64,000 nt of DNA from a bacterium (GTDB taxonomy: Bacteria; Omnitrophota; Gorgyraeia; Zapsychrales; Zapsychraceae), in the NCBI GenBank assembly GCA_030429765.1, contig JAUIER010000014.1, forward strand, positions 1 to 64,000, written 5' to 3'. The notes beneath the pieces were generated by a model, which ran no database searches, was not told the DNA's origin, and was given only the letters and a program-made list of their open reading frames with translations. A program made the position numbers and the translations under genes. Within the stretch, counting starts at the first letter, position 1; each line of letters begins with the position of its first letter. Below, one piece after another: positions 1-64,000 of the stretch.

Positions 1-32
1 GAGATGTATCTATAAAATCTTTCATGCTAAGA

Positions 33-182
33 AATTGGTGTCAGAACTCCCTAACGCTCTAACACTAAATCAATTAAGGTTTAATTCACTAAAGTGCTGC
101 TATCATAACATTTTCGATACATTGTCGGAATTAATTCGTAAATGATTGATAGCGATTAAGTTGCGGAGTTCTGACACCAATT
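33..182. mobile_element. 150-bp MITE-like element, copy 1
   Basis: The element begins with AATTGGTGTCAGAACTCC (33-50) and ends with its exact reverse complement (165-182), a perfect 18-bp terminal inverted repeat. It is the same length as a second copy at 18326-18475, and the inner right flank (GAATTAATnCGTAAATGATT, then TTGCGGAGTT) is shared. It contains no ORF of its own. It lies just past the 3' end of nrdG. From memory, these ends resemble sequences flanking Y1/REP-type transposase genes, so it may be mobilised in trans; this is inference, since no transposase lies in the window. Confidence 0.75.
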
Positions 183-206
183 ATTTATGGCGGTTAAACT
201 CTGCCA

Positions 207-914
207 CTATGGTAGCACATTCTCGGTGGGATGGGAACGGCTGGTGTATCGATTCAGACGGGATTGGGCGGACTGGATCCATCGCGACGGATATTGACGT
301 TGACTTACCTGTGCGGGATTCAAGACATCGGGACCGGCTTGATAAGACTGCAGGCAATAGTTCGCGGCCGGTTTGAGCCGTTGCCTGATCCGCCGCGTAT
401 CCGCCAACGTACAGAACGGTCGCACCACCGTCGTTCGAAATTGATGCGCGATGCCGGCGTCTTCGATCAGGGCAATACACTCTTCAACCCGCCTGCCAAA
501 GTCCGCGCCTCCAATCGCCGCCCCATACTTTTCCGGAAGCGCCTTGATGTCCATGGCGATATAATCGACGCAGCCGGCTTCGATGATCCGTCGCAACACG
601 TCAGGCCGACTGCCGTTGGTATCGAGTTTGACGGCATATCCCAACGATCTAACCCGCCGCATAAACGCGATCAGATCCCGCTGAATGGTCGGCTCTCCCC
701 CCGACACCACCACACCGGTTAGATAACGGCGTCGACTGACCAGAAACTCCAGCACATTGTTGGCGGCGATGGTCGGTTGAAAACCGCGCGGGTCTACCAG
801 TTCACGATTGTGACAGTACGGACAACGAAAGTTGCATCCTTGCGTGAAAACCACACAGGCAACATGTCCGGGGAAGTCGATCAGAGAACACTTTTGCAAT
901 CCGCCGATACGCAT
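207..914 (-). CDS. nrdG: Anaerobic ribonucleotide reductase-activating protein (radical SAM)
   Basis: This is a radical SAM activase that would install the glycyl radical on the NrdD encoded just upstream. The CxxxCxxC iron-sulfur motif is at C27, C31 and C34 (GCNFRCPYC), and the GGE SAM-binding motif is at 72-74. Its 235 aa fit the NrdG2-type branch. It overlaps the 3' end of nrdD by 34 bp, which implies translational coupling. The sequence is family-like up to about residue 200 (LNPAQ). The last 35 residues are not clearly family-like, and a second frame stays open to a TAA at 181-183 beside the MITE, so the C-terminus may have been altered there. Confidence 0.92.
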   Translation of the reverse strand: MRIGGLQKCSLIDFPGHVACVVFTQGCNFRCPYCHNRELVDPRGFQPTIAANNVLEFLVSRRRYLTGVVVSGGEPTIQRDLIAFMRRVRSLGYAVKLDTNGSRPDVLRRIIEAGCVDYIAMDIKALPEKYGAAIGGADFGRRVEECIALIEDAGIAHQFRTTVVRPFCTLADTRRIRQRLKPAANYCLQSYQAGPDVLNPAQVSQRQYPSRWIQSAQSRLNRYTSRSHPTENVLP

Positions 915-3013
915 GATGAATAAGTCACCCTTTCCTTAAACTCCTGTTGTTTGCCCTTGTTCCATTGCTGCACCGGACGCAGATAGCCCACAACCCGGGA
1001 ATAGACCTCACAGACATCCCCACATGTCGGACATTTGACCAGTTCACCGGCCAGATATCCGCACGACGGACATACACTGAAGGTCGGGGTGATGGTGAAG
1101 TACGGCAGCCGGAACTGTTCACAGATCATCCGAACCAGTTGCTTGAGCCCATCGATATTCTCGATGCGCTCTCCGACAAATCCATGCAGCACCGTCCCGC
1201 CCGTGTACAGCGACTGAAGTTCATCCTGCAATTCCAACACTTCAAAGATATCGTCGGAATAATTAACTGGTAGATGCGTGGAATTGGTGTAGAACGGCTC
1301 TTTGCCCTCCTGGACTTCCGCCTCATTGGCACACACAATGTCGGGATACATGGCCTTATCAATACGGGCCAATCGATATGTGACACCCTCGGCCGGCGTG
1401 GCCTCCAGATTATAATTGTTGCCGGTCTCCTGTTGAAAGTCGGTCAACCGGTCGCGCATGTAGTCCAGGACCTTTACGGCGAACTGATGCCCCCGCGGTT
1501 CACCAATTGACACACCCAACAGATTCAAAGCCGCTTCATTCATCCCGATCAGTCCGATCGTAGAAAAATGGTTTTTCCAGTATTGATCAAAGCGTTGTTT
1601 GACCGAACGCAGATAAAATTTGATATACGGGTAAAGATTCTGTTCGGTAAATCGTTCCAGGACTTTGCGCTTGATCTCCAAACTGTCTTTGGCACAGACT
1701 AACAGAACGTCGAGCCGTTCAAAAAAATCGGCCTCCGATGACGATTCATATCCCAACCGCGGCATGTTGATGGTCACCACGCCAATCGATCCGGTCAGGG
1801 GTGATGCCCCAAACAATCCCCCGCCTCGTTTACGCAATTTTCGATTGTCCAGACGCAAGCGACAGCACATGCTGCGCGCGTCATCCGGATCCATATCTGA
1901 ATTAATAAAATTAGAGAAATACGGAATGCCGTACTTGGCCGTGATCTGCCACAAAAGCTCCAGATTCGGATTATCCCAATCGAAATCCTTGGTGATGTTG
2001 TACGTCGGGATCGGAAAAGTAAACACCCGCCCTCGGTAGTCGCCTTCGAGCATGGTTTCCAGGAATGCCTTGTTGAGCATATCCTGTTCGACCTGAAACT
2101 CCTTGTACGTCGCCTCCTGAACCTCACCGCCGATCAGCACGCCGGCATCCGCGTAATACGACGGCGGATTGAGGTCCAAGGTGATATTGGTAAACGGCGT
2201 CTGAAAACCAACACGTGTCGGGACATTGATATTGAAGATAAACTCCTGCATGGCCTGTTTCACATCCGTGTAGCTTAATTTGTCGTAGCGGATAAAGGGC
2301 GCCAGCAGTGTATCGAAATTAGCAAATGCCTGAGCCCCCGAGGCCTCACCTTGCAGCGTGTAAAAAAAGTTGACGATCTGTCCCAAGGCGCTACGAAAAT
2401 GCCGGGCCGGCCCGGATTGCATCTTGCCGGTCGTGCCGGTAAAGCCCTGTTTAAGTAAGTCATACAAATCCCATCCCACACAATACACGCTGATCAAACC
2501 CAGATCATGAATATGAAGTTGTCCGTCTTGATGAGCATCCCGCACCGCGGCTGGATAAACCTGGTTCAGCCAGTACGTCTTGCTGATTTCAGAGGAGACA
2601 TAATAATTCAATCCCTGAAGCGAGTACGACATATTGCTATTCTCATGGACCCGCCAGTCATGTTGCCCGAGGTATTGTCCGACCAGATTGGAGTTAAACT
2701 TGGCCGCGATCTCACGCATCTGGGCGTGCTGCTGACGGTAAATGATATAGGCCTTGGCGGTTTGACGAAACGGCGACGTCAACAGGACATCCTCGACCAC
2801 ATCCTGAATATGCTCTACCGTGGGAAGATCCTCGGAGCGGACCTGCTCGAGGATCACGAGGACCCGTAGCGTTAGTTGTTGCGCCATCGCCTGATCAAAT
2901 TCCCCCGTACTTGCCCCGGCCTTGCCTATCGCCGCGGTGATTTTTTCCGGGGCAAAGGCCTCTGACTGACCATTGCGCTTTTGGACATACGTGATCTTTC
3001 CCGTGGATAGCAT
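881..3013 (-). CDS. nrdD: Anaerobic (class III) ribonucleoside-triphosphate reductase
   Basis: This enzyme reduces ribonucleotides to deoxyribonucleotides under anoxia. The 710-aa protein has an N-terminal ATP-cone (about residues 5-95, starting ITYVQKRNGQ) that senses ATP/dATP. The catalytic cysteine region is SMCCRLRLD. A C-terminal zinc site has cysteines near 648, 651, 661 and 664, followed by the glycyl-radical loop RVVGYLRP with Gly676. The start is supported by a strong Shine-Dalgarno (AAGGAGGG) a few bases upstream. A short Cys-containing extension (SSCVSADC) follows the radical loop. nrdG overlaps the stop. No aerobic RNR is visible here. Confidence 0.97.
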   Translation of the reverse strand: MLSTGKITYVQKRNGQSEAFAPEKITAAIGKAGASTGEFDQAMAQQLTLRVLVILEQVRSEDLPTVEHIQDVVEDVLLTSPFRQTAKAYIIYRQQHAQMREIAAKFNSNLVGQYLGQHDWRVHENSNMSYSLQGLNYYVSSEISKTYWLNQVYPAAVRDAHQDGQLHIHDLGLISVYCVGWDLYDLLKQGFTGTTGKMQSGPARHFRSALGQIVNFFYTLQGEASGAQAFANFDTLLAPFIRYDKLSYTDVKQAMQEFIFNINVPTRVGFQTPFTNITLDLNPPSYYADAGVLIGGEVQEATYKEFQVEQDMLNKAFLETMLEGDYRGRVFTFPIPTYNITKDFDWDNPNLELLWQITAKYGIPYFSNFINSDMDPDDARSMCCRLRLDNRKLRKRGGGLFGASPLTGSIGVVTINMPRLGYESSSEADFFERLDVLLVCAKDSLEIKRKVLERFTEQNLYPYIKFYLRSVKQRFDQYWKNHFSTIGLIGMNEAALNLLGVSIGEPRGHQFAVKVLDYMRDRLTDFQQETGNNYNLEATPAEGVTYRLARIDKAMYPDIVCANEAEVQEGKEPFYTNSTHLPVNYSDDIFEVLELQDELQSLYTGGTVLHGFVGERIENIDGLKQLVRMICEQFRLPYFTITPTFSVCPSCGYLAGELVKCPTCGDVCEVYSRVVGYLRPVQQWNKGKQQEFKERVTYSSCVSADCKSVL

Positions 3014-3361
3014 ACTCCCTCCTTACATGAAAGTGATGAAGACTGCCGTGCGGTTGATCAGGACGCGAGGTGTATGGCAAGGCACCGACAAATCGTAATT
3101 GGATGATGTGATGTCCGATGACGACGGCAATCAGTGAAAGGCGCAGACATAATTTTTATGCGATAAAGAATGGGAAGAAAATTCTCAAATGCGTAAACGC
3201 TGGGCAGACATCGAACAGGGACATCTAAAGCTACTATTATATGCAAAGGATTTGGTCTGACCATTCGACGAAATACGGTCAATTATGCGTAGAATCACGG
3301 ATAAAAAAAGTCAAGATGCCACTTTATATCTTAATTCACCCTGTTATCCATATCGAAACTA
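3014..3361. other. Divergent intergenic region between nrdD and the sensor kinase
   Basis: This is roughly 350 bases of non-coding, AT-biased sequence between divergent genes. It must hold the nrdDG promoter. I found no convincing -35/-10 pair for nrdD, and no pair of NrdR boxes that I would defend. No RNA gene or intrinsic terminator is evident. Confidence 0.5.
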
Positions 3362-3391
3362 TGCTAGAATAGTTTATTCTCGTAAACTATT
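3362..3391 (+). promoter_or_regulatory. Extended -10 promoter overlapped by a 9-bp inverted repeat
   Basis: TGC-TAGAAT (3362-3370) looks like an extended -10 for the sensor kinase, giving an expected start near 3377. A perfect inverted repeat, AATAGTTTA (3368-3376) and TAAACTATT (3383-3391) with a 6-nt spacer, overlaps the -10 and start point. That is the usual position for a repressor operator. It lies 22 bp before the kinase ATG. The regulator is unknown. Confidence 0.55.
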
Positions 3392-3412
3392 GATATCATT
3401 ATTGTTATATAA

Positions 3413-5329
3413 ATGTCAGAAACAAACACCAAAAGTCAGTCGCGATCAGCTCGCCGAATTCCAGCCCTAAATCTTCAGACCAAACTGGTTTTGCTGTTCC
3501 TGATCTTTACGATCATCCCGATGGTTCTATCAGGCTATCTCTTTTTTCAACACCAAAAGCAGCATCTTCTTCAGCTCATGATCCGCGAACGCGAGGCGCA
3601 CATCCACCAGCAGGCGACACAATTTTCGATTCTTATTGACGACACCATTTCACAGATGACAATTCTCGCGCAGCTGCCCGCGATGCAGGGATTGATCCGC
3701 ACCCGCATCGACACCATAGATCCGGAGGACGGAAGCAGCCGCAATATTGACTGGCGTGATCGTCTGGCCACCAGCTTGACCGCCTTGGTCAAAACCAATC
3801 CGCTCATCCTTCAGGCGCGCGTGCTGGATGAACGCGGTCAGGAAATTGTACGGGTAAATGCCGTGGACGGTCAGGCCGCGCGCGTACCCGAACATGAATT
3901 GCAAAACAAGAACGGCCGCGAGTATTTTCGAAAGAGCGTATTGCTGTCGCCAGGCCAGGTCTATGTCTCGCCTATCGACCTTAATGTAGAGAATGGAGAA
4001 ATCGAAATTCCATATGTGCCTGTGATGCGCTTCGCGCTGCCGGTTCATCACGCCCGGGATGATGTCCGCAAAAGTATCATCGTGCTCAACATGGCCATGC
4101 AGAATCTGCTGGACCAGCTCGAACAGCAGGAAAATTCGTCAAATATCCTGATCCATGAAAACGGCACGTCCATCTTTCATCCTGATCCAAATAAACGATT
4201 CAGCCGTCAGATCAATCAAGGGTATAACTTCTTTAAAGAACACCCTGAACTCAAACCTATTCTGCAACAGTCGGATGACGGCAGCTATCGTGACGCCGTG
4301 CTCAAGCAATACATCATCTGGAAAAAGATTGAGTATAACCATTCGGATCAAACTCACTACTTTTACCTTATATCCGTCGTCCCGGAGAGCATTTTTCTCG
4401 GCCCCCTATCACAAATTAAACATTCCTTTATTCAGATTATCATCCTTCTGTTCCTGCTGATGATCATCGCCTCGATCGTTATCGCCCGGACCGTGGCCCA
4501 GCCGATCACCCGGATTGCGGACGCGTCGCGACGCATTACGCATGGTGAGCGTAATGTTAAAATCACCGAAATTAAATCCTCAGATGAGCTAGGCGAACTG
4601 GCCATGGCCTTTAATCAAATGGTCGACTCCCGCAACGCGTTTGAAGCAGACTTACAACGCTCGAATCATGAACTCGAACAATTTGCCGCCGTGGCCTCCC
4701 ATGATCTTCAGGAACCTTTACGCAAAATTACCAGCTTCTCGCAGCTTCTGTCCCAACAGCTCGATGGACAAACCAACACAGAATCCATCGAGTATCTGGA
4801 TTATATTGTCGATGGAGCCACCCGGATGCGGGCGCTAATCCATGACTTGCTTCAGTATGCTCGAACCGGTCGACAAGAGTTGAGATTAGAAAAACATCAC
4901 CTGCACCAAATTGTTCGAGAAGCTATGGATAATCTGCAAATGGTGATTGATGAGACGCAAACTCAGATTGTGATCGACGCTTTGCCGACATTGTATGTCC
5001 ATCGTCCTTTTATAGTTCAGCTCTTTCAAAACCTGATTGCAAATGGAATCAAGTATCGGAGGGCTAATCCCCCGCGTATTCACATCATGGCACAGAATCA
5101 GAAGGGGACTTGGGTTTTCAGTATCAAGGATAACGGAATCGGAATCGCGTCGGAATATGCTGAAGACATCTTTAAGATATTCAAACGGCTGCACAGTCGC
5201 GTTGAGTACGAAGGAACGGGCATCGGATTGGCGGTGTGTCAACGCATCGTCGAACGCCATGGCGGCACAATCTGGCTGGATACCGACAGCAAGGATTCAG
5301 GCACGACGATATGTTTTACGTTAGCGTGA
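3413..5329 (+). CDS. Membrane sensor histidine kinase (Cache-like sensor, HAMP, HisKA, HATPase)
   Basis: This 638-aa protein is one of only two plus-strand genes in the window. TM1 (about 23-45) and TM2 (about 345-367) enclose a ~300-aa periplasmic Cache-like sensor. A HAMP linker follows (about 366-420), then HisKA with phospho-acceptor His430 in ASHDLQEPLRK, and an HATPase_c domain with DNGIGI and GTGIGLAVCQ. The SHDLQEP H-box matches the phytochrome-like/Rcp class and the large kinase at 43812-46799. No cognate regulator is adjacent; the signalling island at 38.9-48.9 kb could supply one. There is no obvious Shine-Dalgarno, and the start was chosen because it precedes TM1. The ligand is unknown. 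Confidence 0.93.
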   Translation: MSETNTKSQSRSARRIPALNLQTKLVLLFLIFTIIPMVLSGYLFFQHQKQHLLQLMIREREAHIHQQATQFSILIDDTISQMTILAQLPAMQGLIRTRIDTIDPEDGSSRNIDWRDRLATSLTALVKTNPLILQARVLDERGQEIVRVNAVDGQAARVPEHELQNKNGREYFRKSVLLSPGQVYVSPIDLNVENGEIEIPYVPVMRFALPVHHARDDVRKSIIVLNMAMQNLLDQLEQQENSSNILIHENGTSIFHPDPNKRFSRQINQGYNFFKEHPELKPILQQSDDGSYRDAVLKQYIIWKKIEYNHSDQTHYFYLISVVPESIFLGPLSQIKHSFIQIIILLFLLMIIASIVIARTVAQPITRIADASRRITHGERNVKITEIKSSDELGELAMAFNQMVDSRNAFEADLQRSNHELEQFAAVASHDLQEPLRKITSFSQLLSQQLDGQTNTESIEYLDYIVDGATRMRALIHDLLQYARTGRQELRLEKHHLHQIVREAMDNLQMVIDETQTQIVIDALPTLYVHRPFIVQLFQNLIANGIKYRRANPPRIHIMAQNQKGTWVFSIKDNGIGIASEYAEDIFKIFKRLHSRVEYEGTGIGLAVCQRIVERHGGTIWLDTDSKDSGTTICFTLA

Positions 5330-5352
5330 TAGGTATATTTAGTTGGGAATAA

Positions 5353-5994
5353 TTACATCTTTGAGATGTTTAATAAATAAACTACAGATAAGATTAACAT
5401 CAGCACCGTAGTAATAACCAGAGCGTATCTAAATTCCTCTTCGGGATCCCGGCGCTCCGGTAAATCATCCAAAGTCTTGGTAAAATCCACATCTTCACGG
5501 CTTAGGCCAGTCAGAATACCAGCCAACAATGCATCTAAACCAGAAATATTATGCGGGATATATATATCCTTAACATCACTCATCTTGAGAATGTAGTAGT
5601 CACAAGCTCTAGTGTACATATGTTCGACGCCCAATATATCATACCAATCAAATTGAACTGTTTTATGCAAATACTTTATACGTACATGTGATTCAGCCAA
5701 ATAAATTGTTATTTTATTACGAATGACAAACCAAACACCGATAACTACTGGTATCAATACCAGTATATGCTCATCTGGTTTACTTGAATACAAGATCAAA
5801 ACTATAATTAGTAATAAATAATGAAAACCATAGTTGGTCAATAGATAGGCCGGATGGACTGAATAATGTACACCGTCCATGGTCACTGATCTTTCGCGAT
5901 CTCTCAACCAAGTCTTTGTAAGGACGTATACCGTGAAGTACACATTCAGAAAGGCCAACGGTAAAATGAGTATAACCCTGTAAAAATCACTCAT
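5353..5994 (-). CDS. Membrane protein, possible bacterial PH-like domain
   Basis: This is a 213-aa protein I cannot assign to a named family. It has a membrane helix at about 5-26, two more at about 50-72 and 78-98, a soluble beta-rich stretch at about 100-150 (IRIKYLHKTVQFDWYDI), and a C-terminal helix at about 190-209. Helices followed by a stretch of this kind resemble bacterial PH-domain membrane proteins, but that is a weak inference. It is visibly more AT-rich than its neighbours and lies between the convergent kinase gene and a lone copy of the MITE end (6131-6148). That fits recent acquisition. Confidence 0.7.
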   Translation of the reverse strand: MSDFYRVILILPLAFLNVYFTVYVLTKTWLRDRERSVTMDGVHYSVHPAYLLTNYGFHYLLLIIVLILYSSKPDEHILVLIPVVIGVWFVIRNKITIYLAESHVRIKYLHKTVQFDWYDILGVEHMYTRACDYYILKMSDVKDIYIPHNISGLDALLAGILTGLSREDVDFTKTLDDLPERRDPEEEFRYALVITTVLMLILSVVYLLNISKM

Positions 5995-6130
5995 GCATTC
6001 CAGTCAAAGCCCACATCACCGTGGGAGATATAATTTAACTAAGTATTCGATAAAGGTTATTTATTTTCGGTACCATATACGAACCCCGATGTATAATTCC
6101 ACCGCAGCTACACAGGTCGAACAAGTTGCG

Positions 6131-6148
6131 GAGTTCTGACACCAATTT
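6131..6148. repeat. Solo copy of the MITE-like terminal repeat
   Basis: GGAGTTCTGACACCAATT is identical to the right ends at 165-182 and 18458-18475, including the preceding TTGC. No matching left end occurs about 150 bp away, so this is a decayed or single-ended copy. It abuts the stop codon of the AAA+ ATPase gene. Confidence 0.8.
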
Positions 6149-6149
6149 T

Positions 6150-7889
6150 TTAGAACGGTTTGAAGGCGTTGTGGGCTTTGAGCTCTTGAAGCTCGGCGAG
6201 CCAGTCCTCTCGGTCTTCACCTTCGGGGAGTAAACTGCGGCGATTGCAATAGATCTTGGCGCAGAGTTCCTGATAACGGCGGGTATCAGCCACCGCCGGA
6301 CTGATGATATCTTCCATCACCCGTTTCACCGCCGCCAACGACATCTTTCGCCCGCGGGATTCCGCCTGCAGTTCGGAACGTAGTTCCGCGAACATCGCCG
6401 GAAAGTAGCCATCGGTGAATTCCAGCAGCTCCTGGAGCTGATCTTTGGTCAACGGATTGGTCGTTACCGCTTCCACCGACCAACGCAGAAAATCCTCCCG
6501 GTCCTTGCCCTGCGGATCCAGCATCGGAATAATCAAACTTCCCGGACGACCGGGCCGCAGCATATCATGCGACAACTTGTCAATCCGCGCCGTTAGCAAC
6601 AACCACTTGACCTTGCCGCGTAATTTTGGATCCGACATCATCCCCAGAATACCGGCTTGTAATCGCTTCTCGGTCGGATGCTGCTCACCGGAACTCAAAC
6701 TGGTGAACTGCGCGTCGGCTTCATCGATAAATATCAGGACGTTCATAAACGCGTACAGAATTCGCCGCAACCGCTCCAATCTCAAATCACTTTCTCCGAA
6801 CCATTTGTTCCGAAGGCTTCCCAATACCAGGACAATCATCCCCGATTCCGCGGCAATCGCCTCCCAAAAAAATGTCTTTCCCACACCAATCGATCCGGAC
6901 ACCGCCACACCCGGCAAACTGTCCTTGCCTGTACTCTTGAATCGCGGCACAACCTTTTTGTTGACAAACGACTTGATCTGCGAACACCCCACCACATCCT
7001 TGAGCGTATGTCCTGGGACTTTAAATTTAACGATGTCGCCGAGTTCCCGCTCGATATAATTTTTTACCTCCTCGATCAAATCAGCTTCCCGAATCTTCCC
7101 GCCTTTGTGAACCGCATTTCGCAGCAGTCGTCGCAAGGCGAGAATACTTAACCCCGCCGATAATTCCGGCAAACGGCGCACCATGGTTCGCGGGGACAAC
7201 CGATGGTCGCGATCCAGCCCCTCAAACCACTCAACAAAATGTTCACGTTGCGCTTCGGTGGGCGAATCAATCTGCAATTCCATGACATGCGGTAGACGCG
7301 CCACCTTGTCATTCACCTGACTCTTGGATTCACATACCAGAATCGCCGCGTTCTGCGATTCGATAAAGCGCGGATCCTTAAACCAATCCATGCAAATTTG
7401 GATACGGACGCGTTCAGCCTCGGATAGATTCGTCGCCCCATTGGCGGGGATCACCGAATCAATCCCTTCGATCATTATCAACAACTTCTTGGAAAACTTG
7501 GCAGCCGGTGTCTCGTTCATTTCACTCGCGCACACACTCATCTGCTTGAGCAATTCCAGGGCGTAGCTGGGCTTTCCCGCAGTTTGTTTGCATAGTTCCG
7601 GAAATCCCCCATCATCCATCCCGTAACGCCAGTAATCCCAACAGCGGGAAAACTCCTCGAGATCTTCGGCATGCTGAAATTTGATCCCGCCGGTGATCTT
7701 ATACGTCACAATCATATTATCCCGCAACTTCATACTGTCCTTCAGAAAACGGATCAACGGCACATAACTGTCGGCCGTCTGAGAATAAAAGTGATCATGC
7801 ACGTTGCCGGTCAAAATAATCGTACTGGCCTCCAATGAATTGATGATACGGCCTGCGGTCAATAAAAATTCATATTTCAGCTTCTTCAT
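6150..7889 (-). CDS. Ycf46-like AAA+ ATPase, last gene of the envelope operon
   Basis: This 579-aa cytoplasmic ATPase has a degenerate N-terminal AAA-like half (about 1-280; beta strands LLIMIEG and AAILVCE, no Walker A). An active C-terminal AAA+ module follows, with Walker A GSIGVGKT (332-339), Walker B VLIFIDEAD (384-391) and an arginine-finger-like MLRPGRPG. A dead plus a live AAA half is the Ycf46-type layout. Its start overlaps the ABC ATPase stop by 4 bp, so it closes the nine-gene operon. Because that operon encodes a PspA-like protein, remodelling of a membrane-bound PspA assembly is an attractive but unproven role. The stop codon abuts a MITE-like end. Confidence 0.88.
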   Translation of the reverse strand: MKKLKYEFLLTAGRIINSLEASTIILTGNVHDHFYSQTADSYVPLIRFLKDSMKLRDNMIVTYKITGGIKFQHAEDLEEFSRCWDYWRYGMDDGGFPELCKQTAGKPSYALELLKQMSVCASEMNETPAAKFSKKLLIMIEGIDSVIPANGATNLSEAERVRIQICMDWFKDPRFIESQNAAILVCESKSQVNDKVARLPHVMELQIDSPTEAQREHFVEWFEGLDRDHRLSPRTMVRRLPELSAGLSILALRRLLRNAVHKGGKIREADLIEEVKNYIERELGDIVKFKVPGHTLKDVVGCSQIKSFVNKKVVPRFKSTGKDSLPGVAVSGSIGVGKTFFWEAIAAESGMIVLVLGSLRNKWFGESDLRLERLRRILYAFMNVLIFIDEADAQFTSLSSGEQHPTEKRLQAGILGMMSDPKLRGKVKWLLLTARIDKLSHDMLRPGRPGSLIIPMLDPQGKDREDFLRWSVEAVTTNPLTKDQLQELLEFTDGYFPAMFAELRSELQAESRGRKMSLAAVKRVMEDIISPAVADTRRYQELCAKIYCNRRSLLPEGEDREDWLAELQELKAHNAFKPF

Positions 7890-8821
7890 ATTCTCTGATC
7901 TCCAAATGATTCCCGGTCCTGATTTCGGTCTTGCAGATGGCCGGGATCAAAAACGGACCTGGCAATTTCATCTTTTTGGAACTGCATGGCCTGATGATCA
8001 ATGGCCTGAGCGGGTTCAAACACCGGAGCGCTTTTATCATACACAAACGTAGCGCCGGGAAACACCTTGTGAGCCTTCTGCCAATCCCAGTTCATGGAAA
8101 TGCCCAACACCCTATTCCCCACTCGAATAGCCTCTGAAAGTTCGTGTGTCACCAGCAAAATCGTGTACGGCGGTTTTTGCCCCGTCTTCTTGGCCTGTTG
8201 ATTCTCCGCATACAACTCCAATAGCATATCCTGGAGTTCAGACCGCGTGGCTTCATCCAAGGCGCCAAAGGGTTCATCCAACAGGAGAATCCGCGGCTTC
8301 ATAATCAAGGCCTGGGCGATGGCGACACGCTGACACATCCCGCCGGATAACTGACTGGGGTAACGGTCCAGGGCATGCCCTAACTTGACTTTTTTGAGAA
8401 TGACCTCGGCCTGCTCCAAATGTGTTTTTCGCAATGCCTTCCATTTGAATGGACGGAAAAGCCGGAGCGGCAGTTTGGTCTGGTCGACCATCAATCCAAA
8501 GGCCACATTTTCGATGGCCGTGAGAAATGGAAACAGACTGTAGCGCTGATAGACAATCCCGATATCGCGGTCCGGCTTGAGCCGCACAGTGGCCTCCTGA
8601 TTCTTATCACCGGAATAAACGATAATCTTTCCGTATTCAGGCGGATGCGTTCCCAGAATGGCCCGCAACAACACCGACTTTCCGCAACCAGACGGCCCGA
8701 CAAGGGACACGATATCTCCCTCGTTGACCTTTAGATCCAGGTCGTGCAACACCCTGTTTTTACGAGGCTCTTTACCAAATGAATGGCTGACATTCTGTAT
8801 TTCTAAAACTGTTGGATTCAT
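7886..8821 (-). CDS. ABC transporter ATP-binding protein (TauB/SsuB/NrtD type)
   Basis: This is the ATPase of an ABC transporter whose permease and binding protein lie directly upstream. Visible motifs are Walker A GPSGCGKS (42-49), Q-loop Gln92, signature LSGGM (158-162), Walker B LLLDEP (179-184) and switch His226. The nucleotide-binding fold ends near residue 245. A polar tail of about 65 residues, with no motif I recognise, extends beyond it. The nearest relatives by motif and context are taurine/sulfonate/nitrate importers. The spacing is 3 bp to the permease and a 4-bp overlap with the AAA+ gene. The substrate cannot be read from sequence, and the operon suggests it may not be a conventional nutrient. 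Confidence 0.95.
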   Translation of the reverse strand: MNPTVLEIQNVSHSFGKEPRKNRVLHDLDLKVNEGDIVSLVGPSGCGKSVLLRAILGTHPPEYGKIIVYSGDKNQEATVRLKPDRDIGIVYQRYSLFPFLTAIENVAFGLMVDQTKLPLRLFRPFKWKALRKTHLEQAEVILKKVKLGHALDRYPSQLSGGMCQRVAIAQALIMKPRILLLDEPFGALDEATRSELQDMLLELYAENQQAKKTGQKPPYTILLVTHELSEAIRVGNRVLGISMNWDWQKAHKVFPGATFVYDKSAPVFEPAQAIDHQAMQFQKDEIARSVFDPGHLQDRNQDRESFGDQRI

Positions 8822-8824
8822 GAT

Positions 8825-9628
8825 CTATTGCCTTTGTACATACCAGCGACACATGCGTGCCTGAACCAAACGAAGGATCCAATCCATCACAAAACCGAAG
8901 ATGATCAATAGCACCAGGTACGGATAAACTACATCCATGTTGACCAATCGCGCTTGCAGCCTCAACCGATATCCAAATCCGATATGGGCACAGGCATACT
9001 CAGCCGCGATGAGATACACCAATGATGGACCGATCTGCAGACGAATGGAATTGATCATATTTGGCAGGACTTGTTTGATGATAATATTGAAGACCAACTC
9101 GGCCTTGGACGCGCCAAGCGTGATCCCCTTATTGATAATCTCCGTCGGAATATCCCGGATGGACAGGTATATGCTCTGCGCGAGAATCGGAAGGATTCCC
9201 ACCACAATAATCCCCACATACATCCCCATCCCTGTCCCCAGCATCACAAAGAACAGGGCCAGCGCCGCGGTCGGCGGCAATTTAGCGAGCACCGCCAGAT
9301 AGGGAGCCACGGCCGCTTCAAAGATCGGAAAACACCCCATCGACACACCGATCACAATGGCGCCGAGCACTCCCCACAATAGTCCCAAAAACAATCGCTT
9401 GGCCGATTCCTTGGCGTCTTCAACCAGCCATCGTTCACCCGACCGCTTGTTGGGTTCGACGATTTTGTGAACACCTTCTTTGAGTTGGGTCCATGTGGGG
9501 ATGGACTTGTCCTTGGGATTCTTCACGTGCTGCCGATGAGACAGCCAGGTGTAGCCGGCCAACATGGCGGCCACGGACAACACACTGACAAACAGTCTCA
9601 ACGCAGGCTTGATTTTATCACCGACCAC
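8825..9628 (-). CDS. ABC transporter permease (TauC/SsuC-like)
   Basis: This 267-aa inner-membrane permease has about six helices. The first is at about 10-28, then a ~50-residue periplasmic loop, then helices from about 77 onward. The cytoplasmic EAA coupling motif is GASKAELVFNIIIKQVLP (about 171-188). It pairs with the ATPase 3 bp downstream and the binding protein 9 bp upstream. The organisation matches binding-protein-dependent transporters of the nitrate/sulfonate/taurine family. The long first periplasmic loop may be a docking surface for the operon's extracytoplasmic partners (inference). Confidence 0.93.
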   Translation of the reverse strand: MVGDKIKPALRLFVSVLSVAAMLAGYTWLSHRQHVKNPKDKSIPTWTQLKEGVHKIVEPNKRSGERWLVEDAKESAKRLFLGLLWGVLGAIVIGVSMGCFPIFEAAVAPYLAVLAKLPPTAALALFFVMLGTGMGMYVGIIVVGILPILAQSIYLSIRDIPTEIINKGITLGASKAELVFNIIIKQVLPNMINSIRLQIGPSLVYLIAAEYACAHIGFGYRLRLQARLVNMDVVYPYLVLLIIFGFVMDWILRLVQARMCRWYVQRQ

Positions 9629-9637
9629 AATTCACCT

Positions 9638-10687
9638 CTATTTTGCCGCTACATTTTTAATGTATGTGGAATCAAACGTAAGATTGCCCGGCTGTCCGCC
9701 AAAGGAAACAGACGGCGTCTCATCCACGATTCCTCGTTTCATCGAATAACTGACCACCTTCTTCATCGTCGAGGGCAGGGCCTCACCGTCAAAAAGCTCG
9801 ATCGCTGATTGAGGCGTCGCGTAAAACTTGGTTTGTTTAACGACCTCACGCATGCTCTGCAATCCCAGGTTACTGAACTTTTCACCCAAGGCAATCAACG
9901 TGCTGTCACCTTCAGCCGGATCGGCTAACAGATTATTGAGTTCATAGAAGGCGTCGATGACCGCGTGCGCGAATGCCGCTCCGCCCGGCTTGGCCAGCGA
10001 TTCTTTATTGGCCACCACCATATCGATGATTTCTCCCGGAATCCCGGTTGAATCAAACATGACCCGTGACGACGGGACTTTTTCAAGCGTGTCGAGAACA
10101 AATGGGTTCCAAACCACGATCGCGTCCAACTGTCCTTGCTGAAACTGCATCGCCGCCACACCGGGATCCATGTTCACAAAATTAAAATCATCGGGATTTT
10201 GTCCCTGAAGTTCCAAATTAGAATCAAACGTGTAACTGGACACACTTAAATCCAATCCCGCGACTTTGACACTTTTAAGATCATTAAAGTCTTTGACATT
10301 CTCGCTCACGATCAACGCGTCAGCCCCATGCGACGTCGAGGTCGGCAGGATCGCCACCGAATCCAGCGACAAGGACGGACTCAGAATGTCCATGTTTGTG
10401 ATACACACGGCGTCGGCTTTTCCGGAGGCGTAGAGTTGGATCGTTGAGTCATAATCCATTTCTTCCAGGACAATGTCGACCTTATATTTTTTTTCAACCG
10501 ACCCAAGTTTTCCCTCACGACCATTGATGAATCCCGCTTCATTCAAGACACCAAAGGCGCTCCACGAAGGGTACTCACTCCACGCCAGGGTAAATATGGG
10601 ATAATCTTCCGCCATCGTTTTTTTAGAAATAACAAATACCGCCGCCGCGATGATGCACACGACAATGATCAGATTTAGCTTTTTCAT
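9638..10687 (-). CDS. NMT1/SsuA-like periplasmic substrate-binding protein
   Basis: This 349-aa exported protein has an N-terminal hydrophobic signal (about 4-22) and no lipobox. A two-lobed binding-protein fold of the NMT1/TauA/SsuA type follows (ADAVCITNMD, GLDLSVSSYT, LDAIVVWNPFV). It lies 9 bp before the permease, so it is the most obvious feeder of the transporter. Two other proteins of this operon carry the same fold fused to an OmpA domain, giving three paralogous binding modules for one permease. The ligand is unknown. Confidence 0.92.
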   Translation of the reverse strand: MKKLNLIIVVCIIAAAVFVISKKTMAEDYPIFTLAWSEYPSWSAFGVLNEAGFINGREGKLGSVEKKYKVDIVLEEMDYDSTIQLYASGKADAVCITNMDILSPSLSLDSVAILPTSTSHGADALIVSENVKDFNDLKSVKVAGLDLSVSSYTFDSNLELQGQNPDDFNFVNMDPGVAAMQFQQGQLDAIVVWNPFVLDTLEKVPSSRVMFDSTGIPGEIIDMVVANKESLAKPGGAAFAHAVIDAFYELNNLLADPAEGDSTLIALGEKFSNLGLQSMREVVKQTKFYATPQSAIELFDGEALPSTMKKVVSYSMKRGIVDETPSVSFGGQPGNLTFDSTYIKNVAAK

Positions 10688-10713
10688 GTTGTCCTCTCCT
10701 TATGTATATGCCG

Positions 10714-11532
10714 TTACTCTTGGTAACTGTCTTTTTGCGGGGTGTCGGCCTGCTTGGGGGCCGGTGTTTCGTCAATCAGTCCGATATCGTTAAAGAACTC
10801 TTCATTACCGCCGCTTTCCGCCAATCGAATCAGTTCCTGTTCTTCCGAACTGTTCTCGTAACCCGATGTCTTCTTGGCCAGTTTGGTACGGTTCTCCACA
10901 TTGTTGACCGTATCGCGGACATCCTTGAGCAATTCCGCTGTTTCATCGTTACTGATCCCGGACTTTAATTCATACAGCTCCCGCCGCTCCTTGGCTGAAG
11001 ATACCTTGGCCATCGCGCGGTCCCGTTCCTGGTTGATATTCTCAAACTCACGCTGCATCTTTTTGATGTCGGATTCAAAATTCTTGAGCTCCTGGGAATT
11101 ATCCTCGATTTCCTGTTCAAGATTGGCAATGTCGGCATTGAGCAGGGCCAGCGACGAACTGGCATCGGCGTTCTTCGCGGCGTACTCCTTGATCTTGGGA
11201 TCATTTTTAATCGTCTCCAGATCCGCCCCCTGCTTCTTGAGCTCACGCGCCCGCTGCTGGCCGGCAATCTTGGAACCCGCCACTATCTTTTCTTTTTGTT
11301 CGGCCTGTTCACGATAATTTTCCAACTGAGCTTTCTGTTTGTCCAGTGAAGACATTAACCGTGAAACCGCCCGGGTGATCGTCTGATACCGCGCCTTCTT
11401 TTCTTCTATGATTCGATTGTATTTCTCTCCGATGACATACGGATCTTCACCCCAAATTTCACTGATTTCATTGATCCGTCCGGTCAGGGCATATCCAAGT
11501 GTTTTGAATAACTTCCCAATGGCTTTAAACAT
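10714..11532 (-). CDS. PspA/IM30-like coiled-coil membrane-stress protein
   Basis: This 272-aa, almost wholly helical, soluble protein starts with an amphipathic-looking helix (MFKAIGKLFKTLGYALTG), as PspA and Vipp1 do. Long charged coiled coils cover about 45-215, and the tail is disordered and acidic. The segmentation resembles the PspA/IM30 (ESCRT-III-related) fold, but the identity is distant and I call it PspA-like only. A good Shine-Dalgarno (GAGGAGAAGG) precedes the ATG. It sits between a membrane coiled-coil protein and the ABC transporter genes, and the AAA+ ATPase ends the same operon. Known PspA proteins bind and stabilise stressed inner membranes. Confidence 0.72.
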   Translation of the reverse strand: MFKAIGKLFKTLGYALTGRINEISEIWGEDPYVIGEKYNRIIEEKKARYQTITRAVSRLMSSLDKQKAQLENYREQAEQKEKIVAGSKIAGQQRARELKKQGADLETIKNDPKIKEYAAKNADASSSLALLNADIANLEQEIEDNSQELKNFESDIKKMQREFENINQERDRAMAKVSSAKERRELYELKSGISNDETAELLKDVRDTVNNVENRTKLAKKTSGYENSSEEQELIRLAESGGNEEFFNDIGLIDETPAPKQADTPQKDSYQE

Positions 11533-11561
11533 TTACCTTCTCCTCGTTTGTCTTCGTTGGT

Positions 11562-12299
11562 TTATTCTGTCTGTCGATGACGCCTTTCCAGCTTCTTCAT
11601 GCGTTCATCCACCTGTTTGGCAATTTCGATTCCTTCATCCAAGTCGCTCATGATCTGCACAAATTCCGCGTGATCCGGCGGCTCACCGACGTTCAATGTC
11701 TGAATCCGCTGAAGGATCTTTCCTAGATAAGAGATCATCGTAGCGATCTCATCAATAATTTTTTCGCGCGTCTCTAAAATTTTTCGCTGGATCGAATGGT
11801 CGGAAATATTCCGGGCACTCTCGATCAAACTCAGCGAATTCTCCAGCCGGTCCACACAGTCCGCGAACAATCGATCCACCCGATCATGCATTTGCAGACG
11901 CGATTGCGCGTCAAGCTTGGAATCTTCACCCAAGGCCGATTTAATCGCCCGCGCCAGTTCACGCGTATCATTCAAGGCCTTATGTGTGCGGGGGTCTCCA
12001 TCCTTGGACAGCTTCTTGTAAAACACATCCAGTCGCTGTTCATGCGCATCGGCCACCTCACCCTTGAGTTCGTTCAAGGCCTCCCGGGCCATTTCCTCTC
12101 CTGACAGCAGAAACATCTGAAGCACCGTCCCGATGGTCAACACCCCAAAGACCAATGGCAAAATATTCAGCAACAGCAGTCTAAACTCAAACGCCCACGA
12201 GGCGATGAGCGATATCACAGTCAATCCCCCGAGGGTGATGACCGGAACGCTCAGAAAAAGCTTCTTTAACAACTTACCCCATAGCTTTTTCTTATCCAC
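11562..12299 (-). CDS. Inner-membrane protein with cytoplasmic coiled coil
   Basis: This 245-aa protein has no family I can name. Two adjacent N-terminal helices (about 15-37 and 40-65) form a membrane hairpin. About 175 residues of charged, helical, coiled-coil-rich sequence follow and should be cytoplasmic. It lies 29 bp upstream of the PspA-like gene and 20 bp downstream of the smaller binding-protein/OmpA fusion. That position suits a membrane anchor or partner for the PspA-like protein, a role played by PspB/C or Lia proteins elsewhere; this is inference from topology and context only. Confidence 0.85.
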   Translation of the reverse strand: MDKKKLWGKLLKKLFLSVPVITLGGLTVISLIASWAFEFRLLLLNILPLVFGVLTIGTVLQMFLLSGEEMAREALNELKGEVADAHEQRLDVFYKKLSKDGDPRTHKALNDTRELARAIKSALGEDSKLDAQSRLQMHDRVDRLFADCVDRLENSLSLIESARNISDHSIQRKILETREKIIDEIATMISYLGKILQRIQTLNVGEPPDHAEFVQIMSDLDEGIEIAKQVDERMKKLERRHRQTE

Positions 12300-12319
12300 A
12301 CTGACTCCTGATCCTGCGG

Positions 12320-13897
12320 TTAGTACGGCATTTGCCCCATCACAAATGACACCGACTGTCCGTCGCCTCCACGGGAAAAAACCTTTGCCGCCTTGGTCCT
12401 CACCCGATTGGGGCTCACCCGCCCCTCATTCACTAAAAATTCCCGCACGGCCTCGGCCCGCTGCCGGGCCAATTCACGGTTGAGTTCGATGTCACCTTCT
12501 TTGCGTGCGTGGCCGACGATCCACAGATAATAGTCCGGCCAAATCTTGAGTTTTTGGGCCAGAGCCTTGAGATCCCGCTGACTTTGAAACCCTATCTTGG
12601 CCTTGCCCCGTCCAAAACTGACAGGATTGATATCCAATCGTCCGACCGGAACAATACGATTCCATTCATCGGCGGACAGAGCCGGTAATTCGTCAACCCC
12701 CTGAATATCCTCGGGATCAAGCAGACCAATCTCTGCGCCCAATACGTTCAACTGTCGGCCGGGATGAAAGTCGCTGTTCTTTAGCGCCAGTAAGATCTTA
12801 TCATAGAAGAGCCGGTTATAGTTGCCGCCAAACGGATCTTCCGACAGGCGGCCGGTCTTGACCAATACTTCCGTAATCCGTTCGATGATGTCTTCTAGAT
12901 GATCAAGCCCTTTGCGCGACATTTCCTGAAGCAATCCAAAATGCGCGTAGTTCTCGACACTGTTCTTCCAGCGTATACCCCCTACAATCTTTTCAGCCTG
13001 CGCGTCGGACAATCGTCCGCCGGTCTTGGCCGCATCTGCCTTGACCAACGATTTCATATCACGTCGATGGTGATACGCCGCCCGTAAATACGCCTCGATA
13101 ACCTTGGAGACCAGCGGTTCATTCTCGGTCAGAAATTCACGCTGCACCACCAGCACATCGACAATAAAGCCTTTCATCTTGGCTGAGTCAATCAGCACAT
13201 GCGCGCCCTGCTGTTCCAAGGCCTTGGACACATCCGGCTCCCACATCACATAGGCCTTCTTCTGCGATGGATCCGCGCGTTTGAACTTGTTGTACACGTC
13301 ATCCGACCCGTTGGCCTCGATCACATAATTCTTGGGCAATCCTTGGAGACTAAAATGCGAGGTGATAATGCGGGCCATAAACTCACTCGGTGAATCCGGC
13401 GTCAGCACCACACGCGCATCCTGATGATCCAGCGCATTGATGTTGGTCATCCCGTCTTTGTAGGCCACCACCGCATCGGCCCCGTGTGATTCATCCAGCA
13501 TCAGCACAATGGTGCCCGGAAATTCGCCTGTATCCACCGAGGCTGTAATCAGAGAATCGACGGTAAATACGGCAAACTGAGACCGTCCGCGTCGCAGCGT
13601 CTGCATGCGTTTGCCATAATCCGCGCCATCATCCTCGAGATTCAGACGTATCCGTGACATCTTCAGCTGATCCCGAAACTCGTCTGATCTCAGAATACTG
13701 TAACCGGAAAACCCGTCCAAACTTATCGAAATTTCATGGTCATATTGACTTTTGGCGCTGGTTTGCTCCTCAAGTTTTTTGGTCTGATCAGGCTTGTAAA
13801 TAAACTTAAAGAAAATGGCAGCACCGAGCGAACACAACACCGCCCACACCATCAAGACCATCACCCATTTAACGCCGCTGCTTTTTTTCTTACCCAT
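12320..13897 (-). CDS. Inner-membrane-anchored substrate-binding-protein/OmpA fusion
   Basis: This 525-aa protein has an uncleaved-looking signal anchor at 11-34. A binding-protein-like region follows (about 50-300; SRSQFAVFTVDSLITAS, SHGADAVVAY), then an OmpA_C-like peptidoglycan-binding domain at about 415-525 with NRELARQRAEAVREFL. It would be tethered to the inner membrane while gripping the cell wall. RefSeq uses names like 'phosphate ABC transporter substrate-binding/OmpA family protein' for similar fusions, but nothing here indicates phosphate. It has a larger, secreted paralogue (14814-16658) two genes upstream. The gap to the VWA gene is 16 bp. Confidence 0.88.
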   Translation of the reverse strand: MGKKKSSGVKWVMVLMVWAVLCSLGAAIFFKFIYKPDQTKKLEEQTSAKSQYDHEISISLDGFSGYSILRSDEFRDQLKMSRIRLNLEDDGADYGKRMQTLRRGRSQFAVFTVDSLITASVDTGEFPGTIVLMLDESHGADAVVAYKDGMTNINALDHQDARVVLTPDSPSEFMARIITSHFSLQGLPKNYVIEANGSDDVYNKFKRADPSQKKAYVMWEPDVSKALEQQGAHVLIDSAKMKGFIVDVLVVQREFLTENEPLVSKVIEAYLRAAYHHRRDMKSLVKADAAKTGGRLSDAQAEKIVGGIRWKNSVENYAHFGLLQEMSRKGLDHLEDIIERITEVLVKTGRLSEDPFGGNYNRLFYDKILLALKNSDFHPGRQLNVLGAEIGLLDPEDIQGVDELPALSADEWNRIVPVGRLDINPVSFGRGKAKIGFQSQRDLKALAQKLKIWPDYYLWIVGHARKEGDIELNRELARQRAEAVREFLVNEGRVSPNRVRTKAAKVFSRGGDGQSVSFVMGQMPY

Positions 13898-13913
13898 ACG
13901 TATCCGATTTCCG

Positions 13914-14771
13914 TTAAAAAACCTTCTTTAGGATTAACAATACAATGATCGCCGTCACAATCCACGAAAAATTAAACGATTTCTCCACCGACGTGTTTGA
14001 AGTGGTCGTCACTTGAGACGACGATTGCGCCTGAGGTCGGTTCACATCGACTTTAACGCCCTCAATCGGCGTGACCGCCGTGGTCGATAAAGCCCCGATC
14101 GCCTGATTCACAAACGCGTCCGGAAGACTATTGATCAGATCAAAGACATCCTGCGACGCAGCCACATCTGAAGTCGATCCGTCAATTTCACCTAGGACTT
14201 CCGAAATCGCCCGGCTGAGCGATTGTGTATCTTTGGCCTGGCGATACGAGTGCACCATCTTGGCCAGACTGTGCTCGGTATTCATAAAAACGCCGATCAC
14301 ATCGACCGTAATCCCCCGCGCCATGATGGCCGGTGTATAACTATTCATCAATCGTCGATCGGAGGCCTCGCCGTCGGTAATAACCAGCAAGCGATAACTG
14401 CCATATCCAAATTGCTTTTCCTTTTGCTGCAAGAGACGATCGGCCCCCATCTTCATGTATTCTCCCAACGGCGTTGATCCGCCCGTTCGAAGTCGATGAA
14501 TGGCCGTGACCAGCCGCTGATCATCGCGGGGTCCCAATTCATAAGCCCAACCGCTGTCCATCCCAAACGACAGCAAGCCTACATGCGTGGATTCCGGAAT
14601 CGTCTTAAGGACCTGCTTCAAGGCCTCTTTGGCCTGGGCAATTTTAGTCCCACTCATCGAGCCCGAGCAATCCATTAAAACCACAATGTTGTCGGTATAT
14701 ACGTCATTGGCGCTGACAGGCACCGCTGACATCAAGAGGAAGCACACCCCCCATAGCAATATTCGTTTCAT
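13914..14771 (-). CDS. Tail-anchored periplasmic VWA-domain protein
   Basis: This 285-aa protein has a signal peptide (1-21, ending VSA). A von Willebrand factor A domain (about 28-190) has a complete MIDAS signature, D34-x-S36-x-S38 in DCSGSMSG, with a downstream GGSTPLGEY threonine. A Ser/Thr-rich linker follows, then a C-terminal helix (about 268-285) ending LILKKVF. The VWA domain is therefore periplasmic and held in the inner membrane, and should bind a metal-dependent protein ligand. It sits between the two binding-protein/OmpA fusion genes, which makes them its likely partners. A Shine-Dalgarno (GAGGAGATA) supports the start. Confidence 0.92.
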   Translation of the reverse strand: MKRILLWGVCFLLMSAVPVSANDVYTDNIVVLMDCSGSMSGTKIAQAKEALKQVLKTIPESTHVGLLSFGMDSGWAYELGPRDDQRLVTAIHRLRTGGSTPLGEYMKMGADRLLQQKEKQFGYGSYRLLVITDGEASDRRLMNSYTPAIMARGITVDVIGVFMNTEHSLAKMVHSYRQAKDTQSLSRAISEVLGEIDGSTSDVAASQDVFDLINSLPDAFVNQAIGALSTTAVTPIEGVKVDVNRPQAQSSSQVTTTSNTSVEKSFNFSWIVTAIIVLLILKKVF

Positions 14772-14813
14772 AATATCTCCTCGTCGAAGTCCGTTAACAA
14801 TTCAAAACCCGGA

Positions 14814-16658
14814 CTAGAAATCAAAATCAGTCGGATTCATCGTTTCCGCACTTGTACGGATAATCGAGAATTCCCCGCGCATATTCTGCTGCGCCTCAAA
14901 CTGATTGCGTGGTTTTGGAATCAACGGCTCACGGATACCGACGCCAAAGGCCTGAACCTGTGATTCATCAACGGTTTGACCTTTGCCTCGGGCGTAATTG
15001 ATAAAACTTTCACGAATCGCCTCGGCCCGCTTTCGGGACAGGTTCAGCGCCTGCTGAACAATCGCCCGGGTGTTATGCTGACCGTCATCAAACACCCCCT
15101 GCTTGATCAATTCAATCGCCTGGGATGTGTTCTCGAGATTCAATGGTCGGCCGTTATAGTAGTACACCCAATTGCCTTTGGTGCCGCTGCGTTTTAAGAC
15201 CCCTTTCGTCATACCGGCCTGTACGAGATTCTTTAAGGCCAGCGTTGGATCGGCATGACCGCGGACGGCGAGCACTGCATTCCCGAACTGTTCCATACTT
15301 TGGAGAACCTCATCAAATTCTGCTGAGTAGGAATCGGCGGAAAAATCCACTTGATTGGCCTTGAAATCGACCGTAAACGACATGATCGTCTTTTCATCCA
15401 GTCCGCCGCGTTCGGTCAGGGCCTCAATCTCCTGTTGCACGGCCTCGGCCTTGAATCGATCGGAACGGACAACCTCCGTGGTTGATAGTCCGCTTAAGAA
15501 TACCGGTGATTTGTAATTAAAGTCGTTGGGTTCGATCGGCTTGGAACTGTTGATAAATCCGAGCCGTTTGGAAAGGTCTAACGAACGGGCCATGAAGGTT
15601 TCGAATCCGCGATTGTTGTTCTTGTCCGTAAAAAAGGCCACGTTGCCCGGATAACCCACAAGGGTGGCATCGATCAGCAAACCGTACGCATCTTCCTCCA
15701 GCGTCGGAATGGTATCCCGCCCGTAGATATCCTGAGTCATTTGCAGCAATTGCATAAACTCCTGCGAACCGCGCGACTCATAGGCCTTTCGCAATTCTAT
15801 AACTTTCTCGGACGCCTGCAGGTATCCGCTGACAAATTTCTCAACCCAGGCTTTGTTCGCGTAATAGAAGTCACTGCGCACCACATACACATCGGCGATC
15901 GAATAACTCATGTTGGCCGTTGACACCAGCACGTGCGCACCAGCGACTGTTCCTTCGGCGCCGCTGCCGGTATTCTGCAGCCCGCCGGTGAGTCCGATCA
16001 TATCCGGGGTGATGACAAACGCGGCCGCGATATCGTCTCGTGAACGAAAGATTTCAGCCGGGCTGTCCGGTGATGCGGTCAATTCGCTGGCCCAGACAAT
16101 GTCAACGTCATCCCACGTCAAATTACCCACACGGAGCACGTCATCCAACATCCCCACGTGAGGTCCGCCGGACTGTAGTACAATCTTTTTACCCTTGAGA
16201 TCCCGGATGGTTTTCACACCTTTGCGGATCACACAGTGATCACCGGCCGACCACGTCATCTGCAGGGCCATAACCCCTTTGGTCTTGGCATCCGAAGCAA
16301 TTAATTCAGACACCTGCCCCATCATACGAAATGTCCCGCGCAAAAACGGCGACTTGCCTTCCATATATTCCTGGGCCTGCTTGGCCAGGTCATCGCGGGG
16401 GACCAGCTCAATGCTTAACCCCAGTTGATCAAATATTGAACCTTTGGCGGTCTTCAATCCACCATTGGCGTAGAATGTGATCATATCTCCACCCCAAGTG
16501 ATGAACGGAACCTGAATCGGTTGAGATGTATTCACATCACCCACCCGGACGGCGCCGAGTGAGTCTTTGAAATTCTGAGCCTGAACCGGCGGTGTAATCA
16601 TCGACAAAGTAAACATGACAAGCAGAACCAGGCTTGCAGCTTGACGAAACTTAAGCAT
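14814..16658 (-). CDS. Secreted substrate-binding-protein/OmpA fusion, first gene of the operon
   Basis: This 614-aa protein has a cleavable signal peptide (about 1-28, ending VQAQ). A two-lobed NMT1/phosphate-type binding-protein region spans about 45-350 (GDHCVIRKGVKTIRDLKG, SADVYVVRSDFYY-like core). A C-terminal OmpA-like domain spans about 440-600 (VRGHADPTLALKN, then LNLSRKRAEAIRESF), with an unusual insert of about 50 residues between those two halves. Unlike its paralogue at 12320-13897 it lacks a membrane anchor, so it can be free in the periplasm and bound to the wall. It is the first gene of the nine-gene operon; 42 bp separate it from the VWA gene. Confidence 0.88.
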   Translation of the reverse strand: MLKFRQAASLVLLVMFTLSMITPPVQAQNFKDSLGAVRVGDVNTSQPIQVPFITWGGDMITFYANGGLKTAKGSIFDQLGLSIELVPRDDLAKQAQEYMEGKSPFLRGTFRMMGQVSELIASDAKTKGVMALQMTWSAGDHCVIRKGVKTIRDLKGKKIVLQSGGPHVGMLDDVLRVGNLTWDDVDIVWASELTASPDSPAEIFRSRDDIAAAFVITPDMIGLTGGLQNTGSGAEGTVAGAHVLVSTANMSYSIADVYVVRSDFYYANKAWVEKFVSGYLQASEKVIELRKAYESRGSQEFMQLLQMTQDIYGRDTIPTLEEDAYGLLIDATLVGYPGNVAFFTDKNNNRGFETFMARSLDLSKRLGFINSSKPIEPNDFNYKSPVFLSGLSTTEVVRSDRFKAEAVQQEIEALTERGGLDEKTIMSFTVDFKANQVDFSADSYSAEFDEVLQSMEQFGNAVLAVRGHADPTLALKNLVQAGMTKGVLKRSGTKGNWVYYYNGRPLNLENTSQAIELIKQGVFDDGQHNTRAIVQQALNLSRKRAEAIRESFINYARGKGQTVDESQVQAFGVGIREPLIPKPRNQFEAQQNMRGEFSIIRTSAETMNPTDFDF

Positions 16659-16756
16659 ATATCCTCCCTCACCTAAAGTTTTATGTAAATGTATACAAGA
16701 TTGAAGTGTGATAAATAACCATAAGCCATTATTCTACAATTAGATAGATGATAGTG

Positions 16757-16780
16757 CGAGCATTTTTTTCAGTATGCTCG
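16757..16780. promoter_or_regulatory. Inverted repeat upstream of the envelope operon
   Basis: CGAGCAT (16757-16763) and ATGCTCG (16774-16780) form a perfect 7-bp inverted repeat with a 10-nt spacer, about 100 bp before the first gene of the nine-gene operon. No U-tract follows on either strand, so it is more likely an operator than a terminator. The ~297-base gap to the next gene holds no other ORF, and I could not identify a convincing -35/-10 pair or sigma-54 site. Confidence 0.4.
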
Positions 16781-16955
16781 ACTTGGGAATAATGGCTGGA
16801 TCCGGTTATTCTTCAATAGAAATGGTAAACTGCGTGGACCGCCGACACCGGCTCTGTTCAAACCCTTTGTGTGCCCCGACTGATCTAATTATACAATCTA
16901 AATCCGGGCGCGTGAATTATAATCCCGGAGATATTTTGTAATCACTCGGAGACCG

Positions 16956-17729
16956 TTAAACCAAGCCCAGCCCCAACAAAACGGCGATGACGACGAGCAT
17001 GATGGAGACGATCAGCTGAACGGTCTTCATGGTGACTTTGCCGAGCAAACGGGTGCCGATAAACACACCGGCAAACGCGAAGAGGACCGCCGACACCATG
17101 AGCTCCGCATACGCCTGATAGTTCGATGCCTTCAGATATCCCCAGTATACAAAAATTCGGGAAAAATCCACCAGACATGCGATGATGACGCCGGTGGCGA
17201 TATAGGCTTCCTTGTTAAGACCGCATTTGAGCAGGAACATACTGCGCAATGCGCCTTGATGTCCGGACAGTCCGCCGAAAAATCCGCTCAGCAATCCTCC
17301 CAGAGGCAAGTATTGGATGGGAAATTGAATCCGTTGAAAAGTCGGCCATAACTCCAGCCCGACAAAACCAATGATCACACCGGCCAACACGAGCTTTACC
17401 GTCGTGACCTCAAGTGTTTGACCGGCCAATTCGTATGTCCAAAGCGGGTCGACGGTCTCCAGGGCAAACAGGACCCGTGCGCCGATGAAGGCCGTGACAA
17501 AGGCGGGAATCCCAAACTTGATCACCACCGGCCAATGCGCCTGTCGGCCGAGCAGGATCAATTTGAGCAGGTTGTTCAGCAAATGGACAACGGCGGTTAA
17601 CGCGATGGCGGTGTCGACAGGAAAGAACAGGATAAAGGCCGGCATCAGGATCGTCCCTAATCCAAACCCCGAAAAAAGCGTCAGGCCCGACGCGATCAAC
17701 GCCACGCCGCAAATGATGATGAATTCCAC
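16956..17729 (-). CDS. TauE/SafE (DUF81)-family membrane permease
   Basis: This 257-aa protein is almost all hydrophobic, with about eight helices and the glycine-rich repeats of the TauE/SafE family (FSGFGLGTILMPAF near the N-terminus, GLLSGFFGGLSGHQGALRS in the middle). Members export or import sulfite, sulfoacetate and other small organic anions. It is separated by about 300 bases from the envelope operon and is a separate unit. The TauABC-like transporter nearby makes a sulfur-compound link conceivable, but the sequence does not prove it. Confidence 0.9.
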   Translation of the reverse strand: MEFIIICGVALIASGLTLFSGFGLGTILMPAFILFFPVDTAIALTAVVHLLNNLLKLILLGRQAHWPVVIKFGIPAFVTAFIGARVLFALETVDPLWTYELAGQTLEVTTVKLVLAGVIIGFVGLELWPTFQRIQFPIQYLPLGGLLSGFFGGLSGHQGALRSMFLLKCGLNKEAYIATGVIIACLVDFSRIFVYWGYLKASNYQAYAELMVSAVLFAFAGVFIGTRLLGKVTMKTVQLIVSIMLVVIAVLLGLGLV

Positions 17730-17860
17730 AATCGATCCTTTGTGATGCGTTCCGAGGGCTGACTCTCCCCGCCAGCTAAGGGTAAACTACCATATCATCG
17801 ACACGAAGTTCAAGGGTATTGAAATGAATTCACTCAAAAGTCACACAAACCGGCCAAAAA

Positions 17861-17895
17861 AAATACCACGCAGATTCCTGATCTACGTGGTATTT
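17861..17895. terminator. Intrinsic terminator, bidirectional
   Basis: A 15-bp stem with one mismatch (17861-17875 with 17881-17895, loop TCCTG) is flanked by an A-run on the left and a T-run on the right, so it can work in both directions. On the minus strand it lies just after the 78-aa gene at 17922-18158 and insulates the TauE-like gene downstream. Confidence 0.85.
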
Positions 17896-17921
17896 TTACA
17901 AACTTGCTCAGCTATGTTTGT

Positions 17922-18158
17922 TTAGTTTAAATTTTCGTCCTCTAGTGATTCTTCCGGCAAATACACGTTCGCTTCGAGTTCATCAACATCATACCCGAGG
18001 GCCTCCCAATCATCGCTGTGATGCCGGCCATGCGGCGTGTGATCCTCCAGCCGGTGTTCTTTGCGACGCTTACATTTGGCATCTTTCTTGAGTTTTCGAT
18101 GACGTCGTTCTTCGGCCGATGGTTTGGGTTTAAACCTGCGTTCGTCTGAATGTTTCAT
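17922..18158 (-). CDS. Small highly charged hypothetical protein
   Basis: This is a 78-aa protein of unknown family. The N-terminal half is extremely basic (Lys/Arg/His-rich, about residues 1-45). The C-terminal third is acidic (DVDELEANVY, EESLEDENLN), so it is strongly bipolar and could bind nucleic acid or a polyanion. I choose the ATG at 18158, which has an AGAGAGG Shine-Dalgarno 8 nt upstream, rather than the in-frame GTG six codons earlier. A good terminator directly follows, supporting a real monocistronic gene. No membrane or export signal is seen. Confidence 0.65.
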   Translation of the reverse strand: MKHSDERRFKPKPSAEERRHRKLKKDAKCKRRKEHRLEDHTPHGRHHSDDWEALGYDVDELEANVYLPEESLEDENLN

Positions 18159-18325
18159 AGTCGCATCCTCTCTCACGTGTTAAAGAACAAAAAATAACGC
18201 CCCATCGGCTCATGCATCGATGAAGTCCCGATCCCTGAACCTGTTTCCCATTTAAGATCATTTGCAAAAGACGACGGTGAGCGTCAAACAATAAAAGTAT
18301 ATCACAAGAATCCCCCGCTCCAAAA

Positions 18326-18475
18326 AATTGGTGTCAGAACTCCCCAAATAATTGGTGTTAAACAATTTAAGTCGTAATTCCATATACGCTTGAATCGGAA
18401 GGATTTAGGGCGCGGCGGCTGAATTAATACGTAAATGATTTAATGGTAAAGACTTGCGGAGTTCTGACACCAATT
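18326..18475. mobile_element. 150-bp MITE-like element, copy 2
   Basis: The 18-bp terminal inverted repeats (18326-18343 and 18458-18475) are identical to those of copy 1, and the length is also 150 bp. The interior matches copy 1 near both ends (AATT-rich left arm; GAATTAATnCGTAAATGATT right arm) but has diverged in the middle. An extra partial copy of the end, AATTGGTGTTA, lies at about 18350-18360. The element abuts the hydroxylase gene so closely that its TAA stop overlaps the repeat end. Confidence 0.75.
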
Positions 18476-19265
18476 ATTTTCTGAAGGGCAGGGTGAGTAG
18501 TTTCCAGAGGGTGAGTTGTTGAGGATCTTTGTACTCCTTGAGACCGAAGACGATACGGTCCTGGTCGTCCACCCGGCAGAATGTGCCGAACATGCGGTCC
18601 CAAAATGAAAAGATGGCCCCGTAGTTGGAATCCGTCTCCTTCTGAATGTCGGAGTGATGCACCCGATGCATCGCCGGCGGCACAAAGATCATCCACACCC
18701 AACGCTCGATGGTCGGATGCAACCGGATGTTGCTATGCTGAAATTCGGTCATGATCACAAAAAACAGCTTGAAGATCCGCACCTCAAGCAGCGTCGCCCC
18801 CAAGGACAACATCAACGAATACGTCAGCACTGCCGCCATGGTGGTCTCTCCAAAATGAAATCGCGATGCCGATGACACATCCAAATCAATATCCGTGTGA
18901 TGCACCCGGTGAAACCGCCACAGCAGCGGAATCCGATGATTCATCCGATGCCACACGTACATCAACAAATCAAACAGCACGATCGTCAGGGTGATACGCC
19001 AAAAAGTATTGAGCTCCAGCCGACCATACAGATCGAACCGTGAAAACGGCTCGAGGATATTGGTATACGTGATCAGACTGACGAACATCTGATCGACAAT
19101 AATAAGGTTACAAAGGCTTAGTGAAAAGTTGATCAGCCAGTGCTGCCAGCGTTTCATATTCCACTGCCGTTGCGGCACCACACTCTCGATCACAATAAAC
19201 ACCACAATGCCAAGGACACCCAGCCAAGGCAGAACAAAATGAGGGTTTGTAAAATCTAAATTCAT
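18474..19265 (-). CDS. Sterol desaturase / fatty acid hydroxylase family protein
   Basis: This 263-aa membrane protein has about four helices and the histidine boxes of the di-iron fatty acid hydroxylase superfamily: WHRMNH, FHRVHH and MHRVHHSD, plus an HSNIRLH segment. Members hydroxylate or desaturate lipids using oxygen, which is notable next to a strictly anaerobic RNR; the organism may meet oxygen, or the family member may do other chemistry. The last codons (FRK-stop) run into the MITE-like end, so the C-terminus may have been trimmed or replaced by that insertion. It is 11 bp upstream (in genome order) of the RDD gene. Confidence 0.9.
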   Translation of the reverse strand: MNLDFTNPHFVLPWLGVLGIVVFIVIESVVPQRQWNMKRWQHWLINFSLSLCNLIIVDQMFVSLITYTNILEPFSRFDLYGRLELNTFWRITLTIVLFDLLMYVWHRMNHRIPLLWRFHRVHHTDIDLDVSSASRFHFGETTMAAVLTYSLMLSLGATLLEVRIFKLFFVIMTEFQHSNIRLHPTIERWVWMIFVPPAMHRVHHSDIQKETDSNYGAIFSFWDRMFGTFCRVDDQDRIVFGLKEYKDPQQLTLWKLLTLPFRK

Positions 19266-19276
19266 AAGGCCGAAAT

Positions 19277-20149
19277 TTAATTGATATAGGTCGCGCCGCG
19301 GGTTGGATCCGTGTCCGATCCCGGCAGGCTTGGCCGGCTCCGGTTACCCCAGTCCTTGACCCGTTGTTTGAACTCGTTGCGTGTGTCCGTGACCTGCTGA
19401 TAACGGTTGGCGTTCATCACGCACACACGACTGAAGAAGATAAAGATCACGACGAGGACCACGATATTAATGATTTTATCCCGTTTGGGATTCAAGTCTT
19501 GAATCCGCGTCTTAAAGACCCGGTCAGACAGACGCTGTCGCGGTTCTCCAAACAAAGCGAAGACCGAATCGATCATCAGCACCGGTTCAAAAATAAAACT
19601 CAGGTTGCGGCAGATATTCTGAGTGACACTCGGCGCCCGCCCCTCCTGATTGACCACCTTCAGACCGATCAACCGCTTGCCCATCCCCTGTCCGCCGTAC
19701 ACATCGCGCAGCAGCTTGTATGCGTAAGCCAACAGAACGAGGATCAGGGCATTGATATGTTCCATCACACTGTCCGTGTACATATGGGGACTCTTGGTCA
19801 GCTGGTCTTGATAGAATTTGAGGACGATCGTATTCGAATAGTACAAGAGCAACATAACAATACTGATGTCGATGAGAATGGAGGAGGCGCGCTTTAACAA
19901 ACCGGCATCATGGACCACAATCTTTTTGGGCACGGCCGCCTTGGGAGGTGTGTACTCCTTGCCCTGCGCCATGGCCACGATCTCATCCAGCGTCGGCAAT
20001 TTTTCGCGTTCGGGACTCTCTTGCGACTCCGGGTCCGATCCCGCTCGGCTGGAGGCCTTGGGATCCTTGGAAGATTGGTCCGGCTGCATCAGGAAATAGG
20101 CACTACCCGCGATACAGCCAAACGCCACTAACAGTAAGAAATACATCAT
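19277..20149 (-). CDS. RDD-family membrane protein
   Basis: This 290-aa protein has an N-terminal signal anchor (about 2-19), a polar Pro/Ser/Glu linker, and then an RDD domain at about 85-225. The RDD domain has its Arg (LLKRASSILIDISIVMLL) and Asp residues and the GQGMGKRLIGLKVV motif. A further helix follows at about 230-250 and a short soluble tail. RDD proteins are transporters or membrane scaffolds of mostly unknown substrate. A second RDD protein of similar N-terminal design occurs at 32432-34024. It is 3 bp from the S4-domain gene and likely co-transcribed with 18474-21862. Confidence 0.85.
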   Translation of the reverse strand: MMYFLLLVAFGCIAGSAYFLMQPDQSSKDPKASSRAGSDPESQESPEREKLPTLDEIVAMAQGKEYTPPKAAVPKKIVVHDAGLLKRASSILIDISIVMLLLYYSNTIVLKFYQDQLTKSPHMYTDSVMEHINALILVLLAYAYKLLRDVYGGQGMGKRLIGLKVVNQEGRAPSVTQNICRNLSFIFEPVLMIDSVFALFGEPRQRLSDRVFKTRIQDLNPKRDKIINIVVLVVIFIFFSRVCVMNANRYQQVTDTRNEFKQRVKDWGNRSRPSLPGSDTDPTRGATYIN

Positions 20150-20152
20150 AAC

Positions 20153-20545
20153 CTACATCCCCTTGAGTTTGTCGAGCGCCCGGCGGTCTTTTTTGGTCGG
20201 ACGTCCCGTCCCCTTTTCCCGACGAGGCGTCCAGCCGGATTTGATCTCGCGCAATTGCTGGACCTTTTGCGGATCGGTCCGATCTTCACGGCACGTGACC
20301 GCGATCTTGGCCCCCACTCGTTTGTCAATGCAGCGTAACACGCCGTACTCCCACTCCAGACCATCCCGCTTTACGAGAATCACCTGACCGACGCTGATCT
20401 CACGTGACGGTTTCACATTCTGACCGTCGATCAAAACGCGTCCGCGTTTACACAATTCCGTCGCATCGGCCCGCGTCTTGCAGATTCGCACGGCCCACAA
20501 CCATTTGTCAATCCGGACCTTGTCCAGCTCCCGTTCATCCGTCAT
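20153..20545 (-). CDS. hslR: S4-domain RNA-binding protein, Hsp15 (HslR)-like
   Basis: This 130-aa protein has an N-terminal S4 domain (about 8-70; RIDKWLWAVRICKTRADATELCKRGRVLIDG) and a Lys/Arg-rich tail. The match is to the Hsp15 (HslR) family, which binds free 50S subunits carrying nascent chains and helps rescue stalled ribosomes. Its length is normal. It is packed between rsmJ (6-bp gap) and the RDD gene, so it belongs to a small ribosome-maintenance pair. Confidence 0.88.
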   Translation of the reverse strand: MTDERELDKVRIDKWLWAVRICKTRADATELCKRGRVLIDGQNVKPSREISVGQVILVKRDGLEWEYGVLRCIDKRVGAKIAVTCREDRTDPQKVQQLREIKSGWTPRREKGTGRPTKKDRRALDKLKGM

Positions 20546-20551
20546 CTGTCG

Positions 20552-21259
20552 TCACTTGTTCATGATGTACATATCAAACCGATGCGCCTTGGTCGTAATC
20601 TGCGCGTCCGGGACCTGCTGATTTAAATGCGGCGCATGCAAGGGGCGCTTAACCACGACACGTCGCGTGGCCTTCGTCAATGCGATCGGCAGCAACGTGT
20701 CGGCATCAGGATCGTCGCCTGCCAGGGCCTTGATCCATTGCATCTCCTTTTTCACAGACGCCGTCCGTTTACGTTCGGGATACATCGGATCCAGGTAAAT
20801 GACGTCGGGCACAAACGGCGACTGACTCTCTATTGTACCGCGACTGTCTGTATTTTCGAAAGATAAAAATTCTTGAACCCACGGACCGATGGTGGAATCG
20901 GATTCGGCCCGGTGCAATCCGTCTGCCAGCAGAGCGGCCAGCACCGGTGAACGTTCCACCATATGCACCCGGCAACCCAGCCCGGCGAGCACAAATGCGT
21001 CACGCCCCAATCCCGCGGTAGCATCCAACACGCTCGGGGCGCTTGCCCGGTTCTTGACACCGACCGCACGCGCCACGGCCTGCGTCTTGCCGCCGCCGAA
21101 CTTCCGTCGGTGGCGGTACGTGCCCTCGGTAAAGTCCACACACAATCCACTCACCTCGGGATGTTCGGAATTAAACAGGGTGAGTCGTCCATCAACGCGT
21201 TTAAGGATAAACGGGGCGGGAACCGAACGGGATTGTTCAGGAGATATGGACACCGACAA
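20552..21259 (-). CDS. rsmJ: 16S rRNA (guanine-N2) methyltransferase RsmJ-like
   Basis: This 235-aa SAM-dependent methyltransferase has motif I DATAGLGRDAFVLAGLG, the acidic motif II VERSPVL, and the catalytic DPMYPERK, all typical of RsmJ (YhiQ). RsmJ methylates G1516 of 16S rRNA. The length is close to the family norm. It is followed 6 bp later by the Hsp15-like gene and preceded directly by the TPR gene, with stop and start adjacent. Confidence 0.9.
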   Translation of the reverse strand: MSVSISPEQSRSVPAPFILKRVDGRLTLFNSEHPEVSGLCVDFTEGTYRHRRKFGGGKTQAVARAVGVKNRASAPSVLDATAGLGRDAFVLAGLGCRVHMVERSPVLAALLADGLHRAESDSTIGPWVQEFLSFENTDSRGTIESQSPFVPDVIYLDPMYPERKRTASVKKEMQWIKALAGDDPDADTLLPIALTKATRRVVVKRPLHAPHLNQQVPDAQITTKAHRFDMYIMNK

Positions 21260-21862
21260 TCAGGATTTTGTTTTTTTAAAAGATTTTAGGATGAGGATCA
21301 AGCGCTGAATCTGCTGTTTAATCGATTCACAATCCGGGTTCAGGCGGGACAGCGCCATTTCATAGGCCTCGATCGATTCGGCGATCAATCCCAATCGAAA
21401 CAGACAGTCCGCCCGGTTTTCATAGGTGACCGCCCGGTGGGGATCAAGACGTAAGGCCTCATCCAGACACAGTAGTGCCGCCTGATGCTCGCCGATCTGA
21501 TTGAGAAACCATCCCTTGTTGTGATGAATCGTGGCAAAGTCGGGCTCGACGGCAATGCCCTTATCGAAATATTCGATCACCCCGTTGAGCTGGCCCAGTT
21601 CCACCATACTGGTGGCGCGGTCATTGTACGCGGCACCGTCCGACGGATTGAACTGAATGGCCTGATCGAGATACTTGATCGCCTGTTCGTATTGTTCGTG
21701 AATGATCTCCCACTGGGCCTTAAAATACATCTGCTCGCCGAGATCCTCGAGACGGACGGCCTCGTCGAGCGCCTCAAGCGTATACTTCTTGGCGCGTTCT
21801 TTATCGTCATACGTGATCGCGTCATCAATGAGCACACGATAATTCTTTAAATCGATTGGCAT
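21260..21862 (-). CDS. Tetratricopeptide repeat protein
   Basis: This 200-aa cytoplasmic protein is built of about five TPR units (for example YLDQAIQFNPSDGAAYNDRATS, YFDKGIAVEPDFATIHHNKG, CLDEALRLDPHRAVTYENRA). TPR arrays mediate protein-protein contacts; no enzymatic domain is present. It ends immediately before rsmJ with no gap, so the two are probably translated together. The partner is unknown. Confidence 0.88.
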   Translation of the reverse strand: MPIDLKNYRVLIDDAITYDDKERAKKYTLEALDEAVRLEDLGEQMYFKAQWEIIHEQYEQAIKYLDQAIQFNPSDGAAYNDRATSMVELGQLNGVIEYFDKGIAVEPDFATIHHNKGWFLNQIGEHQAALLCLDEALRLDPHRAVTYENRADCLFRLGLIAESIEAYEMALSRLNPDCESIKQQIQRLILILKSFKKTKS

Positions 21863-21910
21863 ATCCGTCTGATTTCCTCTAATACTATCAAGTTATTTCT
21901 ACAGTTATAT

Positions 21911-22405
21911 TCAGCTTTCACAGTTAGAGTCTCCGCAACCACAAGACCCCACGCGACCATGTTCCAGCTCCTTCGCCGTGGCATCCCGAACATCGACAAT
22001 TTCCACATCAAAGTGAAGCGTCTGATCGGCCAGCGGGTGATTGAAATCGACCCTCACAACATTTTCCAGCACTTCAGCGACGGTGACAATCCGGATCCCT
22101 TCCGGACTCTTGACCTGCAAATTGGTTCCCGGCTTTAACTGACTGGCATCATCAAACTGATCGATCGGCACGTTCTCGATCAAACTTTCATCCCGCGCCC
22201 CGTAAGCCTTTTCAGGCGGGATCACCGCGGCGATCTTTTCGCCTTTCTCGCGTCCGTCGAGCTCGGCTTCCAGTCCCGGCACGATCGATTTGTGACCATG
22301 GATATAACCCAACGGCTCTTCCCCGATCGATGAGTCCAGCTGTTCGCCTTTCTCATTTTTAAGCGTGTAATGAATCAAAACCACTTTATCATCTGAAATC
22401 TTCAT
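21911..22405 (-). CDS. slyD: SlyD-like FKBP peptidyl-prolyl isomerase
   Basis: This 164-aa protein has the SlyD layout: a split FKBP domain (about 1-65 and 125-150; VLIHYTLKNEKGEQLDSS, LADQTLHFDVEIVDVRD) with the insert-in-flap chaperone domain in between (PPEKAYGARDESLIENV). A short Cys-rich tail, GSCGCGDSNCES, can bind metal, as in SlyD, which supplies nickel. I place the start at the ATG at 22405, preceded by AGGA 5 nt upstream, rather than at the in-frame TTG six codons earlier. Confidence 0.9.
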   Translation of the reverse strand: MKISDDKVVLIHYTLKNEKGEQLDSSIGEEPLGYIHGHKSIVPGLEAELDGREKGEKIAAVIPPEKAYGARDESLIENVPIDQFDDASQLKPGTNLQVKSPEGIRIVTVAEVLENVVRVDFNHPLADQTLHFDVEIVDVRDATAKELEHGRVGSCGCGDSNCES

Positions 22406-22452
22406 AACATTCCTTCCCGGCAAAGCCTCTTGGCTTCACCCGTAACGACTGA

Positions 22453-22833
22453 TTAACATTGCTGGCGGTTTCTCGGCGTGCGTTTGACAACTTGTTTACC
22501 GATCGGCTCGCCTTCATCGAGTAAATCTTCATTCGCCTTCCAATGCGACCACAGGCTCAAGGCGATAATCTCAAGGATAATCACAAATTCAACCACCAGC
22601 GGTTTATTTGATATACAACCCGTCAGGAGGATGGGTAGCGGCGTTAGCACGCAAAGCGCGATCAGCGTGGCTTTGGCGCGCGGATGCGCAAAATTAATGG
22701 TCCATCCCATCCATGGAATCTGCTTGGGCAGGATTAAGTAAGGATCCTTGTCGCAGTGATAGATCATCCCCCGATACCGATAATTGGCCGGATCTTTGCG
22801 GAAGGCTCGAATATCTTTACGACGAAGGGTCAT
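22453..22833 (-). CDS. Small membrane protein
   Basis: This is a 126-aa protein of unknown family. A soluble N-terminus of about 50 residues (YRGMIYHCDKDPYLILPKQI) is followed by helices at about 53-74 and 80-98 and a polar tail rich in Lys/Arg. It lies 20 bp downstream of the PilT-receiver fusion on the same strand, so the two may be co-transcribed. No motif allows a function to be named. Confidence 0.75.
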   Translation of the reverse strand: MTLRRKDIRAFRKDPANYRYRGMIYHCDKDPYLILPKQIPWMGWTINFAHPRAKATLIALCVLTPLPILLTGCISNKPLVVEFVIILEIIALSLWSHWKANEDLLDEGEPIGKQVVKRTPRNRQQC

Positions 22834-22853
22834 ATCAAGAAGCGGTCCGGCAA

Positions 22854-24296
22854 CTAACCGAACGCCTTGTTCACCGCGTCCATCAGCAAACCAAAGTCCT
22901 GGGTCTGGATGGCAAATCCGTCAACACCGATGGTGGCCGCGTCTTCGGCATCGGTGGGCTGAAAACTGGCCGTTACCATGACCAGCTTGATGGTGTCAGA
23001 GGCCCCGGCCTCACGTACTTTTCGGGCCGCGTCAAATCCATTCATATCCTTGAGCTGTGTATTGACGATAACCAAATCCGGTTTGACCTTGGCGATCTGC
23101 GGCAATCCCTCCTTGCCGTTGTCCGCGTAGAGAATCTCACAGTCAAAGGCCCCCATCAACACCTTGCCCATCGCGTTGATGGCCGCCATGTCATTGTGCA
23201 GGATGAGGACTTTAAGCTTTCGGTCCTTGGCCTGCAGCGCCTCTTTGAGTTTAGCGGAATGCTGATGATTGGCGTATTCCTTAGCCGTCTCGTAACTGAT
23301 CAACCCGTCTTTGTAGAGTTTGGACAGACACACTTCAAGGGAATACATCCCTTCGGTCTCATCCGCGTCGAGTAAACCGCGGATTTCCTTGAAATCATTT
23401 CGGCGGATCAGATTGCGCACCGCCATCGTTCCGAGCATGACCTCGGTCGCCAGCACCCGTCCCTTGCCGTCTTTGCGCGGCAGCAGAATCTGATAGATGA
23501 CGGCCACGATGTTCGAGCTCAATTGCGCCAGAATTTCATCGCGATGCCCCATCGGGAACACCGTCACAATCCGGTTTAACGTCCCGACCGCGTCGGAGGC
23601 GTGGACCGTGGTGATAACCAAATGGCCGGTCTCTGCCGTGGTGAGCGCGATACGCATCGACTCCAGATCACGGATCTCTCCGATGCTGACAACGTCCGGA
23701 TCTTGACGTAAGGCATACTTCAGCGCGTTCGTAAAACTTTGCGTGTCATGCCCGACCTCGCGCTGAATAAAAAAGCTTTTGTTGGATTTGTGATGATATT
23801 CGATCGGATCTTCGATCGTGACAATCTTGCATTTGCGTGTCTGGTTGATCATATCGATAATGCAGTTCATCGTCGTACTCTTACCACTCCCCGCCGTTCC
23901 CGACAGAATAATAATCCCTTTCTTGGTATTGGCGAGTTTCTCAACGATGGGATGCAGATTCAACTCTTGATACGATTTGATCTTGCCCGGTGTGATACGG
24001 ATGGCGGCTGCGACATTACCGTCACTGTAATGAATATTGATCCGCAGCTGGTATTCGTCCTTATAAGCGTAGGAAAAGTCCAACTCCTTGGCCTCCAGAA
24101 ACTGTTTGCGCTGTTCATCTCCGATCATGGTAAACAGGAGATTCTGCAGCTGTTCCGGGGTAAAAGGCGGATTGTCGGTGGCCGAAAGATCGCCGTGAAT
24201 CCGGAAAATCGGCGGCTGATGGGCGATCAAATGAACGTCAGATGCTTCGCGTTCAATGGCCTGGGCTAGGATGGATTCAATCTTTTCTATGTCCAT
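22854..24296 (-). CDS. PilT-type ATPase fused to a degenerate receiver domain
   Basis: This 480-aa fusion starts with a PilT-family retraction ATPase (about 1-350): Walker A GTAGSGKS (133-140), Asp box VTIEDPIEY (159-167), GEIRD (206-210) and His box HLVITTVHA (225-233). A receiver domain follows at about 360-480. The receiver has lost its chemistry: the acidic pair region reads LILHND, the phospho-acceptor Asp is Asn412 (VIVNTQLKDMNG), and the conserved Lys is Gln. It should therefore bind partners without being phosphorylated. No pilin, PilB or PilC gene is in the window. Its receiver resembles the second one of 48076-48852. Confidence 0.93.
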   Translation of the reverse strand: MDIEKIESILAQAIEREASDVHLIAHQPPIFRIHGDLSATDNPPFTPEQLQNLLFTMIGDEQRKQFLEAKELDFSYAYKDEYQLRINIHYSDGNVAAAIRITPGKIKSYQELNLHPIVEKLANTKKGIIILSGTAGSGKSTTMNCIIDMINQTRKCKIVTIEDPIEYHHKSNKSFFIQREVGHDTQSFTNALKYALRQDPDVVSIGEIRDLESMRIALTTAETGHLVITTVHASDAVGTLNRIVTVFPMGHRDEILAQLSSNIVAVIYQILLPRKDGKGRVLATEVMLGTMAVRNLIRRNDFKEIRGLLDADETEGMYSLEVCLSKLYKDGLISYETAKEYANHQHSAKLKEALQAKDRKLKVLILHNDMAAINAMGKVLMGAFDCEILYADNGKEGLPQIAKVKPDLVIVNTQLKDMNGFDAARKVREAGASDTIKLVMVTASFQPTDAEDAATIGVDGFAIQTQDFGLLMDAVNKAFG

Positions 24297-24306
24297 ATTC
24301 TAGAGA

Positions 24307-24335
24307 ATAGTAGCACATTAATGTGGGCGATACAA
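24307..24335 (-). promoter_or_regulatory. pilT-fusion promoter with palindromic operator in the spacer
   Basis: On the minus strand TTGTAT (24335-24330) and TACTAT (24312-24307) are 17 nt apart, with TGC directly before the -10. The perfect palindrome CACATTAATGTG (24314-24325) lies inside the spacer, a position where a MerR-like or repressor protein could act. The predicted start, near 24300, is only about four bases before the ATG, so the message would be nearly leaderless. Confidence 0.55.
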
Positions 24336-24384
24336 GACGGCATGTTATCATTCCACCGAAATAACGGCAGATGGATTCGGCAGC

Positions 24385-24804
24385 CTAATAGCTCGCTGCC
24401 GGAGCTTCGCACAAATTATATCCTTCCATATACTTCGCTACATCCTTGTACTGCGGATAATAACCGCCGATTTTGTCGTTGCAGCCTTTTTCAAAATACC
24501 ACTTCAGCCCGACGGCCTCGTCATACCCTTTCTGATAACTTGAACTAATCATATAAAACAACTGACTGCGCTTTTGATCAAGCCCGGCTTGATAACCGTC
24601 ATCATACATATGCTCAAGTCCGCGGATACTTGTGTAGGTAAACCAGATGAACACCGCGAAGATCACAACCGCGCCCACACGACGGAACAGCTCCATCACG
24701 TTTTCCCGACGGTGCTGGGGGCCTTGATGCAAATCGGCCTTACAGTGAATACACACGGCGACACCCGGTTCAATCTTCTGAAAACAATACGGACATTTAG
24801 ACAT
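24385..24804 (-). CDS. Zinc-ribbon membrane protein
   Basis: This 139-aa protein begins with a zinc ribbon (CPYCFQKIEPGVAVCIHC, residues about 4-21), followed by a polar linker and one membrane helix (about 40-60, VGAVVIFAVFIWFTYTS). An extracytoplasmic domain with two cysteines follows. The start at 24804 places the zinc ribbon at the N-terminus as in related proteins; an earlier in-frame start would add ten residues. It overlaps the end of the TPR membrane protein gene by 8 bp. The function is unknown. Confidence 0.75.
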   Translation of the reverse strand: MSKCPYCFQKIEPGVAVCIHCKADLHQGPQHRRENVMELFRRVGAVVIFAVFIWFTYTSIRGLEHMYDDGYQAGLDQKRSQLFYMISSSYQKGYDEAVGLKWYFEKGCNDKIGGYYPQYKDVAKYMEGYNLCEAPAASY

Positions 24805-25528
24805 GTTCAAGATATGAGTTTTTTCCCAACTCACGGGCTTTATTTAAATATCGCTCGGCTTCATCAATCCGGCCTTGTTGACGATGGATCATTCCCAAAT
24901 AATAATGGGAGACGGCCTGCGCCAGACGGTGCTTGTGTTCCGGGACATTGGACTCGATCAGCTCACGCGCTTCGTCCAGCTGACCCCGGGCAAATTTATA
25001 GGTCCCCAAGTTGCTTTGCAGGGTCGCGAAAAATGCCTGGTTGTGCTTCGACTTCTCAAACGCCTCCGGATGCGCGTTGATTAACTCCCCCGCCTCATCG
25101 ATCCGACCCGCGGCTATCAGATTAGCCAGCCGATTATTCACGTACAGAATCTGATACATCTTGGGTAACTTCTGATACGGCACATCATCCAGGATTTCGA
25201 TGGCTTGATCCCACTGACCCAGGTAATACAGGCCGGCCGTCTTGTTGACCAGATAGCAATGCCGCCACGATCCGCTCGAGTATTTGAGCTCTTTATCCGT
25301 TTCCTCTAAAAACCGCTGAACATCCCCTTCTTGAAGATGTTTGACAATCACATGTGACCGACGGATTAAGAGCGCCAATTCAACAAAGGTAATGATCACC
25401 ACCGCGCAAACGACCGGCAGCCAGCTGTCCCAAACCCGCCACGTACATAATGAACCTCCACACGTGCTCAGAATAGCACCCAGCAGGATCAAAAAATAGA
25501 CAACATATCGTAATCGAGGTCGTGGCAT
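24797..25528 (-). CDS. Membrane-anchored TPR protein
   Basis: This 243-aa protein has two N-terminal helices (about 8-26 and 34-53). A cytoplasmic helical-repeat region (about 75-240) has TPR-like units (LGQWDQAIEILDDVP, KFARGQLDEARELIE, QQGRIDEAERYLNKA). It probably forms a scaffold at the inner membrane. The zinc-ribbon gene overlaps its 3' end, so the two are likely partners. Confidence 0.82.
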   Translation of the reverse strand: MPRPRLRYVVYFLILLGAILSTCGGSLCTWRVWDSWLPVVCAVVIITFVELALLIRRSHVIVKHLQEGDVQRFLEETDKELKYSSGSWRHCYLVNKTAGLYYLGQWDQAIEILDDVPYQKLPKMYQILYVNNRLANLIAAGRIDEAGELINAHPEAFEKSKHNQAFFATLQSNLGTYKFARGQLDEARELIESNVPEHKHRLAQAVSHYYLGMIHRQQGRIDEAERYLNKARELGKNSYLEHV

Positions 25529-25614
25529 GTGATTATCGGTTTTGGTCTTATATCTTTAATTTTACAGGATATCAAAAAGTTCGACAAGATGAGAATGTAA
25601 AGTTTACCTGATCC

Positions 25615-25633
25615 GGACTGACCGGGTCAGTCC
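25615..25633 (+). other. Perfect 8-bp hairpin upstream of the HhH gene
   Basis: GGACTGACCGGGTCAGTCC is a perfect inverted repeat with a 3-nt loop. It is not followed by a T-run on either strand, so it is more likely a protein-binding site than a terminator. It sits 14 bp before the three phased TGTCA repeats and well upstream of the -35. Confidence 0.5.
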
Positions 25634-25646
25634 CGTCGTCCAACTT

Positions 25647-25702
25647 TGTCATATTCTGTCACCCGCTGTCACATTGACCAATTTGTCGGACTTGGATAAA
25701 CT
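25647..25702 (+). promoter_or_regulatory. Promoter with three phased TGTCA repeats
   Basis: TTGACC (25674-25679) and TAAACT (25697-25702) are 17 nt apart and form a good sigma-70-type promoter for the downstream plus-strand gene. Just upstream, TGTCA occurs at 25647, 25657 and 25667, exactly 10 bp apart, that is on one face of the helix; a variant TGTCG occurs at 25684. This looks like a cooperative activator site. The gene starts at 25748 after a GGGGAGAG Shine-Dalgarno. Confidence 0.65.
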
Positions 25703-25747
25703 TGTGGTTACTAATCGCTGACACTTTTTCTGGGGAGAGAAACGACT

Positions 25748-26266
25748 ATGACGACACCATCACAAAAGTACAATGACTCAATGATTTTAAGGCTGCCGGT
25801 CGTTCTGGTAGCGGGATTTTTCCTGATCGGCGTGGCCGCCGGTACGCATCTCATGCGCACACAGGTCGCAGTTACCGACAGCATGCAGCACCTGATCATC
25901 TATTGGGGGCTATTGCTGATCACCATGAGCATCTGCGTCAGCGCCCTGCGGGTGGCTGAAGGCATGGATATGCCGGTTGAGGAAACCACGCATTTTCCAC
26001 TCGACCAGCAGAGCGATGATTTTTTGCTGATTGAAGGTATCGGTCCAAAATTTTCGGAAGCCCTTAAGGGTGCGGGAATCCGGACCTACGCGCAGCTGGC
26101 CTCGATGCCGGAATCCGAAATCCGCGCCTGTCTGAAAGCCGCCGGATACCGTTCTATGCCCGGACTTCACACCTGGCGAGAACAGGCGCGCCTGGCCTCC
26201 GTCGGTGAGTGGGACCGATTAAAGCGTCTGCAGGACAAGCTCAACGGCAGCCGCGACGACATATAA
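25748..26266 (+). CDS. Membrane protein with helix-hairpin-helix (H3TH-like) domain
   Basis: This 172-aa protein has two N-terminal helices (about 15-37 and 47-67) and a C-terminal helix-hairpin-helix module (about 95-172), starting DDFLLIEGIGPKFSEALKGAG and continuing IRTYAQLASM. This domain is often annotated as a flap-endonuclease-like H3TH and can bind DNA. In membrane proteins its role is unclear. A well-formed promoter with phased repeats precedes it and an intrinsic terminator follows, so it is a monocistronic, regulated gene on the strand opposite to its neighbours. Confidence 0.88.
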   Translation: MTTPSQKYNDSMILRLPVVLVAGFFLIGVAAGTHLMRTQVAVTDSMQHLIIYWGLLLITMSICVSALRVAEGMDMPVEETTHFPLDQQSDDFLLIEGIGPKFSEALKGAGIRTYAQLASMPESEIRACLKAAGYRSMPGLHTWREQARLASVGEWDRLKRLQDKLNGSRDDI

Positions 26267-26278
26267 TTCACAAAAAAA

Positions 26279-26310
26279 AGACCGTATCCGATAAATCGAA
26301 TACGGTCTTT
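26279..26310. terminator. Intrinsic terminator between convergent genes
   Basis: The stem pairs AGACCGTAT...CGA with TCG...ATACGGTCT, with A/T runs on both sides. It serves the HhH gene on the plus strand and the small lipoprotein gene on the minus strand. Confidence 0.85.
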
Positions 26311-26327
26311 TTATGTTGAAAGACTGT

Positions 26328-26444
26328 TTACTTACCTGAGCAGCAAGCCTTTGAACATCCTACCGAACATGTCTTTTTCGCCGCGCAACATCCGCTTGCA
26401 AACATTACACTTACCGCAACAAGTACAAGTAAAACTGATCTCAT
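26328..26444 (-). CDS. 38-aa Cys-rich lipoprotein
   Basis: This very small ORF reads MRSVLLVLVAVSVMFASGCC followed by a short Lys/Cys-rich tail. It has a hydrophobic signal with a lipobox-like ASG|C at residues 16-19 and six cysteines in total (19, 20, 26, 30, 34, 35). The ATG at 26444 has GGAG 6 nt upstream, which is a better start than the ATG two codons earlier. A shared terminator lies 18 bp downstream. It would be a lipid-anchored peptide with four mature cysteines besides the tandem pair at the lipid site, suggesting metal or thiol chemistry, like small entericidin-type lipoproteins. Confidence 0.7.
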   Translation of the reverse strand: MRSVLLVLVAVSVMFASGCCAAKKTCSVGCSKACCSGK

Positions 26445-26540
26445 GTGCATCTCCTCTGAATTGGGATTAACGGTTTACAAACTGATAACATGATTATGAC
26501 ACCATCTATTCATAAATAACATCATAATTGTGAAATTAAA

Positions 26541-27500
26541 TTATTTGACCTGGTAATGACGGGTGACATTCACCGCAAAAATATCATCGACATACGGATT
26601 CCAAACCGTCGGAAAAAGCGTATCGGTGCGTTCGTAGCTCACGGCATAGATGCCGAAACGCGGATCCAGCATCTCGGGCTTGCCGGCGGCCTCGGTGAAC
26701 CAGGCCTCGTTATAGCCCCCCTTTTCTCCGGCGCCGATATAATGCCATTCTCCGGCATCCCACACCTCAAACCATGTATGATTACCGGACTTATCGCTCC
26801 ATAACGGCGTGCCCACTACGCGCGCGGGTATCCCCAACGCCCGGAGGATATCAACAATCATAATCGACAGTCCCGTGCAGGACGCCACTTGTGAATTGAT
26901 CGTCTCCGTCGGATTCTGATCCGGCTTGGCCCGCTTCTTGATGTTGTAGGTGATCCCGTGGGATTCAAAGGCATGGGTATTCAGGAAAACCGTCGTCGCC
27001 TCAATGGTCTGACGCTCCAGGGCCTTATCCCGGTACATATTCCAGAACCGCGAACGCCAGTCGTCGCGAATCTCGTTGACATTCGCGTGCGGCAACACGT
27101 AGTTCAAAAAAATATCCTCGGGAATATCCGTTCCCCAAGGCATCTCGTTTCGCGCTTGATAGGCTAAATTGACATTGTTGATGAGAAACGTTGCGGAGAG
27201 ATTCTGCAAATCCCGCACCGGCATGTGGGCAATTAGAAAGGCCATGGCATCACGCCGTCCATCGTTCATCGCCTCGATAGCGGTGACCAGTTCGGATGCG
27301 TTATCCTTGGCGCGATAAATCGCGAATTCTAGTTCCAGCTGATAGCGCGCATCCACCGACTTGACGGCTTGATCAATGGCCTGAACAACCGGCGGAGCGT
27401 GCTGGTACCGTGCCACCCGTTGAGTGGCACATCCGCTGAATCCAAGCATCAAAACACATATACAAAGATAGAGATTACAAATGGATACTCGTCCCGACAT
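26541..27500 (-). CDS. Transglutaminase-like lipoprotein
   Basis: This 319-aa lipoprotein has its lipobox in LGFSGC (about residues 18-23 from the chosen start). A transglutaminase-like (papain-fold) core follows, with the catalytic Cys in SQVASCTGLSIMIVDILRALGIPARVVG and the His in GNHTWFEVWDAGEWHYIGAGE. Such proteins cleave or cross-link peptides and often act on the cell envelope. I choose the ATG at 27500, because the longer reading (to 27587) would run into the preceding gene and bury the signal peptide. A TGC-TATAAT box ends 8 bp upstream, so the mRNA may be leaderless. Confidence 0.88.
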   Translation of the reverse strand: MSGRVSICNLYLCICVLMLGFSGCATQRVARYQHAPPVVQAIDQAVKSVDARYQLELEFAIYRAKDNASELVTAIEAMNDGRRDAMAFLIAHMPVRDLQNLSATFLINNVNLAYQARNEMPWGTDIPEDIFLNYVLPHANVNEIRDDWRSRFWNMYRDKALERQTIEATTVFLNTHAFESHGITYNIKKRAKPDQNPTETINSQVASCTGLSIMIVDILRALGIPARVVGTPLWSDKSGNHTWFEVWDAGEWHYIGAGEKGGYNEAWFTEAAGKPEMLDPRFGIYAVSYERTDTLFPTVWNPYVDDIFAVNVTRHYQVK

Positions 27501-27507
27501 GATCGTC

Positions 27508-27516
27508 ATTATAGCA
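27508..27516 (-). promoter_or_regulatory. Extended -10 directly before the transglutaminase-like gene
   Basis: The minus strand reads TGC-TATAAT, a consensus extended -10, and the expected start point falls at or within a base or two of the ATG at 27500. No Shine-Dalgarno is present. A leaderless transcript is therefore predicted. Confidence 0.55.
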
Positions 27517-27552
27517 TGACACAGGATTGCATTAGGTAAGGAAATCGATATT

Positions 27553-30500
27553 TTACAGATGACGATGTGATAATGGCGGGGAAACACTATGGATAGTCTT
27601 GTCCGACATATCCGCGCGTCCGAGATTTAACGGAATCGGAACCAGCGGCGACATTTGGATAATGACCGGACGTAAGCCCTTGATCGGCTCGACGCTAAAG
27701 ACATCGTGATAAGACCAGTCGACGACGATGGCCTGCCCCGTGACATCCAAGGTCATATTCACCGGATTCATATCAATCCCCCCGGGATTCTCAATTCCCG
27801 CGGAAATTACGGATAACTCCGTGGTATCTGACAGGAGCAGTCCGTCATCCGATGGGATCAACGCTTGTTCTCTTACTGCCTCTCTCTCGACGGCAAACGT
27901 GGGTAAACTGATGCCGGACAACACATCGATCACCTCTTCAGTAACCACGTCGGACAACTGAGCGGCATCACCCGATGTTAAATGCTCAGATAAAGCCGCC
28001 AGTGAATCCTGCACCTGACTTTGCGCGATGCCCTGGACCAGAAATCGGTTGAGCAACGGGGCGATCCCTTTTAGACGAAACGTCATATTGATCCGGTTTT
28101 GAATCACCACATTCGGTCCGTCCTGTGTCAGCACATAGATCTCATCCCACTCCAAAAAAGGTCGTTTCATCCCGGGCAAGTACATCCGGTTCTCACTGAC
28201 GAATCCGCCGGCCAGATCGATCTGCGTGAATGTATCCGTCAAGGTCATCGGGATACCGAACAGGCGGTAGCGCCAGCGGTACGTGCGTCCAACCGTGGGA
28301 TATGTCCCGTCGTCCTCGAGTAATCCTTCAACACCCTCGCCCCACTTGATAACCTCGGCCGGATCAGTAATGGCCTGAAAGACTCGGGCCAAATCTGACT
28401 CGACGACGACCGATTGCTCGATGCGCGCGATACCGGATTTGTCATCGGAAAGCATCGCCTGATCAATTCCCGTACGGATGACATCGTCATCCAGATCCAT
28501 CCAGGCTGACGGACGTGCCGTCTCGCTCAACTGTTGTGCGGCCATGGCCGGATCTACTTGTTGCGGTGCGGTCAGTTGGCCGGCCAGATAATTGACCTTG
28601 ATGCCATCAAACACGTCCGGTAAGAATTCCCGCGCGAGAAGATCTCCAGCCCATTGCCGGGCCAGCTCCGGATGCTGGATTACATATGCATACATGTTTT
28701 CGGCGGTGACTTCTTGCCCTTGGGACTCGAGTATCGAACGCGCCCGTGCAGTGAAATAATCCACAATAACCGCGTCGGCGTCCTGATACACCTGATCCCA
28801 TCCGCTGGCGGCCTGATCCTGAATCGCGGAACGGATGTTATAGAGCAGATGAATGAACGGAATTGAGGTCTGACGCAAAACCATCAGATCCACGAGCAAT
28901 TCATCCGCCACATGTGCGAGCCGTCGGACTTCCGTGAGATCCTCGGCCTGATCAATCCGCCGGGCCAACTCGCCGGTCTCGACATTCAACCGCGCATTGA
29001 TCATGCGTTCCAGCCGGGATATCAGCTCATCCACCGCCTCTTGTCGGGTGGGCGGGTCCTGCCAGATCTGCGCCTCCAAACGGTCCAGCAAATCCAGCTG
29101 TGTCTCGGCGGTTGTCTCATGCACATACCAGTGAATTGCCTCATGAAAATTTGAATCACGTTTGATCGCGTCCATTAACTGCGCGCGCCCGGCTTCGGTC
29201 TGCAGCGATTCCTGAATCTGGGATTCAAAGGCCACAAGTTCGGCCAGCGACATGCGTTTGGAACGGGCGGTTGCCGGATCATCCGCGGACGTCGGAGTAA
29301 ACTCCCGGGAATAACTCTCCCGCACCATCGAGCCTTGATGCTTGTCGTGGAGCCGCTGAATCAAATCAGCATAGTCCTGCATCAGCTGCAACGCCTGCGC
29401 CTGCCCGGAGCCAAAGCTCAACAACCGGAAATTGGTGAAGAACCCACGGAAGGCGGATGGATCACCCCTGAGTGGTTCTGCATTGACAAGCGGCACCCGA
29501 TAACGCCCTTGAGCGCCCGACACCTCAACAATCTCTGACTCGTCAATCGCATACACCGTGTTGACCGCCTCACCGGTCTCGGCGCGTACAAACAACGAGA
29601 TAATTCCGTTGGGTATAAATATCTCCCGATTGAGGATCTCGTTTAGGTATGCCGCCGTCAGATACGACAATGACGTGTCGGGATTGGATAGCAAATCGCC
29701 CATCCCGGCATATTGTTCACGGAGTTGATCAAAATCTACTCCAGCGGCCTCAATCACGCCAAATACCGCCCGCGACCAGCCAGGCGTATCGCGTCGCTCA
29801 TCGTCGACAAACTGCCGCTGCAATATCTGCCGCCAATCCGTACCCGCAAACTGTCTGACCGCCTCACGGACTGAAGCGGACGACATCGCACGGTCCACAT
29901 AGTCAAAACGGAATGCCGGAAATGTGGCCACCAATAAATCGGCGGCCTTTTTGGACAGCTCCGGATCCGCCATAATGCGGCGAATATCCTGCTGAATACC
30001 GGCGCGGTCGTCGAAGGACGTCCACGCACTGCGCGGTTTGCCCAATAAATTCTGCAAGATGAAACGCGAGGCATACGCATATCGGCCTGGCTGCGGATCC
30101 AGTAAGACATCGATATTGCTCACCGCAAACAAACGCGCGTCGTCGGCCTGGATCATCGCGACCAGATCCGCAAAAATCTCGGTCTTGACCTCTTCGCGCG
30201 CCCCGCGTGACAACGCATTCCACTCGGCGTCGGTCAACCCAAAACGATCGGTGACCTCTGTCGTCACACCAAAGGTATCGTCAATTTTGTGGGCGTACTC
30301 ATGCCGCTGCGATTCAATGATGAGAATCTCCCGAATTTGTTCGGCGTCCATGCCCTTAAAATAAGATCGGATCCAGTCGGTCAACTCGGCCGGACTGTTC
30401 TGAACGCTGGCCCCGCGCTGGATCAACTGCAGACTCTGCACGCGCGAATCAAATACCGACGGCCATACCGCGATGACGTCCAACCCGCGGGGTGCCTGTG

Positions 30501-32250
30501 CCGCCAAGGGTTGACGTCCGCGAAATATATCCACCCGTTCGACCATGATCATCTGGCCAGGCCGCCCGACAATGTCAATCGGCGCCTGCCGTTGGATCGC
30601 ATGCACAAACAAACCAAACAACTGCTGTGAACCATCGGCGTTCTCCGCGATTTGAATCTCCGCGTAAAGTCCGTTGGGAATAAAGTAGTCCCGATTGTAT
30701 GACGCCCAGACACGATCGACTTCGGCCCGGTCAATGATATTCGAAAAATTTAAATTTTCGTCCACAGCCACCGATAAAATTTCAGCCAACCGCGGATCGA
30801 GACGGCGGGCGGCGGACAGCACTTGAGCTGAGATCGCCGTATACTGATCCGGCTGTGATATCGCGGCGGGTAAAATCTGATTCCATGGACCGGCAAAAAA
30901 CTCACGCAACTGCCGAATTTTAACCGTATCTCCCACCGGCTGGTACGCTGAGAATGATGGGACCTTGTCCTTAAATGACTGCGCATCCAAATCGGCCGGC
31001 ATCAGCAACACGCCCGATGTGATAATCGATAGCAGGAGTTGATGCGTTTTAAAACGGAAATCCCCCAACATCGCTCGATCCTGCCCGTTATCGAATACCG
31101 GACTCAAATCTGTCTTGATGACAAGGGCCCTTGATAACACCGTCGAATCGATCTCGTCTGTCGAAGCCGGTTGAATCGCCGCCGGATCCAGCGTCGTGAT
31201 GCCTCCTGAAAAATACTGCCGCGGGATCGGCTCCTGGGTATGCGGATGCAAATCCTCTTTGACATAATTAAACACACCGCGCTTGAAGGCCGACAAGTAA
31301 CGTTGATAGATCTGCTCACGCAATTTCAGATCCACCGGATCGATACCGGCCACCATCTGCTTATCGGCATACAGATGATTCACCACCGATTCCCTGAGAT
31401 TACTCTTGTACCACGTGGCCAGGATCATACTGTGAAAGATCTGTCGTAAAGGCGCAAAATTCTTACCCGTATTGATCTCGCGTTCGATCTCCGGGATCAG
31501 GATGTCACGGATCAAGGTCTTTGATATCGGCTTTAGAATTTCATCATCACCGGCCTGCTCGGCGCTGTTGCCCTCGAGCTTTAGATAGTCTTCCTCGAGC
31601 ATCACCTTGAGATGCCCGTCGACGACATACACGGTATCACCATCCACGGCGACACGCGCGTACTGTGGAACGATCCAGACCTTGTTGAACGCATTCGCCG
31701 GCCACTCGACCTCCCCAAAGCGCTCTTGAGCCAATGTATGGACCCGTGTCCAGAACCGCCGGCCCACCTCACCTTCCGGATACATGAGTGAGGCGGTGAG
31801 CTGTTTGAGCAAGTAGTCTTGAGCTAACAGATCACGTCCCATCTCGGTCCGCGCCAATTCATCAGGAATAATCCGATGCCCTTCATTGGGCGATAGGTTA
31901 ACCCACAGTTCGTCGGCCGCCAGTGTTAAAGTGCTCAAAAAATATCGTATCAGTCGCTCCGATTCAGATTTGAGGTCTGCCTCAGTTAACAACGCATCGC
32001 CTGGATCGACGATAAAATCAAACGACATGGGATTCCTGGGATTGACCGTGAGACCGATCATCCGGGCCGGGTCAAATCGTGGACTGGGTTGAACCTGATC
32101 ACCCACTGCCGGCAAACCCAATGCCTCGACACCCCCAAAAGGTTGAGCCGACACCGTTGGCACCCACACGACCGCCGACAGCACGGCACATATCATCAGG
32201 CCGATGAGCCCTCGAGAATGTATTTTATGAATATGAAAAAAATTCAGCAT
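27553..32250 (-). CDS. Giant secreted protein with two HExxH motifs and a C-terminal SRPBCC domain
   Basis: This 1565-aa protein has a signal peptide (about 1-36, ending VSAQ). The N-terminal part contains a module (LWVNLSPNEGHRIIPDELAR, then TEMGRDLLAQDYLLKQLTAS) that I recall from large proteins of Candidatus Omnitrophota. Two metalloprotease-like zinc motifs occur, HEYAH at 650 and HEAIH at 1036. An SRPBCC/START-like domain lies at about 1270-1415 (ARVFQAITDPAEVIKWGEGV). It has its own promoter and operator (32339-32398). The function is unknown; secreted peptidase-like plus lipid-binding activity is an inference. Confidence 0.85.
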   Translation of the reverse strand: MLNFFHIHKIHSRGLIGLMICAVLSAVVWVPTVSAQPFGGVEALGLPAVGDQVQPSPRFDPARMIGLTVNPRNPMSFDFIVDPGDALLTEADLKSESERLIRYFLSTLTLAADELWVNLSPNEGHRIIPDELARTEMGRDLLAQDYLLKQLTASLMYPEGEVGRRFWTRVHTLAQERFGEVEWPANAFNKVWIVPQYARVAVDGDTVYVVDGHLKVMLEEDYLKLEGNSAEQAGDDEILKPISKTLIRDILIPEIEREINTGKNFAPLRQIFHSMILATWYKSNLRESVVNHLYADKQMVAGIDPVDLKLREQIYQRYLSAFKRGVFNYVKEDLHPHTQEPIPRQYFSGGITTLDPAAIQPASTDEIDSTVLSRALVIKTDLSPVFDNGQDRAMLGDFRFKTHQLLLSIITSGVLLMPADLDAQSFKDKVPSFSAYQPVGDTVKIRQLREFFAGPWNQILPAAISQPDQYTAISAQVLSAARRLDPRLAEILSVAVDENLNFSNIIDRAEVDRVWASYNRDYFIPNGLYAEIQIAENADGSQQLFGLFVHAIQRQAPIDIVGRPGQMIMVERVDIFRGRQPLAAQAPRGLDVIAVWPSVFDSRVQSLQLIQRGASVQNSPAELTDWIRSYFKGMDAEQIREILIIESQRHEYAHKIDDTFGVTTEVTDRFGLTDAEWNALSRGAREEVKTEIFADLVAMIQADDARLFAVSNIDVLLDPQPGRYAYASRFILQNLLGKPRSAWTSFDDRAGIQQDIRRIMADPELSKKAADLLVATFPAFRFDYVDRAMSSASVREAVRQFAGTDWRQILQRQFVDDERRDTPGWSRAVFGVIEAAGVDFDQLREQYAGMGDLLSNPDTSLSYLTAAYLNEILNREIFIPNGIISLFVRAETGEAVNTVYAIDESEIVEVSGAQGRYRVPLVNAEPLRGDPSAFRGFFTNFRLLSFGSGQAQALQLMQDYADLIQRLHDKHQGSMVRESYSREFTPTSADDPATARSKRMSLAELVAFESQIQESLQTEAGRAQLMDAIKRDSNFHEAIHWYVHETTAETQLDLLDRLEAQIWQDPPTRQEAVDELISRLERMINARLNVETGELARRIDQAEDLTEVRRLAHVADELLVDLMVLRQTSIPFIHLLYNIRSAIQDQAASGWDQVYQDADAVIVDYFTARARSILESQGQEVTAENMYAYVIQHPELARQWAGDLLAREFLPDVFDGIKVNYLAGQLTAPQQVDPAMAAQQLSETARPSAWMDLDDDVIRTGIDQAMLSDDKSGIARIEQSVVVESDLARVFQAITDPAEVIKWGEGVEGLLEDDGTYPTVGRTYRWRYRLFGIPMTLTDTFTQIDLAGGFVSENRMYLPGMKRPFLEWDEIYVLTQDGPNVVIQNRINMTFRLKGIAPLLNRFLVQGIAQSQVQDSLAALSEHLTSGDAAQLSDVVTEEVIDVLSGISLPTFAVEREAVREQALIPSDDGLLLSDTTELSVISAGIENPGGIDMNPVNMTLDVTGQAIVVDWSYHDVFSVEPIKGLRPVIIQMSPLVPIPLNLGRADMSDKTIHSVSPPLSHRHL

Positions 32251-32338
32251 TTAGCACCATTCGTCTGCGCAAAGGCACGCAAACTCAATCCATATGAATG
32301 AAACTAAAGCCTTGGTATGATTAATGTGATTGGGGAAT

Positions 32339-32398
32339 ACTAAGTCTAAGTATTAGTCTTAGTAATAGGTAGTATAGCACAGAACCAGCCGTTCACAA
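32339..32398 (-). promoter_or_regulatory. Promoter plus inverted repeat at the start site of the giant gene
   Basis: On the minus strand TTGTGA (32398-32393) and TATACT (32376-32371) are 16 nt apart, with TGC before the -10. Immediately downstream, at about +1 to +25, lies an imperfect inverted repeat: ACTAAG-T-CTAA (32339-32349), GTA, TTAG-T-CTTAGT (32353-32363). This is a classical repressor position, or a 5'-UTR hairpin. Confidence 0.6.
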
Positions 32399-32431
32399 TG
32401 AAATTATGGCATCGTGAGACTTGGGACCGCT

Positions 32432-34024
32432 CTAAAGCTTTTCGAGGACACGGCCGGTCTTGATCGAATACGAAGGTAAATCAGAGCCCTCCTTGACCGG
32501 CTCAGCCAGGAACCTGTAGCCCTTGGCGTGCATATCGCACATGAAGCGGTATCCGCCATCGGATAATCCGCAGAAATTGCCGGTGACGTAGGGCGGATCT
32601 GCCTGAACCAGCGTGTCCATGGACGGCGGATAGACCCCTTTATTTTCCTGGGCGTACGCCTCCGAGGCGGTAGCGAAGGCCTCCAGCACCGACTTGGCCA
32701 GATTTTCATCCGGCGGTAAAATCTGCGCGTCCAGCTCCTCCAAATAGTGACGGATATCAGCGGTCACGGCCATCATCCGGTCACCCGGCGTCCCGCTTTT
32801 CTCTTTGTACCCGTCGATCATCTGCTGAAGATGACCCTCGACTTCCTTAAGCGTGGCCTCATCAAGCGCCTGGCTATAAACCTTCAGGATATCGGCCTTG
32901 CTTTCCTGCAGTGTCTTGGCGATATTTTCCGGTTTGATCGCTTGGTGCATGTCCCGCCAACTGACTTCATCTTCGGCAAATTCTCCGACGGAATCAACCG
33001 CCATCTTCCAGTCGCGCGTGGGATTGTGTTCCGGATTCTTACCTAGCTGAATCTTTTTGCCTTCGGTGATAATCCCGGCGGCCTCCATCCCAAAACGTCC
33101 GACCCACAACGGCGGATATGTCGGTTCAATCTGCCGCTGTCCCCACTTGACCACATCCCGCATATTGCGCCGGTAGATCCGTGGATGCAAAGCGGCCCAT
33201 TGATGGATCTCGGCAAAATCCTCCTGTACCGAGCGCCACGCCTTGCCCGCATGGGGATCCTTGACGCGCAAAATATCATACGTCCCAATAATCTCGGCCT
33301 TCAGCGCCAGCGCAGATGCCAATTCCGGATTTGACGGATAGGCCTCCAAGGCCCTCTCGTAATAGTTCACAAAGTCCGTGGCCGGTTCGGTAACAATATC
33401 AAATCGCTGCAGCCCCCAACTCAGGGTCGGCCCGGCAAAGATGGCGAACCCCAGTAATCCCAGTCCCAACGACTTAAGCACAAATTTCCGATCCTCCTTC
33501 TCAGGACTCAAATCGATCACCCGTGTCTGGGCCATCAGGTCCCCGATGCGCTTGCCCTCGGCATTAAAGCGCATCATAAAGTATTCGATCAGACTCAGCA
33601 ACGGCATCACCACGGGAATATTTCGGATCATCCCCTGGATGGCCGAAGCCGGCTTGCCCTGATCGGTGCTGGCCTGCAGTCCGATGACGCGCTTGCCTAA
33701 ACTGCGTCCGCCGACGGAGTCACGCAGAAGCCAATACGGGATAAAGATAAGCCAACTGACTTTGATATCAGCAAGGAAATACGCGCCGGTTTGGATCACC
33801 GCCACAGGCAGGAAATCGATTAGATAGCCGCAAACCCGTTTATTCAAACCGGGAACGGGCAGGATGGGTGCATCCTTGACCTCGGGAGCAGATGACGGCA
33901 CGGCCTGCATACCCTCTACGGTCGGCTGAGACTCCGACTCTTTAGGCGACTTGCCATCAGAAAAAAATAAGACACCGGCACACACAATCAAGATGACTGC
34001 GAGACCGATCATGGGAATCATCAT
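32432..34024 (-). CDS. RDD-family membrane protein with pilin-like C-terminus
   Basis: This 530-aa protein has an N-terminal anchor (about 4-24), a linker, and then an RDD domain (about 55-185; NKRVCGYLIDFLPVAVIQ, GGRSLGKRVIGLQAS). Another helix follows (about 188-208) and then a large extracytoplasmic region. The last ~70 residues (YAQENKGVYPPSMDTL, GGYRFMCDMHAKGYRFLAEP) look like the globular end of a type II secretion/type IV minor pilin. This is an odd fusion of a transport-type membrane domain to a pilin-like head. It is paralogous in its first half to 19277-20149. Confidence 0.85.
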   Translation of the reverse strand: MMIPMIGLAVILIVCAGVLFFSDGKSPKESESQPTVEGMQAVPSSAPEVKDAPILPVPGLNKRVCGYLIDFLPVAVIQTGAYFLADIKVSWLIFIPYWLLRDSVGGRSLGKRVIGLQASTDQGKPASAIQGMIRNIPVVMPLLSLIEYFMMRFNAEGKRIGDLMAQTRVIDLSPEKEDRKFVLKSLGLGLLGFAIFAGPTLSWGLQRFDIVTEPATDFVNYYERALEAYPSNPELASALALKAEIIGTYDILRVKDPHAGKAWRSVQEDFAEIHQWAALHPRIYRRNMRDVVKWGQRQIEPTYPPLWVGRFGMEAAGIITEGKKIQLGKNPEHNPTRDWKMAVDSVGEFAEDEVSWRDMHQAIKPENIAKTLQESKADILKVYSQALDEATLKEVEGHLQQMIDGYKEKSGTPGDRMMAVTADIRHYLEELDAQILPPDENLAKSVLEAFATASEAYAQENKGVYPPSMDTLVQADPPYVTGNFCGLSDGGYRFMCDMHAKGYRFLAEPVKEGSDLPSYSIKTGRVLEKL

Positions 34025-34112
34025 AGTGATCTACTTGGTAATGGATTCGTTAGAGAGTCTATCTTTAACGATAACATATGATTCGTAAATCTCAAAATTC
34101 CTAGCTGCCAGA

Positions 34113-34718
34113 CTAATAGATCTTGCTCCACCACTTGAACTTTCGGCCCCAGGTGTGTTCCCCCGTGATGTGACTGTTCCGTAGAAACGTACCATTGCCG
34201 TTGAGTAATACGGCCCGAATGCGCTTGCGTTCGGCCTTGAGCTCGTCCAGGGTGGGTTGATCCGACATATTTCGAACGACCGGCGTGGCAATACGTCTTG
34301 AAGAATGCGGGCGTGACAGCGGCACCTGGTATACCGGCACCCGAACGGGCCGCTTGCTTGTTTCAACCGGTTTAGAGTATACATCCTCCTCGAATTTGAC
34401 TTCAGAAACACCATCGTACGATTCCGTTGACTCCTCATCCAAGGTACTCGTTGAGGTGTCAAAGGCCGCCTTGGTTCGTTCTTCATGCCTAAAGGTCTGA
34501 AAGGTCTGACTGAATTTATCAGAATAAAGCCGCGGTTCTGGAGCAATCTCGGACTGAACCTCCAGCTGCGGCGTGTGTATCTGTTGAAAAGTCTTGATCC
34601 GATCATCCACCCAGTTTCGATCTTTGGTGAGCGCGGCCTGAGCATGTGTGGCCGAAATGACAATAGCTGTGATTCCCAGGATTAGACCAAAGTGCGGAGC
34701 AAGAATGTGATTTTTCAT
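34113..34718 (-). CDS. Exported hypothetical protein
   Basis: This 201-aa protein has a signal peptide (about 1-28, ending AQAAL). The mature part is low-complexity, rich in Glu, Ser, Thr and Arg, with a final domain-like segment (DQPTLDELKAERKRIRAVLL, residues about 150-172). I recognise no family. A longer Arg/Ser-rich ORF in another frame overlaps it, but only this frame has an export signal. Its mature region is probably disordered. Confidence 0.7.
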   Translation of the reverse strand: MKNHILAPHFGLILGITAIVISATHAQAALTKDRNWVDDRIKTFQQIHTPQLEVQSEIAPEPRLYSDKFSQTFQTFRHEERTKAAFDTSTSTLDEESTESYDGVSEVKFEEDVYSKPVETSKRPVRVPVYQVPLSRPHSSRRIATPVVRNMSDQPTLDELKAERKRIRAVLLNGNGTFLRNSHITGEHTWGRKFKWWSKIY

Positions 34719-34810
34719 TGGAGGCGGTTCCTTAATTGGATGGGTTAGCGTTTGAAATTATCTTACCCTGTCACCGAATAAAAGTCAAAAGATCCCCGTC
34801 CGGGAGTAAT

Positions 34811-35737
34811 TCAGGGACGGCTCAGCGGAGGATCCGCCGATTCATCATCCGGATTGACCACCGGTTCGCTGGCCGCGGGGGCTTCGGGAGCATCCTCCGC
34901 GGACTTCAGATGATCAAAAACGGCTGACAAGGCAATACTGCTGGTCGGAATCGTAAATAACAGACCAATCCCCAGACACAGAACGCCGCCCAGGTTCAGC
35001 AGCAGATTTAAACCGCCGAAAGCCAGCAGATTCCATCGCGCCCCGCGAGTCAAATCCCGGCTTCGTAGCAGCGCCTGCAGCGGCCCCTTCCGTTCGTCAA
35101 TCACCGCGTATCCGGAAAACTGAAGCATCACCAAAAGAAATATACCCGGAATGACGAACAATAAAAATCCGCCGATGATACTGATCCCCATGAGGATCGA
35201 CGCCAACATGTACGTCGGCAGCGTGGACGCCTCCGAAAACAATTCCGTGACAACCGGTCGTTCATCCCGCGCCATCTGCAGGGACATCCGTGTTAATCCC
35301 ATCCCCATCCACATTTCAATCCCCCATAAAACAACGACCAGCAGTAGATACACCGACTGCGGGAATGGCAATCGATACTGATGGATCTGCAAGTAACGAT
35401 AAATTTTACGCCGGTAGGGTTCGAATTCCTCGGATAGATCCAGCTCGTCGGCACTGGACAGATTGAGGAGTTTATCTGTACGCAACCCCTTGTCGGAAAA
35501 ATATCCGTTTCGGATCAAATCGGCGATCACCCCTTTTTTCACTGTATCGTTCGGCAGGACCTTGCTCAAGGCCAACTCATCGACCGCCCGGCCGCCGGCA
35601 TTGTGGTCCAGCATCGTCCGCCCCGCGGTGAAGATGATCACGATGAGGGCCAACGGAAGGATCACTCCAAAATACTTTTTGGTCTGTCCAAAGCCGAATC
35701 GAATGGCATCGCCCTTGGAAAAATGTTTATCATTCAT
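34811..35737 (-). CDS. Polytopic membrane protein
   Basis: This 308-aa protein has about five or six helices (near 22-42, 128-150, 178-205, 218-240 and 250-275). A polar loop of about 80 residues follows the first helix, and the C-terminus is Pro/Glu/Ala-rich. The repeated pattern, with GARWNLLAFGGLNLLLNLGG near the end, resembles DUF975/YciC-type integral membrane proteins, a loose match. A GAGAG Shine-Dalgarno supports the start. It lies 25 bp downstream of the lipoprotein gene at 35763-37367. Confidence 0.78.
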   Translation of the reverse strand: MNDKHFSKGDAIRFGFGQTKKYFGVILPLALIVIIFTAGRTMLDHNAGGRAVDELALSKVLPNDTVKKGVIADLIRNGYFSDKGLRTDKLLNLSSADELDLSEEFEPYRRKIYRYLQIHQYRLPFPQSVYLLLVVVLWGIEMWMGMGLTRMSLQMARDERPVVTELFSEASTLPTYMLASILMGISIIGGFLLFVIPGIFLLVMLQFSGYAVIDERKGPLQALLRSRDLTRGARWNLLAFGGLNLLLNLGGVLCLGIGLLFTIPTSSIALSAVFDHLKSAEDAPEAPAASEPVVNPDDESADPPLSRP

Positions 35738-35762
35738 AATTACTCTCTCAAATTAAGATCCG

Positions 35763-37367
35763 TTATCTCCCCGTTAAAGGGATTTCTTTAAGCTCAAACG
35801 GCAGTTCATATTCCTTGGCCCCTTCATACACGTCATATTCGATGCGTCCGGATGCGGGAAACTCGCCGTCTTTAAGCGTGTAGTTAAAGGTCGTCACATC
35901 TCCCATCGACGAGTATCCGCCGGACGTCTCCAACTGATTTCCCGCGGCATCATAAATGCGCGCTTCTTTGAGCATCTCCTTCTTGATGGCAACCCGCACC
36001 TGCATCGTCTGCTTGCCCGGCTGCCAATTGCTCTCTTCAATCGACACGATCTTCGCGCCGAAATGATCACCTTCGACACCGACGCTGAAATCATTGATCC
36101 CGAGGTCCACCGACTTGACGTCTTCCGAAACCATATAGGTCAGCGTCCCTCTTAACGAACTGATACGCGTGGCGGACGCCGACGGCAACTCAAGGTTCAC
36201 GTCAAATGAAACGGTTTGCTGATCTTTGCCGAGATTAGGAAACGAAATCCGCCGGTTCCACTCGCTCTCCGGTAACAGGTCACGGCCGTGGTCATCTTTG
36301 GCCTCGGTGATGATTCCCTCATTAACACTGATCACCGGACGCGGCAGAATTCCGTAAAGCGCCAGCGTGTAACCCTTATCAAAATTAAACGGCCGGATAC
36401 CCCGTTCGTTATCCGAGTAATGAATCATCCGGACACCGCCCACCTTGAACTTGCCGACGACACCTTCCGGCGCCTTGATTTTTTGTACACCGCCCAACTC
36501 TTCCACCAATGCGGCATAAGGCGCGGTTGCAGCCGCCACCTCGGCCCGGTAATCAAACAGATTGGACTCACTGCCGGCAAAAGTCGCGGTCACTGGCGCC
36601 GCTTCCCCAAATATCATTTGATTGAATTGATCATCGCCTTCCGGTCCATCCTTGACTGGATGTCGGCCAGCACGGAGCATCTCCCGCATGTAATCCTCGT
36701 CCTCGATCAATTGATTGAACACCTCAATCATCTTCTCACCACGGAAGTCAAAGGCTACGGACTGATCCGATAATTTTTCCATATTCGTAACCGATTGAAC
36801 AGCGCCTGATGTGTGTACGATGCGCTGAATCCGAAGCGTGGCCATCACGTTGAGCATCATCGACATCTTGCCGAACTCAGCCTTGGCCTTACGGATCTCG
36901 GCATCAATTTCTTCTTCCGTGAGCTGTTTCGGTTTCTGAGCCTTTTTCTTCTTATCTTTGTCTGACGACGAAATAGTGACGATGGTCTGTCCGCTCTGCG
37001 ACTGAACATCAATCGTGTCATAGAGAGACAGCTTCATCCCCGCATTGTGAAAGCGGAGTTGGCTGATATCTGTAAAATACGCCGTCCCTTGAAATTTAAC
37101 CTGTCCATCGTCGAGCGCTTCATAGGCAACATCAGACCAAACCTCAACCCCCTCGGCCTTCTGTAATTCATCCAGCACCGTCGATTTGGCCTTGACCTCG
37201 GGATCGGCGTCCTGACCACCGCCTAAATCAATGCGCGATAAGACAGCCTCAACCCGAACTTTACCGGTGCCATCCGGATTCAGCCAAAACTCCTGTTTGG
37301 TATCGAGGCATCCGGTCAATACCAGCCCCATGATAACGATTCCGAGTAAGCGCGATACTTTCTTCAT
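35763..37367 (-). CDS. Large lipoprotein of unknown function
   Basis: This 534-aa protein starts with a signal and lipobox (IMGLVLTGC, Cys at about 20), then LDTKQEFWLNPDGTGKVRVE, a beginning common to DUF-type lipoproteins that collect envelope signals. A Lys-rich patch lies at about 145-160. The remainder is beta-rich, and the C-terminal ~190 residues look like an immunoglobulin-like or adhesin-type fold. The ATG at 37367 has GGAGGA just upstream and gives the lipobox a normal position; the longer start at 37403 would not. The function is unknown. Confidence 0.8.
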   Translation of the reverse strand: MKKVSRLLGIVIMGLVLTGCLDTKQEFWLNPDGTGKVRVEAVLSRIDLGGGQDADPEVKAKSTVLDELQKAEGVEVWSDVAYEALDDGQVKFQGTAYFTDISQLRFHNAGMKLSLYDTIDVQSQSGQTIVTISSSDKDKKKKAQKPKQLTEEEIDAEIRKAKAEFGKMSMMLNVMATLRIQRIVHTSGAVQSVTNMEKLSDQSVAFDFRGEKMIEVFNQLIEDEDYMREMLRAGRHPVKDGPEGDDQFNQMIFGEAAPVTATFAGSESNLFDYRAEVAAATAPYAALVEELGGVQKIKAPEGVVGKFKVGGVRMIHYSDNERGIRPFNFDKGYTLALYGILPRPVISVNEGIITEAKDDHGRDLLPESEWNRRISFPNLGKDQQTVSFDVNLELPSASATRISSLRGTLTYMVSEDVKSVDLGINDFSVGVEGDHFGAKIVSIEESNWQPGKQTMQVRVAIKKEMLKEARIYDAAGNQLETSGGYSSMGDVTTFNYTLKDGEFPASGRIEYDVYEGAKEYELPFELKEIPLTGR

Positions 37368-37380
37368 AAATCCTCCTCTA

Positions 37381-38064
37381 TCATGTTTGATCAGATTCTT
37401 CATGCCGACGATGCGACGCCAGATGAAATTTGATATCCATCAATATTTTGATAACAACCAACAGAATAACCAGCGGAACCGGAGATTTCAAACTCATCAC
37501 CGCGAATCCGCCGATCAAGATCACGAAATGTAAGATCATAACACGTTTATAGGGCGCGGTCATCAATTCATCGGTCGAAGACGTCTTGTATTCTCCGGAC
37601 AACCAGTGATTGACCACAAACGACCAGCCGTGACTCATAAACAGGGCCAAAACGGAAAAAAGTGTCTCAACCGAGGCGGTCGTCAGAAAATATTTGACCA
37701 CGGAAATCAACAGGGCGACAAAAATAAACGGCCCCCAGGCAAACGACAGTTCGGATCCGCCGGTGGTCTGGGAAAAAACCGGATCCACATCCTGCCCCAT
37801 CGATAGAAAGGCGAATACAAAAATACCATGGATGGCGCAAAATCCGCCAAAGTGGATCAAGAAAAACAATGTCAAAAATGATTTCCCTACCACGGCCAAA
37901 CGACCGCTTACCGGTGCGATCCAAATACGGCATAACTGAAAGAACCCGATAATCAGGTTTTCCGCCCAGTACAGGGTGATGACCGGACCGACGTCCCAAT
38001 TGTAATAGATGATGAAGAAAACAGGAATGATGTTGGCAAAAATGAGCGGCAGGTAACTCGGCAT
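37381..38064 (-). CDS. DUF6498-like membrane protein
   Basis: This 227-aa protein has about six helices. The opening YLPLIFANIIPVFFIIYYNW and the following ITLYWAENLIIGFFQL match the DUF6498 membrane family as I remember it (W-D-x-x-x-x-x-x-YWAEN signature). No catalytic motif is apparent. It lies between the Wza-like gene and the large lipoprotein, in an all-envelope gene run, 14 bp from the lipoprotein start. Its role is unknown. Confidence 0.82.
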   Translation of the reverse strand: MPSYLPLIFANIIPVFFIIYYNWDVGPVITLYWAENLIIGFFQLCRIWIAPVSGRLAVVGKSFLTLFFLIHFGGFCAIHGIFVFAFLSMGQDVDPVFSQTTGGSELSFAWGPFIFVALLISVVKYFLTTASVETLFSVLALFMSHGWSFVVNHWLSGEYKTSSTDELMTAPYKRVMILHFVILIGGFAVMSLKSPVPLVILLVVIKILMDIKFHLASHRRHEESDQT

Positions 38065-38087
38065 AGGGTTCCGCTTGATTCATATGA

Positions 38088-38744
38088 TCAAAGCTTCGGC
38101 GATGATCCCTCCAATCCGTCGCCCATGATACTCTCCAGGGATATCTGAGAAGGCGCTTCAATCTTCCGGGCGGGGACATAGAGAATATCCCCGGGGATCA
38201 TCCGTTTGTTTTCCCGTAAATCCCCCTTGATCAGCAGCTTTTTTAGGTCCACCCGCACGCGTTCGCGCTTATCTTCAGATATGAGCCGCAGGATATAGGC
38301 CTTTTCAAGATCGGCGGACAATAGCGGCAGTTCGGCCTTGATCAGCACATCGCGCACATGCAATGAGGCATCGTCCACATAAGTTTTACCCGGACGGGCC
38401 ACTTCACCGGCCACATACACAAACTGCATGTCGGCAAACGAGACTTGAACTTTGGGATCAATGATGTATTCCGATAGCCGCCGATGCACATCAGCCTTGA
38501 TCTCCGCGGCCGATTTCTGCTGGACCAAAATATCACCGACGAATTCATACTTGATCCGGCCGCTTTCGTCGACGAGGTAATCGCCGCTCACTTCCGGATG
38601 GCGTTCCACCTGAATCGATATAACCCGCGGTTCTTTTTCCTGGCCGGATAAATCCAAGCCTGCCGCGTGAACCAGTCCCGGGGTCAGCCACACACAGGCG
38701 CTGACAATGAGGAGCTTGATGAGATAACCGTTGGGTCGAAACAT
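38088..38744 (-). CDS. Polysaccharide export protein (Wza/Poly_export-like)
   Basis: This 218-aa protein has a signal peptide (about 1-27), then a Poly_export domain (about 38-110; VSGDYLVDESGRIKYEFVGD, SEYIIDPKVQVSFAD) and an SLBB-like beta-grasp (about 112-195; VYVAGEVARPGKTYVDDAS). It lacks a lipobox and is much shorter than full Wza, so it would form only the periplasmic ring part. In known systems such proteins export capsule or biofilm exopolysaccharide. A TG-extended -10 at 38830 suggests its own promoter. It is the last gene before the c-di-GMP-linked receiver genes. Confidence 0.88.
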   Translation of the reverse strand: MFRPNGYLIKLLIVSACVWLTPGLVHAAGLDLSGQEKEPRVISIQVERHPEVSGDYLVDESGRIKYEFVGDILVQQKSAAEIKADVHRRLSEYIIDPKVQVSFADMQFVYVAGEVARPGKTYVDDASLHVRDVLIKAELPLLSADLEKAYILRLISEDKRERVRVDLKKLLIKGDLRENKRMIPGDILYVPARKIEAPSQISLESIMGDGLEGSSPKL

Positions 38745-38781
38745 TCCTCAGTCCTTTACTAATGTTGGTAGGTAATACGGA

Positions 38782-38838
38782 GGAGATCGACACAGATTTG
38801 TTGATCTCCCGATATGAATTGATCAATTTATTTTAGCA
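38782..38838 (-). promoter_or_regulatory. Promoter and leader hairpin for the polysaccharide export gene
   Basis: The minus strand has TGC-TAAAAT (38838-38830), an extended -10 with no clear -35. A hairpin, GGAGATC (38782-38788) with GATCTCC (38803-38809), then lies in the predicted leader. It is not followed by a U-tract, so it is not an obvious terminator. Confidence 0.45.
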
Positions 38839-38908
38839 TACTTGGCAGGCGGAAAAAGCGGAGAATTGGAAAATTTACGTCGAAAACTCGAAAAAAGCAG
38901 CGGTTCAC

Positions 38909-39271
38909 CTATCCGATAAACCGCCGCACTTCATCCAGCAATCTTTCCGAGCAGTAGGGTTTGGATATGAAACCATCGGCTCCGCAATGTTCGGACTGTT
39001 TGCGGTGGGCATACCGCATCCCGGCCGTCAACATAATCACCGGGATATGCTGATAATCTTCGTGACGCTTGATCCGTGAACACACTTCGTAGCCATTCAC
39101 CACCGGCATCCCGATATCCAGGATCACCAAATCAGGCGGATCTGCTTGAATCTGATGCAATCCTTCTTCGCCGTCGCTCGCGGTCACAACGGTATAGTGA
39201 TTGGCCTCCAATCGGCTGCTCACCAGTTCTATAACGTCCGGTTCATCGTCAACAATCAGAATCTTTTTCAT
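38909..39271 (-). CDS. Single-domain response regulator
   Basis: This 120-aa stand-alone receiver is intact: acidic pair in LIVDDEPDVIEL, phospho-acceptor Asp in DLVILDIGMP, switch Thr in IMLTAG and Lys in FISKPY. It has no output domain. It is 3 bp downstream of the two-receiver gene at 39275-40015, so it belongs to the transcript controlled by the c-di-GMP riboswitch. Confidence 0.93.
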   Translation of the reverse strand: MKKILIVDDEPDVIELVSSRLEANHYTVVTASDGEEGLHQIQADPPDLVILDIGMPVVNGYEVCSRIKRHEDYQHIPVIMLTAGMRYAHRKQSEHCGADGFISKPYCSERLLDEVRRFIG

Positions 39272-39274
39272 GGT

Positions 39275-40015
39275 CTATCCTTTCGCCAGCTGGTTAACGG
39301 TTTCGAGTAACTGGGCCGCTTGAAACGGTTTGGGAAGATACGCGTCCGCCTTTATCTGCCGGACCATTTTGCGGTCTGACTTGGAGGTTAATCCGCTGAG
39401 TACAATAATCGGAATATCCCGGCAGCGTGTATCCGATTTAAGAGTTTGACAGACCTGAAAACCATCCATGTCCGGCATCATGATATCCAGCACGATCGCA
39501 TCGGGCTGAACATCTTTGATTTGATGCAGCGCCGTCGCCCCATTCTCAGCGGTGATGACATCATAGTCATTGACCCTCAATCGAGTTTCAATCAACTCAA
39601 CGATATCGGGATCATCGTCGATAACCATCACCTGTTTCCTGCACGGTACCGAGCGCATCTGCAGAATCATATCCACGCGCTTCACCAACAAGGATGCCTC
39701 AAACGGTTTTGTCATAACCCAACGCACGCCCAACTCCATAAAGGCAGGCCGTGATTTGGGTTGTCCGGTCAAAACGAGAACGGGGATGGATCGCAGATGT
39801 GTATTCCAGCGGATTTCATCAACAAACTTTAGCCCGTCCATCTGCGGCATGCAGGCATCAAGTATAATCAGATCGGGAGGATTGTCTCGGATTTGGGCCA
39901 ACGCCTGAACACCGTCCGTGGCGGTCTGGACCTGGTAGGCATTGTGTTCTAAACGGCTTTGCAGTAATTCAAGAATCGTAGAATCATCATCGACGACCAT
40001 AATCTTTTTCATCAT
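39275..40015 (-). CDS. Tandem double-receiver protein under riboswitch control
   Basis: This 246-aa protein is two complete receivers in a row (about 3-118 and 124-245), each with its acidic triad, phospho-acceptor Asp (DLIILDACMPQMDG, DAIVLDIMMPDMDG), switch Thr or Ser and Lys. There is no DNA-binding or enzymatic output, so it is probably a phosphotransfer hub or an allosteric adaptor. A GEMM-type aptamer and a terminator lie within 190 bases upstream; its expression should therefore respond to c-di-GMP. It is translationally close (3 bp) to the single receiver 38909-39271. Confidence 0.93.
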   Translation of the reverse strand: MMKKIMVVDDDSTILELLQSRLEHNAYQVQTATDGVQALAQIRDNPPDLIILDACMPQMDGLKFVDEIRWNTHLRSIPVLVLTGQPKSRPAFMELGVRWVMTKPFEASLLVKRVDMILQMRSVPCRKQVMVIDDDPDIVELIETRLRVNDYDVITAENGATALHQIKDVQPDAIVLDIMMPDMDGFQVCQTLKSDTRCRDIPIIVLSGLTSKSDRKMVRQIKADAYLPKPFQAAQLLETVNQLAKG

Positions 40016-40038
40016 TCACCTCTCCTGGCAACCTTGAT

Positions 40039-40071
40039 AAAAAAAGCCCACTCCCGAAATGGAATGAGCCT
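40039..40071 (-). terminator. Intrinsic terminator of the riboswitch expression platform
   Basis: On the minus strand, AGGCTCATTCC pairs with GGAGTGGGCTT (11 bp, including wobbles; loop 6) and is followed directly by U7 (40045-40039). It lies between the aptamer (40088-40202) and the start codon at 40015, so it can abort the transcript. Confidence 0.85.
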
Positions 40072-40087
40072 GGTCATCATTCTACTT

Positions 40088-40202
40088 AACGGCAGCTGGC
40101 TATCCCTCTCGGGACCCTCTAGTTTTGCGTCACCGGATTACTCAGCGCGTGTGCATCTTTACGCGCTTTTTCCCGACACTACGGGAAAACGGCTATGCCA
40201 TT
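40088..40202 (-). promoter_or_regulatory. c-di-GMP-I (GEMM) riboswitch aptamer
   Basis: The 3' half reads GGTGACGCAAAAC, then GGGTCCC-GAGA-GGGATAGCC, then AGCTGCCGTT, a close match to the GEMM-I core (GACGCAAA; AGCCAGGUUGCCG). The closing helix pairs AATGGCA (40202-40196) with TGCCGTT (40094-40088) in 7 bp. The 5' strand GGCATAGCCG corresponds to the usual GGCAAAGCC. The first hairpin is unusually large: it holds two sub-hairpins (TTTTCCCG/CGGGAAAA and AGCGCG/CGCGCT). Its position between promoter and terminator is exactly right. Whether it binds c-di-GMP or cGAMP is not certain. Confidence 0.7.
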
Positions 40203-40224
40203 TACGTCTTGTCCTACTTTAACA

Positions 40225-40253
40225 AGTATATGCCATGAGTGGTGGGATGACAA
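40225..40253 (-). promoter_or_regulatory. Promoter of the riboswitch transcript
   Basis: On the minus strand TTGTCA (40253-40248) and TATACT (40230-40225) are separated by 17 nt. The expected start, about 40218, lies some 16 nt before the aptamer, leaving a typical riboswitch leader. The promoter lies just downstream of the receiver gene at 40271-40642. Confidence 0.75.
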
Positions 40254-40270
40254 ATCAAAATCAGCCCCGG

Positions 40271-40642
40271 CTAGGCGCTGTCATGCATCAATTGGCGGAC
40301 GGCCTGGGGCAGATCGTCCCGCATGGAGGACTTGGACACACAACCGTCTACGCCCACATCCCGGCCGATATCCAGATTGAACGATTCCAGCATCCCGCTG
40401 ATGGTGATGACTTTGATCCGGGGCGCGATGGATTTAATTTTACCGCAGGTTTCCAACCCGTTCATCCCCGGCATACGGACATCCACAATCGCCAGATCCG
40501 GCGGATTTCGGGAAATGGCCTCGAGACCTTCAGCGGCAGATGTCACCGCCTCAATCCTGGCCCCATTGACCACTCCAGCCAAGGATGCGCGGATCAATTC
40601 TGTATCGGCTGGATCGTCATCAATGATTAAGATATGTTGCAT
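40271..40642 (-). CDS. Single-domain response regulator
   Basis: This 123-aa receiver has intact phosphorylation chemistry: acidic pair in LIIDDDPADTEL, Asp in DLAIVDVRMPGMNG, Ser in ITISG and Lys in VSKSS. It has no output domain. The Ala/Asp-rich first helix (ADTELIRASL) differs from its neighbours, so it is not a simple duplicate. It lies directly upstream of the riboswitch promoter and is probably part of a transcript from further upstream. Confidence 0.92.
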   Translation of the reverse strand: MQHILIIDDDPADTELIRASLAGVVNGARIEAVTSAAEGLEAISRNPPDLAIVDVRMPGMNGLETCGKIKSIAPRIKVITISGMLESFNLDIGRDVGVDGCVSKSSMRDDLPQAVRQLMHDSA

Positions 40643-40699
40643 AAATAAGTACCTCTATTATTCATTTCAATACAGCTTGCGTTCAATCAAGTAATTCAT

Positions 40700-41080
40700 C
40701 TAATCGATATGCCGCTGAATCTCCGACAGCAATCTGTCGGGATCAAATGGTTTACCGACGAATGGATAATTTTCACCACCGACATTAACACCTTCCGGTT
40801 CCTTGCCCTCAGGCTTACGGCTGCTACAAACACCGGTAAAAAAGACAATCGGTATATGCTTGGTCTGTTCCTTAGAGCGAAGATACAAAGCGGCATCGCC
40901 ACCCGAAAGATTTGGCATCATGATGTCCATCAGGATGAGATCAGGCAGCTCCGACAGCGCCCGTTGAATGCCCTGACGCCCGTCCTCGGCCGTGATCACA
41001 TTATAGGCGTTGGCCTCGAGGCGACTCTGAACGAGTTCCACAATATCCGGCTCATCGTCTACTACGAGAATTTTTCGCAT
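40700..41080 (-). CDS. Single-domain response regulator
   Basis: This 126-aa receiver has an acidic pair in LVVDDEPDIVEL, Asp in DLILMDIMMP, Thr in VFFTG and Lys in FVGKPF. It has an insertion (SSRKPEGKEPEGVNVGGENY) between the switch Thr and the Lys strand, unlike the other receivers here. It is 16 bp downstream of the hybrid kinase, a plausible phosphate donor. Confidence 0.92.
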   Translation of the reverse strand: MRKILVVDDEPDIVELVQSRLEANAYNVITAEDGRQGIQRALSELPDLILMDIMMPNLSGGDAALYLRSKEQTKHIPIVFFTGVCSSRKPEGKEPEGVNVGGENYPFVGKPFDPDRLLSEIQRHID

Positions 41081-41096
41081 GATTCAACATCCTTTG

Positions 41097-43319
41097 TTAA
41101 TCGATTTTTAGGATCCCCTTGATCTTCGCGATCAATTCTCCGGAATCAAACGGCTTGGTAAAATAGGCATCAGCACGCTCAACCATCCGGCGCACCTCTT
41201 CCTTGGTATCCCGACGCAACGCGGAGATCATGACGATCGGGATATCCTTGTAGTCCTCAACCGACTTGAGCGTATCACACAGCGACGCACCGTAGCCCGC
41301 CTCATCACCGATCACACCCGGCATGAGAATGTCGAGCGTTACCAGATCCGGCCGGTAATCTTCCATTTTCTCCAGGGCCTCTACGGCGTCCCCGGCGGTG
41401 TTGACATTGAATCCCTCTCCTTCCAGACGGTTTTGAATCAATTCCAAGATATCCGGTTCATCATCTACAACAAGTATCTTCGCCAATCCGGTCCTCCTTT
41501 CTTGCTGAAGTTTGGCCACAAGCTCCAGACTGGTTCGTCCGTCAAACGGATAACTTACACTTTTAATATTTATCTCCGGGGCATGGTCGCGCTGAAGATC
41601 CGGCCATCGATCAATCCATTGTTTGACCAGCCGTATCATCAGCAATCCCCCTACCTGATTTTTATTGGGGAACAGAATAAAAATCCCCACCCCGGCCGCC
41701 AGAACCTGCCCATCCATTTTTTTGACTTCCCGTTCCAATAGCTGGCTTAATTGCCGGATATGCCGGGCCGGAACGCCTTCAATCAACGTAAACACCGAGC
41801 TCAGGTATTGCTGCAGGTCAATGGAAACGAGCGTAAATTCATGATGATCCTGAATAAATCGGGTGATGTAGCGCAATAAATCTTCGGATGATTCCGATTC
41901 GGTCCGCTGCAACGGGATCGTAAAGAAAAAGCTAGACCCAACATTCTCCGTGCTGCGAACACCCACTGTGCCCCCGTGCAGTTCAATGATCCCCTTGGAG
42001 ATGGATAACCCCAGCCCGGTCCCTTTTTCCCCGGCCCCATGCTGCCGGGCGACCTGTTCAAATTTGTTAAATAAACTTTTGAAATCGGCCTGAGCAATCC
42101 CCTTTCCGGTATCCCGGATGGTGCAGACCACATCATTGGCCACCTGCTCGGCCAACAACTCGACGCCGCCTGTTTCGGTAAATTTCAGGGCATTACCCAC
42201 AAAATTTGTCAGTACCTGAATGATCTTTTCCCGGTCAATGTGGGCATAGAGCGAATCGATTTTCGACACGTTCTTGATCGTCAGTCCTTTTTTCCGGAAC
42301 TGCGGTTCAAAGCCGTCAATGATATCGTTGACAATCGGCAGTAAATCATGCGGTTCGCGATACAGCTCAAGTTTACCTTCTTCCAACTTTGAGATATCGA
42401 GTAGATTATCAATGATGTTTCTTAGACGATCAATATTGGCCAGAGACTTGTTTAAGAATCGACTTTGCTTATCGGTGGTCGGCCCGCAAATCCCGTCGCT
42501 GATTTGACTGATTGACTCCCGGATAATCGTCAGCGGTGTACGCAATTCATGCGACACATTCCCCACAAACTCATCCTTGAGTTTATCAAGCTTGATGCGC
42601 TCGCTGATATCACGCAGCAGGATAAGCACCGCAGGCGCACCTTCCCATTCCAACTGAACCGATCGCATCTCAACCGTTTTATCAGCTGCCCCGTCCTGCG
42701 GGATACAAATTTCAGAATGACCAGTCGTGACAATCGGATATGCAAAAGTTCTGCCGATTAACTCATCATCAGTCTTCTTAAACAAATCAAGGGCCGCTTG
42801 ATTGACAAAGCTAACCATACCGTCGGCATCCACAATCACGATCCCGTCGGCGCTGCTTTGGACGATCAGCCGAAACCGTTCCTGCGTCGCGCGCAATTCT
42901 CGTCCGTGACTGAAACGCTCCACAGCATACAGCAGCGTCCGCTCCAGGGTCGATGCATCGGCCTGTCCCTTAATCAAGTAATCCTGCGCCCCCTTCTGAA
43001 CAGCCTTGATCGCAACGGTCTCGTCATCGATCCCAGACATCACGACGATTGGAATTTCCAAAATCCTGGACCCCAGTCGTTGCAAGGTCCCTAACCCCTT
43101 TGTGTCACCCAAGGTAAGATCCAGAACGACGATGTCATACGAACCTGTGTCAAGAAACGACTCTGCTTGTTTAATCGACTCAGCATGGGTAATGCCCACG
43201 TGGAGTTGTTTGCTGCGCTTTAATAAATTCTGCAGTAATACGGCATCACCTTGATCGTCTTCAACCAACAGAATGCTAATTTCGCGAACACGATTCTGTG
43301 TACTTGCGGGAGATTTCAT
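41097..43319 (-). CDS. Hybrid histidine kinase with REC, PAS, kinase, degenerate GGDEF and REC domains
   Basis: This 740-aa cytoplasmic protein has five parts. A receiver (about 12-130, Asp67); PAS (about 145-240); HisKA with His257 in NVSHELRTP; HATPase (about 365-470; GTGLGLSISKGIIELHGG); a region of about 490-610 that reads like a GGDEF domain (FTLVSIDLQQYL, then VLAAGVGIFILFPN, then SVSYPFDGRT); and a C-terminal receiver (about 614-738, Asp663). In the GGDEF-like part the signature reads GVGIF (543-547), so it cannot make c-di-GMP, but may bind nucleotide or serve as a fold. It is flanked by single receivers on both sides. Soluble, with no TM. Confidence 0.9.
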   Translation of the reverse strand: MKSPASTQNRVREISILLVEDDQGDAVLLQNLLKRSKQLHVGITHAESIKQAESFLDTGSYDIVVLDLTLGDTKGLGTLQRLGSRILEIPIVVMSGIDDETVAIKAVQKGAQDYLIKGQADASTLERTLLYAVERFSHGRELRATQERFRLIVQSSADGIVIVDADGMVSFVNQAALDLFKKTDDELIGRTFAYPIVTTGHSEICIPQDGAADKTVEMRSVQLEWEGAPAVLILLRDISERIKLDKLKDEFVGNVSHELRTPLTIIRESISQISDGICGPTTDKQSRFLNKSLANIDRLRNIIDNLLDISKLEEGKLELYREPHDLLPIVNDIIDGFEPQFRKKGLTIKNVSKIDSLYAHIDREKIIQVLTNFVGNALKFTETGGVELLAEQVANDVVCTIRDTGKGIAQADFKSLFNKFEQVARQHGAGEKGTGLGLSISKGIIELHGGTVGVRSTENVGSSFFFTIPLQRTESESSEDLLRYITRFIQDHHEFTLVSIDLQQYLSSVFTLIEGVPARHIRQLSQLLEREVKKMDGQVLAAGVGIFILFPNKNQVGGLLMIRLVKQWIDRWPDLQRDHAPEINIKSVSYPFDGRTSLELVAKLQQERRTGLAKILVVDDEPDILELIQNRLEGEGFNVNTAGDAVEALEKMEDYRPDLVTLDILMPGVIGDEAGYGASLCDTLKSVEDYKDIPIVMISALRRDTKEEVRRMVERADAYFTKPFDSGELIAKIKGILKID

Positions 43320-43358
43320 GTCATACCTTAGTAGTTTATTTCGTCGTTATGCATACAT

Positions 43359-43796
43359 TTACATTTGATTTGGCAACTTAACAACGCTGAACCAAAAATC
43401 AGAGATTTCATCTACCGTCTTTTGAAACTGTTTATAGTCAACCGGCTTAGTGATAAAACAATTAGCACCCAAATCATAGGTTTTTATAATATCTGTGTCA
43501 GCGTCAGATGTAGTTAGAATCACTATTGGTATCTTTCTAAAATTCTTATCCCCCTTTAATTCTTCAAGTGTTTTTCGCCCATCTTTAATTGGCATATTTA
43601 GATCCATGATAATCAAATCCGGCCTAACAGCCCGTTCATATTCCCCACTTTGCCTCAGGTACTCAATTGCTTTTAGTCCGTTCGGGACATGCGTGAGATT
43701 AACCCGCATTCTGGATTCACTAAAGGATTTCTTGGTCAGCTTAACATCTCCCGGGTCATCTTCAACAAGCAAAACTTCAACCGCTCTATGCATCAT
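43359..43796 (-). CDS. Rcp1-type single-domain response regulator
   Basis: This 145-aa receiver is of the Rcp1/CheY-like type, with LLVEDDPGD, the Asp in DLIIMDLNMPIKDG, Thr in VILTTSD and Lys in FITKPVD. Rcp1-type regulators usually serve phytochrome-like kinases with SHDLQEP H-boxes, and the kinase at 43812-46799 directly upstream (15 bp) has exactly that type. The two probably form a pair. Confidence 0.93.
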   Translation of the reverse strand: MMHRAVEVLLVEDDPGDVKLTKKSFSESRMRVNLTHVPNGLKAIEYLRQSGEYERAVRPDLIIMDLNMPIKDGRKTLEELKGDKNFRKIPIVILTTSDADTDIIKTYDLGANCFITKPVDYKQFQKTVDEISDFWFSVVKLPNQM

Positions 43797-43811
43797 ACAA
43801 TCCTTTCATAA

Positions 43812-46799
43812 TCAGTTTATGGGAAGTGTAAATTTGAATGTTGCGCCGACTTTCGATTCGTTTTCACAATCCAGCCAAATATGTCCTCCATGTTTTTCTA
43901 TAATCCGCCGGCACAACGCCAATCCGATTCCGGTTCCGGAGTATTCCGTGCGGCCATGCAATCGCTGAAATATTTTGAAAATCTGTTCGGCAAACTCAAC
44001 GTCAACTCCGATTCCATTATCGTGAATACTGAATATCCATGCCCGCCCATTCTTTTGGGCCTCAACCTCGATGCGCGGTTTGCCGTCGCCGTGATATTTC
44101 AGCGAATTACCAATAAGATTCTGAAACAGTTGCCTAATCATCGATCGGTGTATGGCGATATCGGGCAATTCACCGATATGGACTTCTGCATCCAACTTCT
44201 CAATAATGTCCTGAAGGTCGAAGATTGCTTCACGGGCTACGTCGGCGACGTTCACTCGCTCTAAATGCAACTCCTGCTGACCTGTCCGTGAATACTGCAA
44301 CAGGTCCTGAATCAATGTCTGCATCCTATTGGCTCCATCAACGATATATTTGATGTAGCTCTGACCTTCCGCATCCACCGCGCCTTCGTATTTATCTTCA
44401 AATAATTGGGTGAAGCCGATAATCTTTCGCACCGGCTCCTGAAGATCATGTGACGCCACATACGCAAACTGCTCAAGTTCCGTGTTGGATCGCTCTAAGT
44501 CTTGTCGGGCGAGCTCCTGGTCATGAATATCCACAATGGTGCCGGTCATGCGTATGGGTTCGTTGGCGGCATTACGGATGACCTCCCCTTGGGCCTGACA
44601 CCAACGGTGCGTACTATTCTTGGTCATCATCCGAAACTTGCAATCATAGGCCACATCCGACTTTAGGGCTGCCTCAAATTTCTCCATCACACGCTTTCGG
44701 TCATCGGCAAAAATCAATTCCTGAAACTTTTCGATCGTCGGGTCGATCTCATCCCGATCAAATCCTAGGATTTCATACACACGCTCCGACCACCAAAGGT
44801 CGCCTGTCCGCACATCCTCCCAATCCCAAATTCCCACCCCTCCGCCTTTGACCGCCAGATCTAAACGCCGTTGACTATTCGCTAAATCCTCCTCCGCCCG
44901 TTTTAGAGCCGTGATATCGGTGGCAACAACAAGAATCTTATTGAACTGACCGTCGTCATCGGCGATAGGAATCTTGTCGGTCTTCATCCAGCCGCGTGTG
45001 CCATCCTTCAAGATTAGTTCCTCGACGATACCGAGCTTGGGCTTCCGGGATTCAAACACCTCACGGTCATCGGCTAAGTACTTGGCCGCCATTCCCGGAT
45101 CATAAAACTCTTCAGTTTGATGCCCCTCAATTTGATTTACAGGAAGCCCCATGACATCTGCCGAACTTTGGTTCAGCCGTAAAATCTTGTTGTTATAGTC
45201 TTTGTAAAAAATGTACGCAGGAACGTTGTCGAGAATCATCTGTGTTTCGCGGGACATTTCCCGCTCCTGGGTAGTATCCCAATTGGTTCCGATCATGCGT
45301 ACAGCCTTGCCATCCGCGTCCCGAATCACGATCGCCTTGGCCCGAATAAGGTGAATGGATCGATCCTCCGGCCAGACCACCCGAAATTCTGTATCAAAAT
45401 CGGCGATGCCGTTTAAGGCATCCTGAATCCCCTGCCGAACATGTTCTAGATCGTCAGGATGAACCCCCGCTTCCCAGGCCTCATAGGCGCCTTTAAATGT
45501 CTCGCCGGAAATACCATACAACTGATACATCCGCTCATCCCAAATCAAGTTGTTTTCGACGACGTCCCAATCCCAAATCCCAACCTGGCCGGCCTCCGCG
45601 GCCAGGATGAGACGCTGCTGAATATAGGTTAGTTTCTCCCGTTCAACGTCAAGATCATCCATCACGTTCAGCAAGGCCGACTTGGTCTCCTCTGACTCCG
45701 CTAACAATGTTTCTAACTTTTGCTGCTCTGCCTTCCTTTCCACATTAATATTCTCAAGTTCCCAAGTTCGCTTATGAATGGCTTGTTCCGAGATATAACT
45801 TTTGCGTGCACTGACGTAAACCAGACTCGATGCAATAGAAGTCAGCAACCCACCTAACAACAAAGTCAACACAGACTGTAGTGGCAATACTTTGGGACCG
45901 ATCGAATCCGTGCTCAATGCGATGGTCCATACTCGCCCAGCTACAGAGATCTTTGACGTATGAAAGTAATCATCCAACTGCCGGGATGATGAATATTCAC
46001 CTGTAGCATAGATGAGATTTTCCTCATCTGCCTCTGCTGAATCAAAAACAAAAAGTGAAAAAGCTTTCTGATCGATAAATTTCAGGCACAAGTTAATCAT
46101 TTCCTCCACACCGTAAACACCTGCAATGAATCCGATCAGATTCTCTCGTCGCTCCTCAGGTGTTTGAATCGAAGCTCCCACTTTATACACTGGGTTAAAA
46201 ACTAAGAATCCTTTGATCTGCTCCTGGATCAGTGTTACTGTATCGGTAGCCGTTAACTCGCCCGAATCCACAGCCGACTGAAGGCTACCCCTTCGATCAG
46301 GATGACTTCCCAAATCATAACCAAGCGCCAATTCATTTCCCTTAAGCGGCTCAACGTAAAAGACCGGAAAATACTGACTCCGATTCGCAGCGGGAACTAG
46401 TTCCCCGCTCGTTGCTTTTTCAGTTATAGTAAAAAACTCGAAACCATAATCTCGCGCTAACTGTTCATAGGTATCAACCTCTTCAGCTGGCACATACGGA
46501 ATCCACTCCAATGCCTTTACAGAGGAGTTTCCCTTAAGAATAACACGTGTAAACATCCGAAATTCATCCCGTGTTACATAATCCGAAGCAGCATAAAATG
46601 CCTTAATTGAATTTAAATGCTGCAAATTAGACTGCATTAACTCTTCGATTTTGGATACAAATAGCTGCGCTTCTACTTGGCGCTCTCGAACCCGTTCGGT
46701 CTTGTAAGTACGTTGCATCACCAAGTACCCCACGAACGACATAGATACTCCAACACAACAGATGATAAGTAGCGTCCATTTGTCGCGCTGACTAACCAT
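43812..46799 (-). CDS. CHASE-domain histidine kinase with three PAS domains
   Basis: This 995-aa membrane kinase has TM1 (about 10-30), an extracytoplasmic CHASE domain (about 80-300; EWIPYVPAEEVDTYEQ, ALGYDLGSHPDR), TM2 (about 312-335) and a coiled coil. Three PAS domains follow at about 395-515, 520-640 and 646-765, with C-terminal PAC motifs. HisKA has His784 in SHDLQEPVRK, and the HATPase is at about 875-993 (GTGIGLALCRRIIEKHGG). CHASE domains bind small extracellular ligands, as in cytokinin receptors. An 8-bp overlap couples it to the CHASE-only protein upstream. No output domain is attached; the Rcp1-type receiver is next to it. Confidence 0.94.
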   Translation of the reverse strand: MVSQRDKWTLLIICCVGVSMSFVGYLVMQRTYKTERVRERQVEAQLFVSKIEELMQSNLQHLNSIKAFYAASDYVTRDEFRMFTRVILKGNSSVKALEWIPYVPAEEVDTYEQLARDYGFEFFTITEKATSGELVPAANRSQYFPVFYVEPLKGNELALGYDLGSHPDRRGSLQSAVDSGELTATDTVTLIQEQIKGFLVFNPVYKVGASIQTPEERRENLIGFIAGVYGVEEMINLCLKFIDQKAFSLFVFDSAEADEENLIYATGEYSSSRQLDDYFHTSKISVAGRVWTIALSTDSIGPKVLPLQSVLTLLLGGLLTSIASSLVYVSARKSYISEQAIHKRTWELENINVERKAEQQKLETLLAESEETKSALLNVMDDLDVEREKLTYIQQRLILAAEAGQVGIWDWDVVENNLIWDERMYQLYGISGETFKGAYEAWEAGVHPDDLEHVRQGIQDALNGIADFDTEFRVVWPEDRSIHLIRAKAIVIRDADGKAVRMIGTNWDTTQEREMSRETQMILDNVPAYIFYKDYNNKILRLNQSSADVMGLPVNQIEGHQTEEFYDPGMAAKYLADDREVFESRKPKLGIVEELILKDGTRGWMKTDKIPIADDDGQFNKILVVATDITALKRAEEDLANSQRRLDLAVKGGGVGIWDWEDVRTGDLWWSERVYEILGFDRDEIDPTIEKFQELIFADDRKRVMEKFEAALKSDVAYDCKFRMMTKNSTHRWCQAQGEVIRNAANEPIRMTGTIVDIHDQELARQDLERSNTELEQFAYVASHDLQEPVRKIIGFTQLFEDKYEGAVDAEGQSYIKYIVDGANRMQTLIQDLLQYSRTGQQELHLERVNVADVAREAIFDLQDIIEKLDAEVHIGELPDIAIHRSMIRQLFQNLIGNSLKYHGDGKPRIEVEAQKNGRAWIFSIHDNGIGVDVEFAEQIFKIFQRLHGRTEYSGTGIGLALCRRIIEKHGGHIWLDCENESKVGATFKFTLPIN

Positions 46800-48057
46800 T
46801 ATTGACCTCCCGGCTGCGTAGTTTCTGGTTTTCGGCCTTGAGTTCTTGCATACGGAGCTCTCGTCCGACCATCAAACGATTAACCCGTGAAAGTTCTTCG
46901 GCCCGCGCTTCAAGTTTTACATAGGCATCCTTCCATTTATTCTTGTGCTTTATAGCTTCAAGTGACTTAACGTGGGCTAATCCTTCCGCTTGACTTCTCG
47001 TATACGTCAGCAACATCAACAGCAGAAACATAACCCCACTGCTAAGCAATCCGGCTAGGAGAACAAGTATCGGATGTCCGACTTCAAAATCGGTAAGATA
47101 TTGTCCTATAGTGTTAAACTGCAATGTCCAGGTTCTTCCCTGATTCGTCACCAGAATACGTTTAGAAAAGCCTCCCTGATTGGGTTTATCTAAAAACAAG
47201 ACATCCGTATTACTGTCGTACAGCAATTTTTCGGCGACTGGTGCTGTCCCATCATACACCTCCAAATCTAAATTCTCCGAACCATGTCCCAATACTCCAT
47301 TCATAAACCTTCCTGCCCGAAATGGGGCGTAAATCCAGCCAATCAGTTCTTGTCGACGTTGTTCGATCGTCCCCGGAACACCTCCGTTTAGATAAACTGG
47401 AAGATAAGTTAAAAATCCCCTCTGCACATCCTCTTCCGTTTCCTGAACCAATGTGATTGCCCCTGACGTGGCGGGCATACCCTCGTCTCGAGCCCTACGC
47501 ATCGCGTTTTGACGAACCGGATTGGACCACATATCGTATCCAAAGGCGCGTTGATTACGCCAGTCGAATGGCTCCAAATAAATGATGGCCGTGTACATCG
47601 GACGTTCGCCCTCCGGATAGATGTGGTATTCGGGAAACCCTTCGGCCTGTATGGTCGCCACATGGATCTCTTTATCATCCGGCAACACCGGCACACTAAA
47701 TCCGATCCCCTGTATTCCCGGCCAGTGAGACTCAATATCCAAGCTCTCAACATAATCAGCAAAAATATGACGGTCAAATTCATTCGTAGCATATATCATC
47801 GAGACGACACTACGTAGCGCCTGCTCATAAATATGGAGTCGTTCATTGATAGCCATCTGGGTACTTATAACTTCAAATTGGAATCGGTCATGAGCCCTTT
47901 CTCGTATAAACTGACTAGAGACACCGTACGCGTACAGCGTCGCCGCTATACAAAATAAAAGTACACACCAGGCGATCCAGTATTTAGCAAAGAGTCCGCG
48001 CCGTTGCTCCAAGTCGTTTAGAATGTTTGAATTGTCTTGGTCTGTTTTATTTGTCAT
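46792..48057 (-). CDS. CHASE-domain membrane protein without a kinase
   Basis: This 421-aa protein has TM1 (about 28-48), a CHASE domain (about 90-320; IQGIGFSVPVLPDDKEIHV, AFGYDMWSNPVRQNAM) and TM2 (about 330-352), then a coiled coil ending at residue 421. There is no PAS, HisKA or HATPase. The CHASE part is clearly paralogous to the kinase 43812-46799. It probably acts as a regulatory subunit or co-receptor, forming heterodimers through the coiled coil. Its last codons overlap the kinase start, so the proteins should be made in matching amounts. Confidence 0.88.
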   Translation of the reverse strand: MTNKTDQDNSNILNDLEQRRGLFAKYWIAWCVLLFCIAATLYAYGVSSQFIRERAHDRFQFEVISTQMAINERLHIYEQALRSVVSMIYATNEFDRHIFADYVESLDIESHWPGIQGIGFSVPVLPDDKEIHVATIQAEGFPEYHIYPEGERPMYTAIIYLEPFDWRNQRAFGYDMWSNPVRQNAMRRARDEGMPATSGAITLVQETEEDVQRGFLTYLPVYLNGGVPGTIEQRRQELIGWIYAPFRAGRFMNGVLGHGSENLDLEVYDGTAPVAEKLLYDSNTDVLFLDKPNQGGFSKRILVTNQGRTWTLQFNTIGQYLTDFEVGHPILVLLAGLLSSGVMFLLLMLLTYTRSQAEGLAHVKSLEAIKHKNKWKDAYVKLEARAEELSRVNRLMVGRELRMQELKAENQKLRSREVNNG

Positions 48058-48075
48058 CGGTTGTCAACGTAAAAT

Positions 48076-48852
48076 CTATTGGCCGACTTTTTCGATGGCC
48101 TCAAGGAGAAAGCCATAGTCAGGGGTCTTGACCACAGAATCAAATCCGCCGGCCGCACGGACTCCTTCTACGTCAATCGCCTCTACGGAGCCGGTGATTA
48201 CAATCGGGTAGGTCTGCAATCCGTGTATGTCCCGGATACATTTACATAGATCCATTCCGTTAATGTCCGGCAGCACCGTATCGATCACCACCACCTCGGG
48301 CTTCTCAAGTTTAACCTTGATCATGCCCTCGCTGCCATGACTGGCAAAACTGATATTCTGATACCCGGCCGATTCCAGCGCGTTTTTCATTAGATTACGA
48401 TCGCCTTCGTCGTCATCAATAATCAGGATGTGGCGATGCTCTTTTGTCTCTTTCAGATTCTTCAGCTTGTGACGTTGATTTCGTATGGCCAGTGTGTTAA
48501 TGGCATTGAGGATGTCGCCCATGCCGCAGGGCTTTTTTAGAAAGTGATCAACCTTGAAGAATACCGACCGGACACTCTCCATCGTCTCCATAATTCCCGA
48601 CACAACAATGATGCCGGGATATTCATGCTTTTGTAGTCCCTTTAGATAGGCATTGATAAATTCACGACCGTCCATGCCAGGTAGGTCCAGGTCCGTAACG
48701 ATGATGTCCGGCTTCAAACGCTGCGCCATCGGTAAACCGCTTTCACCTGAGTTGGATGTGTACGCCACGTACCCCTCGGCGGTAATTTTCTGCGCCATAA
48801 ACTCCAGCAAAATTTCTTCGTCTTCCACGATCAAAACCTTCAAGTCCGTCAT
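48076..48852 (-). CDS. Tandem double-receiver protein, first gene of the signalling operon
   Basis: This 258-aa protein carries two receivers (about 4-125 and 140-257). Receiver 1 has LIVEDEEILLEF, Asp in DIIVTDLDLPGMDG, Ser in IVVSG and Lys in LKKPCG. Receiver 2 has LIIDDDEGD, Asp in VVVIDTVLPDINGMD and a Lys in VVKTPDYGF. It is preceded by a well-formed promoter at 48997-49025 and a 130-base leader, so it is the first gene of a long unit that runs at least through the CHASE pair. Receiver 2 resembles the degenerate receiver of the PilT fusion (22854-24296). Confidence 0.92.
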   Translation of the reverse strand: MTDLKVLIVEDEEILLEFMAQKITAEGYVAYTSNSGESGLPMAQRLKPDIIVTDLDLPGMDGREFINAYLKGLQKHEYPGIIVVSGIMETMESVRSVFFKVDHFLKKPCGMGDILNAINTLAIRNQRHKLKNLKETKEHRHILIIDDDEGDRNLMKNALESAGYQNISFASHGSEGMIKVKLEKPEVVVIDTVLPDINGMDLCKCIRDIHGLQTYPIVITGSVEAIDVEGVRAAGGFDSVVKTPDYGFLLEAIEKVGQ

Positions 48853-48931
48853 AATCTATCCCTCGGCAGGTGTACTGCTTTAAATGATTTGTGTCACCGC
48901 TCGTCGTCACGCGCCCTAAAATAGCGGCCAT

Positions 48932-49025
48932 GACAATTGGTGACATTTATTGTCTTTTTTCTATCTTCTTTATTTTCAAGTATTTACAACATTTTTACTA
49001 TAGTGAAATTTAGAAGATTTGTAAA
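48932..49025 (-). promoter_or_regulatory. Promoter and operator of the signalling operon
   Basis: On the minus strand TTTACA (49025-49020) and TATAGT (49002-48997) are 17 nt apart, with the start near 48990. In the leader an inverted repeat, GACAAT (48932-48937) and ATTGTC (48949-48954), with an 11-nt spacer looks like an operator. The leader to the ATG at 48852 is about 135 nt; I see no riboswitch in it. Confidence 0.65.
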
Positions 49026-49111
49026 TATTTTTTTGGATTTATTCGAAGTGAATACAAATCACTGAAGCGTGATAGTAACGACAAGATACGTGTGGCAGGA
49101 ATTATGAAAAT

Positions 49112-49969
49112 TTATTTAGCAAAGAGGTAAATTTCCGAGGGATCATCGGGAGAGAGCATAAAGATAACACGGTCACCGCGAACTTCCTTAACAGTAAAAA
49201 TGTCATCAAATTTGTCGCCGGCATAGTATACCTGACCAGCGATAATAACACCTTTTGACTCCGTGTAGTATACACCTTCAATGTGATGCTTTCGATCGAC
49301 AATCAATTCCAAACATTGATTACGAAACGGCCGGTCGTCTTCAGACGACAAAAGCAGACATTGATCATACTTCTTGGCATTCAGCGCAATGGGCTCGATA
49401 CATTCCCGTCTGAAGACGGCATTGTTCATCCGCATACACAGCCTGATATCAGAAAATTTTTTAACGACTTCACGGTAACACAAGTCCTTATTGGAACACA
49501 TCCAGTCCATATAACCTTCCGGACACATCGAGTCTCCGATGAGAGCTTCGCACGCATCGACAGCGACCTGCTGCTCATAACGCTGCCGCTCCTCGGCCAC
49601 GGTGCCCGATCGCAACGTCTTACAATTCCTCAAATCAAATGACGCGTCATAGAAGGTGGACAACGCCTCCCCGCGTTCCGGTGACACATCCCGCACGATA
49701 ATCGGTTTGCGCTGCAAAGGGACTTTGCAAATGGACTCCGAAAATTGGCCGTCGACTTCAGCCGTCACGCGAAACACACACATTTTGTCACGCTTTTCCA
49801 GGTGGGTCACTTTAGTGGACCCGAAATCACGTGAAATATGCGCCGCCGATTTGAACTTGCAGCGTTTACCATCGATCACAATCCCATCCGACGCCGCACC
49901 CGGCGTGACACCCCACAGCGTCATGATCGTGATTGTTATGACTATTATACAAATCTGGCTTCGTTGCAA
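49112..49969 (-). CDS. Secreted Cys-rich hypothetical protein
   Basis: This 285-aa protein has a signal peptide (about 1-25). The mature part contains some dozen cysteines (for example CEALIGDSMCPEG, CSNKDLCYREVV, CMRMNNAVFRRECIEP), suggesting a disulfide-rich extracellular protein. No family is recognised. I place the start at a TTG (49969), which has GGAGG 5 nt upstream and lies one base after the stop of the VOC gene, so the genes are coupled. The upstream ATG would add 15 residues overlapping the VOC gene. Confidence 0.75.
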   Translation of the reverse strand: MQRSQICIIVITITIMTLWGVTPGAASDGIVIDGKRCKFKSAAHISRDFGSTKVTHLEKRDKMCVFRVTAEVDGQFSESICKVPLQRKPIIVRDVSPERGEALSTFYDASFDLRNCKTLRSGTVAEERQRYEQQVAVDACEALIGDSMCPEGYMDWMCSNKDLCYREVVKKFSDIRLCMRMNNAVFRRECIEPIALNAKKYDQCLLLSSEDDRPFRNQCLELIVDRKHHIEGVYYTESKGVIIAGQVYYAGDKFDDIFTVKEVRGDRVIFMLSPDDPSEIYLFAK

Positions 49970-49970
49970 T

Positions 49971-50432
49971 CTATCCTCCAAAAAGGGCCTTGGCCCGGTC
50001 ACGCATTTCATCATGCGTCATATCTTGCTGATGCGTGGCAATGTTCCAGATATGACCAAACGGGTCCTGGATCGATCCGGACCGATCCCCGTAAAACTGG
50101 TCAGCCACCGGACGAATCGCCTTGGAACCATGTTCGACGGCACGTTCAAAAACGGTATCCACATCCTCGACGTAAACGACCAAACTAATCGCTGTGCCTC
50201 CGATAGACAATGGGCCGAGAAACTCACCCTCCGGACATTCATCGGCAAGAAAAATCTTCATATCGCCGATGGCCAGCTCACTATGTCCAACTTTACCACC
50301 TGGCGCGTCAATTCGCAAAATTTCTTTGGCGCCAAAAATATGCTGATAAAATTTCACGGCTTCATCGGCACCGCGAACAATCAAATATGGAATCACCGAC
50401 GTATAACCTTTGGGTTGAAAATTCACATTCAT
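49971..50432 (-). CDS. VOC-family (PhnB/glyoxalase-like) protein
   Basis: This 153-aa cytoplasmic protein has the paired beta-alpha-beta-beta-beta units of the VOC superfamily (TSVIPYLIVRGADEAVKFYQ at about 8-27; SLVVYVEDVDTVFERAVEHG in the middle; SIQDPFGHIWNIATHQQD at the end). It is of the PhnB-like subgroup, whose substrates are mostly unknown. The metal-binding pattern is suggested by Glu and His residues (HSELAIG; GHIWNIATH). The downstream gene starts one base after its stop by a TTG. Confidence 0.9.
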   Translation of the reverse strand: MNVNFQPKGYTSVIPYLIVRGADEAVKFYQHIFGAKEILRIDAPGGKVGHSELAIGDMKIFLADECPEGEFLGPLSIGGTAISLVVYVEDVDTVFERAVEHGSKAIRPVADQFYGDRSGSIQDPFGHIWNIATHQQDMTHDEMRDRAKALFGG

Positions 50433-50451
50433 TGACAGCCCTCCAAACTGA

Positions 50452-51057
50452 TTAGGTACTACCTATAAGTGTTATAGCTCCACAGATTCCAAACATAAAT
50501 ATTCCCAATGCGCCGAGGCACATCACAATCGCGGCCGCAACTTGAGTCACTCGTAAAAAAATTGCGAATTTACGCGAATATTTCCAACCTCGGGAATCTA
50601 ACTCCTGAATTTTCATTATCGCCGAATGATAAGCCAAGACTTCAGATGGCAATGGCTCCGAGGTCTGCTCTATTGTCTTGCGGACAATCTCCGTTTGAAT
50701 AGACTTGATCTGACGATTGATACGTCTTATTTCGCGATTAACTTCAACACGTTGCTTATATCCTGCATCGTTTTTGGGATATGATTCTAGTTCCTGATTT
50801 TTTAACTCAACTTTATCTTGTAATGGCTTTACCCTGGACAACACTTCATCATTAATTCGCTGATCTGCCTCCAGGATTTCATAAGCGGGCCCCACCAGTT
50901 CCGGTAATTGCTGAATAAGTATTCCACGCTCCCTATGAACTCTTAATGTTTCACTGCTGCGTATCGACTTTAATCCGCAGAATCCAGCGACCGCCATAAA
51001 GACGCTGAGCGCTGTCATCATCAAAACTGAGGTTACTTCTGTTCGTGTGTTCGGCAT
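50452..51057 (-). CDS. Membrane protein with coiled coil
   Basis: This 201-aa protein has an N-terminal helix (about 9-28), a long charged coiled coil (about 35-140; KPLQDKVELKNQELESY, INRQIKSIQTEIVRKTI), and two C-terminal helices (about 152-172 and 176-200). The start at 51057 follows the GH26-like gene's stop by 4 bp. The fold is unknown. It may be an inner-membrane partner of the secreted hydrolase encoded upstream. Confidence 0.72.
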   Translation of the reverse strand: MPNTRTEVTSVLMMTALSVFMAVAGFCGLKSIRSSETLRVHRERGILIQQLPELVGPAYEILEADQRINDEVLSRVKPLQDKVELKNQELESYPKNDAGYKQRVEVNREIRRINRQIKSIQTEIVRKTIEQTSEPLPSEVLAYHSAIMKIQELDSRGWKYSRKFAIFLRVTQVAAAIVMCLGALGIFMFGICGAITLIGST

Positions 51058-51061
51058 AACT

Positions 51062-52069
51062 TTACTCGGCGGACTCAAAGTCCCACAAGGCATCGCGTCC
51101 GGCAGCTAATTCCTTGGCGTGCAGAAACTGTTTATCCTGAATATTTTCCAGCCAATATTCTTTGATCGACGGAATTTGCTGGACACGCGCGTCACCGTAC
51201 CGCGCGTCCTTGTAGGCCGGCAGCCGGTCCCAATAGGTATTGATATAGCACACAGCCTGCGGTTTGGCATCCTTGATCATCTCAAAATACTTTTCGTACC
51301 AGTTCCGTTTGGCCCGTTCGCTGACCATCCCAAACGGTGACGACTCGGCAATCATGAACGGCTTGCCTTTGTAGTACGCGGCCCAATACAGCGTCATCAT
51401 CCGCTCATACTGAGTTGGCGAGAAGTACGACACGGCCAGCCAATCCACGTACTCATCACCCGGGTACCACATCATCGGGTCATCATCGATAAGCTTGGCA
51501 GCCGAATGCCAGACAAAGGCGACGTTTTGCACGTCCCTGTCCCGGAAGCGATCGACGATCCGTCGCCAGGCAAAGATATATTGCGTCGTATCGTATTCAT
51601 TGGTCGGTTCATCAAATTCGTAACCGATCCTGAGAAAGACTGGACGACCGAGCGCCTTGATCCAATCGGCCAACTGATCGATATGGTCATCATACTCGCC
51701 GGCGTTAATCTGCAGCAGCGCCCCGACCATGTACAAACCTAACTGCAGCACGCTGTCGGGATACTTCTCCATTAAGTGCGACGCGTGATGAATTCCCGCG
51801 CCGTTATCAAACGGATAATCCAATCCTGATAAATCCTGAATGGATGTGTAGACCATCACCCCGCCGGGTTCAACGCCGATCGCCTCAACGTAGTTGTTGA
51901 TCGTCGGACGGTCCTGCCCCACGATCAGCAGTGTCTTGCCCCATGGAGGGACAAATGCCTGCTCCGGATCGAGAGTCGGCACTGACTGTTCCGAAGCCGC
52001 GACCGCTTGAGCCAATATCAGCCCGATCACGATTACGCTCCATGTCCGGACAAATTGTTTGATCATCAT
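51062..52069 (-). CDS. GH26-like glycoside hydrolase
   Basis: This 335-aa secreted enzyme has a signal peptide (about 1-25) and a (beta/alpha)8 barrel of the GH26 type. The acid/base Glu is E151 in LRIGYEFDEP and the nucleophile Glu is E242 in PFMIAESSPFG. Known GH26 enzymes cleave beta-mannan or beta-1,3:1,4-glucan. It lies next to a carbohydrate-binding lipoprotein and downstream of a two-component island controlling a polysaccharide exporter. It could trim the cell's own exopolysaccharide rather than a nutrient. The substrate is not predictable here. Confidence 0.8.
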   Translation of the reverse strand: MMIKQFVRTWSVIVIGLILAQAVAASEQSVPTLDPEQAFVPPWGKTLLIVGQDRPTINNYVEAIGVEPGGVMVYTSIQDLSGLDYPFDNGAGIHHASHLMEKYPDSVLQLGLYMVGALLQINAGEYDDHIDQLADWIKALGRPVFLRIGYEFDEPTNEYDTTQYIFAWRRIVDRFRDRDVQNVAFVWHSAAKLIDDDPMMWYPGDEYVDWLAVSYFSPTQYERMMTLYWAAYYKGKPFMIAESSPFGMVSERAKRNWYEKYFEMIKDAKPQAVCYINTYWDRLPAYKDARYGDARVQQIPSIKEYWLENIQDKQFLHAKELAAGRDALWDFESAE

Positions 52070-52070
52070 T

Positions 52071-52697
52071 CTATTGGTTGTATTTATTGACCAGCTTCAC
52101 ACAGTCAAAATGAACGGTTCCCTCACCCGGATTTTTCGGCTCAAACTGATATGCCTTGATCGGAAAATCCAGCTGCCGATTGCCGTCCGCCGTTTGCGGC
52201 TGCCAGTCGTCCCGGACTTTGAACATATCAAAAGGAACGACAATCTCCTTCCAGCCGGTGAAATCATCATTGATCAGGAAACGCCACATCTCACCGCCGC
52301 TATCCTTGACATCAAACGCGAGCAGCCCACGCTTGGAACCGTACACCTGAACGCTCAGACTGGGATAAGCATTCCAATCCACGGCATTCGGTTCCGGCCC
52401 TTCCCATACAGCCCCTTTGACATCGAGCCCATGCCCGCGCGCGCAGTACATGTAACCGCCCTTGGCGAGGTTGTAGTCGATCTTCAAAGACTGACGACCG
52501 CACTTTTTCTCCTCGGAGGAAAATGACACCTTGATCTGCGTGTCTCCGGATGATCCGTAGTCGATGGTGTGCTGCGTGCCTTTGCCTTCAAATGAATCCA
52601 GCAGCACCCCGTCATCCGCGTTTTGCGAACAAGCGCTTAAGGCCAACCCAATACACATAATCCCTGCTAGTTTGATTGAATGTTGAATCATCTTCAT
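52071..52697 (-). CDS. Carbohydrate-binding lipoprotein
   Basis: This 208-aa lipoprotein has a lipobox ALSAC (Cys at about 20 from the chosen start). A beta-sandwich of the CBM11 / galactose-binding type follows (about 35-205; KCGRQSLKIDYNLAKGGYM, YPSLSVQVYGSKRGLLAFDV, GWKEIVVPFDMFKVRDDWQ). I choose the start at 52697, which has AAGGA 7 nt upstream; the longer reading has no such site. It is 1 bp before the GH26-like gene, so it is likely the sugar-binding partner of that enzyme. Confidence 0.78.
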   Translation of the reverse strand: MKMIQHSIKLAGIMCIGLALSACSQNADDGVLLDSFEGKGTQHTIDYGSSGDTQIKVSFSSEEKKCGRQSLKIDYNLAKGGYMYCARGHGLDVKGAVWEGPEPNAVDWNAYPSLSVQVYGSKRGLLAFDVKDSGGEMWRFLINDDFTGWKEIVVPFDMFKVRDDWQPQTADGNRQLDFPIKAYQFEPKNPGEGTVHFDCVKLVNKYNQ

Positions 52698-52850
52698 ACA
52701 TGTCCTTTCTGGTACGACGAAATCATCATCGTTCCGGTTCATTTTAAATAATCGAATCGCCGGGTGCGCCGGCGCAAAAAATACGTTTATATCCGTAAAC
52801 CCTGTTTATTATAACCAAGATCAGGCCGACCGCAAAATATTATCCTGAAA

Positions 52851-54458
52851 TCATCGCCTCGACGGACTCTCGCGCCTTTCCAGCATATAAAGGAAAGTAT
52901 CCCGATGCCGAACTTGGTCTTTTAAGACGTAGACAGGCTCCATGCTGGCCAGCGTGAATTGGTCGGTGTCAGGTTTTCCGTATGAAAAGATAACCCAAAC
53001 CCGTGGAGCGTCTTCCATAGCGGCCCAGTAGCTGGCATCGAGTTCATACTCACGCGGTCGATCATCACGTGGAATATCAATCCCCAGAAACACCGGCCCA
53101 TCATAGACATGCTCCTCGCGAATCACATCAACAATTCCCGAACGGTGGTAGTCCATGATACGTCCGATCTGCTTGAGCTTGGGTCGATGCTTCTGCTGAT
53201 ACTGGTAAAACAAGAACGCGTTCGTCGCCGCGTTGTTCAAATAAATCGCGTCACCTGATTGATAGTGGTCGAACAAATATCGCATCACCGGGCGCGTATG
53301 CTCAGGGTTATAGCCATCCCGAACATGTGCGAGATTGTTCCACAATGGCTGACTGATCAGCAACAGTACCACGAGGCCCTTCGCCCACTGACGCGTATGA
53401 CTCACGGATGCCACCGCGATGCATCCGCGGGCAAGCATCAACGCGGTGCACGGAACGAGAAAAATCAGGAATCGGTCAAAAAAGGGATACCGCCCCGCCA
53501 ATGACGCCGCGATCACCAAAATTAACGGGACCACAATTAGTAACCCTTTGAACCAATCCTCCTGAATCAACTTGGCGGCCCCCAGCATCATCAGGACGCA
53601 TGCCGTCACGGACAGAGGCATCCACACAATCCCGAAGTTTGCGGGAATCAGCTTGAGCAACATCTGCGCGGACAATAACGGTGAGGCCATCACGTCGCGC
53701 AGATAGGTCCCCTCGTACATCTGGAAGAGTTGATCATTCGACATCACCAAGCCGGCGGAATTTGAAAATATCCCGATAAATATCATCGCCCAGAATATCC
53801 CCACGAGCGCCGATCTGATCCCTAAACTTTTATCCCGGTCACGCCATGCCTTCAGGATCAAAACCAGGCCGCAGGAAAACAGCATGAATACGGCCGTAAA
53901 TGAAAAGATCAGCGCGATCACCCCGAGGGCTCCATACGCCAACAGCGATCGCAGCCCCTCCCGGTGCCGCTGAAAATGTATCGTCGCAAACAGCAGGATC
54001 GTCGTAAAAAAAATATCCGTTGAATATTGCTTGAGATCGGCGGCAAAAAATATCACCGGCGTTGATAGGGCCAACATGATAGCCGTTATTTGCGCCAAAG
54101 TCGGCGAAAACAATCGGACCGTTTGTTTGAGTACGACGTAGAGGGTGATCAGTGAAATAACAAACGGCAGGAAACGCAGGGCAAGCTCATGCCCGTGAGA
54201 GCTATGCAGAAAAAACTTCGAAACACTTAAAAAGCCGATCGGCGCGGTGGGAATATGCGTATTATAACTCCATCCGAAGAGAATATCCCAGTAGTCGCGA
54301 CGGATCAGCTCAACCGCCAGCGCCGCTTCATCCAACCGCAGCGACCGCAATGTCGTCAGATGATGCAGGCGAAAGAGCACGCCCAGTCCGACGAGAATCG
54401 ACGCCAGCAGCGGCAACTTCGATTGAGCATCCTCCGATCGATCTGACAAGGCTGACAT
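52851..54458 (-). CDS. GT39/ArnT-like membrane glycosyltransferase
   Basis: This 535-aa protein has about 11 helices. Near the first loop the Asp-Glu motif of GT-C glycosyltransferases appears as LRLDEAALAVELIR. It resembles the dolichyl/undecaprenyl-phosphate-mannose transferase group (PMT/ArnT/RgtA). The C-terminal ~110 residues are soluble (DYHRSGIVDVIREEHVYDG). It would act on lipid-linked sugars outside the inner membrane. A polytopic protein at 57298-58833 has a similar layout but lacks a clear motif. Confidence 0.82.
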   Translation of the reverse strand: MSALSDRSEDAQSKLPLLASILVGLGVLFRLHHLTTLRSLRLDEAALAVELIRRDYWDILFGWSYNTHIPTAPIGFLSVSKFFLHSSHGHELALRFLPFVISLITLYVVLKQTVRLFSPTLAQITAIMLALSTPVIFFAADLKQYSTDIFFTTILLFATIHFQRHREGLRSLLAYGALGVIALIFSFTAVFMLFSCGLVLILKAWRDRDKSLGIRSALVGIFWAMIFIGIFSNSAGLVMSNDQLFQMYEGTYLRDVMASPLLSAQMLLKLIPANFGIVWMPLSVTACVLMMLGAAKLIQEDWFKGLLIVVPLILVIAASLAGRYPFFDRFLIFLVPCTALMLARGCIAVASVSHTRQWAKGLVVLLLISQPLWNNLAHVRDGYNPEHTRPVMRYLFDHYQSGDAIYLNNAATNAFLFYQYQQKHRPKLKQIGRIMDYHRSGIVDVIREEHVYDGPVFLGIDIPRDDRPREYELDASYWAAMEDAPRVWVIFSYGKPDTDQFTLASMEPVYVLKDQVRHRDTFLYMLERRESPSRR

Positions 54459-54665
54459 CTATGATTTAATCCCGAAAATCCGATTAAATTTCTGAAACTT
54501 CCAGACCCAGATTCCGGTGAACGTCACGATGGGAATAATCCCGGCCTTCATGATCCACTGAAAGACCACTTCTTCATGAAAGGGTGAATACACATAACAC
54601 ATAATCGCCAGTCCGCAGACGATATGCACCCAGCGTAAAATTATACGAATGGTCTTGGCTTTCAT
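54459..54665 (-). CDS. Small membrane protein
   Basis: This 68-aa protein has two helices (about 8-24 and 38-57, WIMKAGIIPIVTFTGIWVW), then a short basic tail. The start at 54665 lies one base after the valS stop, and its own stop is adjacent to the GT39-like start, so it is squeezed into that operon. The alternative start would make it overlap valS by 80 bp. The role is unknown. Confidence 0.7.
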   Translation of the reverse strand: MKAKTIRIILRWVHIVCGLAIMCYVYSPFHEEVVFQWIMKAGIIPIVTFTGIWVWKFQKFNRIFGIKS

Positions 54666-54666
54666 T

Positions 54667-57279
54667 TTACCCCAAATTATCGAGCACGCTTTCAAGCTCC
54701 CTGACCTCATGGGCCAACGCCTGCAGCCGCTCTTGTTCCTTACCAACTACATCGGCCGGCGCCTTGGCCAGAAAGTTTTCGTTGGAGAGTCTTTTCTCGA
54801 GCGAATCATGATTGCGCTTGAGTTCATCCACCTTTTTGGTCAGACGCTTCTTCTCGGCATCGACATCAATGTGCTCGCCTAATGGAACCGTGAGTTTCAA
54901 TCGGCCGATCAGGGCCGTCGCTGAATTTTGCGCCGGCGCATCTTCGGCTGTCAGATCACAACGGCCGATATTCGCGCGCGAACGGATCAACTCAAGATTC
55001 TCCGTCAACCCGGCCTGATCGCGTTCTTCGGCGGTTATGGTGATATCCAGTCCCTGTTTGGGCGAGATATTCCATGTCGCACGGATATTACGGACCGCGA
55101 CAATGATATCGATAACGGTCTGCATTTGCTCCTCAATCTTGGGCGCGATCAACTGTTCATGCATCTTCGGCCACTCTTGGCGGCACAAAGGTCCCTGGTC
55201 AGGATTGAGATGCGACCAGATTTCCTCCGTGACAAACGGGATAAACGGATGCATCATCTTGACTGATTCTTCCAGCACCCAGACCGCAACTTTCTGCGTG
55301 GAGGCCTCACTCCATTGATTCTTGATAATTTCCAGATACCAATCACATAGATTGTTCCAGAAAAAGTCGTAGATCAAATTTTCCGCCTCGGAATACCGGT
55401 AGTTCTCAATGGCATGTGACACGGCCTTCAGCGTCGAATACAAGCGTGAGATAATCCATTGACCGGCCAGATCATCCGTATCGGGCACCACCGACTTATC
55501 TTCGCGCAGTCGAACCTCATCCGGCACATTCATCAGAATGAGACGCGAGGCGTTCCAGATCTTATTGGCAAAATTACGGCCGACCTCAAAATTATCTTTG
55601 GAGATATATAGATCCTGCCCGGAATTATGAATCAATGAAAAACGCAACGCGTCGGCGCCGTACTCGTCGACGATCTCCAACGGATCCAGCGCGTTACCCA
55701 ACGACTTGGACATCTTACGCCCCTTGGCATCCCTTACCGTTCCGTGAATAAACACGTCCTTGAACGGCAGATCGCCCATAAATTCATAGCCGGCCATCAC
55801 CATCCGCGCGACCCAGAAAAAAATAATCTCCGACGCGGTGAATAGCGCATCGCCTGGATAGAAAAATTTCAGATCTTCATTATCTTCGGGCCAGTTGAAT
55901 GTCGCGAACGGCCACAGCCACGAGCTGAACCAGGTATCAAGGACATCCTCATCCTGCCGCAACACCGTCGTGCCGGCCATCTGCTGCGCCTCGTCTTCGG
56001 TCATCGCCGCAAAAGGATTTCCGTCCGCGTCATACCACACCGGAATGCGATGCCCCCACCAAATTTGCCGGGAGATACACCAGTCACGGATATTCTCCAT
56101 CCAGTTCATGTACACTTTTTCCCAACGGGCGGGATGAAACTTGATCTTGCCTGTCTTTACCGCCTCTATCGCCGGTTTCGCTAACGGCTCCATCTTGACG
56201 AACCATTGCTTGGACAGGTATGGCTCCACGACGCTGTGGCAACGGTAGCAATGCCCGACCGCGTGCGTGTGGTCTTCCTGTTTGACAAAAAATCCCTTAG
56301 CCTTAAGATCCTCGACCACAGCCTTTCGCGCGTCGAACCGGTCGCGACCTTCATACTTACCGGCATGCTCGTTCATCACGCCGTCTTCATTCATGATATT
56401 GATCAGCGGCAGATCATGACGACGCCCCATCTCAAAGTCATTGGGATCATGGGCCGGCGTAACTTTGACCGCCCCGGTACCAAAGGCCGGATCAACAAAT
56501 TCATCCGGAACAATCGGAATCGTTCGATGCATTAGAGGCAGAACCACTTCTTTACCAATAAAATCGGCATAACGTTCATCCGCCGGATTGACCGCAACGG
56601 CGGTGTCACCCAGCATCGTCTCAGGACGCGTGGTGGCCACCACAATACTCTTGTCCGGATCATCTTTCAAGGGATAGCGGATGTGGGTTAAAGAACCCTG
56701 TTTGTCGGAATGTTCACTTTCCTCGTCGGACAGCGCCGTCCGGCAACGCGGACACCAATTGATGATCCGCTCCCCTTGATAGATCAATCCTTTTTGGTAC
56801 AGATCAACGAAAACGCGGCGGACCGCCAAAGAATAATTATCATCCATCGTGAACGCCGTCCGCGGCCAGTCACAGGAGGCCCCGATCTTCTTCAGCTGAT
56901 TTATGATCGTGTCACCATAATCCTGCTTCCATGCCCATAATCGCTCCAGCATCGGCTCCCGGCCCACCTCATGCCGGTTGGTTCCCTCCTTGGCCAATTG
57001 CTTTTCGACAACATTCTGCGTCGCGATCCCGGCATGGTCCGTCCCCGGCATCCAGCAGACTTCAAACCCGCTCATCCGTTTGTAACGGATTATAATATCC
57101 TGCAATGTATTATTCAGCGCGTGCCCCATGTGAAGAATCCCCGTCACGTTTGGCGGAGGAATTGTGATCACGTAAGCCGGTTTGTCCGAGGGTTCGGCAT
57201 GAAACACATTGGCCTCAACCCAATAATCGGCCCATTTGGCATCAACGTTTTTAAAATCAAATCTTTTTTCAAGTTCCAT
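54667..57279 (-). CDS. valS: Valyl-tRNA synthetase
   Basis: This 870-aa class I aminoacyl-tRNA synthetase has the HIGH box as HMGH (50-53), KMSKS at about 521-525 (GRKMSKSLG), the CP1 editing domain between them (about 190-330, TTRPETMLGDTAV), the anticodon-binding domain (about 590-750), and the ValRS-specific C-terminal coiled coil (about 800-870). Length and domain order are normal. It is essential and chromosomal, anchoring this end of the window in the core genome. Confidence 0.98.
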   Translation of the reverse strand: MELEKRFDFKNVDAKWADYWVEANVFHAEPSDKPAYVITIPPPNVTGILHMGHALNNTLQDIIIRYKRMSGFEVCWMPGTDHAGIATQNVVEKQLAKEGTNRHEVGREPMLERLWAWKQDYGDTIINQLKKIGASCDWPRTAFTMDDNYSLAVRRVFVDLYQKGLIYQGERIINWCPRCRTALSDEESEHSDKQGSLTHIRYPLKDDPDKSIVVATTRPETMLGDTAVAVNPADERYADFIGKEVVLPLMHRTIPIVPDEFVDPAFGTGAVKVTPAHDPNDFEMGRRHDLPLINIMNEDGVMNEHAGKYEGRDRFDARKAVVEDLKAKGFFVKQEDHTHAVGHCYRCHSVVEPYLSKQWFVKMEPLAKPAIEAVKTGKIKFHPARWEKVYMNWMENIRDWCISRQIWWGHRIPVWYDADGNPFAAMTEDEAQQMAGTTVLRQDEDVLDTWFSSWLWPFATFNWPEDNEDLKFFYPGDALFTASEIIFFWVARMVMAGYEFMGDLPFKDVFIHGTVRDAKGRKMSKSLGNALDPLEIVDEYGADALRFSLIHNSGQDLYISKDNFEVGRNFANKIWNASRLILMNVPDEVRLREDKSVVPDTDDLAGQWIISRLYSTLKAVSHAIENYRYSEAENLIYDFFWNNLCDWYLEIIKNQWSEASTQKVAVWVLEESVKMMHPFIPFVTEEIWSHLNPDQGPLCRQEWPKMHEQLIAPKIEEQMQTVIDIIVAVRNIRATWNISPKQGLDITITAEERDQAGLTENLELIRSRANIGRCDLTAEDAPAQNSATALIGRLKLTVPLGEHIDVDAEKKRLTKKVDELKRNHDSLEKRLSNENFLAKAPADVVGKEQERLQALAHEVRELESVLDNLG

Positions 57280-57297
57280 TCTATGTTGCCTTTTCGT

Positions 57298-58833
57298 CTA
57301 CTTTACTGGATTGATATTGTTCAGAATATTTTTGAATTGCGGACGGTGCCTGAGATAAACCACCGATTTCTCGCCGCTGAACACCTTGGTCCAGTTAGGC
57401 GCAACCTCAAGCGCCTTGGCCAGCGGCGCGCGCACATCCATCGCCCGACTTAACAAGATAATGTCCGTCGGATACTGATTGAGAATCTCCTGCCACCGCG
57501 GATCAGCCACCAGGACCCGGTAATAGGCCTCGTAAATGTAATCACCGAACACGGTGTATCGCGGGTACATAAATACGGCATTGTCCGGATACCGTTCAAA
57601 AAGCAAATATCCACCCCAGTTCACCTCATTGAAAATATGCCCCTGGATCCCGTTCCTCTTTAGAAAACTCACCGCGTCGTCCGGTACCAACCGCGTGCTT
57701 CGACCGTATCCGAATTCATAATTGGTCAGCGCGCCCACCGGCAGCAACAGTACGCCGACCACACAAATGCCGCAAATGATGGCCATCGTGCGCGGCGACA
57801 GCACCGTCGACATTAATTTCCCCGGCACTTTGCGACGCTTGATGAGCGTTGTCAACTGACAGGCGATCACCGGCGCACTCACGATCGCAAAAAAAGGAAT
57901 AAACCGGATCATCTTAAACGCCAATGCGGCCGACAGTACAAACAGGAGGAGATCAAATATATCCAGCGCCTTAATGCTGCGAAACAGGATGACCGTGTAG
58001 GCCGCCAGCGCGATCCAGAATAACGGGAACAACGCGAACGGAAATATCCGGACCGGCATGGATTCAAGAACATGGTATTTGACCGATAGATACGCCGTTT
58101 CCACCGGCGCGGTCAAGAATCCCGTCGTCGACGGATTGGCCAGTGAGACGATCATCGAGCAAATATATACAGCAAACAGATGTCCGAGCATCGCGCCATT
58201 CACTTCACGTTTGAGATTACCGTCAAAAAACTTGGGCAGCACAATGGCCAGCACCGTCGCCACCATATAAAATTTCAGCAACAGCAAACCCAATATGCTC
58301 GCGTAATGCACATTCGTCCACAACCAGAAGATCGGGACGCAGATCCATAACGAATCTCGCCGATTGTTCTTATAATCAAACAACAGCGAACTGATAACGG
58401 CCAGAAAGACAAACGAAAACATCTGCGGTCCGACAGATAAATGAAAGCGCGCCAAGAACAGCAACACCACCAGCACCCAAAACGTCACACCTCCATCCGC
58501 TTCATTCGACGTAATATGACGGTACAGGTAAACCAGCGCCGCGATAACACACAATGACTTGAGCGCAATCAACCCGACATATCCGCCCGCTGAAAAGCTC
58601 AACACCAACAGCACCTCACTCAACCATTCCTGATTGACCCAAGGAGTCCCGATTGAAGTATACGAGAATTGCTCCAGCAGTGAGACCTTAAAATCTGACA
58701 AAAAACGGCGTCCGTTGAGCAACATCATCCAGATGTCGAACGTACGGACCTTAAACGTCGTCAGCACCCAGGCCAGCGCGATCAATAGGGTGATATGTAT
58801 TTTACTGTGATTGGTGGAGACTTTTGCGCTCAT
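57298..58833 (-). CDS. Polytopic membrane protein, glycosyltransferase-like
   Basis: This 511-aa protein has about ten helices in the first 370 residues and a soluble C-terminal part (about 385-511; VSFLKRNGIQGHIFNEVNWG, YPRYTVFGDYIYEAYY). The first loop has WVNQEWLSEVLL. The family resembles GT-C/PMT-like membrane proteins of unknown activity. It lies 18 bp upstream of valS and may be co-transcribed. Substrate and function are unknown. Confidence 0.72.
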   Translation of the reverse strand: MSAKVSTNHSKIHITLLIALAWVLTTFKVRTFDIWMMLLNGRRFLSDFKVSLLEQFSYTSIGTPWVNQEWLSEVLLVLSFSAGGYVGLIALKSLCVIAALVYLYRHITSNEADGGVTFWVLVVLLFLARFHLSVGPQMFSFVFLAVISSLLFDYKNNRRDSLWICVPIFWLWTNVHYASILGLLLLKFYMVATVLAIVLPKFFDGNLKREVNGAMLGHLFAVYICSMIVSLANPSTTGFLTAPVETAYLSVKYHVLESMPVRIFPFALFPLFWIALAAYTVILFRSIKALDIFDLLLFVLSAALAFKMIRFIPFFAIVSAPVIACQLTTLIKRRKVPGKLMSTVLSPRTMAIICGICVVGVLLLPVGALTNYEFGYGRSTRLVPDDAVSFLKRNGIQGHIFNEVNWGGYLLFERYPDNAVFMYPRYTVFGDYIYEAYYRVLVADPRWQEILNQYPTDIILLSRAMDVRAPLAKALEVAPNWTKVFSGEKSVVYLRHRPQFKNILNNINPVK

Positions 58834-58912
58834 AAGGAATTCGTTGGGATGACGCGATTATAGGTTCAAATCAGTCCCGAGCTCAGTCGGTATCTGACAT
58901 CAGCTGGCGATG

Positions 58913-59395
58913 CTAGGGTTGCCACAACTCATCAGGCTGGAAATACAGCTTCACTGTCCCGGACACCTTACGGCCGGATTCCCGTTCCAGCTGAGGATTA
59001 CGGTAGTACCGTTCAACGACGATCTTCCCGTCCGCTTGAGCGTACCATTTGTAGGCCCGCACCCAGGATCTGAGCCGTTGATCCCGCTGATCTCGGGCGG
59101 CGCGCCACTCTTTAATCAGTTCGGCCACGCGCTCGGTCATTTCTTCATCCGTCGGCGGACGCCGAAAACTCATCTCGAAATCCCGCGTGTCGAGCCGTTC
59201 AATTTGATCCTTAAAATAGGTCAGTGGAATGCCGATCCCGGTTTCGATTCGGACATAATCATCCTGAACCGAAACGATGTCGCCCTTGATGATCTTACCG
59301 GACTTGAGAAATATCCGATCGGCGGCAGCCGAGGTCGCACAGGTCATCACCAGCATGACCCCCATCAATCCTTTGACCGCATTTGAAATATTCAT
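58913..59395 (-). CDS. Exported hypothetical protein
   Basis: This 160-aa protein has a signal peptide (about 1-24, ending SAAA), then a beta-rich stretch (RIFLKSGKIIKGDIVSVQDD, residues about 27-46) reminiscent of SH3-like or LSm-fold segments, and a charged helical region (about 85-110). Its C-terminus has WYAQADGKIVVERYYRNPQL. No family is recognised. It may sense or bind something in the periplasm. Confidence 0.72.
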   Translation of the reverse strand: MNISNAVKGLMGVMLVMTCATSAAADRIFLKSGKIIKGDIVSVQDDYVRIETGIGIPLTYFKDQIERLDTRDFEMSFRRPPTDEEMTERVAELIKEWRAARDQRDQRLRSWVRAYKWYAQADGKIVVERYYRNPQLERESGRKVSGTVKLYFQPDELWQP

Positions 59396-59519
59396 TTCGC
59401 TCGAATTTGTCCATCATTCGGGAAACTTGCATGTCGGCAAAATCAGTGGCTGTACGTATCCGATGAAGTCGGTTGTTTTGACTAAAATATCCTGACGGGC
59501 AACCAAACCGCGGGAACGG

Positions 59520-61085
59520 CTATTGGTCCTTCAGGAGTTTGTACTCAATGGCGTCGGTTAATGCCTCCCAGGACGCCTCGATGATATTCTCATGCACGCC
59601 GACCGTGGTCCACGCCTCGTGTTCATCCTGCGACTCGATCAACACACGAACCTTGGCCCCCGCGCCCTCTTTGGTGTCCAGCACCCGCACCTTGTAATCG
59701 GCCAGATGCATCTCACTCAGACTCGGATAAAAAGGAGTTAACGCTTCACGCAAAGCCTTATCCAGAGCGTCCACCGGACCGTCCCCCTGCACCGACGAGA
59801 ATTTCTCTTCACCATCGACGCTGAGCCGCACAGTCGCCTCGGCAAAAACACGGCCATCCAAGCGCTTTTCCGAAAATGTCCGGAAGCTTTCCAGTTTATA
59901 GAATGGCTTGTATTTTTTTAGCTGACGCTTGAGGAACAGCTCAAACGACGCATCCGCGGCTTCAAATTGATAACCGCCATGCTCCTTGTCCTGCAACTGC
60001 TTCAACAGCTTCTTGGCCTTCGGCGACTTCTTATCAAGCTTCACGTCCAGTTGTTCGGCCTTCTTGACGATCGGCATCTTACCCGCCAATTCCGACGTAA
60101 TAAAGCGACGGCTGTTGCCAACTTCCTGCGGATTCACATGCTCATAGGCCAGTGGATTCTTCATCATCGCGTCGATATGCACGCCGCCTTTGTGCGCAAA
60201 GGCTGAGTGCCCTACAAACGCGGCATTGTTCGGGATGACGCTGTTCGAGATTTCGCTGATATAAAAGGCTGTTTCCGTCAATTTCTCAACGTTCTTGACC
60301 GGGATCGATTTGAGCTTGAGCTTGGTGTGAAGGATACCGATAATCGTGGCCAGATTGGCATTCCCGCAACGTTCGCCGAGCCCGTTAAACGTCCCCTGCA
60401 CATGCACACAGCCGGCCTCCAGGGCCGCGATGGTATTGGCCACGCCAAGTTCCAGGTCGTGATGACAATGGATCCCCATGTCGATATGGATACTGTGACG
60501 GACTTCTGAAATGATTTTATACACCTCTGACGGCAATGTCCCGCCGTTGGTATCACAAAAGATGATACAATCGGCGCCCGCATCCTGCGCCGCCAGGATC
60601 GTCTTGAGAGCATAGTCAGGATTGCGCTTGAATCCGTCGAAAAAATGCTCCGCGTCATAAAACACTTCTTTCTTGCGGCGTTTCAGATATTTGACCGAAT
60701 CATAGATCATCTTGAGATTCTCTTCAAGAGAGGTCTTGATCACATCTGTCACGTGAAGGTCCCAGGTCTTCCCGAAGATACAAATCGTCTGCGCGCCTGA
60801 CTGAATCAACGCCTTGATGTTCGGGTCTTCGGATGTATTGATCCGCGCGCGCCGGGTTGAACCAAACGCGGTGATCTTGGCCGTCCGTAATTTTTTCCCT
60901 TTGTAATGCTTAAAGTAATCCTTGTCTTTGGGATTCGATCCGGGCCAGCCGCCTTCGATATAATGCACTCCCAGATCATCCAGCTTCTTGGTGATCTTGA
61001 TCTTGTCGTTAACTGTATAGCTTACGCCCTCTGTCTGGCTTCCATCCCGCAAAGTTGTATCGTATATTGTTATCTTCTTTTCCAT
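59520..61085 (-). CDS. cimA: (R)-citramalate synthase
   Basis: This 521-aa protein is a DRE-TIM enzyme of the isopropylmalate/citramalate synthase family. It opens with ITIYDTTLRDGSQTEGVSYT, has the metal-site HCHHDLELGVANTIAALEAG, and a C-terminal LeuA regulatory domain (about 400-515). The EGGWPGSNPKDKDYF signature matches CimA. CimA condenses pyruvate and acetyl-CoA for isoleucine synthesis without threonine, common in anaerobes. Citramalate synthase is the best call; homocitrate or 2-isopropylmalate synthase are less likely. It precedes (in genome order) lysC. Confidence 0.9.
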   Translation of the reverse strand: MEKKITIYDTTLRDGSQTEGVSYTVNDKIKITKKLDDLGVHYIEGGWPGSNPKDKDYFKHYKGKKLRTAKITAFGSTRRARINTSEDPNIKALIQSGAQTICIFGKTWDLHVTDVIKTSLEENLKMIYDSVKYLKRRKKEVFYDAEHFFDGFKRNPDYALKTILAAQDAGADCIIFCDTNGGTLPSEVYKIISEVRHSIHIDMGIHCHHDLELGVANTIAALEAGCVHVQGTFNGLGERCGNANLATIIGILHTKLKLKSIPVKNVEKLTETAFYISEISNSVIPNNAAFVGHSAFAHKGGVHIDAMMKNPLAYEHVNPQEVGNSRRFITSELAGKMPIVKKAEQLDVKLDKKSPKAKKLLKQLQDKEHGGYQFEAADASFELFLKRQLKKYKPFYKLESFRTFSEKRLDGRVFAEATVRLSVDGEEKFSSVQGDGPVDALDKALREALTPFYPSLSEMHLADYKVRVLDTKEGAGAKVRVLIESQDEHEAWTTVGVHENIIEASWEALTDAIEYKLLKDQ

Positions 61086-61153
61086 ATCTCACTATCCTCG
61101 TTGGGCTGCAGCATGACCATCCATACGTGATCTACGGCAGCCACTGCAAACTG

Positions 61154-62380
61154 CTATTTAATTTTATCGAGTTGAAACGCCTTGTGCAACGCCTCAGTCG
61201 CCTTCTTCACATGTTTCTCGTCAATAATACACGAAATGCTGATCTCCGAACTCGATATCATATCAATGTTGACTTTATTCTTGGCCAGTGTCGCGAACAT
61301 CTTGGCGGCGATCCCGTGATGCGAGCGCATACCCGACCCGACGATCGAAACGCGGGCGATGTTTTTATCAGACGTCACCTTACCGGCCTTGATCTTCCGG
61401 GCCACTTCTTTGGTGGCGCTCAGCGCCTTGGACAATTCTTTCTGCGGCACCGTAAACGAAATATCGGTCAAGCCGGTATGCGAGACGTTTTGAACGATCA
61501 AATCGACATTAACGTCTTTTTTGGAGACTTCGGTAAACAATTTCGCGGCCACCCCTGCTAAATCCGGGACCGACGTAATCGTAACCTTGGCTTCAGATGA
61601 GTTGCTGGTGATCCCTCGGACCGCGACATCTTCGATTTTCGATGAACGTTTCATAATCATGGTTCCTTCCTCTTTAGAAAAACTGGAGCGTACGTGAATC
61701 GGCATATTGAATCGCTTGGCCACTTCTATCGAGCGGGCCTGCATGACCTGCGCGCCGAGTGATGCCATCTCCAGCATCTCTTCAAATGTAATCGTTTTAA
61801 TCTTTCGAGCGTTCTTGACTTTGCGCGGATCGGTGGTAAAAATCCCGGTCACATCCGTGTAAATCTCACAGACCTTGGCCTTCAAGGCCACCGCCAGCGC
61901 CACCGCCGTCAAATCCGATCCGCCACGGCCGAGGGTTGTAATCTCCTGATCCTCGGTCAGCCCTTGATAACCGGCGACAATCACAATCTTACCGTCCCGG
62001 TGCGCCTTCTTGATCCGCGGCGATTCAATCGAGATCACACGGGCCTTGGTGTGTGCCTTGTCGGTCTTGATGCCGACCTGCGGCCCGGTAAACGCAATGG
62101 CATCGTGCCCCAACGTTTTGATGGCCATGGCCAGCAAGGCCGATGAAATCTGTTCGCCGGTTGACATCAGCAAATCCATTTCACGGTCCGGCGGATTCTT
62201 GTTCAAACTAAAGGCCATCGTTTCCAGATCATCCGTTGTATCACCCAGGGCCGAAACAACGACGACAAGATTGTTGTTGCGTTTCTTGGATTCGACAATC
62301 CGCTGGGCCACCACCTTAATCCGATCGATATTCGCGACCGAAGATCCGCCGAATTTCTGTACGACAATATGCTTCTTCAT
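61154..62380 (-). CDS. lysC: Aspartate kinase
   Basis: This 408-aa enzyme phosphorylates aspartate, the first step to lysine, threonine and methionine. The N-terminal kinase domain has KFGGSSVANIDRIK and TLGRGGSDLTAVALA; two C-terminal ACT domains (about 265-335 and 345-405) give feedback inhibition by amino acids. Length and layout match the monofunctional class. It lies between apgM and cimA, so amino acid synthesis and glycolysis genes share a block. Confidence 0.96.
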   Translation of the reverse strand: MKKHIVVQKFGGSSVANIDRIKVVAQRIVESKKRNNNLVVVVSALGDTTDDLETMAFSLNKNPPDREMDLLMSTGEQISSALLAMAIKTLGHDAIAFTGPQVGIKTDKAHTKARVISIESPRIKKAHRDGKIVIVAGYQGLTEDQEITTLGRGGSDLTAVALAVALKAKVCEIYTDVTGIFTTDPRKVKNARKIKTITFEEMLEMASLGAQVMQARSIEVAKRFNMPIHVRSSFSKEEGTMIMKRSSKIEDVAVRGITSNSSEAKVTITSVPDLAGVAAKLFTEVSKKDVNVDLIVQNVSHTGLTDISFTVPQKELSKALSATKEVARKIKAGKVTSDKNIARVSIVGSGMRSHHGIAAKMFATLAKNKVNIDMISSSEISISCIIDEKHVKKATEALHKAFQLDKIK

Positions 62381-62402
62381 GACTCTGATAAATCCTTTCT
62401 GC

Positions 62403-63605
62403 CTACAAATTTTTGCGTATAAAATGTTCGATCATCGCCTCACCGCTCTCAAACTTAAGCCCTAACTCCTGCGATGACTCTTCGGTGTATCTGTCGGTGC
62501 CGTTGGGCTGCATACCACGGCCCCACATCACAAAGCCAACCGGTTCGCGGGTATGTGTCCGTAATTCCACGGGCGTTGGATGGTCAGGCAGTACGAGCAC
62601 TCGCACGTCATCGTGCTCACTGTACCGGTTTAGCACCGCTCCCACGACGTGCCGATCAATCTGCTCAATCGCCTCAATCTTGGCCTTGACATCGCCTTGA
62701 TGACCGGCTTCGTCCGGCGCCTCGACGTGAATATAAACGTAATCGTGCTTCTTCAAGGCATTCAATCCGTACTCGGCCTTACCGGCAAAATTTGTATCAA
62801 TATAACCCGTGACACCCGGGACATCGATGACGTCCAGTCCGGCCAGACGACCTATCCCGTTTACCAAATCTACGGCCGAGATAATTGACCCGTCCAGTCC
62901 GTACTTTTCCTTAAACGGCGTCAGCTTAGGACGCGTTCCCTGCCCCCACAGCCAGATCATCGTGGCGGGATTCTCGCCGAGGTCCACCCGCACCTGATTG
63001 ACACTTTGATTTTCAAAAATATCGCGCGAACGCTCCATTAAATCTAACAAACGCTTGGCCTGCGTCCCTTTGGGTAAATATTTTTCAATGCCCTGTTCCA
63101 AAATATCATGCGGCGGAACGGTGACCAATGACATCCATTCCTGCGGCACATCGGTTTGGACCACCATGATGTGGCGGTAGCTCTTGCCGGGATAAAACTT
63201 GATATCCGGATCTTTGATTTCGTCGTTGAGCGCCTCGATCAATATCGACGCCTCTTCGGTACGGATATGACCGGCGCTGTAGTCAGCCATCTTCCCGTCA
63301 AGCTCGGTAACAAGGTTGCAGCGGAACGAAACTTCGTTGTCCTTGAGCTCAATATTCATATTCGCGGCCTCCAAGGCGGAACGGCCGGTCAGTGTTGTCT
63401 TGGGATCGTAGCCCAGGATGGCCATGTTGCCCACGTCGGAACCCGGCGGCAATCCTTCCGGAATCGTCTGGACCAGTCCGCAAAATCCGTTTTTCGCCAT
63501 ATGGTCCATATTCGGCGTGCGCGCCACATCCAGCGGCGTTCGGTTTCCCAGACTTTCCAACGGATGATCAAACATGCCGTCGGGGACTATCACAATATAT
63601 TTCAT
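62403..63605 (-). CDS. apgM: Cofactor-independent phosphoglycerate mutase (ApgM type)
   Basis: This 400-aa alkaline-phosphatase-fold enzyme converts 3- to 2-phosphoglycerate. The N-terminus IVIVPDGMFDHPLESLG provides the metal Asp, and GLPPGSDVGNMAILGYDP carries the catalytic Ser and its partner residues. The insert domain (about 65-180) and the C-terminal metal site (VEAPDEAGHQGDVKAK, then VLVLPDHPTPVELRTH) are present. The ApgM (archaeal-type) group is common in anaerobic bacteria. It follows coaBC by 6 bp and precedes lysC. Confidence 0.94.
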   Translation of the reverse strand: MKYIVIVPDGMFDHPLESLGNRTPLDVARTPNMDHMAKNGFCGLVQTIPEGLPPGSDVGNMAILGYDPKTTLTGRSALEAANMNIELKDNEVSFRCNLVTELDGKMADYSAGHIRTEEASILIEALNDEIKDPDIKFYPGKSYRHIMVVQTDVPQEWMSLVTVPPHDILEQGIEKYLPKGTQAKRLLDLMERSRDIFENQSVNQVRVDLGENPATMIWLWGQGTRPKLTPFKEKYGLDGSIISAVDLVNGIGRLAGLDVIDVPGVTGYIDTNFAGKAEYGLNALKKHDYVYIHVEAPDEAGHQGDVKAKIEAIEQIDRHVVGAVLNRYSEHDDVRVLVLPDHPTPVELRTHTREPVGFVMWGRGMQPNGTDRYTEESSQELGLKFESGEAMIEHFIRKNL

Positions 63606-63611
63606 CTTGGT

Positions 63612-64000
63612 CTACTTGTCCTGTGCGTTTAGTTTTCGGCTGACGACATCCAGCAGGGCATCCGCCACGGCGGCGCGGCTTTCAGCACTGGCGAGAATCG
63701 TTTGATTCTCCACCACATAGCCGAGATAATTCTGTTCTTTGAGCGTATTGGCCAAAACCAGATCGCAATACGCGTCGGAAAATAACTTTGTCGTGGAACT
63801 CACGGCCAATTCTTCGTTCATGTCCGATTCCAGTTTGAAACCGATGATCAATGATTTGGGCGCGAGCTTACGTATTGAGCGAATCAACTTCGGCAATGGA
63901 ATCAAATCCAGCTGGATCGTCGGCTCATCCGATTTCATCTTGGTGGTCGACGGGTTCTGGATCGTATAATCGGAAACTGCGGCCGCATGAAATATCGCGT
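63612..64000 (-). CDS. coaBC: CoaBC, partial (C-terminal part of the CoaB half)
   Basis: The reading frame continues upstream of the internal ATG at 63938 to the window edge without a stop. It translates as ...FHAAAVSDYTIQNPSTTK..., then LIIGFKLESDMNEEL, a clear match to the phosphopantothenate-cysteine ligase half of CoaBC. CoaB makes phosphopantothenoylcysteine in CoA synthesis. The remainder, including the CoaC decarboxylase, lies beyond the right edge. It ends 6 bp before apgM. Confidence 0.9.
   Translation of the reverse strand, partial: AIFHAAAVSDYTIQNPSTTKMKSDEPTIQLDLIPLPKLIRSIRKLAPKSLIIGFKLESDMNEELAVSSTTKLFSDAYCDLVLANTLKEQNYLGYVVENQTILASAESRAAVADALLDVVSRKLNAQDK

Follow-up and report, generated by a model that had tools for sequence, protein, structure and literature searches.

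A conserved nine-gene operon joining SBP-OmpA fusions, a VWA protein, an ABC transporter, a predicted PspA/Vipp1-type protein and a tandem AAA+ protein

Described systems and the layout of the locus

The closest described operons are those of Ravi et al. (2024, mSystems, PMC11237479), whose main text presents PspA/Snf7 proteins encoded with a double AAA+ protein (first copy dead), an ABC ATPase, a permease and one substrate-binding protein (SBP) fused to OmpA (PBPB-OmpA). The same text suggests that membrane remodelling may be linked with the transport of solutes, and names as unknown how the assembly of PspA homologues without an associated AAA+ protein is controlled. In the window, the stretch of 64,000 nucleotides analysed here, ORF calling gave nine consecutive minus-strand genes from 16658 to 6150:

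g1, 14814..16658, minus strand: secreted SBP(NMT1-like)-OmpA fusion, 614 aa (NMT1 7.8e-7, OmpA 0.004)
g2, 13914..14771, minus strand: VWA protein, 285 aa, with signal peptide and C-terminal TM tail (VWA 2.4e-15; TM tail read from sequence)
g3, 12320..13897, minus strand: membrane-anchored SBP-OmpA fusion, 525 aa (OmpA 1.2e-11; SBP part TIGR03427 4.5e-11)
g4, 11562..12299, minus strand: two N-terminal TM helices and a cytoplasmic helical domain, 245 aa (no Pfam or NCBIfam match)
g5, 10714..11532, minus strand: predicted divergent PspA/Vipp1 (ESCRT-III superfamily) protein, 272 aa (AF2, Foldseek, hhalign)
g6, 9638..10687, minus strand: free periplasmic SBP, 349 aa, nearest to TIGR03427, "putative urea ABC SBP" (6.2e-47)
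g7, 8825..9628, minus strand: NitT/TauT-type ABC permease, 267 aa (BPD_transp_1 1.2e-12; SaoP/TauC-like)
g8, 7886..8821, minus strand: ABC ATPase, 311 aa (ABC_tran 2.5e-33)
g9, 6150..7889, minus strand: tandem AAA+ protein with Cdc48/p97-like D1-D2 layout, 579 aa (AAA 3.5e-17; AF2; Foldseek)

The gaps, in order from g1 to g9, are 42, 16, 20, 29, 26, 9, 3 and -4 bp, in agreement with an earlier sequence-only reading that had described nine minus-strand genes with gaps of 42 bp or less and a final 4-bp overlap. Seven of its nine domain calls are borne out by Pfam or NCBIfam; g4 belongs to no family there, and Pfam gives no significant match for g5, which was recognised as PspA-like by other means. 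That reading had also held that conserved internal terminators would split the operon into a chance assembly; no terminator-like match was found inside the intergenic gaps. Promoter-like matches numbered 16 against 17.2 expected, that is, not above chance. The downstream gene at 5353-5994 was excluded as a member, being without family, absent from other loci and separated by 155 bp.

The locus shares with the operons of Ravi et al. a PspA-type protein, a tandem AAA+ protein with inactive N-terminal copy, an ABC ATPase, a permease and an SBP-OmpA fusion. Their operon, as given in the main text, has a transmembrane Snf7-like partner; g4 consists of two TM helices and a helical domain. That text describes one PBPB-OmpA and mentions neither a VWA protein nor a second or third SBP, nor any copies in phages or plasmids. 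Beyond it, the locus here has the VWA protein, a second SBP-OmpA fusion lacking the wall-contact Asp, and the free SBP. The earlier view that the combination is not known as a described system needs correcting, since part of it is known. The predicted hairpin of g5 and the AAA+ protein encoded alongside recall ESCRT-III/Vps4 and Vipp1/PspA; Vps4 is single-domain, however, whereas g9 is a tandem AAA+ protein with a dead D1 in a Cdc48-like layout. TelA modules with a "substrate-binding and VWA domain-containing protein" (Variovorax and Sphaerotilus plasmids) likewise join periplasmic SBP and VWA domains with a cytoplasmic membrane-associated partner, but have TelA instead of PspA, carry SBP and VWA on one chain and have no OmpA. 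The g6-g7-g8 set resembles NitT/TauT importers (TauABC, SsuABC, TIGR03427 systems), from which the locus differs in scoring far under the equivalog cut-offs, in its two extra SBP-OmpA proteins and in being embedded in a membrane-remodelling operon.

Wall contacts, the g5 fold and the AAA+ protein

In A. baumannii OmpA, diaminopimelate (DAP) is contacted by D271 and R286 (PMC6572160). Alignment places both DAP-contact residues in the OmpA domain of g1, as Asp470 (codon 15249-15251) and Arg544 (codon 15027-15029); among g1 relatives the Asp occurs in 16 of 16 loci and the Arg in 15 of 16. In g3, Arg465 (codon 12503-12505) sits at the Asp position and Arg480 is kept; the Asp is absent in 14/14 g3 loci, replaced by R, S, G, A or T, with the Arg retained. 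Since the Asp is kept in all g1 and lost in all g3, probably only one of the two fusions, g1, is wall-bound. The peptidoglycan-bound binding proteins first proposed would thus include g1 and probably not g3. This opposition between the fusions, as read from the alignments, is new here and makes a testable prediction of one SBP-OmpA protein bound to the wall and the other free of it. In g2 the MIDAS residues D34-S36-S38, T100 and D133 (DxSxS, T, D) are present and invariant across the aligned relatives, as expected of the VWA protein with MIDAS that had been called.

The g5 AF2 model (mean pLDDT 68.7) has helices at 2-28 (alpha0), a hairpin at 31-100/112-190 and C-terminal helices at 196-222 and 228-240. 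Its best eight Foldseek matches in the PDB are all Vipp1 (E 3.2e-4 to 5e-3, prob 1.00), with low TM-scores of about 0.3. The window protein has no significant match to PspA_IM30 (PF04012); the L009 orthologue (E 6.6e-4) and the L104 protein (3.8e-5) match under the cut-off, and the counterparts in compact operons pass (L075 4.2e-18, L064 3e-8, L105 3.9e-30). Profile alignment of g5 to the Pfam-positive Acidobacteriota PspA set gave an hhalign probability of 98.4. The protein evolves fast, with 24% between L009 and the window. These models and profiles predict for g5 a PspA/Vipp1 (ESCRT-III) fold missed by Pfam, a new assignment that upholds the original PspA-like call.

When profiles are compared, the preceding gene product, g4, is weakly linked with the coiled-coil protein (2TM) that compact operons encode (E 1.3e-4, prob 53.6); its hhalign probability to g5 is 0.3. 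It was also considered as XpaC and rejected, having no PF10112 match and an hhalign probability of 0.4 to the XpaC of L104.

In g9 the P-loop is absent from D1 (GNVHDHF, residues 28-34), and D2 carries Walker A (332-339, GSIGVGKT) and Walker B (385-392, LIFIDEAD). Each complete homologue has exactly one Walker A, in the C-terminal half. Full-length Foldseek of the AF2 model matches 55LCC, Rix7 and p97 (E 1e-14). The dead/live AAA+ architecture read earlier is thus confirmed by both motif and fold. With regard to the Ycf46-like label given earlier, an AAA gene on a Planktothrix plasmid could be aligned across just 39-41%.

Conservation, the transporter and a possible mechanism

Searches covered Omnitrophota, Acidobacteriota, plasmids, phages and IMG/VR. 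All nine genes occur in the same order at L007, L008, L009, L059, L060 and L061 as well as on viral contigs, a recurrence far above chance that spans other Omnitrophota, Acidobacteriota and large-phage contigs with differing flanking genes. The double AAA+ gene accompanies SBP-OmpA in 34/37 genomes against a background of 66/396 (p = 2.5e-27), the opposite of the near absence of co-occurrence that was to count against a single system. Trees of g1, g3 and g6-g8 are broadly congruent. Taken with this co-occurrence, an order conserved across two cellular phyla and phages supports the claim that the nine genes form one conserved system, as the gene-order comparison proposed at the outset was meant to reveal. 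An assembly of unrelated genes by chance is refuted by the order shared among distant genomes and phages; nothing was found in its favour and we regard it as having a negligible probability. A RaSEA-like radical SAM gene adjoins g9 in L008, L010 and L059; it was rejected as a tenth member, the window genome having no match in a search run without positive control.

Acidobacteriota display the system in steps. The minimal form is PspA, the 2TM coiled coil and the double AAA+ protein alone (L105, L106, L107, L111, L112, L118, L123); a second form adds SBP-OmpA, permease and ABC ATPase to the trio, and a third adds the VWA protein, second SBP-OmpA and SBP. By gene content, then, the trio for membrane remodelling forms the invariant core, to which the transporter is added. 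At L104 an SBP-VWA fusion, XpaC (PF10112), g5 and g9 lie side by side without ABC transporter, which suggests that SBP/VWA sensors accompany the membrane polymer, not import.

These arrangements bear on the possibility that the operon is mainly a solute importer, with an SBP of the urea/guanidine or taurine type, in which OmpA, VWA, PspA and AAA+ merely place and protect the transporter. Three SBP domains with a complete permease and ATPase, closest families TIGR03427, SsuA and TauC, and the remodelling-transport link suggested in the main text of PMC11237479 would fit an importer. Yet g6 scores 160.3 bits against TIGR03427, under the curated cut-off of 333.9; Acidobacteriota retain the trio at loci that have no transporter; and at L120, VWA, SBP-OmpA, g4-like, g5 and g9 genes occur with no g6-g8 between them. 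A TauE/SafE exporter gene directly upstream (16956-17729) also points to import, but it occurs at no other compared locus and was not counted as part of the system. Also against an importer, an Rfam scan of 3000-22000 gave no match; there is no riboswitch there to hint at a substrate. We consider the importer reading rather unlikely.

The best reading, to which we give about an even chance, is a wall-tethered, ligand-responsive ABC assembly that would control an AAA+-recycled PspA polymer and protect the inner membrane. The nine genes would form one envelope-spanning machine. Three related binding proteins would lie outside the inner membrane, g1 tethered to peptidoglycan by OmpA, g3 anchored in the inner membrane and g6 free; with tail-anchored g2 they may sense the condition of the wall as well as a small ligand, and dock on the NitT/TauT-type transporter. 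The two-TM g4 would recruit g5 at the cytoplasmic side, where g5 may polymerise on the membrane and so stabilise or reshape it. Vps4 powers ESCRT-III remodelling (PMC8281802), and by analogy the dead/live g9 would disassemble and recycle the g5 polymer. Points against this reading are that some phage and plasmid versions lack g9, and that g5 evolves fast and has a model of modest pLDDT with low TM-scores to Vipp1. We infer the physical complex, the direction of signalling, membrane protection as output and the action of g9 on g5; wall-to-membrane signalling is plausible. Such a machine would provide PspA, a membrane-repair polymer, with a defined sensor on the outside and an AAA+ ATPase dedicated to it.

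Phage and plasmid copies

The large phage LR756511.1 (595 kb) carries g1-g8, two viruses in IMG/VR carry all nine genes, and a compact form is found in 23 IMG/VR contigs and, as gp243-gp250, in phage G, which has a laboratory Bacillus host. Vibrio plasmids have the operon with TelA in the PspA slot. Carriage by large phages and the TelA form of Vibrio plasmids are new here; phage-borne operons of the PspA/ABC/SBP-OmpA kind did not turn up in our literature search, although this does not prove that none has been reported. L129 and L130 were called phage from UvsX, SSB and helicase genes and IMG/VR's own classification; no terminase (PF03237, phrog_2) was found in the L129-L131 records. Profile comparison (hhalign) showed no similarity between g5 and TelA, so g5 was rejected as a TelA homologue and TelA is a replacement rather than a relative. 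LR756511.1, phage G and the Vibrio plasmid version lack g9, which is thus not always required in cis.

The TelA slot also bears on a conflict module, by which phages, plasmids and some bacteria would make the envelope more resistant to rival phages or injected agents, a form of superinfection exclusion. Jumbo-phage TelA/Ter has a proposed action against superinfecting phages (PMC7824862), large phages and Vibrio plasmids carry the operon, and its distribution in Omnitrophota is patchy (3/384) with differing flanks. Against this, PADLOC returned no system-specific defence match, only generic ATPase and coiled-coil matches, and Acidobacteriota genomes contain SBP-OmpA operons fairly often (strong matches in 37/396). 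We judge a conflict module to be unlikely.

As for what phages might gain from the wall-tethered PspA assembly preferred above, we suggest tentatively, leaning somewhat against it ourselves, that large phages carry their own complete wall-to-membrane maintenance machine, which would keep the host envelope sealed during long infections. Its parts would be binding proteins tethered to the wall, a VWA protein, an ABC transporter and a PspA/ESCRT-III polymer, joined in some phages by a Vps4-like AAA+ protein for recycling; the cassette would have been exchanged among bacteria, phages and plasmids, and the window copy would be a chromosomal relative. If phages do use it, machinery named for the phage response would have been turned into equipment of the phages themselves. 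Phage G can be grown in culture and offers a laboratory system for testing such use.

Organisation and conservation of the operon

Nine consecutive minus-strand ORFs lie between positions 16658 and 6150, and the ORF listing gives intergenic gaps of 42, 16, 20, 29, 26, 9, 3 and -4 bp. The arrangement described in the sequence-only reading, with gaps of 42 bp or less and a terminal 4-bp overlap, is thus borne out. No terminator-like sites were located within the gaps between g1 and g9. Domain searches returned no match for g4 and g5; the other entries below follow the domain matches.

Genes of the operon, in order from 16658 to 6150
g1, minus strand, NMT1 and OmpA (SBP-OmpA fusion)
g2, minus strand, VWA
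g3, minus strand, SBP and OmpA (anchored fusion)
g4, minus strand, two-TM protein
g5, minus strand, PspA/Vipp1-like protein
g6, minus strand, SBP, TIGR03427 nearest
g7, minus strand, permease
g8, minus strand, ABC ATPase
g9, minus strand, AAA+ (tandem)

The window is chromosomal; valyl-tRNA synthetase, aspartokinase and citramalate synthase genes were read from its translations. Two same-strand neighbours are absent from the other loci: a 213-aa membrane protein without a family match (5353-5994, 155 bp downstream of g9) and a TauE/SafE exporter gene (16956-17729, upstream of g1).

Searches covered two cellular phyla, plasmids, phages and IMG/VR; all counts are lower bounds, since pattern-based scans overlook divergent members. 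The gene-order comparison proposed from the sequence alone found the same order in Omnitrophota, Acidobacteriota and viral contigs. All nine genes occur in identical order in two Omnitrophota loci (L007, L008) and an Acidobacteria MAG (L009), with partial copies at contig ends (g4-g9 in L010, g8-g9 in L006). The nine genes are one system. Its distribution in Omnitrophota is patchy, as only 3 of 384 genomes carry the full g1 fusion in a phylum search with g1. A radical SAM gene resembling TIGR01210 (archaeosine RaSEA) lies immediately downstream of g9 in L008 (11705-12706), L010 (6907-7983) and locus L101 (from 296); the window genome has no match. Also downstream of the operon in L008 (12722-14974) are an SPFH (Band_7_1) protein with a GYF domain, reminiscent of the SPFH protein that partners PspA in B. 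subtilis, and a zinc-ribbon protein.

In Acidobacteriota the g1 search matched 49 of 396 genomes, 37 strongly, and the neighbourhoods show two forms. The nine-gene form is found in L009, L059, L060 and L061; the compact form has six genes (PspA, one SBP-OmpA, permease, ABC ATPase, two-TM coiled coil and double AAA+). This compact form fits the PspA/Snf7 operons of Ravi et al. (PMC11237479), and the earlier view that the combination is not described as a system therefore fails for six of the nine parts. The main text of that paper makes no mention of the VWA, the second SBP-OmpA or the free SBP.

Core proteins and proposed role

A reverse search with g9 placed the double AAA+ family (at least 300 bits, a cut-off set at a gap in the score list) in 66 Acidobacteriota genomes. 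It is present in 34 of the 37 SBP-OmpA genomes (Fisher p = 2.5e-27, only a guide as the genomes are related), and of the three exceptions, at least two come from short or truncated contigs (L092, L082). Twenty further g9 neighbourhoods were inspected; in 17 cases the genome lacked a strong match for SBP-OmpA. Seven hold the trio of PspA, two-TM coiled coil and double AAA+ with no transporter alongside, three have a compact-type SBP-OmpA overlooked by the first search, and in several g9 is the only part detected. In one contig (L120, G641 contig C93) VWA, SBP-OmpA, g4-like, g5 and g9 genes stand in a row and the transporter genes g6-g8 are absent.

In the AF2 model of g5 (mean pLDDT 68.7, hairpin mostly >80), helix alpha0 is followed by a long hairpin and by further helices at the C-terminus. 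The first eight Foldseek matches in the PDB are all Vipp1 chains (best E 3.2e-4, probability 1.00), with 220-250 aligned columns and TM ~0.3. Profile comparison links g5 to the compact-operon protein (probability 98.4), and that counterpart is above the Pfam PspA_IM30 cut-off (L075, 4.2e-18). The full length of g9 (AF2 model of moderate confidence, pLDDT 64) matches the tandem AAA+ proteins 55LCC, Rix7 and p97 in Foldseek. A single Walker A, located in the second domain, is present in each complete homologue, and in the window protein the P-loop site of the first domain reads GNVHDHF; D1 is thus dead and D2 live, as the earlier reading had it.

In cells, PspA, the two-TM protein and the AAA+ form the constant core, to which transporter and sensors are added. 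We therefore favour membrane protection or remodelling; plain import of a solute is a rival reading. Anatomy and conservation are observed; the couplings we infer are that a ligand or the wall state would gate protection or remodelling through the SBP-OmpA, VWA and ABC parts, and that g9 may recycle g5 in the manner of Vps4 on ESCRT-III (PMC8281802).

Wall-contact residues of the two SBP-OmpA proteins

Two residues of OmpA-type domains, an Asp and an Arg, bind diaminopimelate (D271 and R286 in A. baumannii OmpA, PMC6572160). All 16 g1 loci retain the Asp, as does the one fusion that compact operons carry (32/32). None of the 14 g3 loci has it: R, S, G, A or T stands in its place, with the Arg retained. 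This split is consistent across Omnitrophota, Acidobacteriota, Vibrio plasmids and phages; phage-G-type fusions retain the Asp in some cases and have N, A or no residue in others. The wall is therefore probably held by g1, and the inner-membrane-anchored g3 would have another partner. Judged by these contact residues, the proposal of peptidoglycan-bound binding proteins probably holds for g1 and not for g3.

Phage and plasmid copies

Genes g1-g8 stand in window order (15.0-23.6 kb) in LR756511.1, a 595-kb record of an uncultured phage, with no match to g9 anywhere in the record; it encodes a terminase (phrog_2, 7e-43) and a T4-type portal (1e-74). All nine genes in order, with g9 intact, are present on two 65-kb IMG/VR contigs (L130, L132), evidently one virus, and on the 94-kb contig L184 (g1 at 34500-36353, then g2-g9). 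The 436-kb contig L129 has g1-g8, and its g9 (L129/L135) seems to be disrupted by a deletion accompanied by a shift in frame. Up to the contig ends, L139/L173 has g1-g4 and L131 g1-g3. UvsX, SSB and phage-type helicases are encoded on the contigs of L129 and L130, where kinase-like genes separate g8 from g9. Cultured Bacillus phage G (7.9-15.0 kb of its locus) encodes a permease (gp243), ABC (gp245), PspA-like (gp247) and two SBP-OmpA proteins (gp249, gp250). Relatives occur in 23 further IMG/VR contigs (L142-L165), nearly all ordered permease, ABC, PspA-like, SBP-OmpA. The acidic protein adjoining PspA (gp246) is common to these phages and the Acidobacteriota compact operons.

A role in phage or plasmid conflict is another rival to the favoured reading of membrane protection or remodelling. 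In the tree of g1, nine-gene copies from cells (Omnitrophota, L009, L059) form a group, with phage copies beside them, and L060, L061 and Vibrio branch deeper in the trees; the g3 and g6-g8 trees leave the placement of L059 relative to phages unsettled. These positions point to an old exchange rather than a recent pick-up.

Both SBP-OmpA fusions are found in six Vibrio plasmid records. The two fully read plasmids (L020, L021) run ABC, SBP-OmpA, VWA, SBP-OmpA, a 257-aa protein, TelA (PF05816, 2.8e-49), SBP and permease, with no AAA+ beside the operon. The position occupied elsewhere by PspA is taken here by TelA, which shows no similarity to g5 in profile comparison. TelA also neighbours an SBP-VWA or VWA protein on plasmids of Variovorax and Sphaerotilus. 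In locus L104 (4.3-10.9 kb) the genes for an SBP_bac_11-VWA fusion, XpaC (PF10112), a further anchored protein, g5 and g9 are consecutive, and no ABC transporter accompanies them. The common theme of the variants is a periplasmic SBP and VWA together with a cytoplasmic membrane partner. On Vibrio coralliilyticus p380 (L022, 9.2-12.9 kb) an SBP-OmpA and VWA pair occurs by itself; an integrase gene and a helix-turn-helix gene are nearby.
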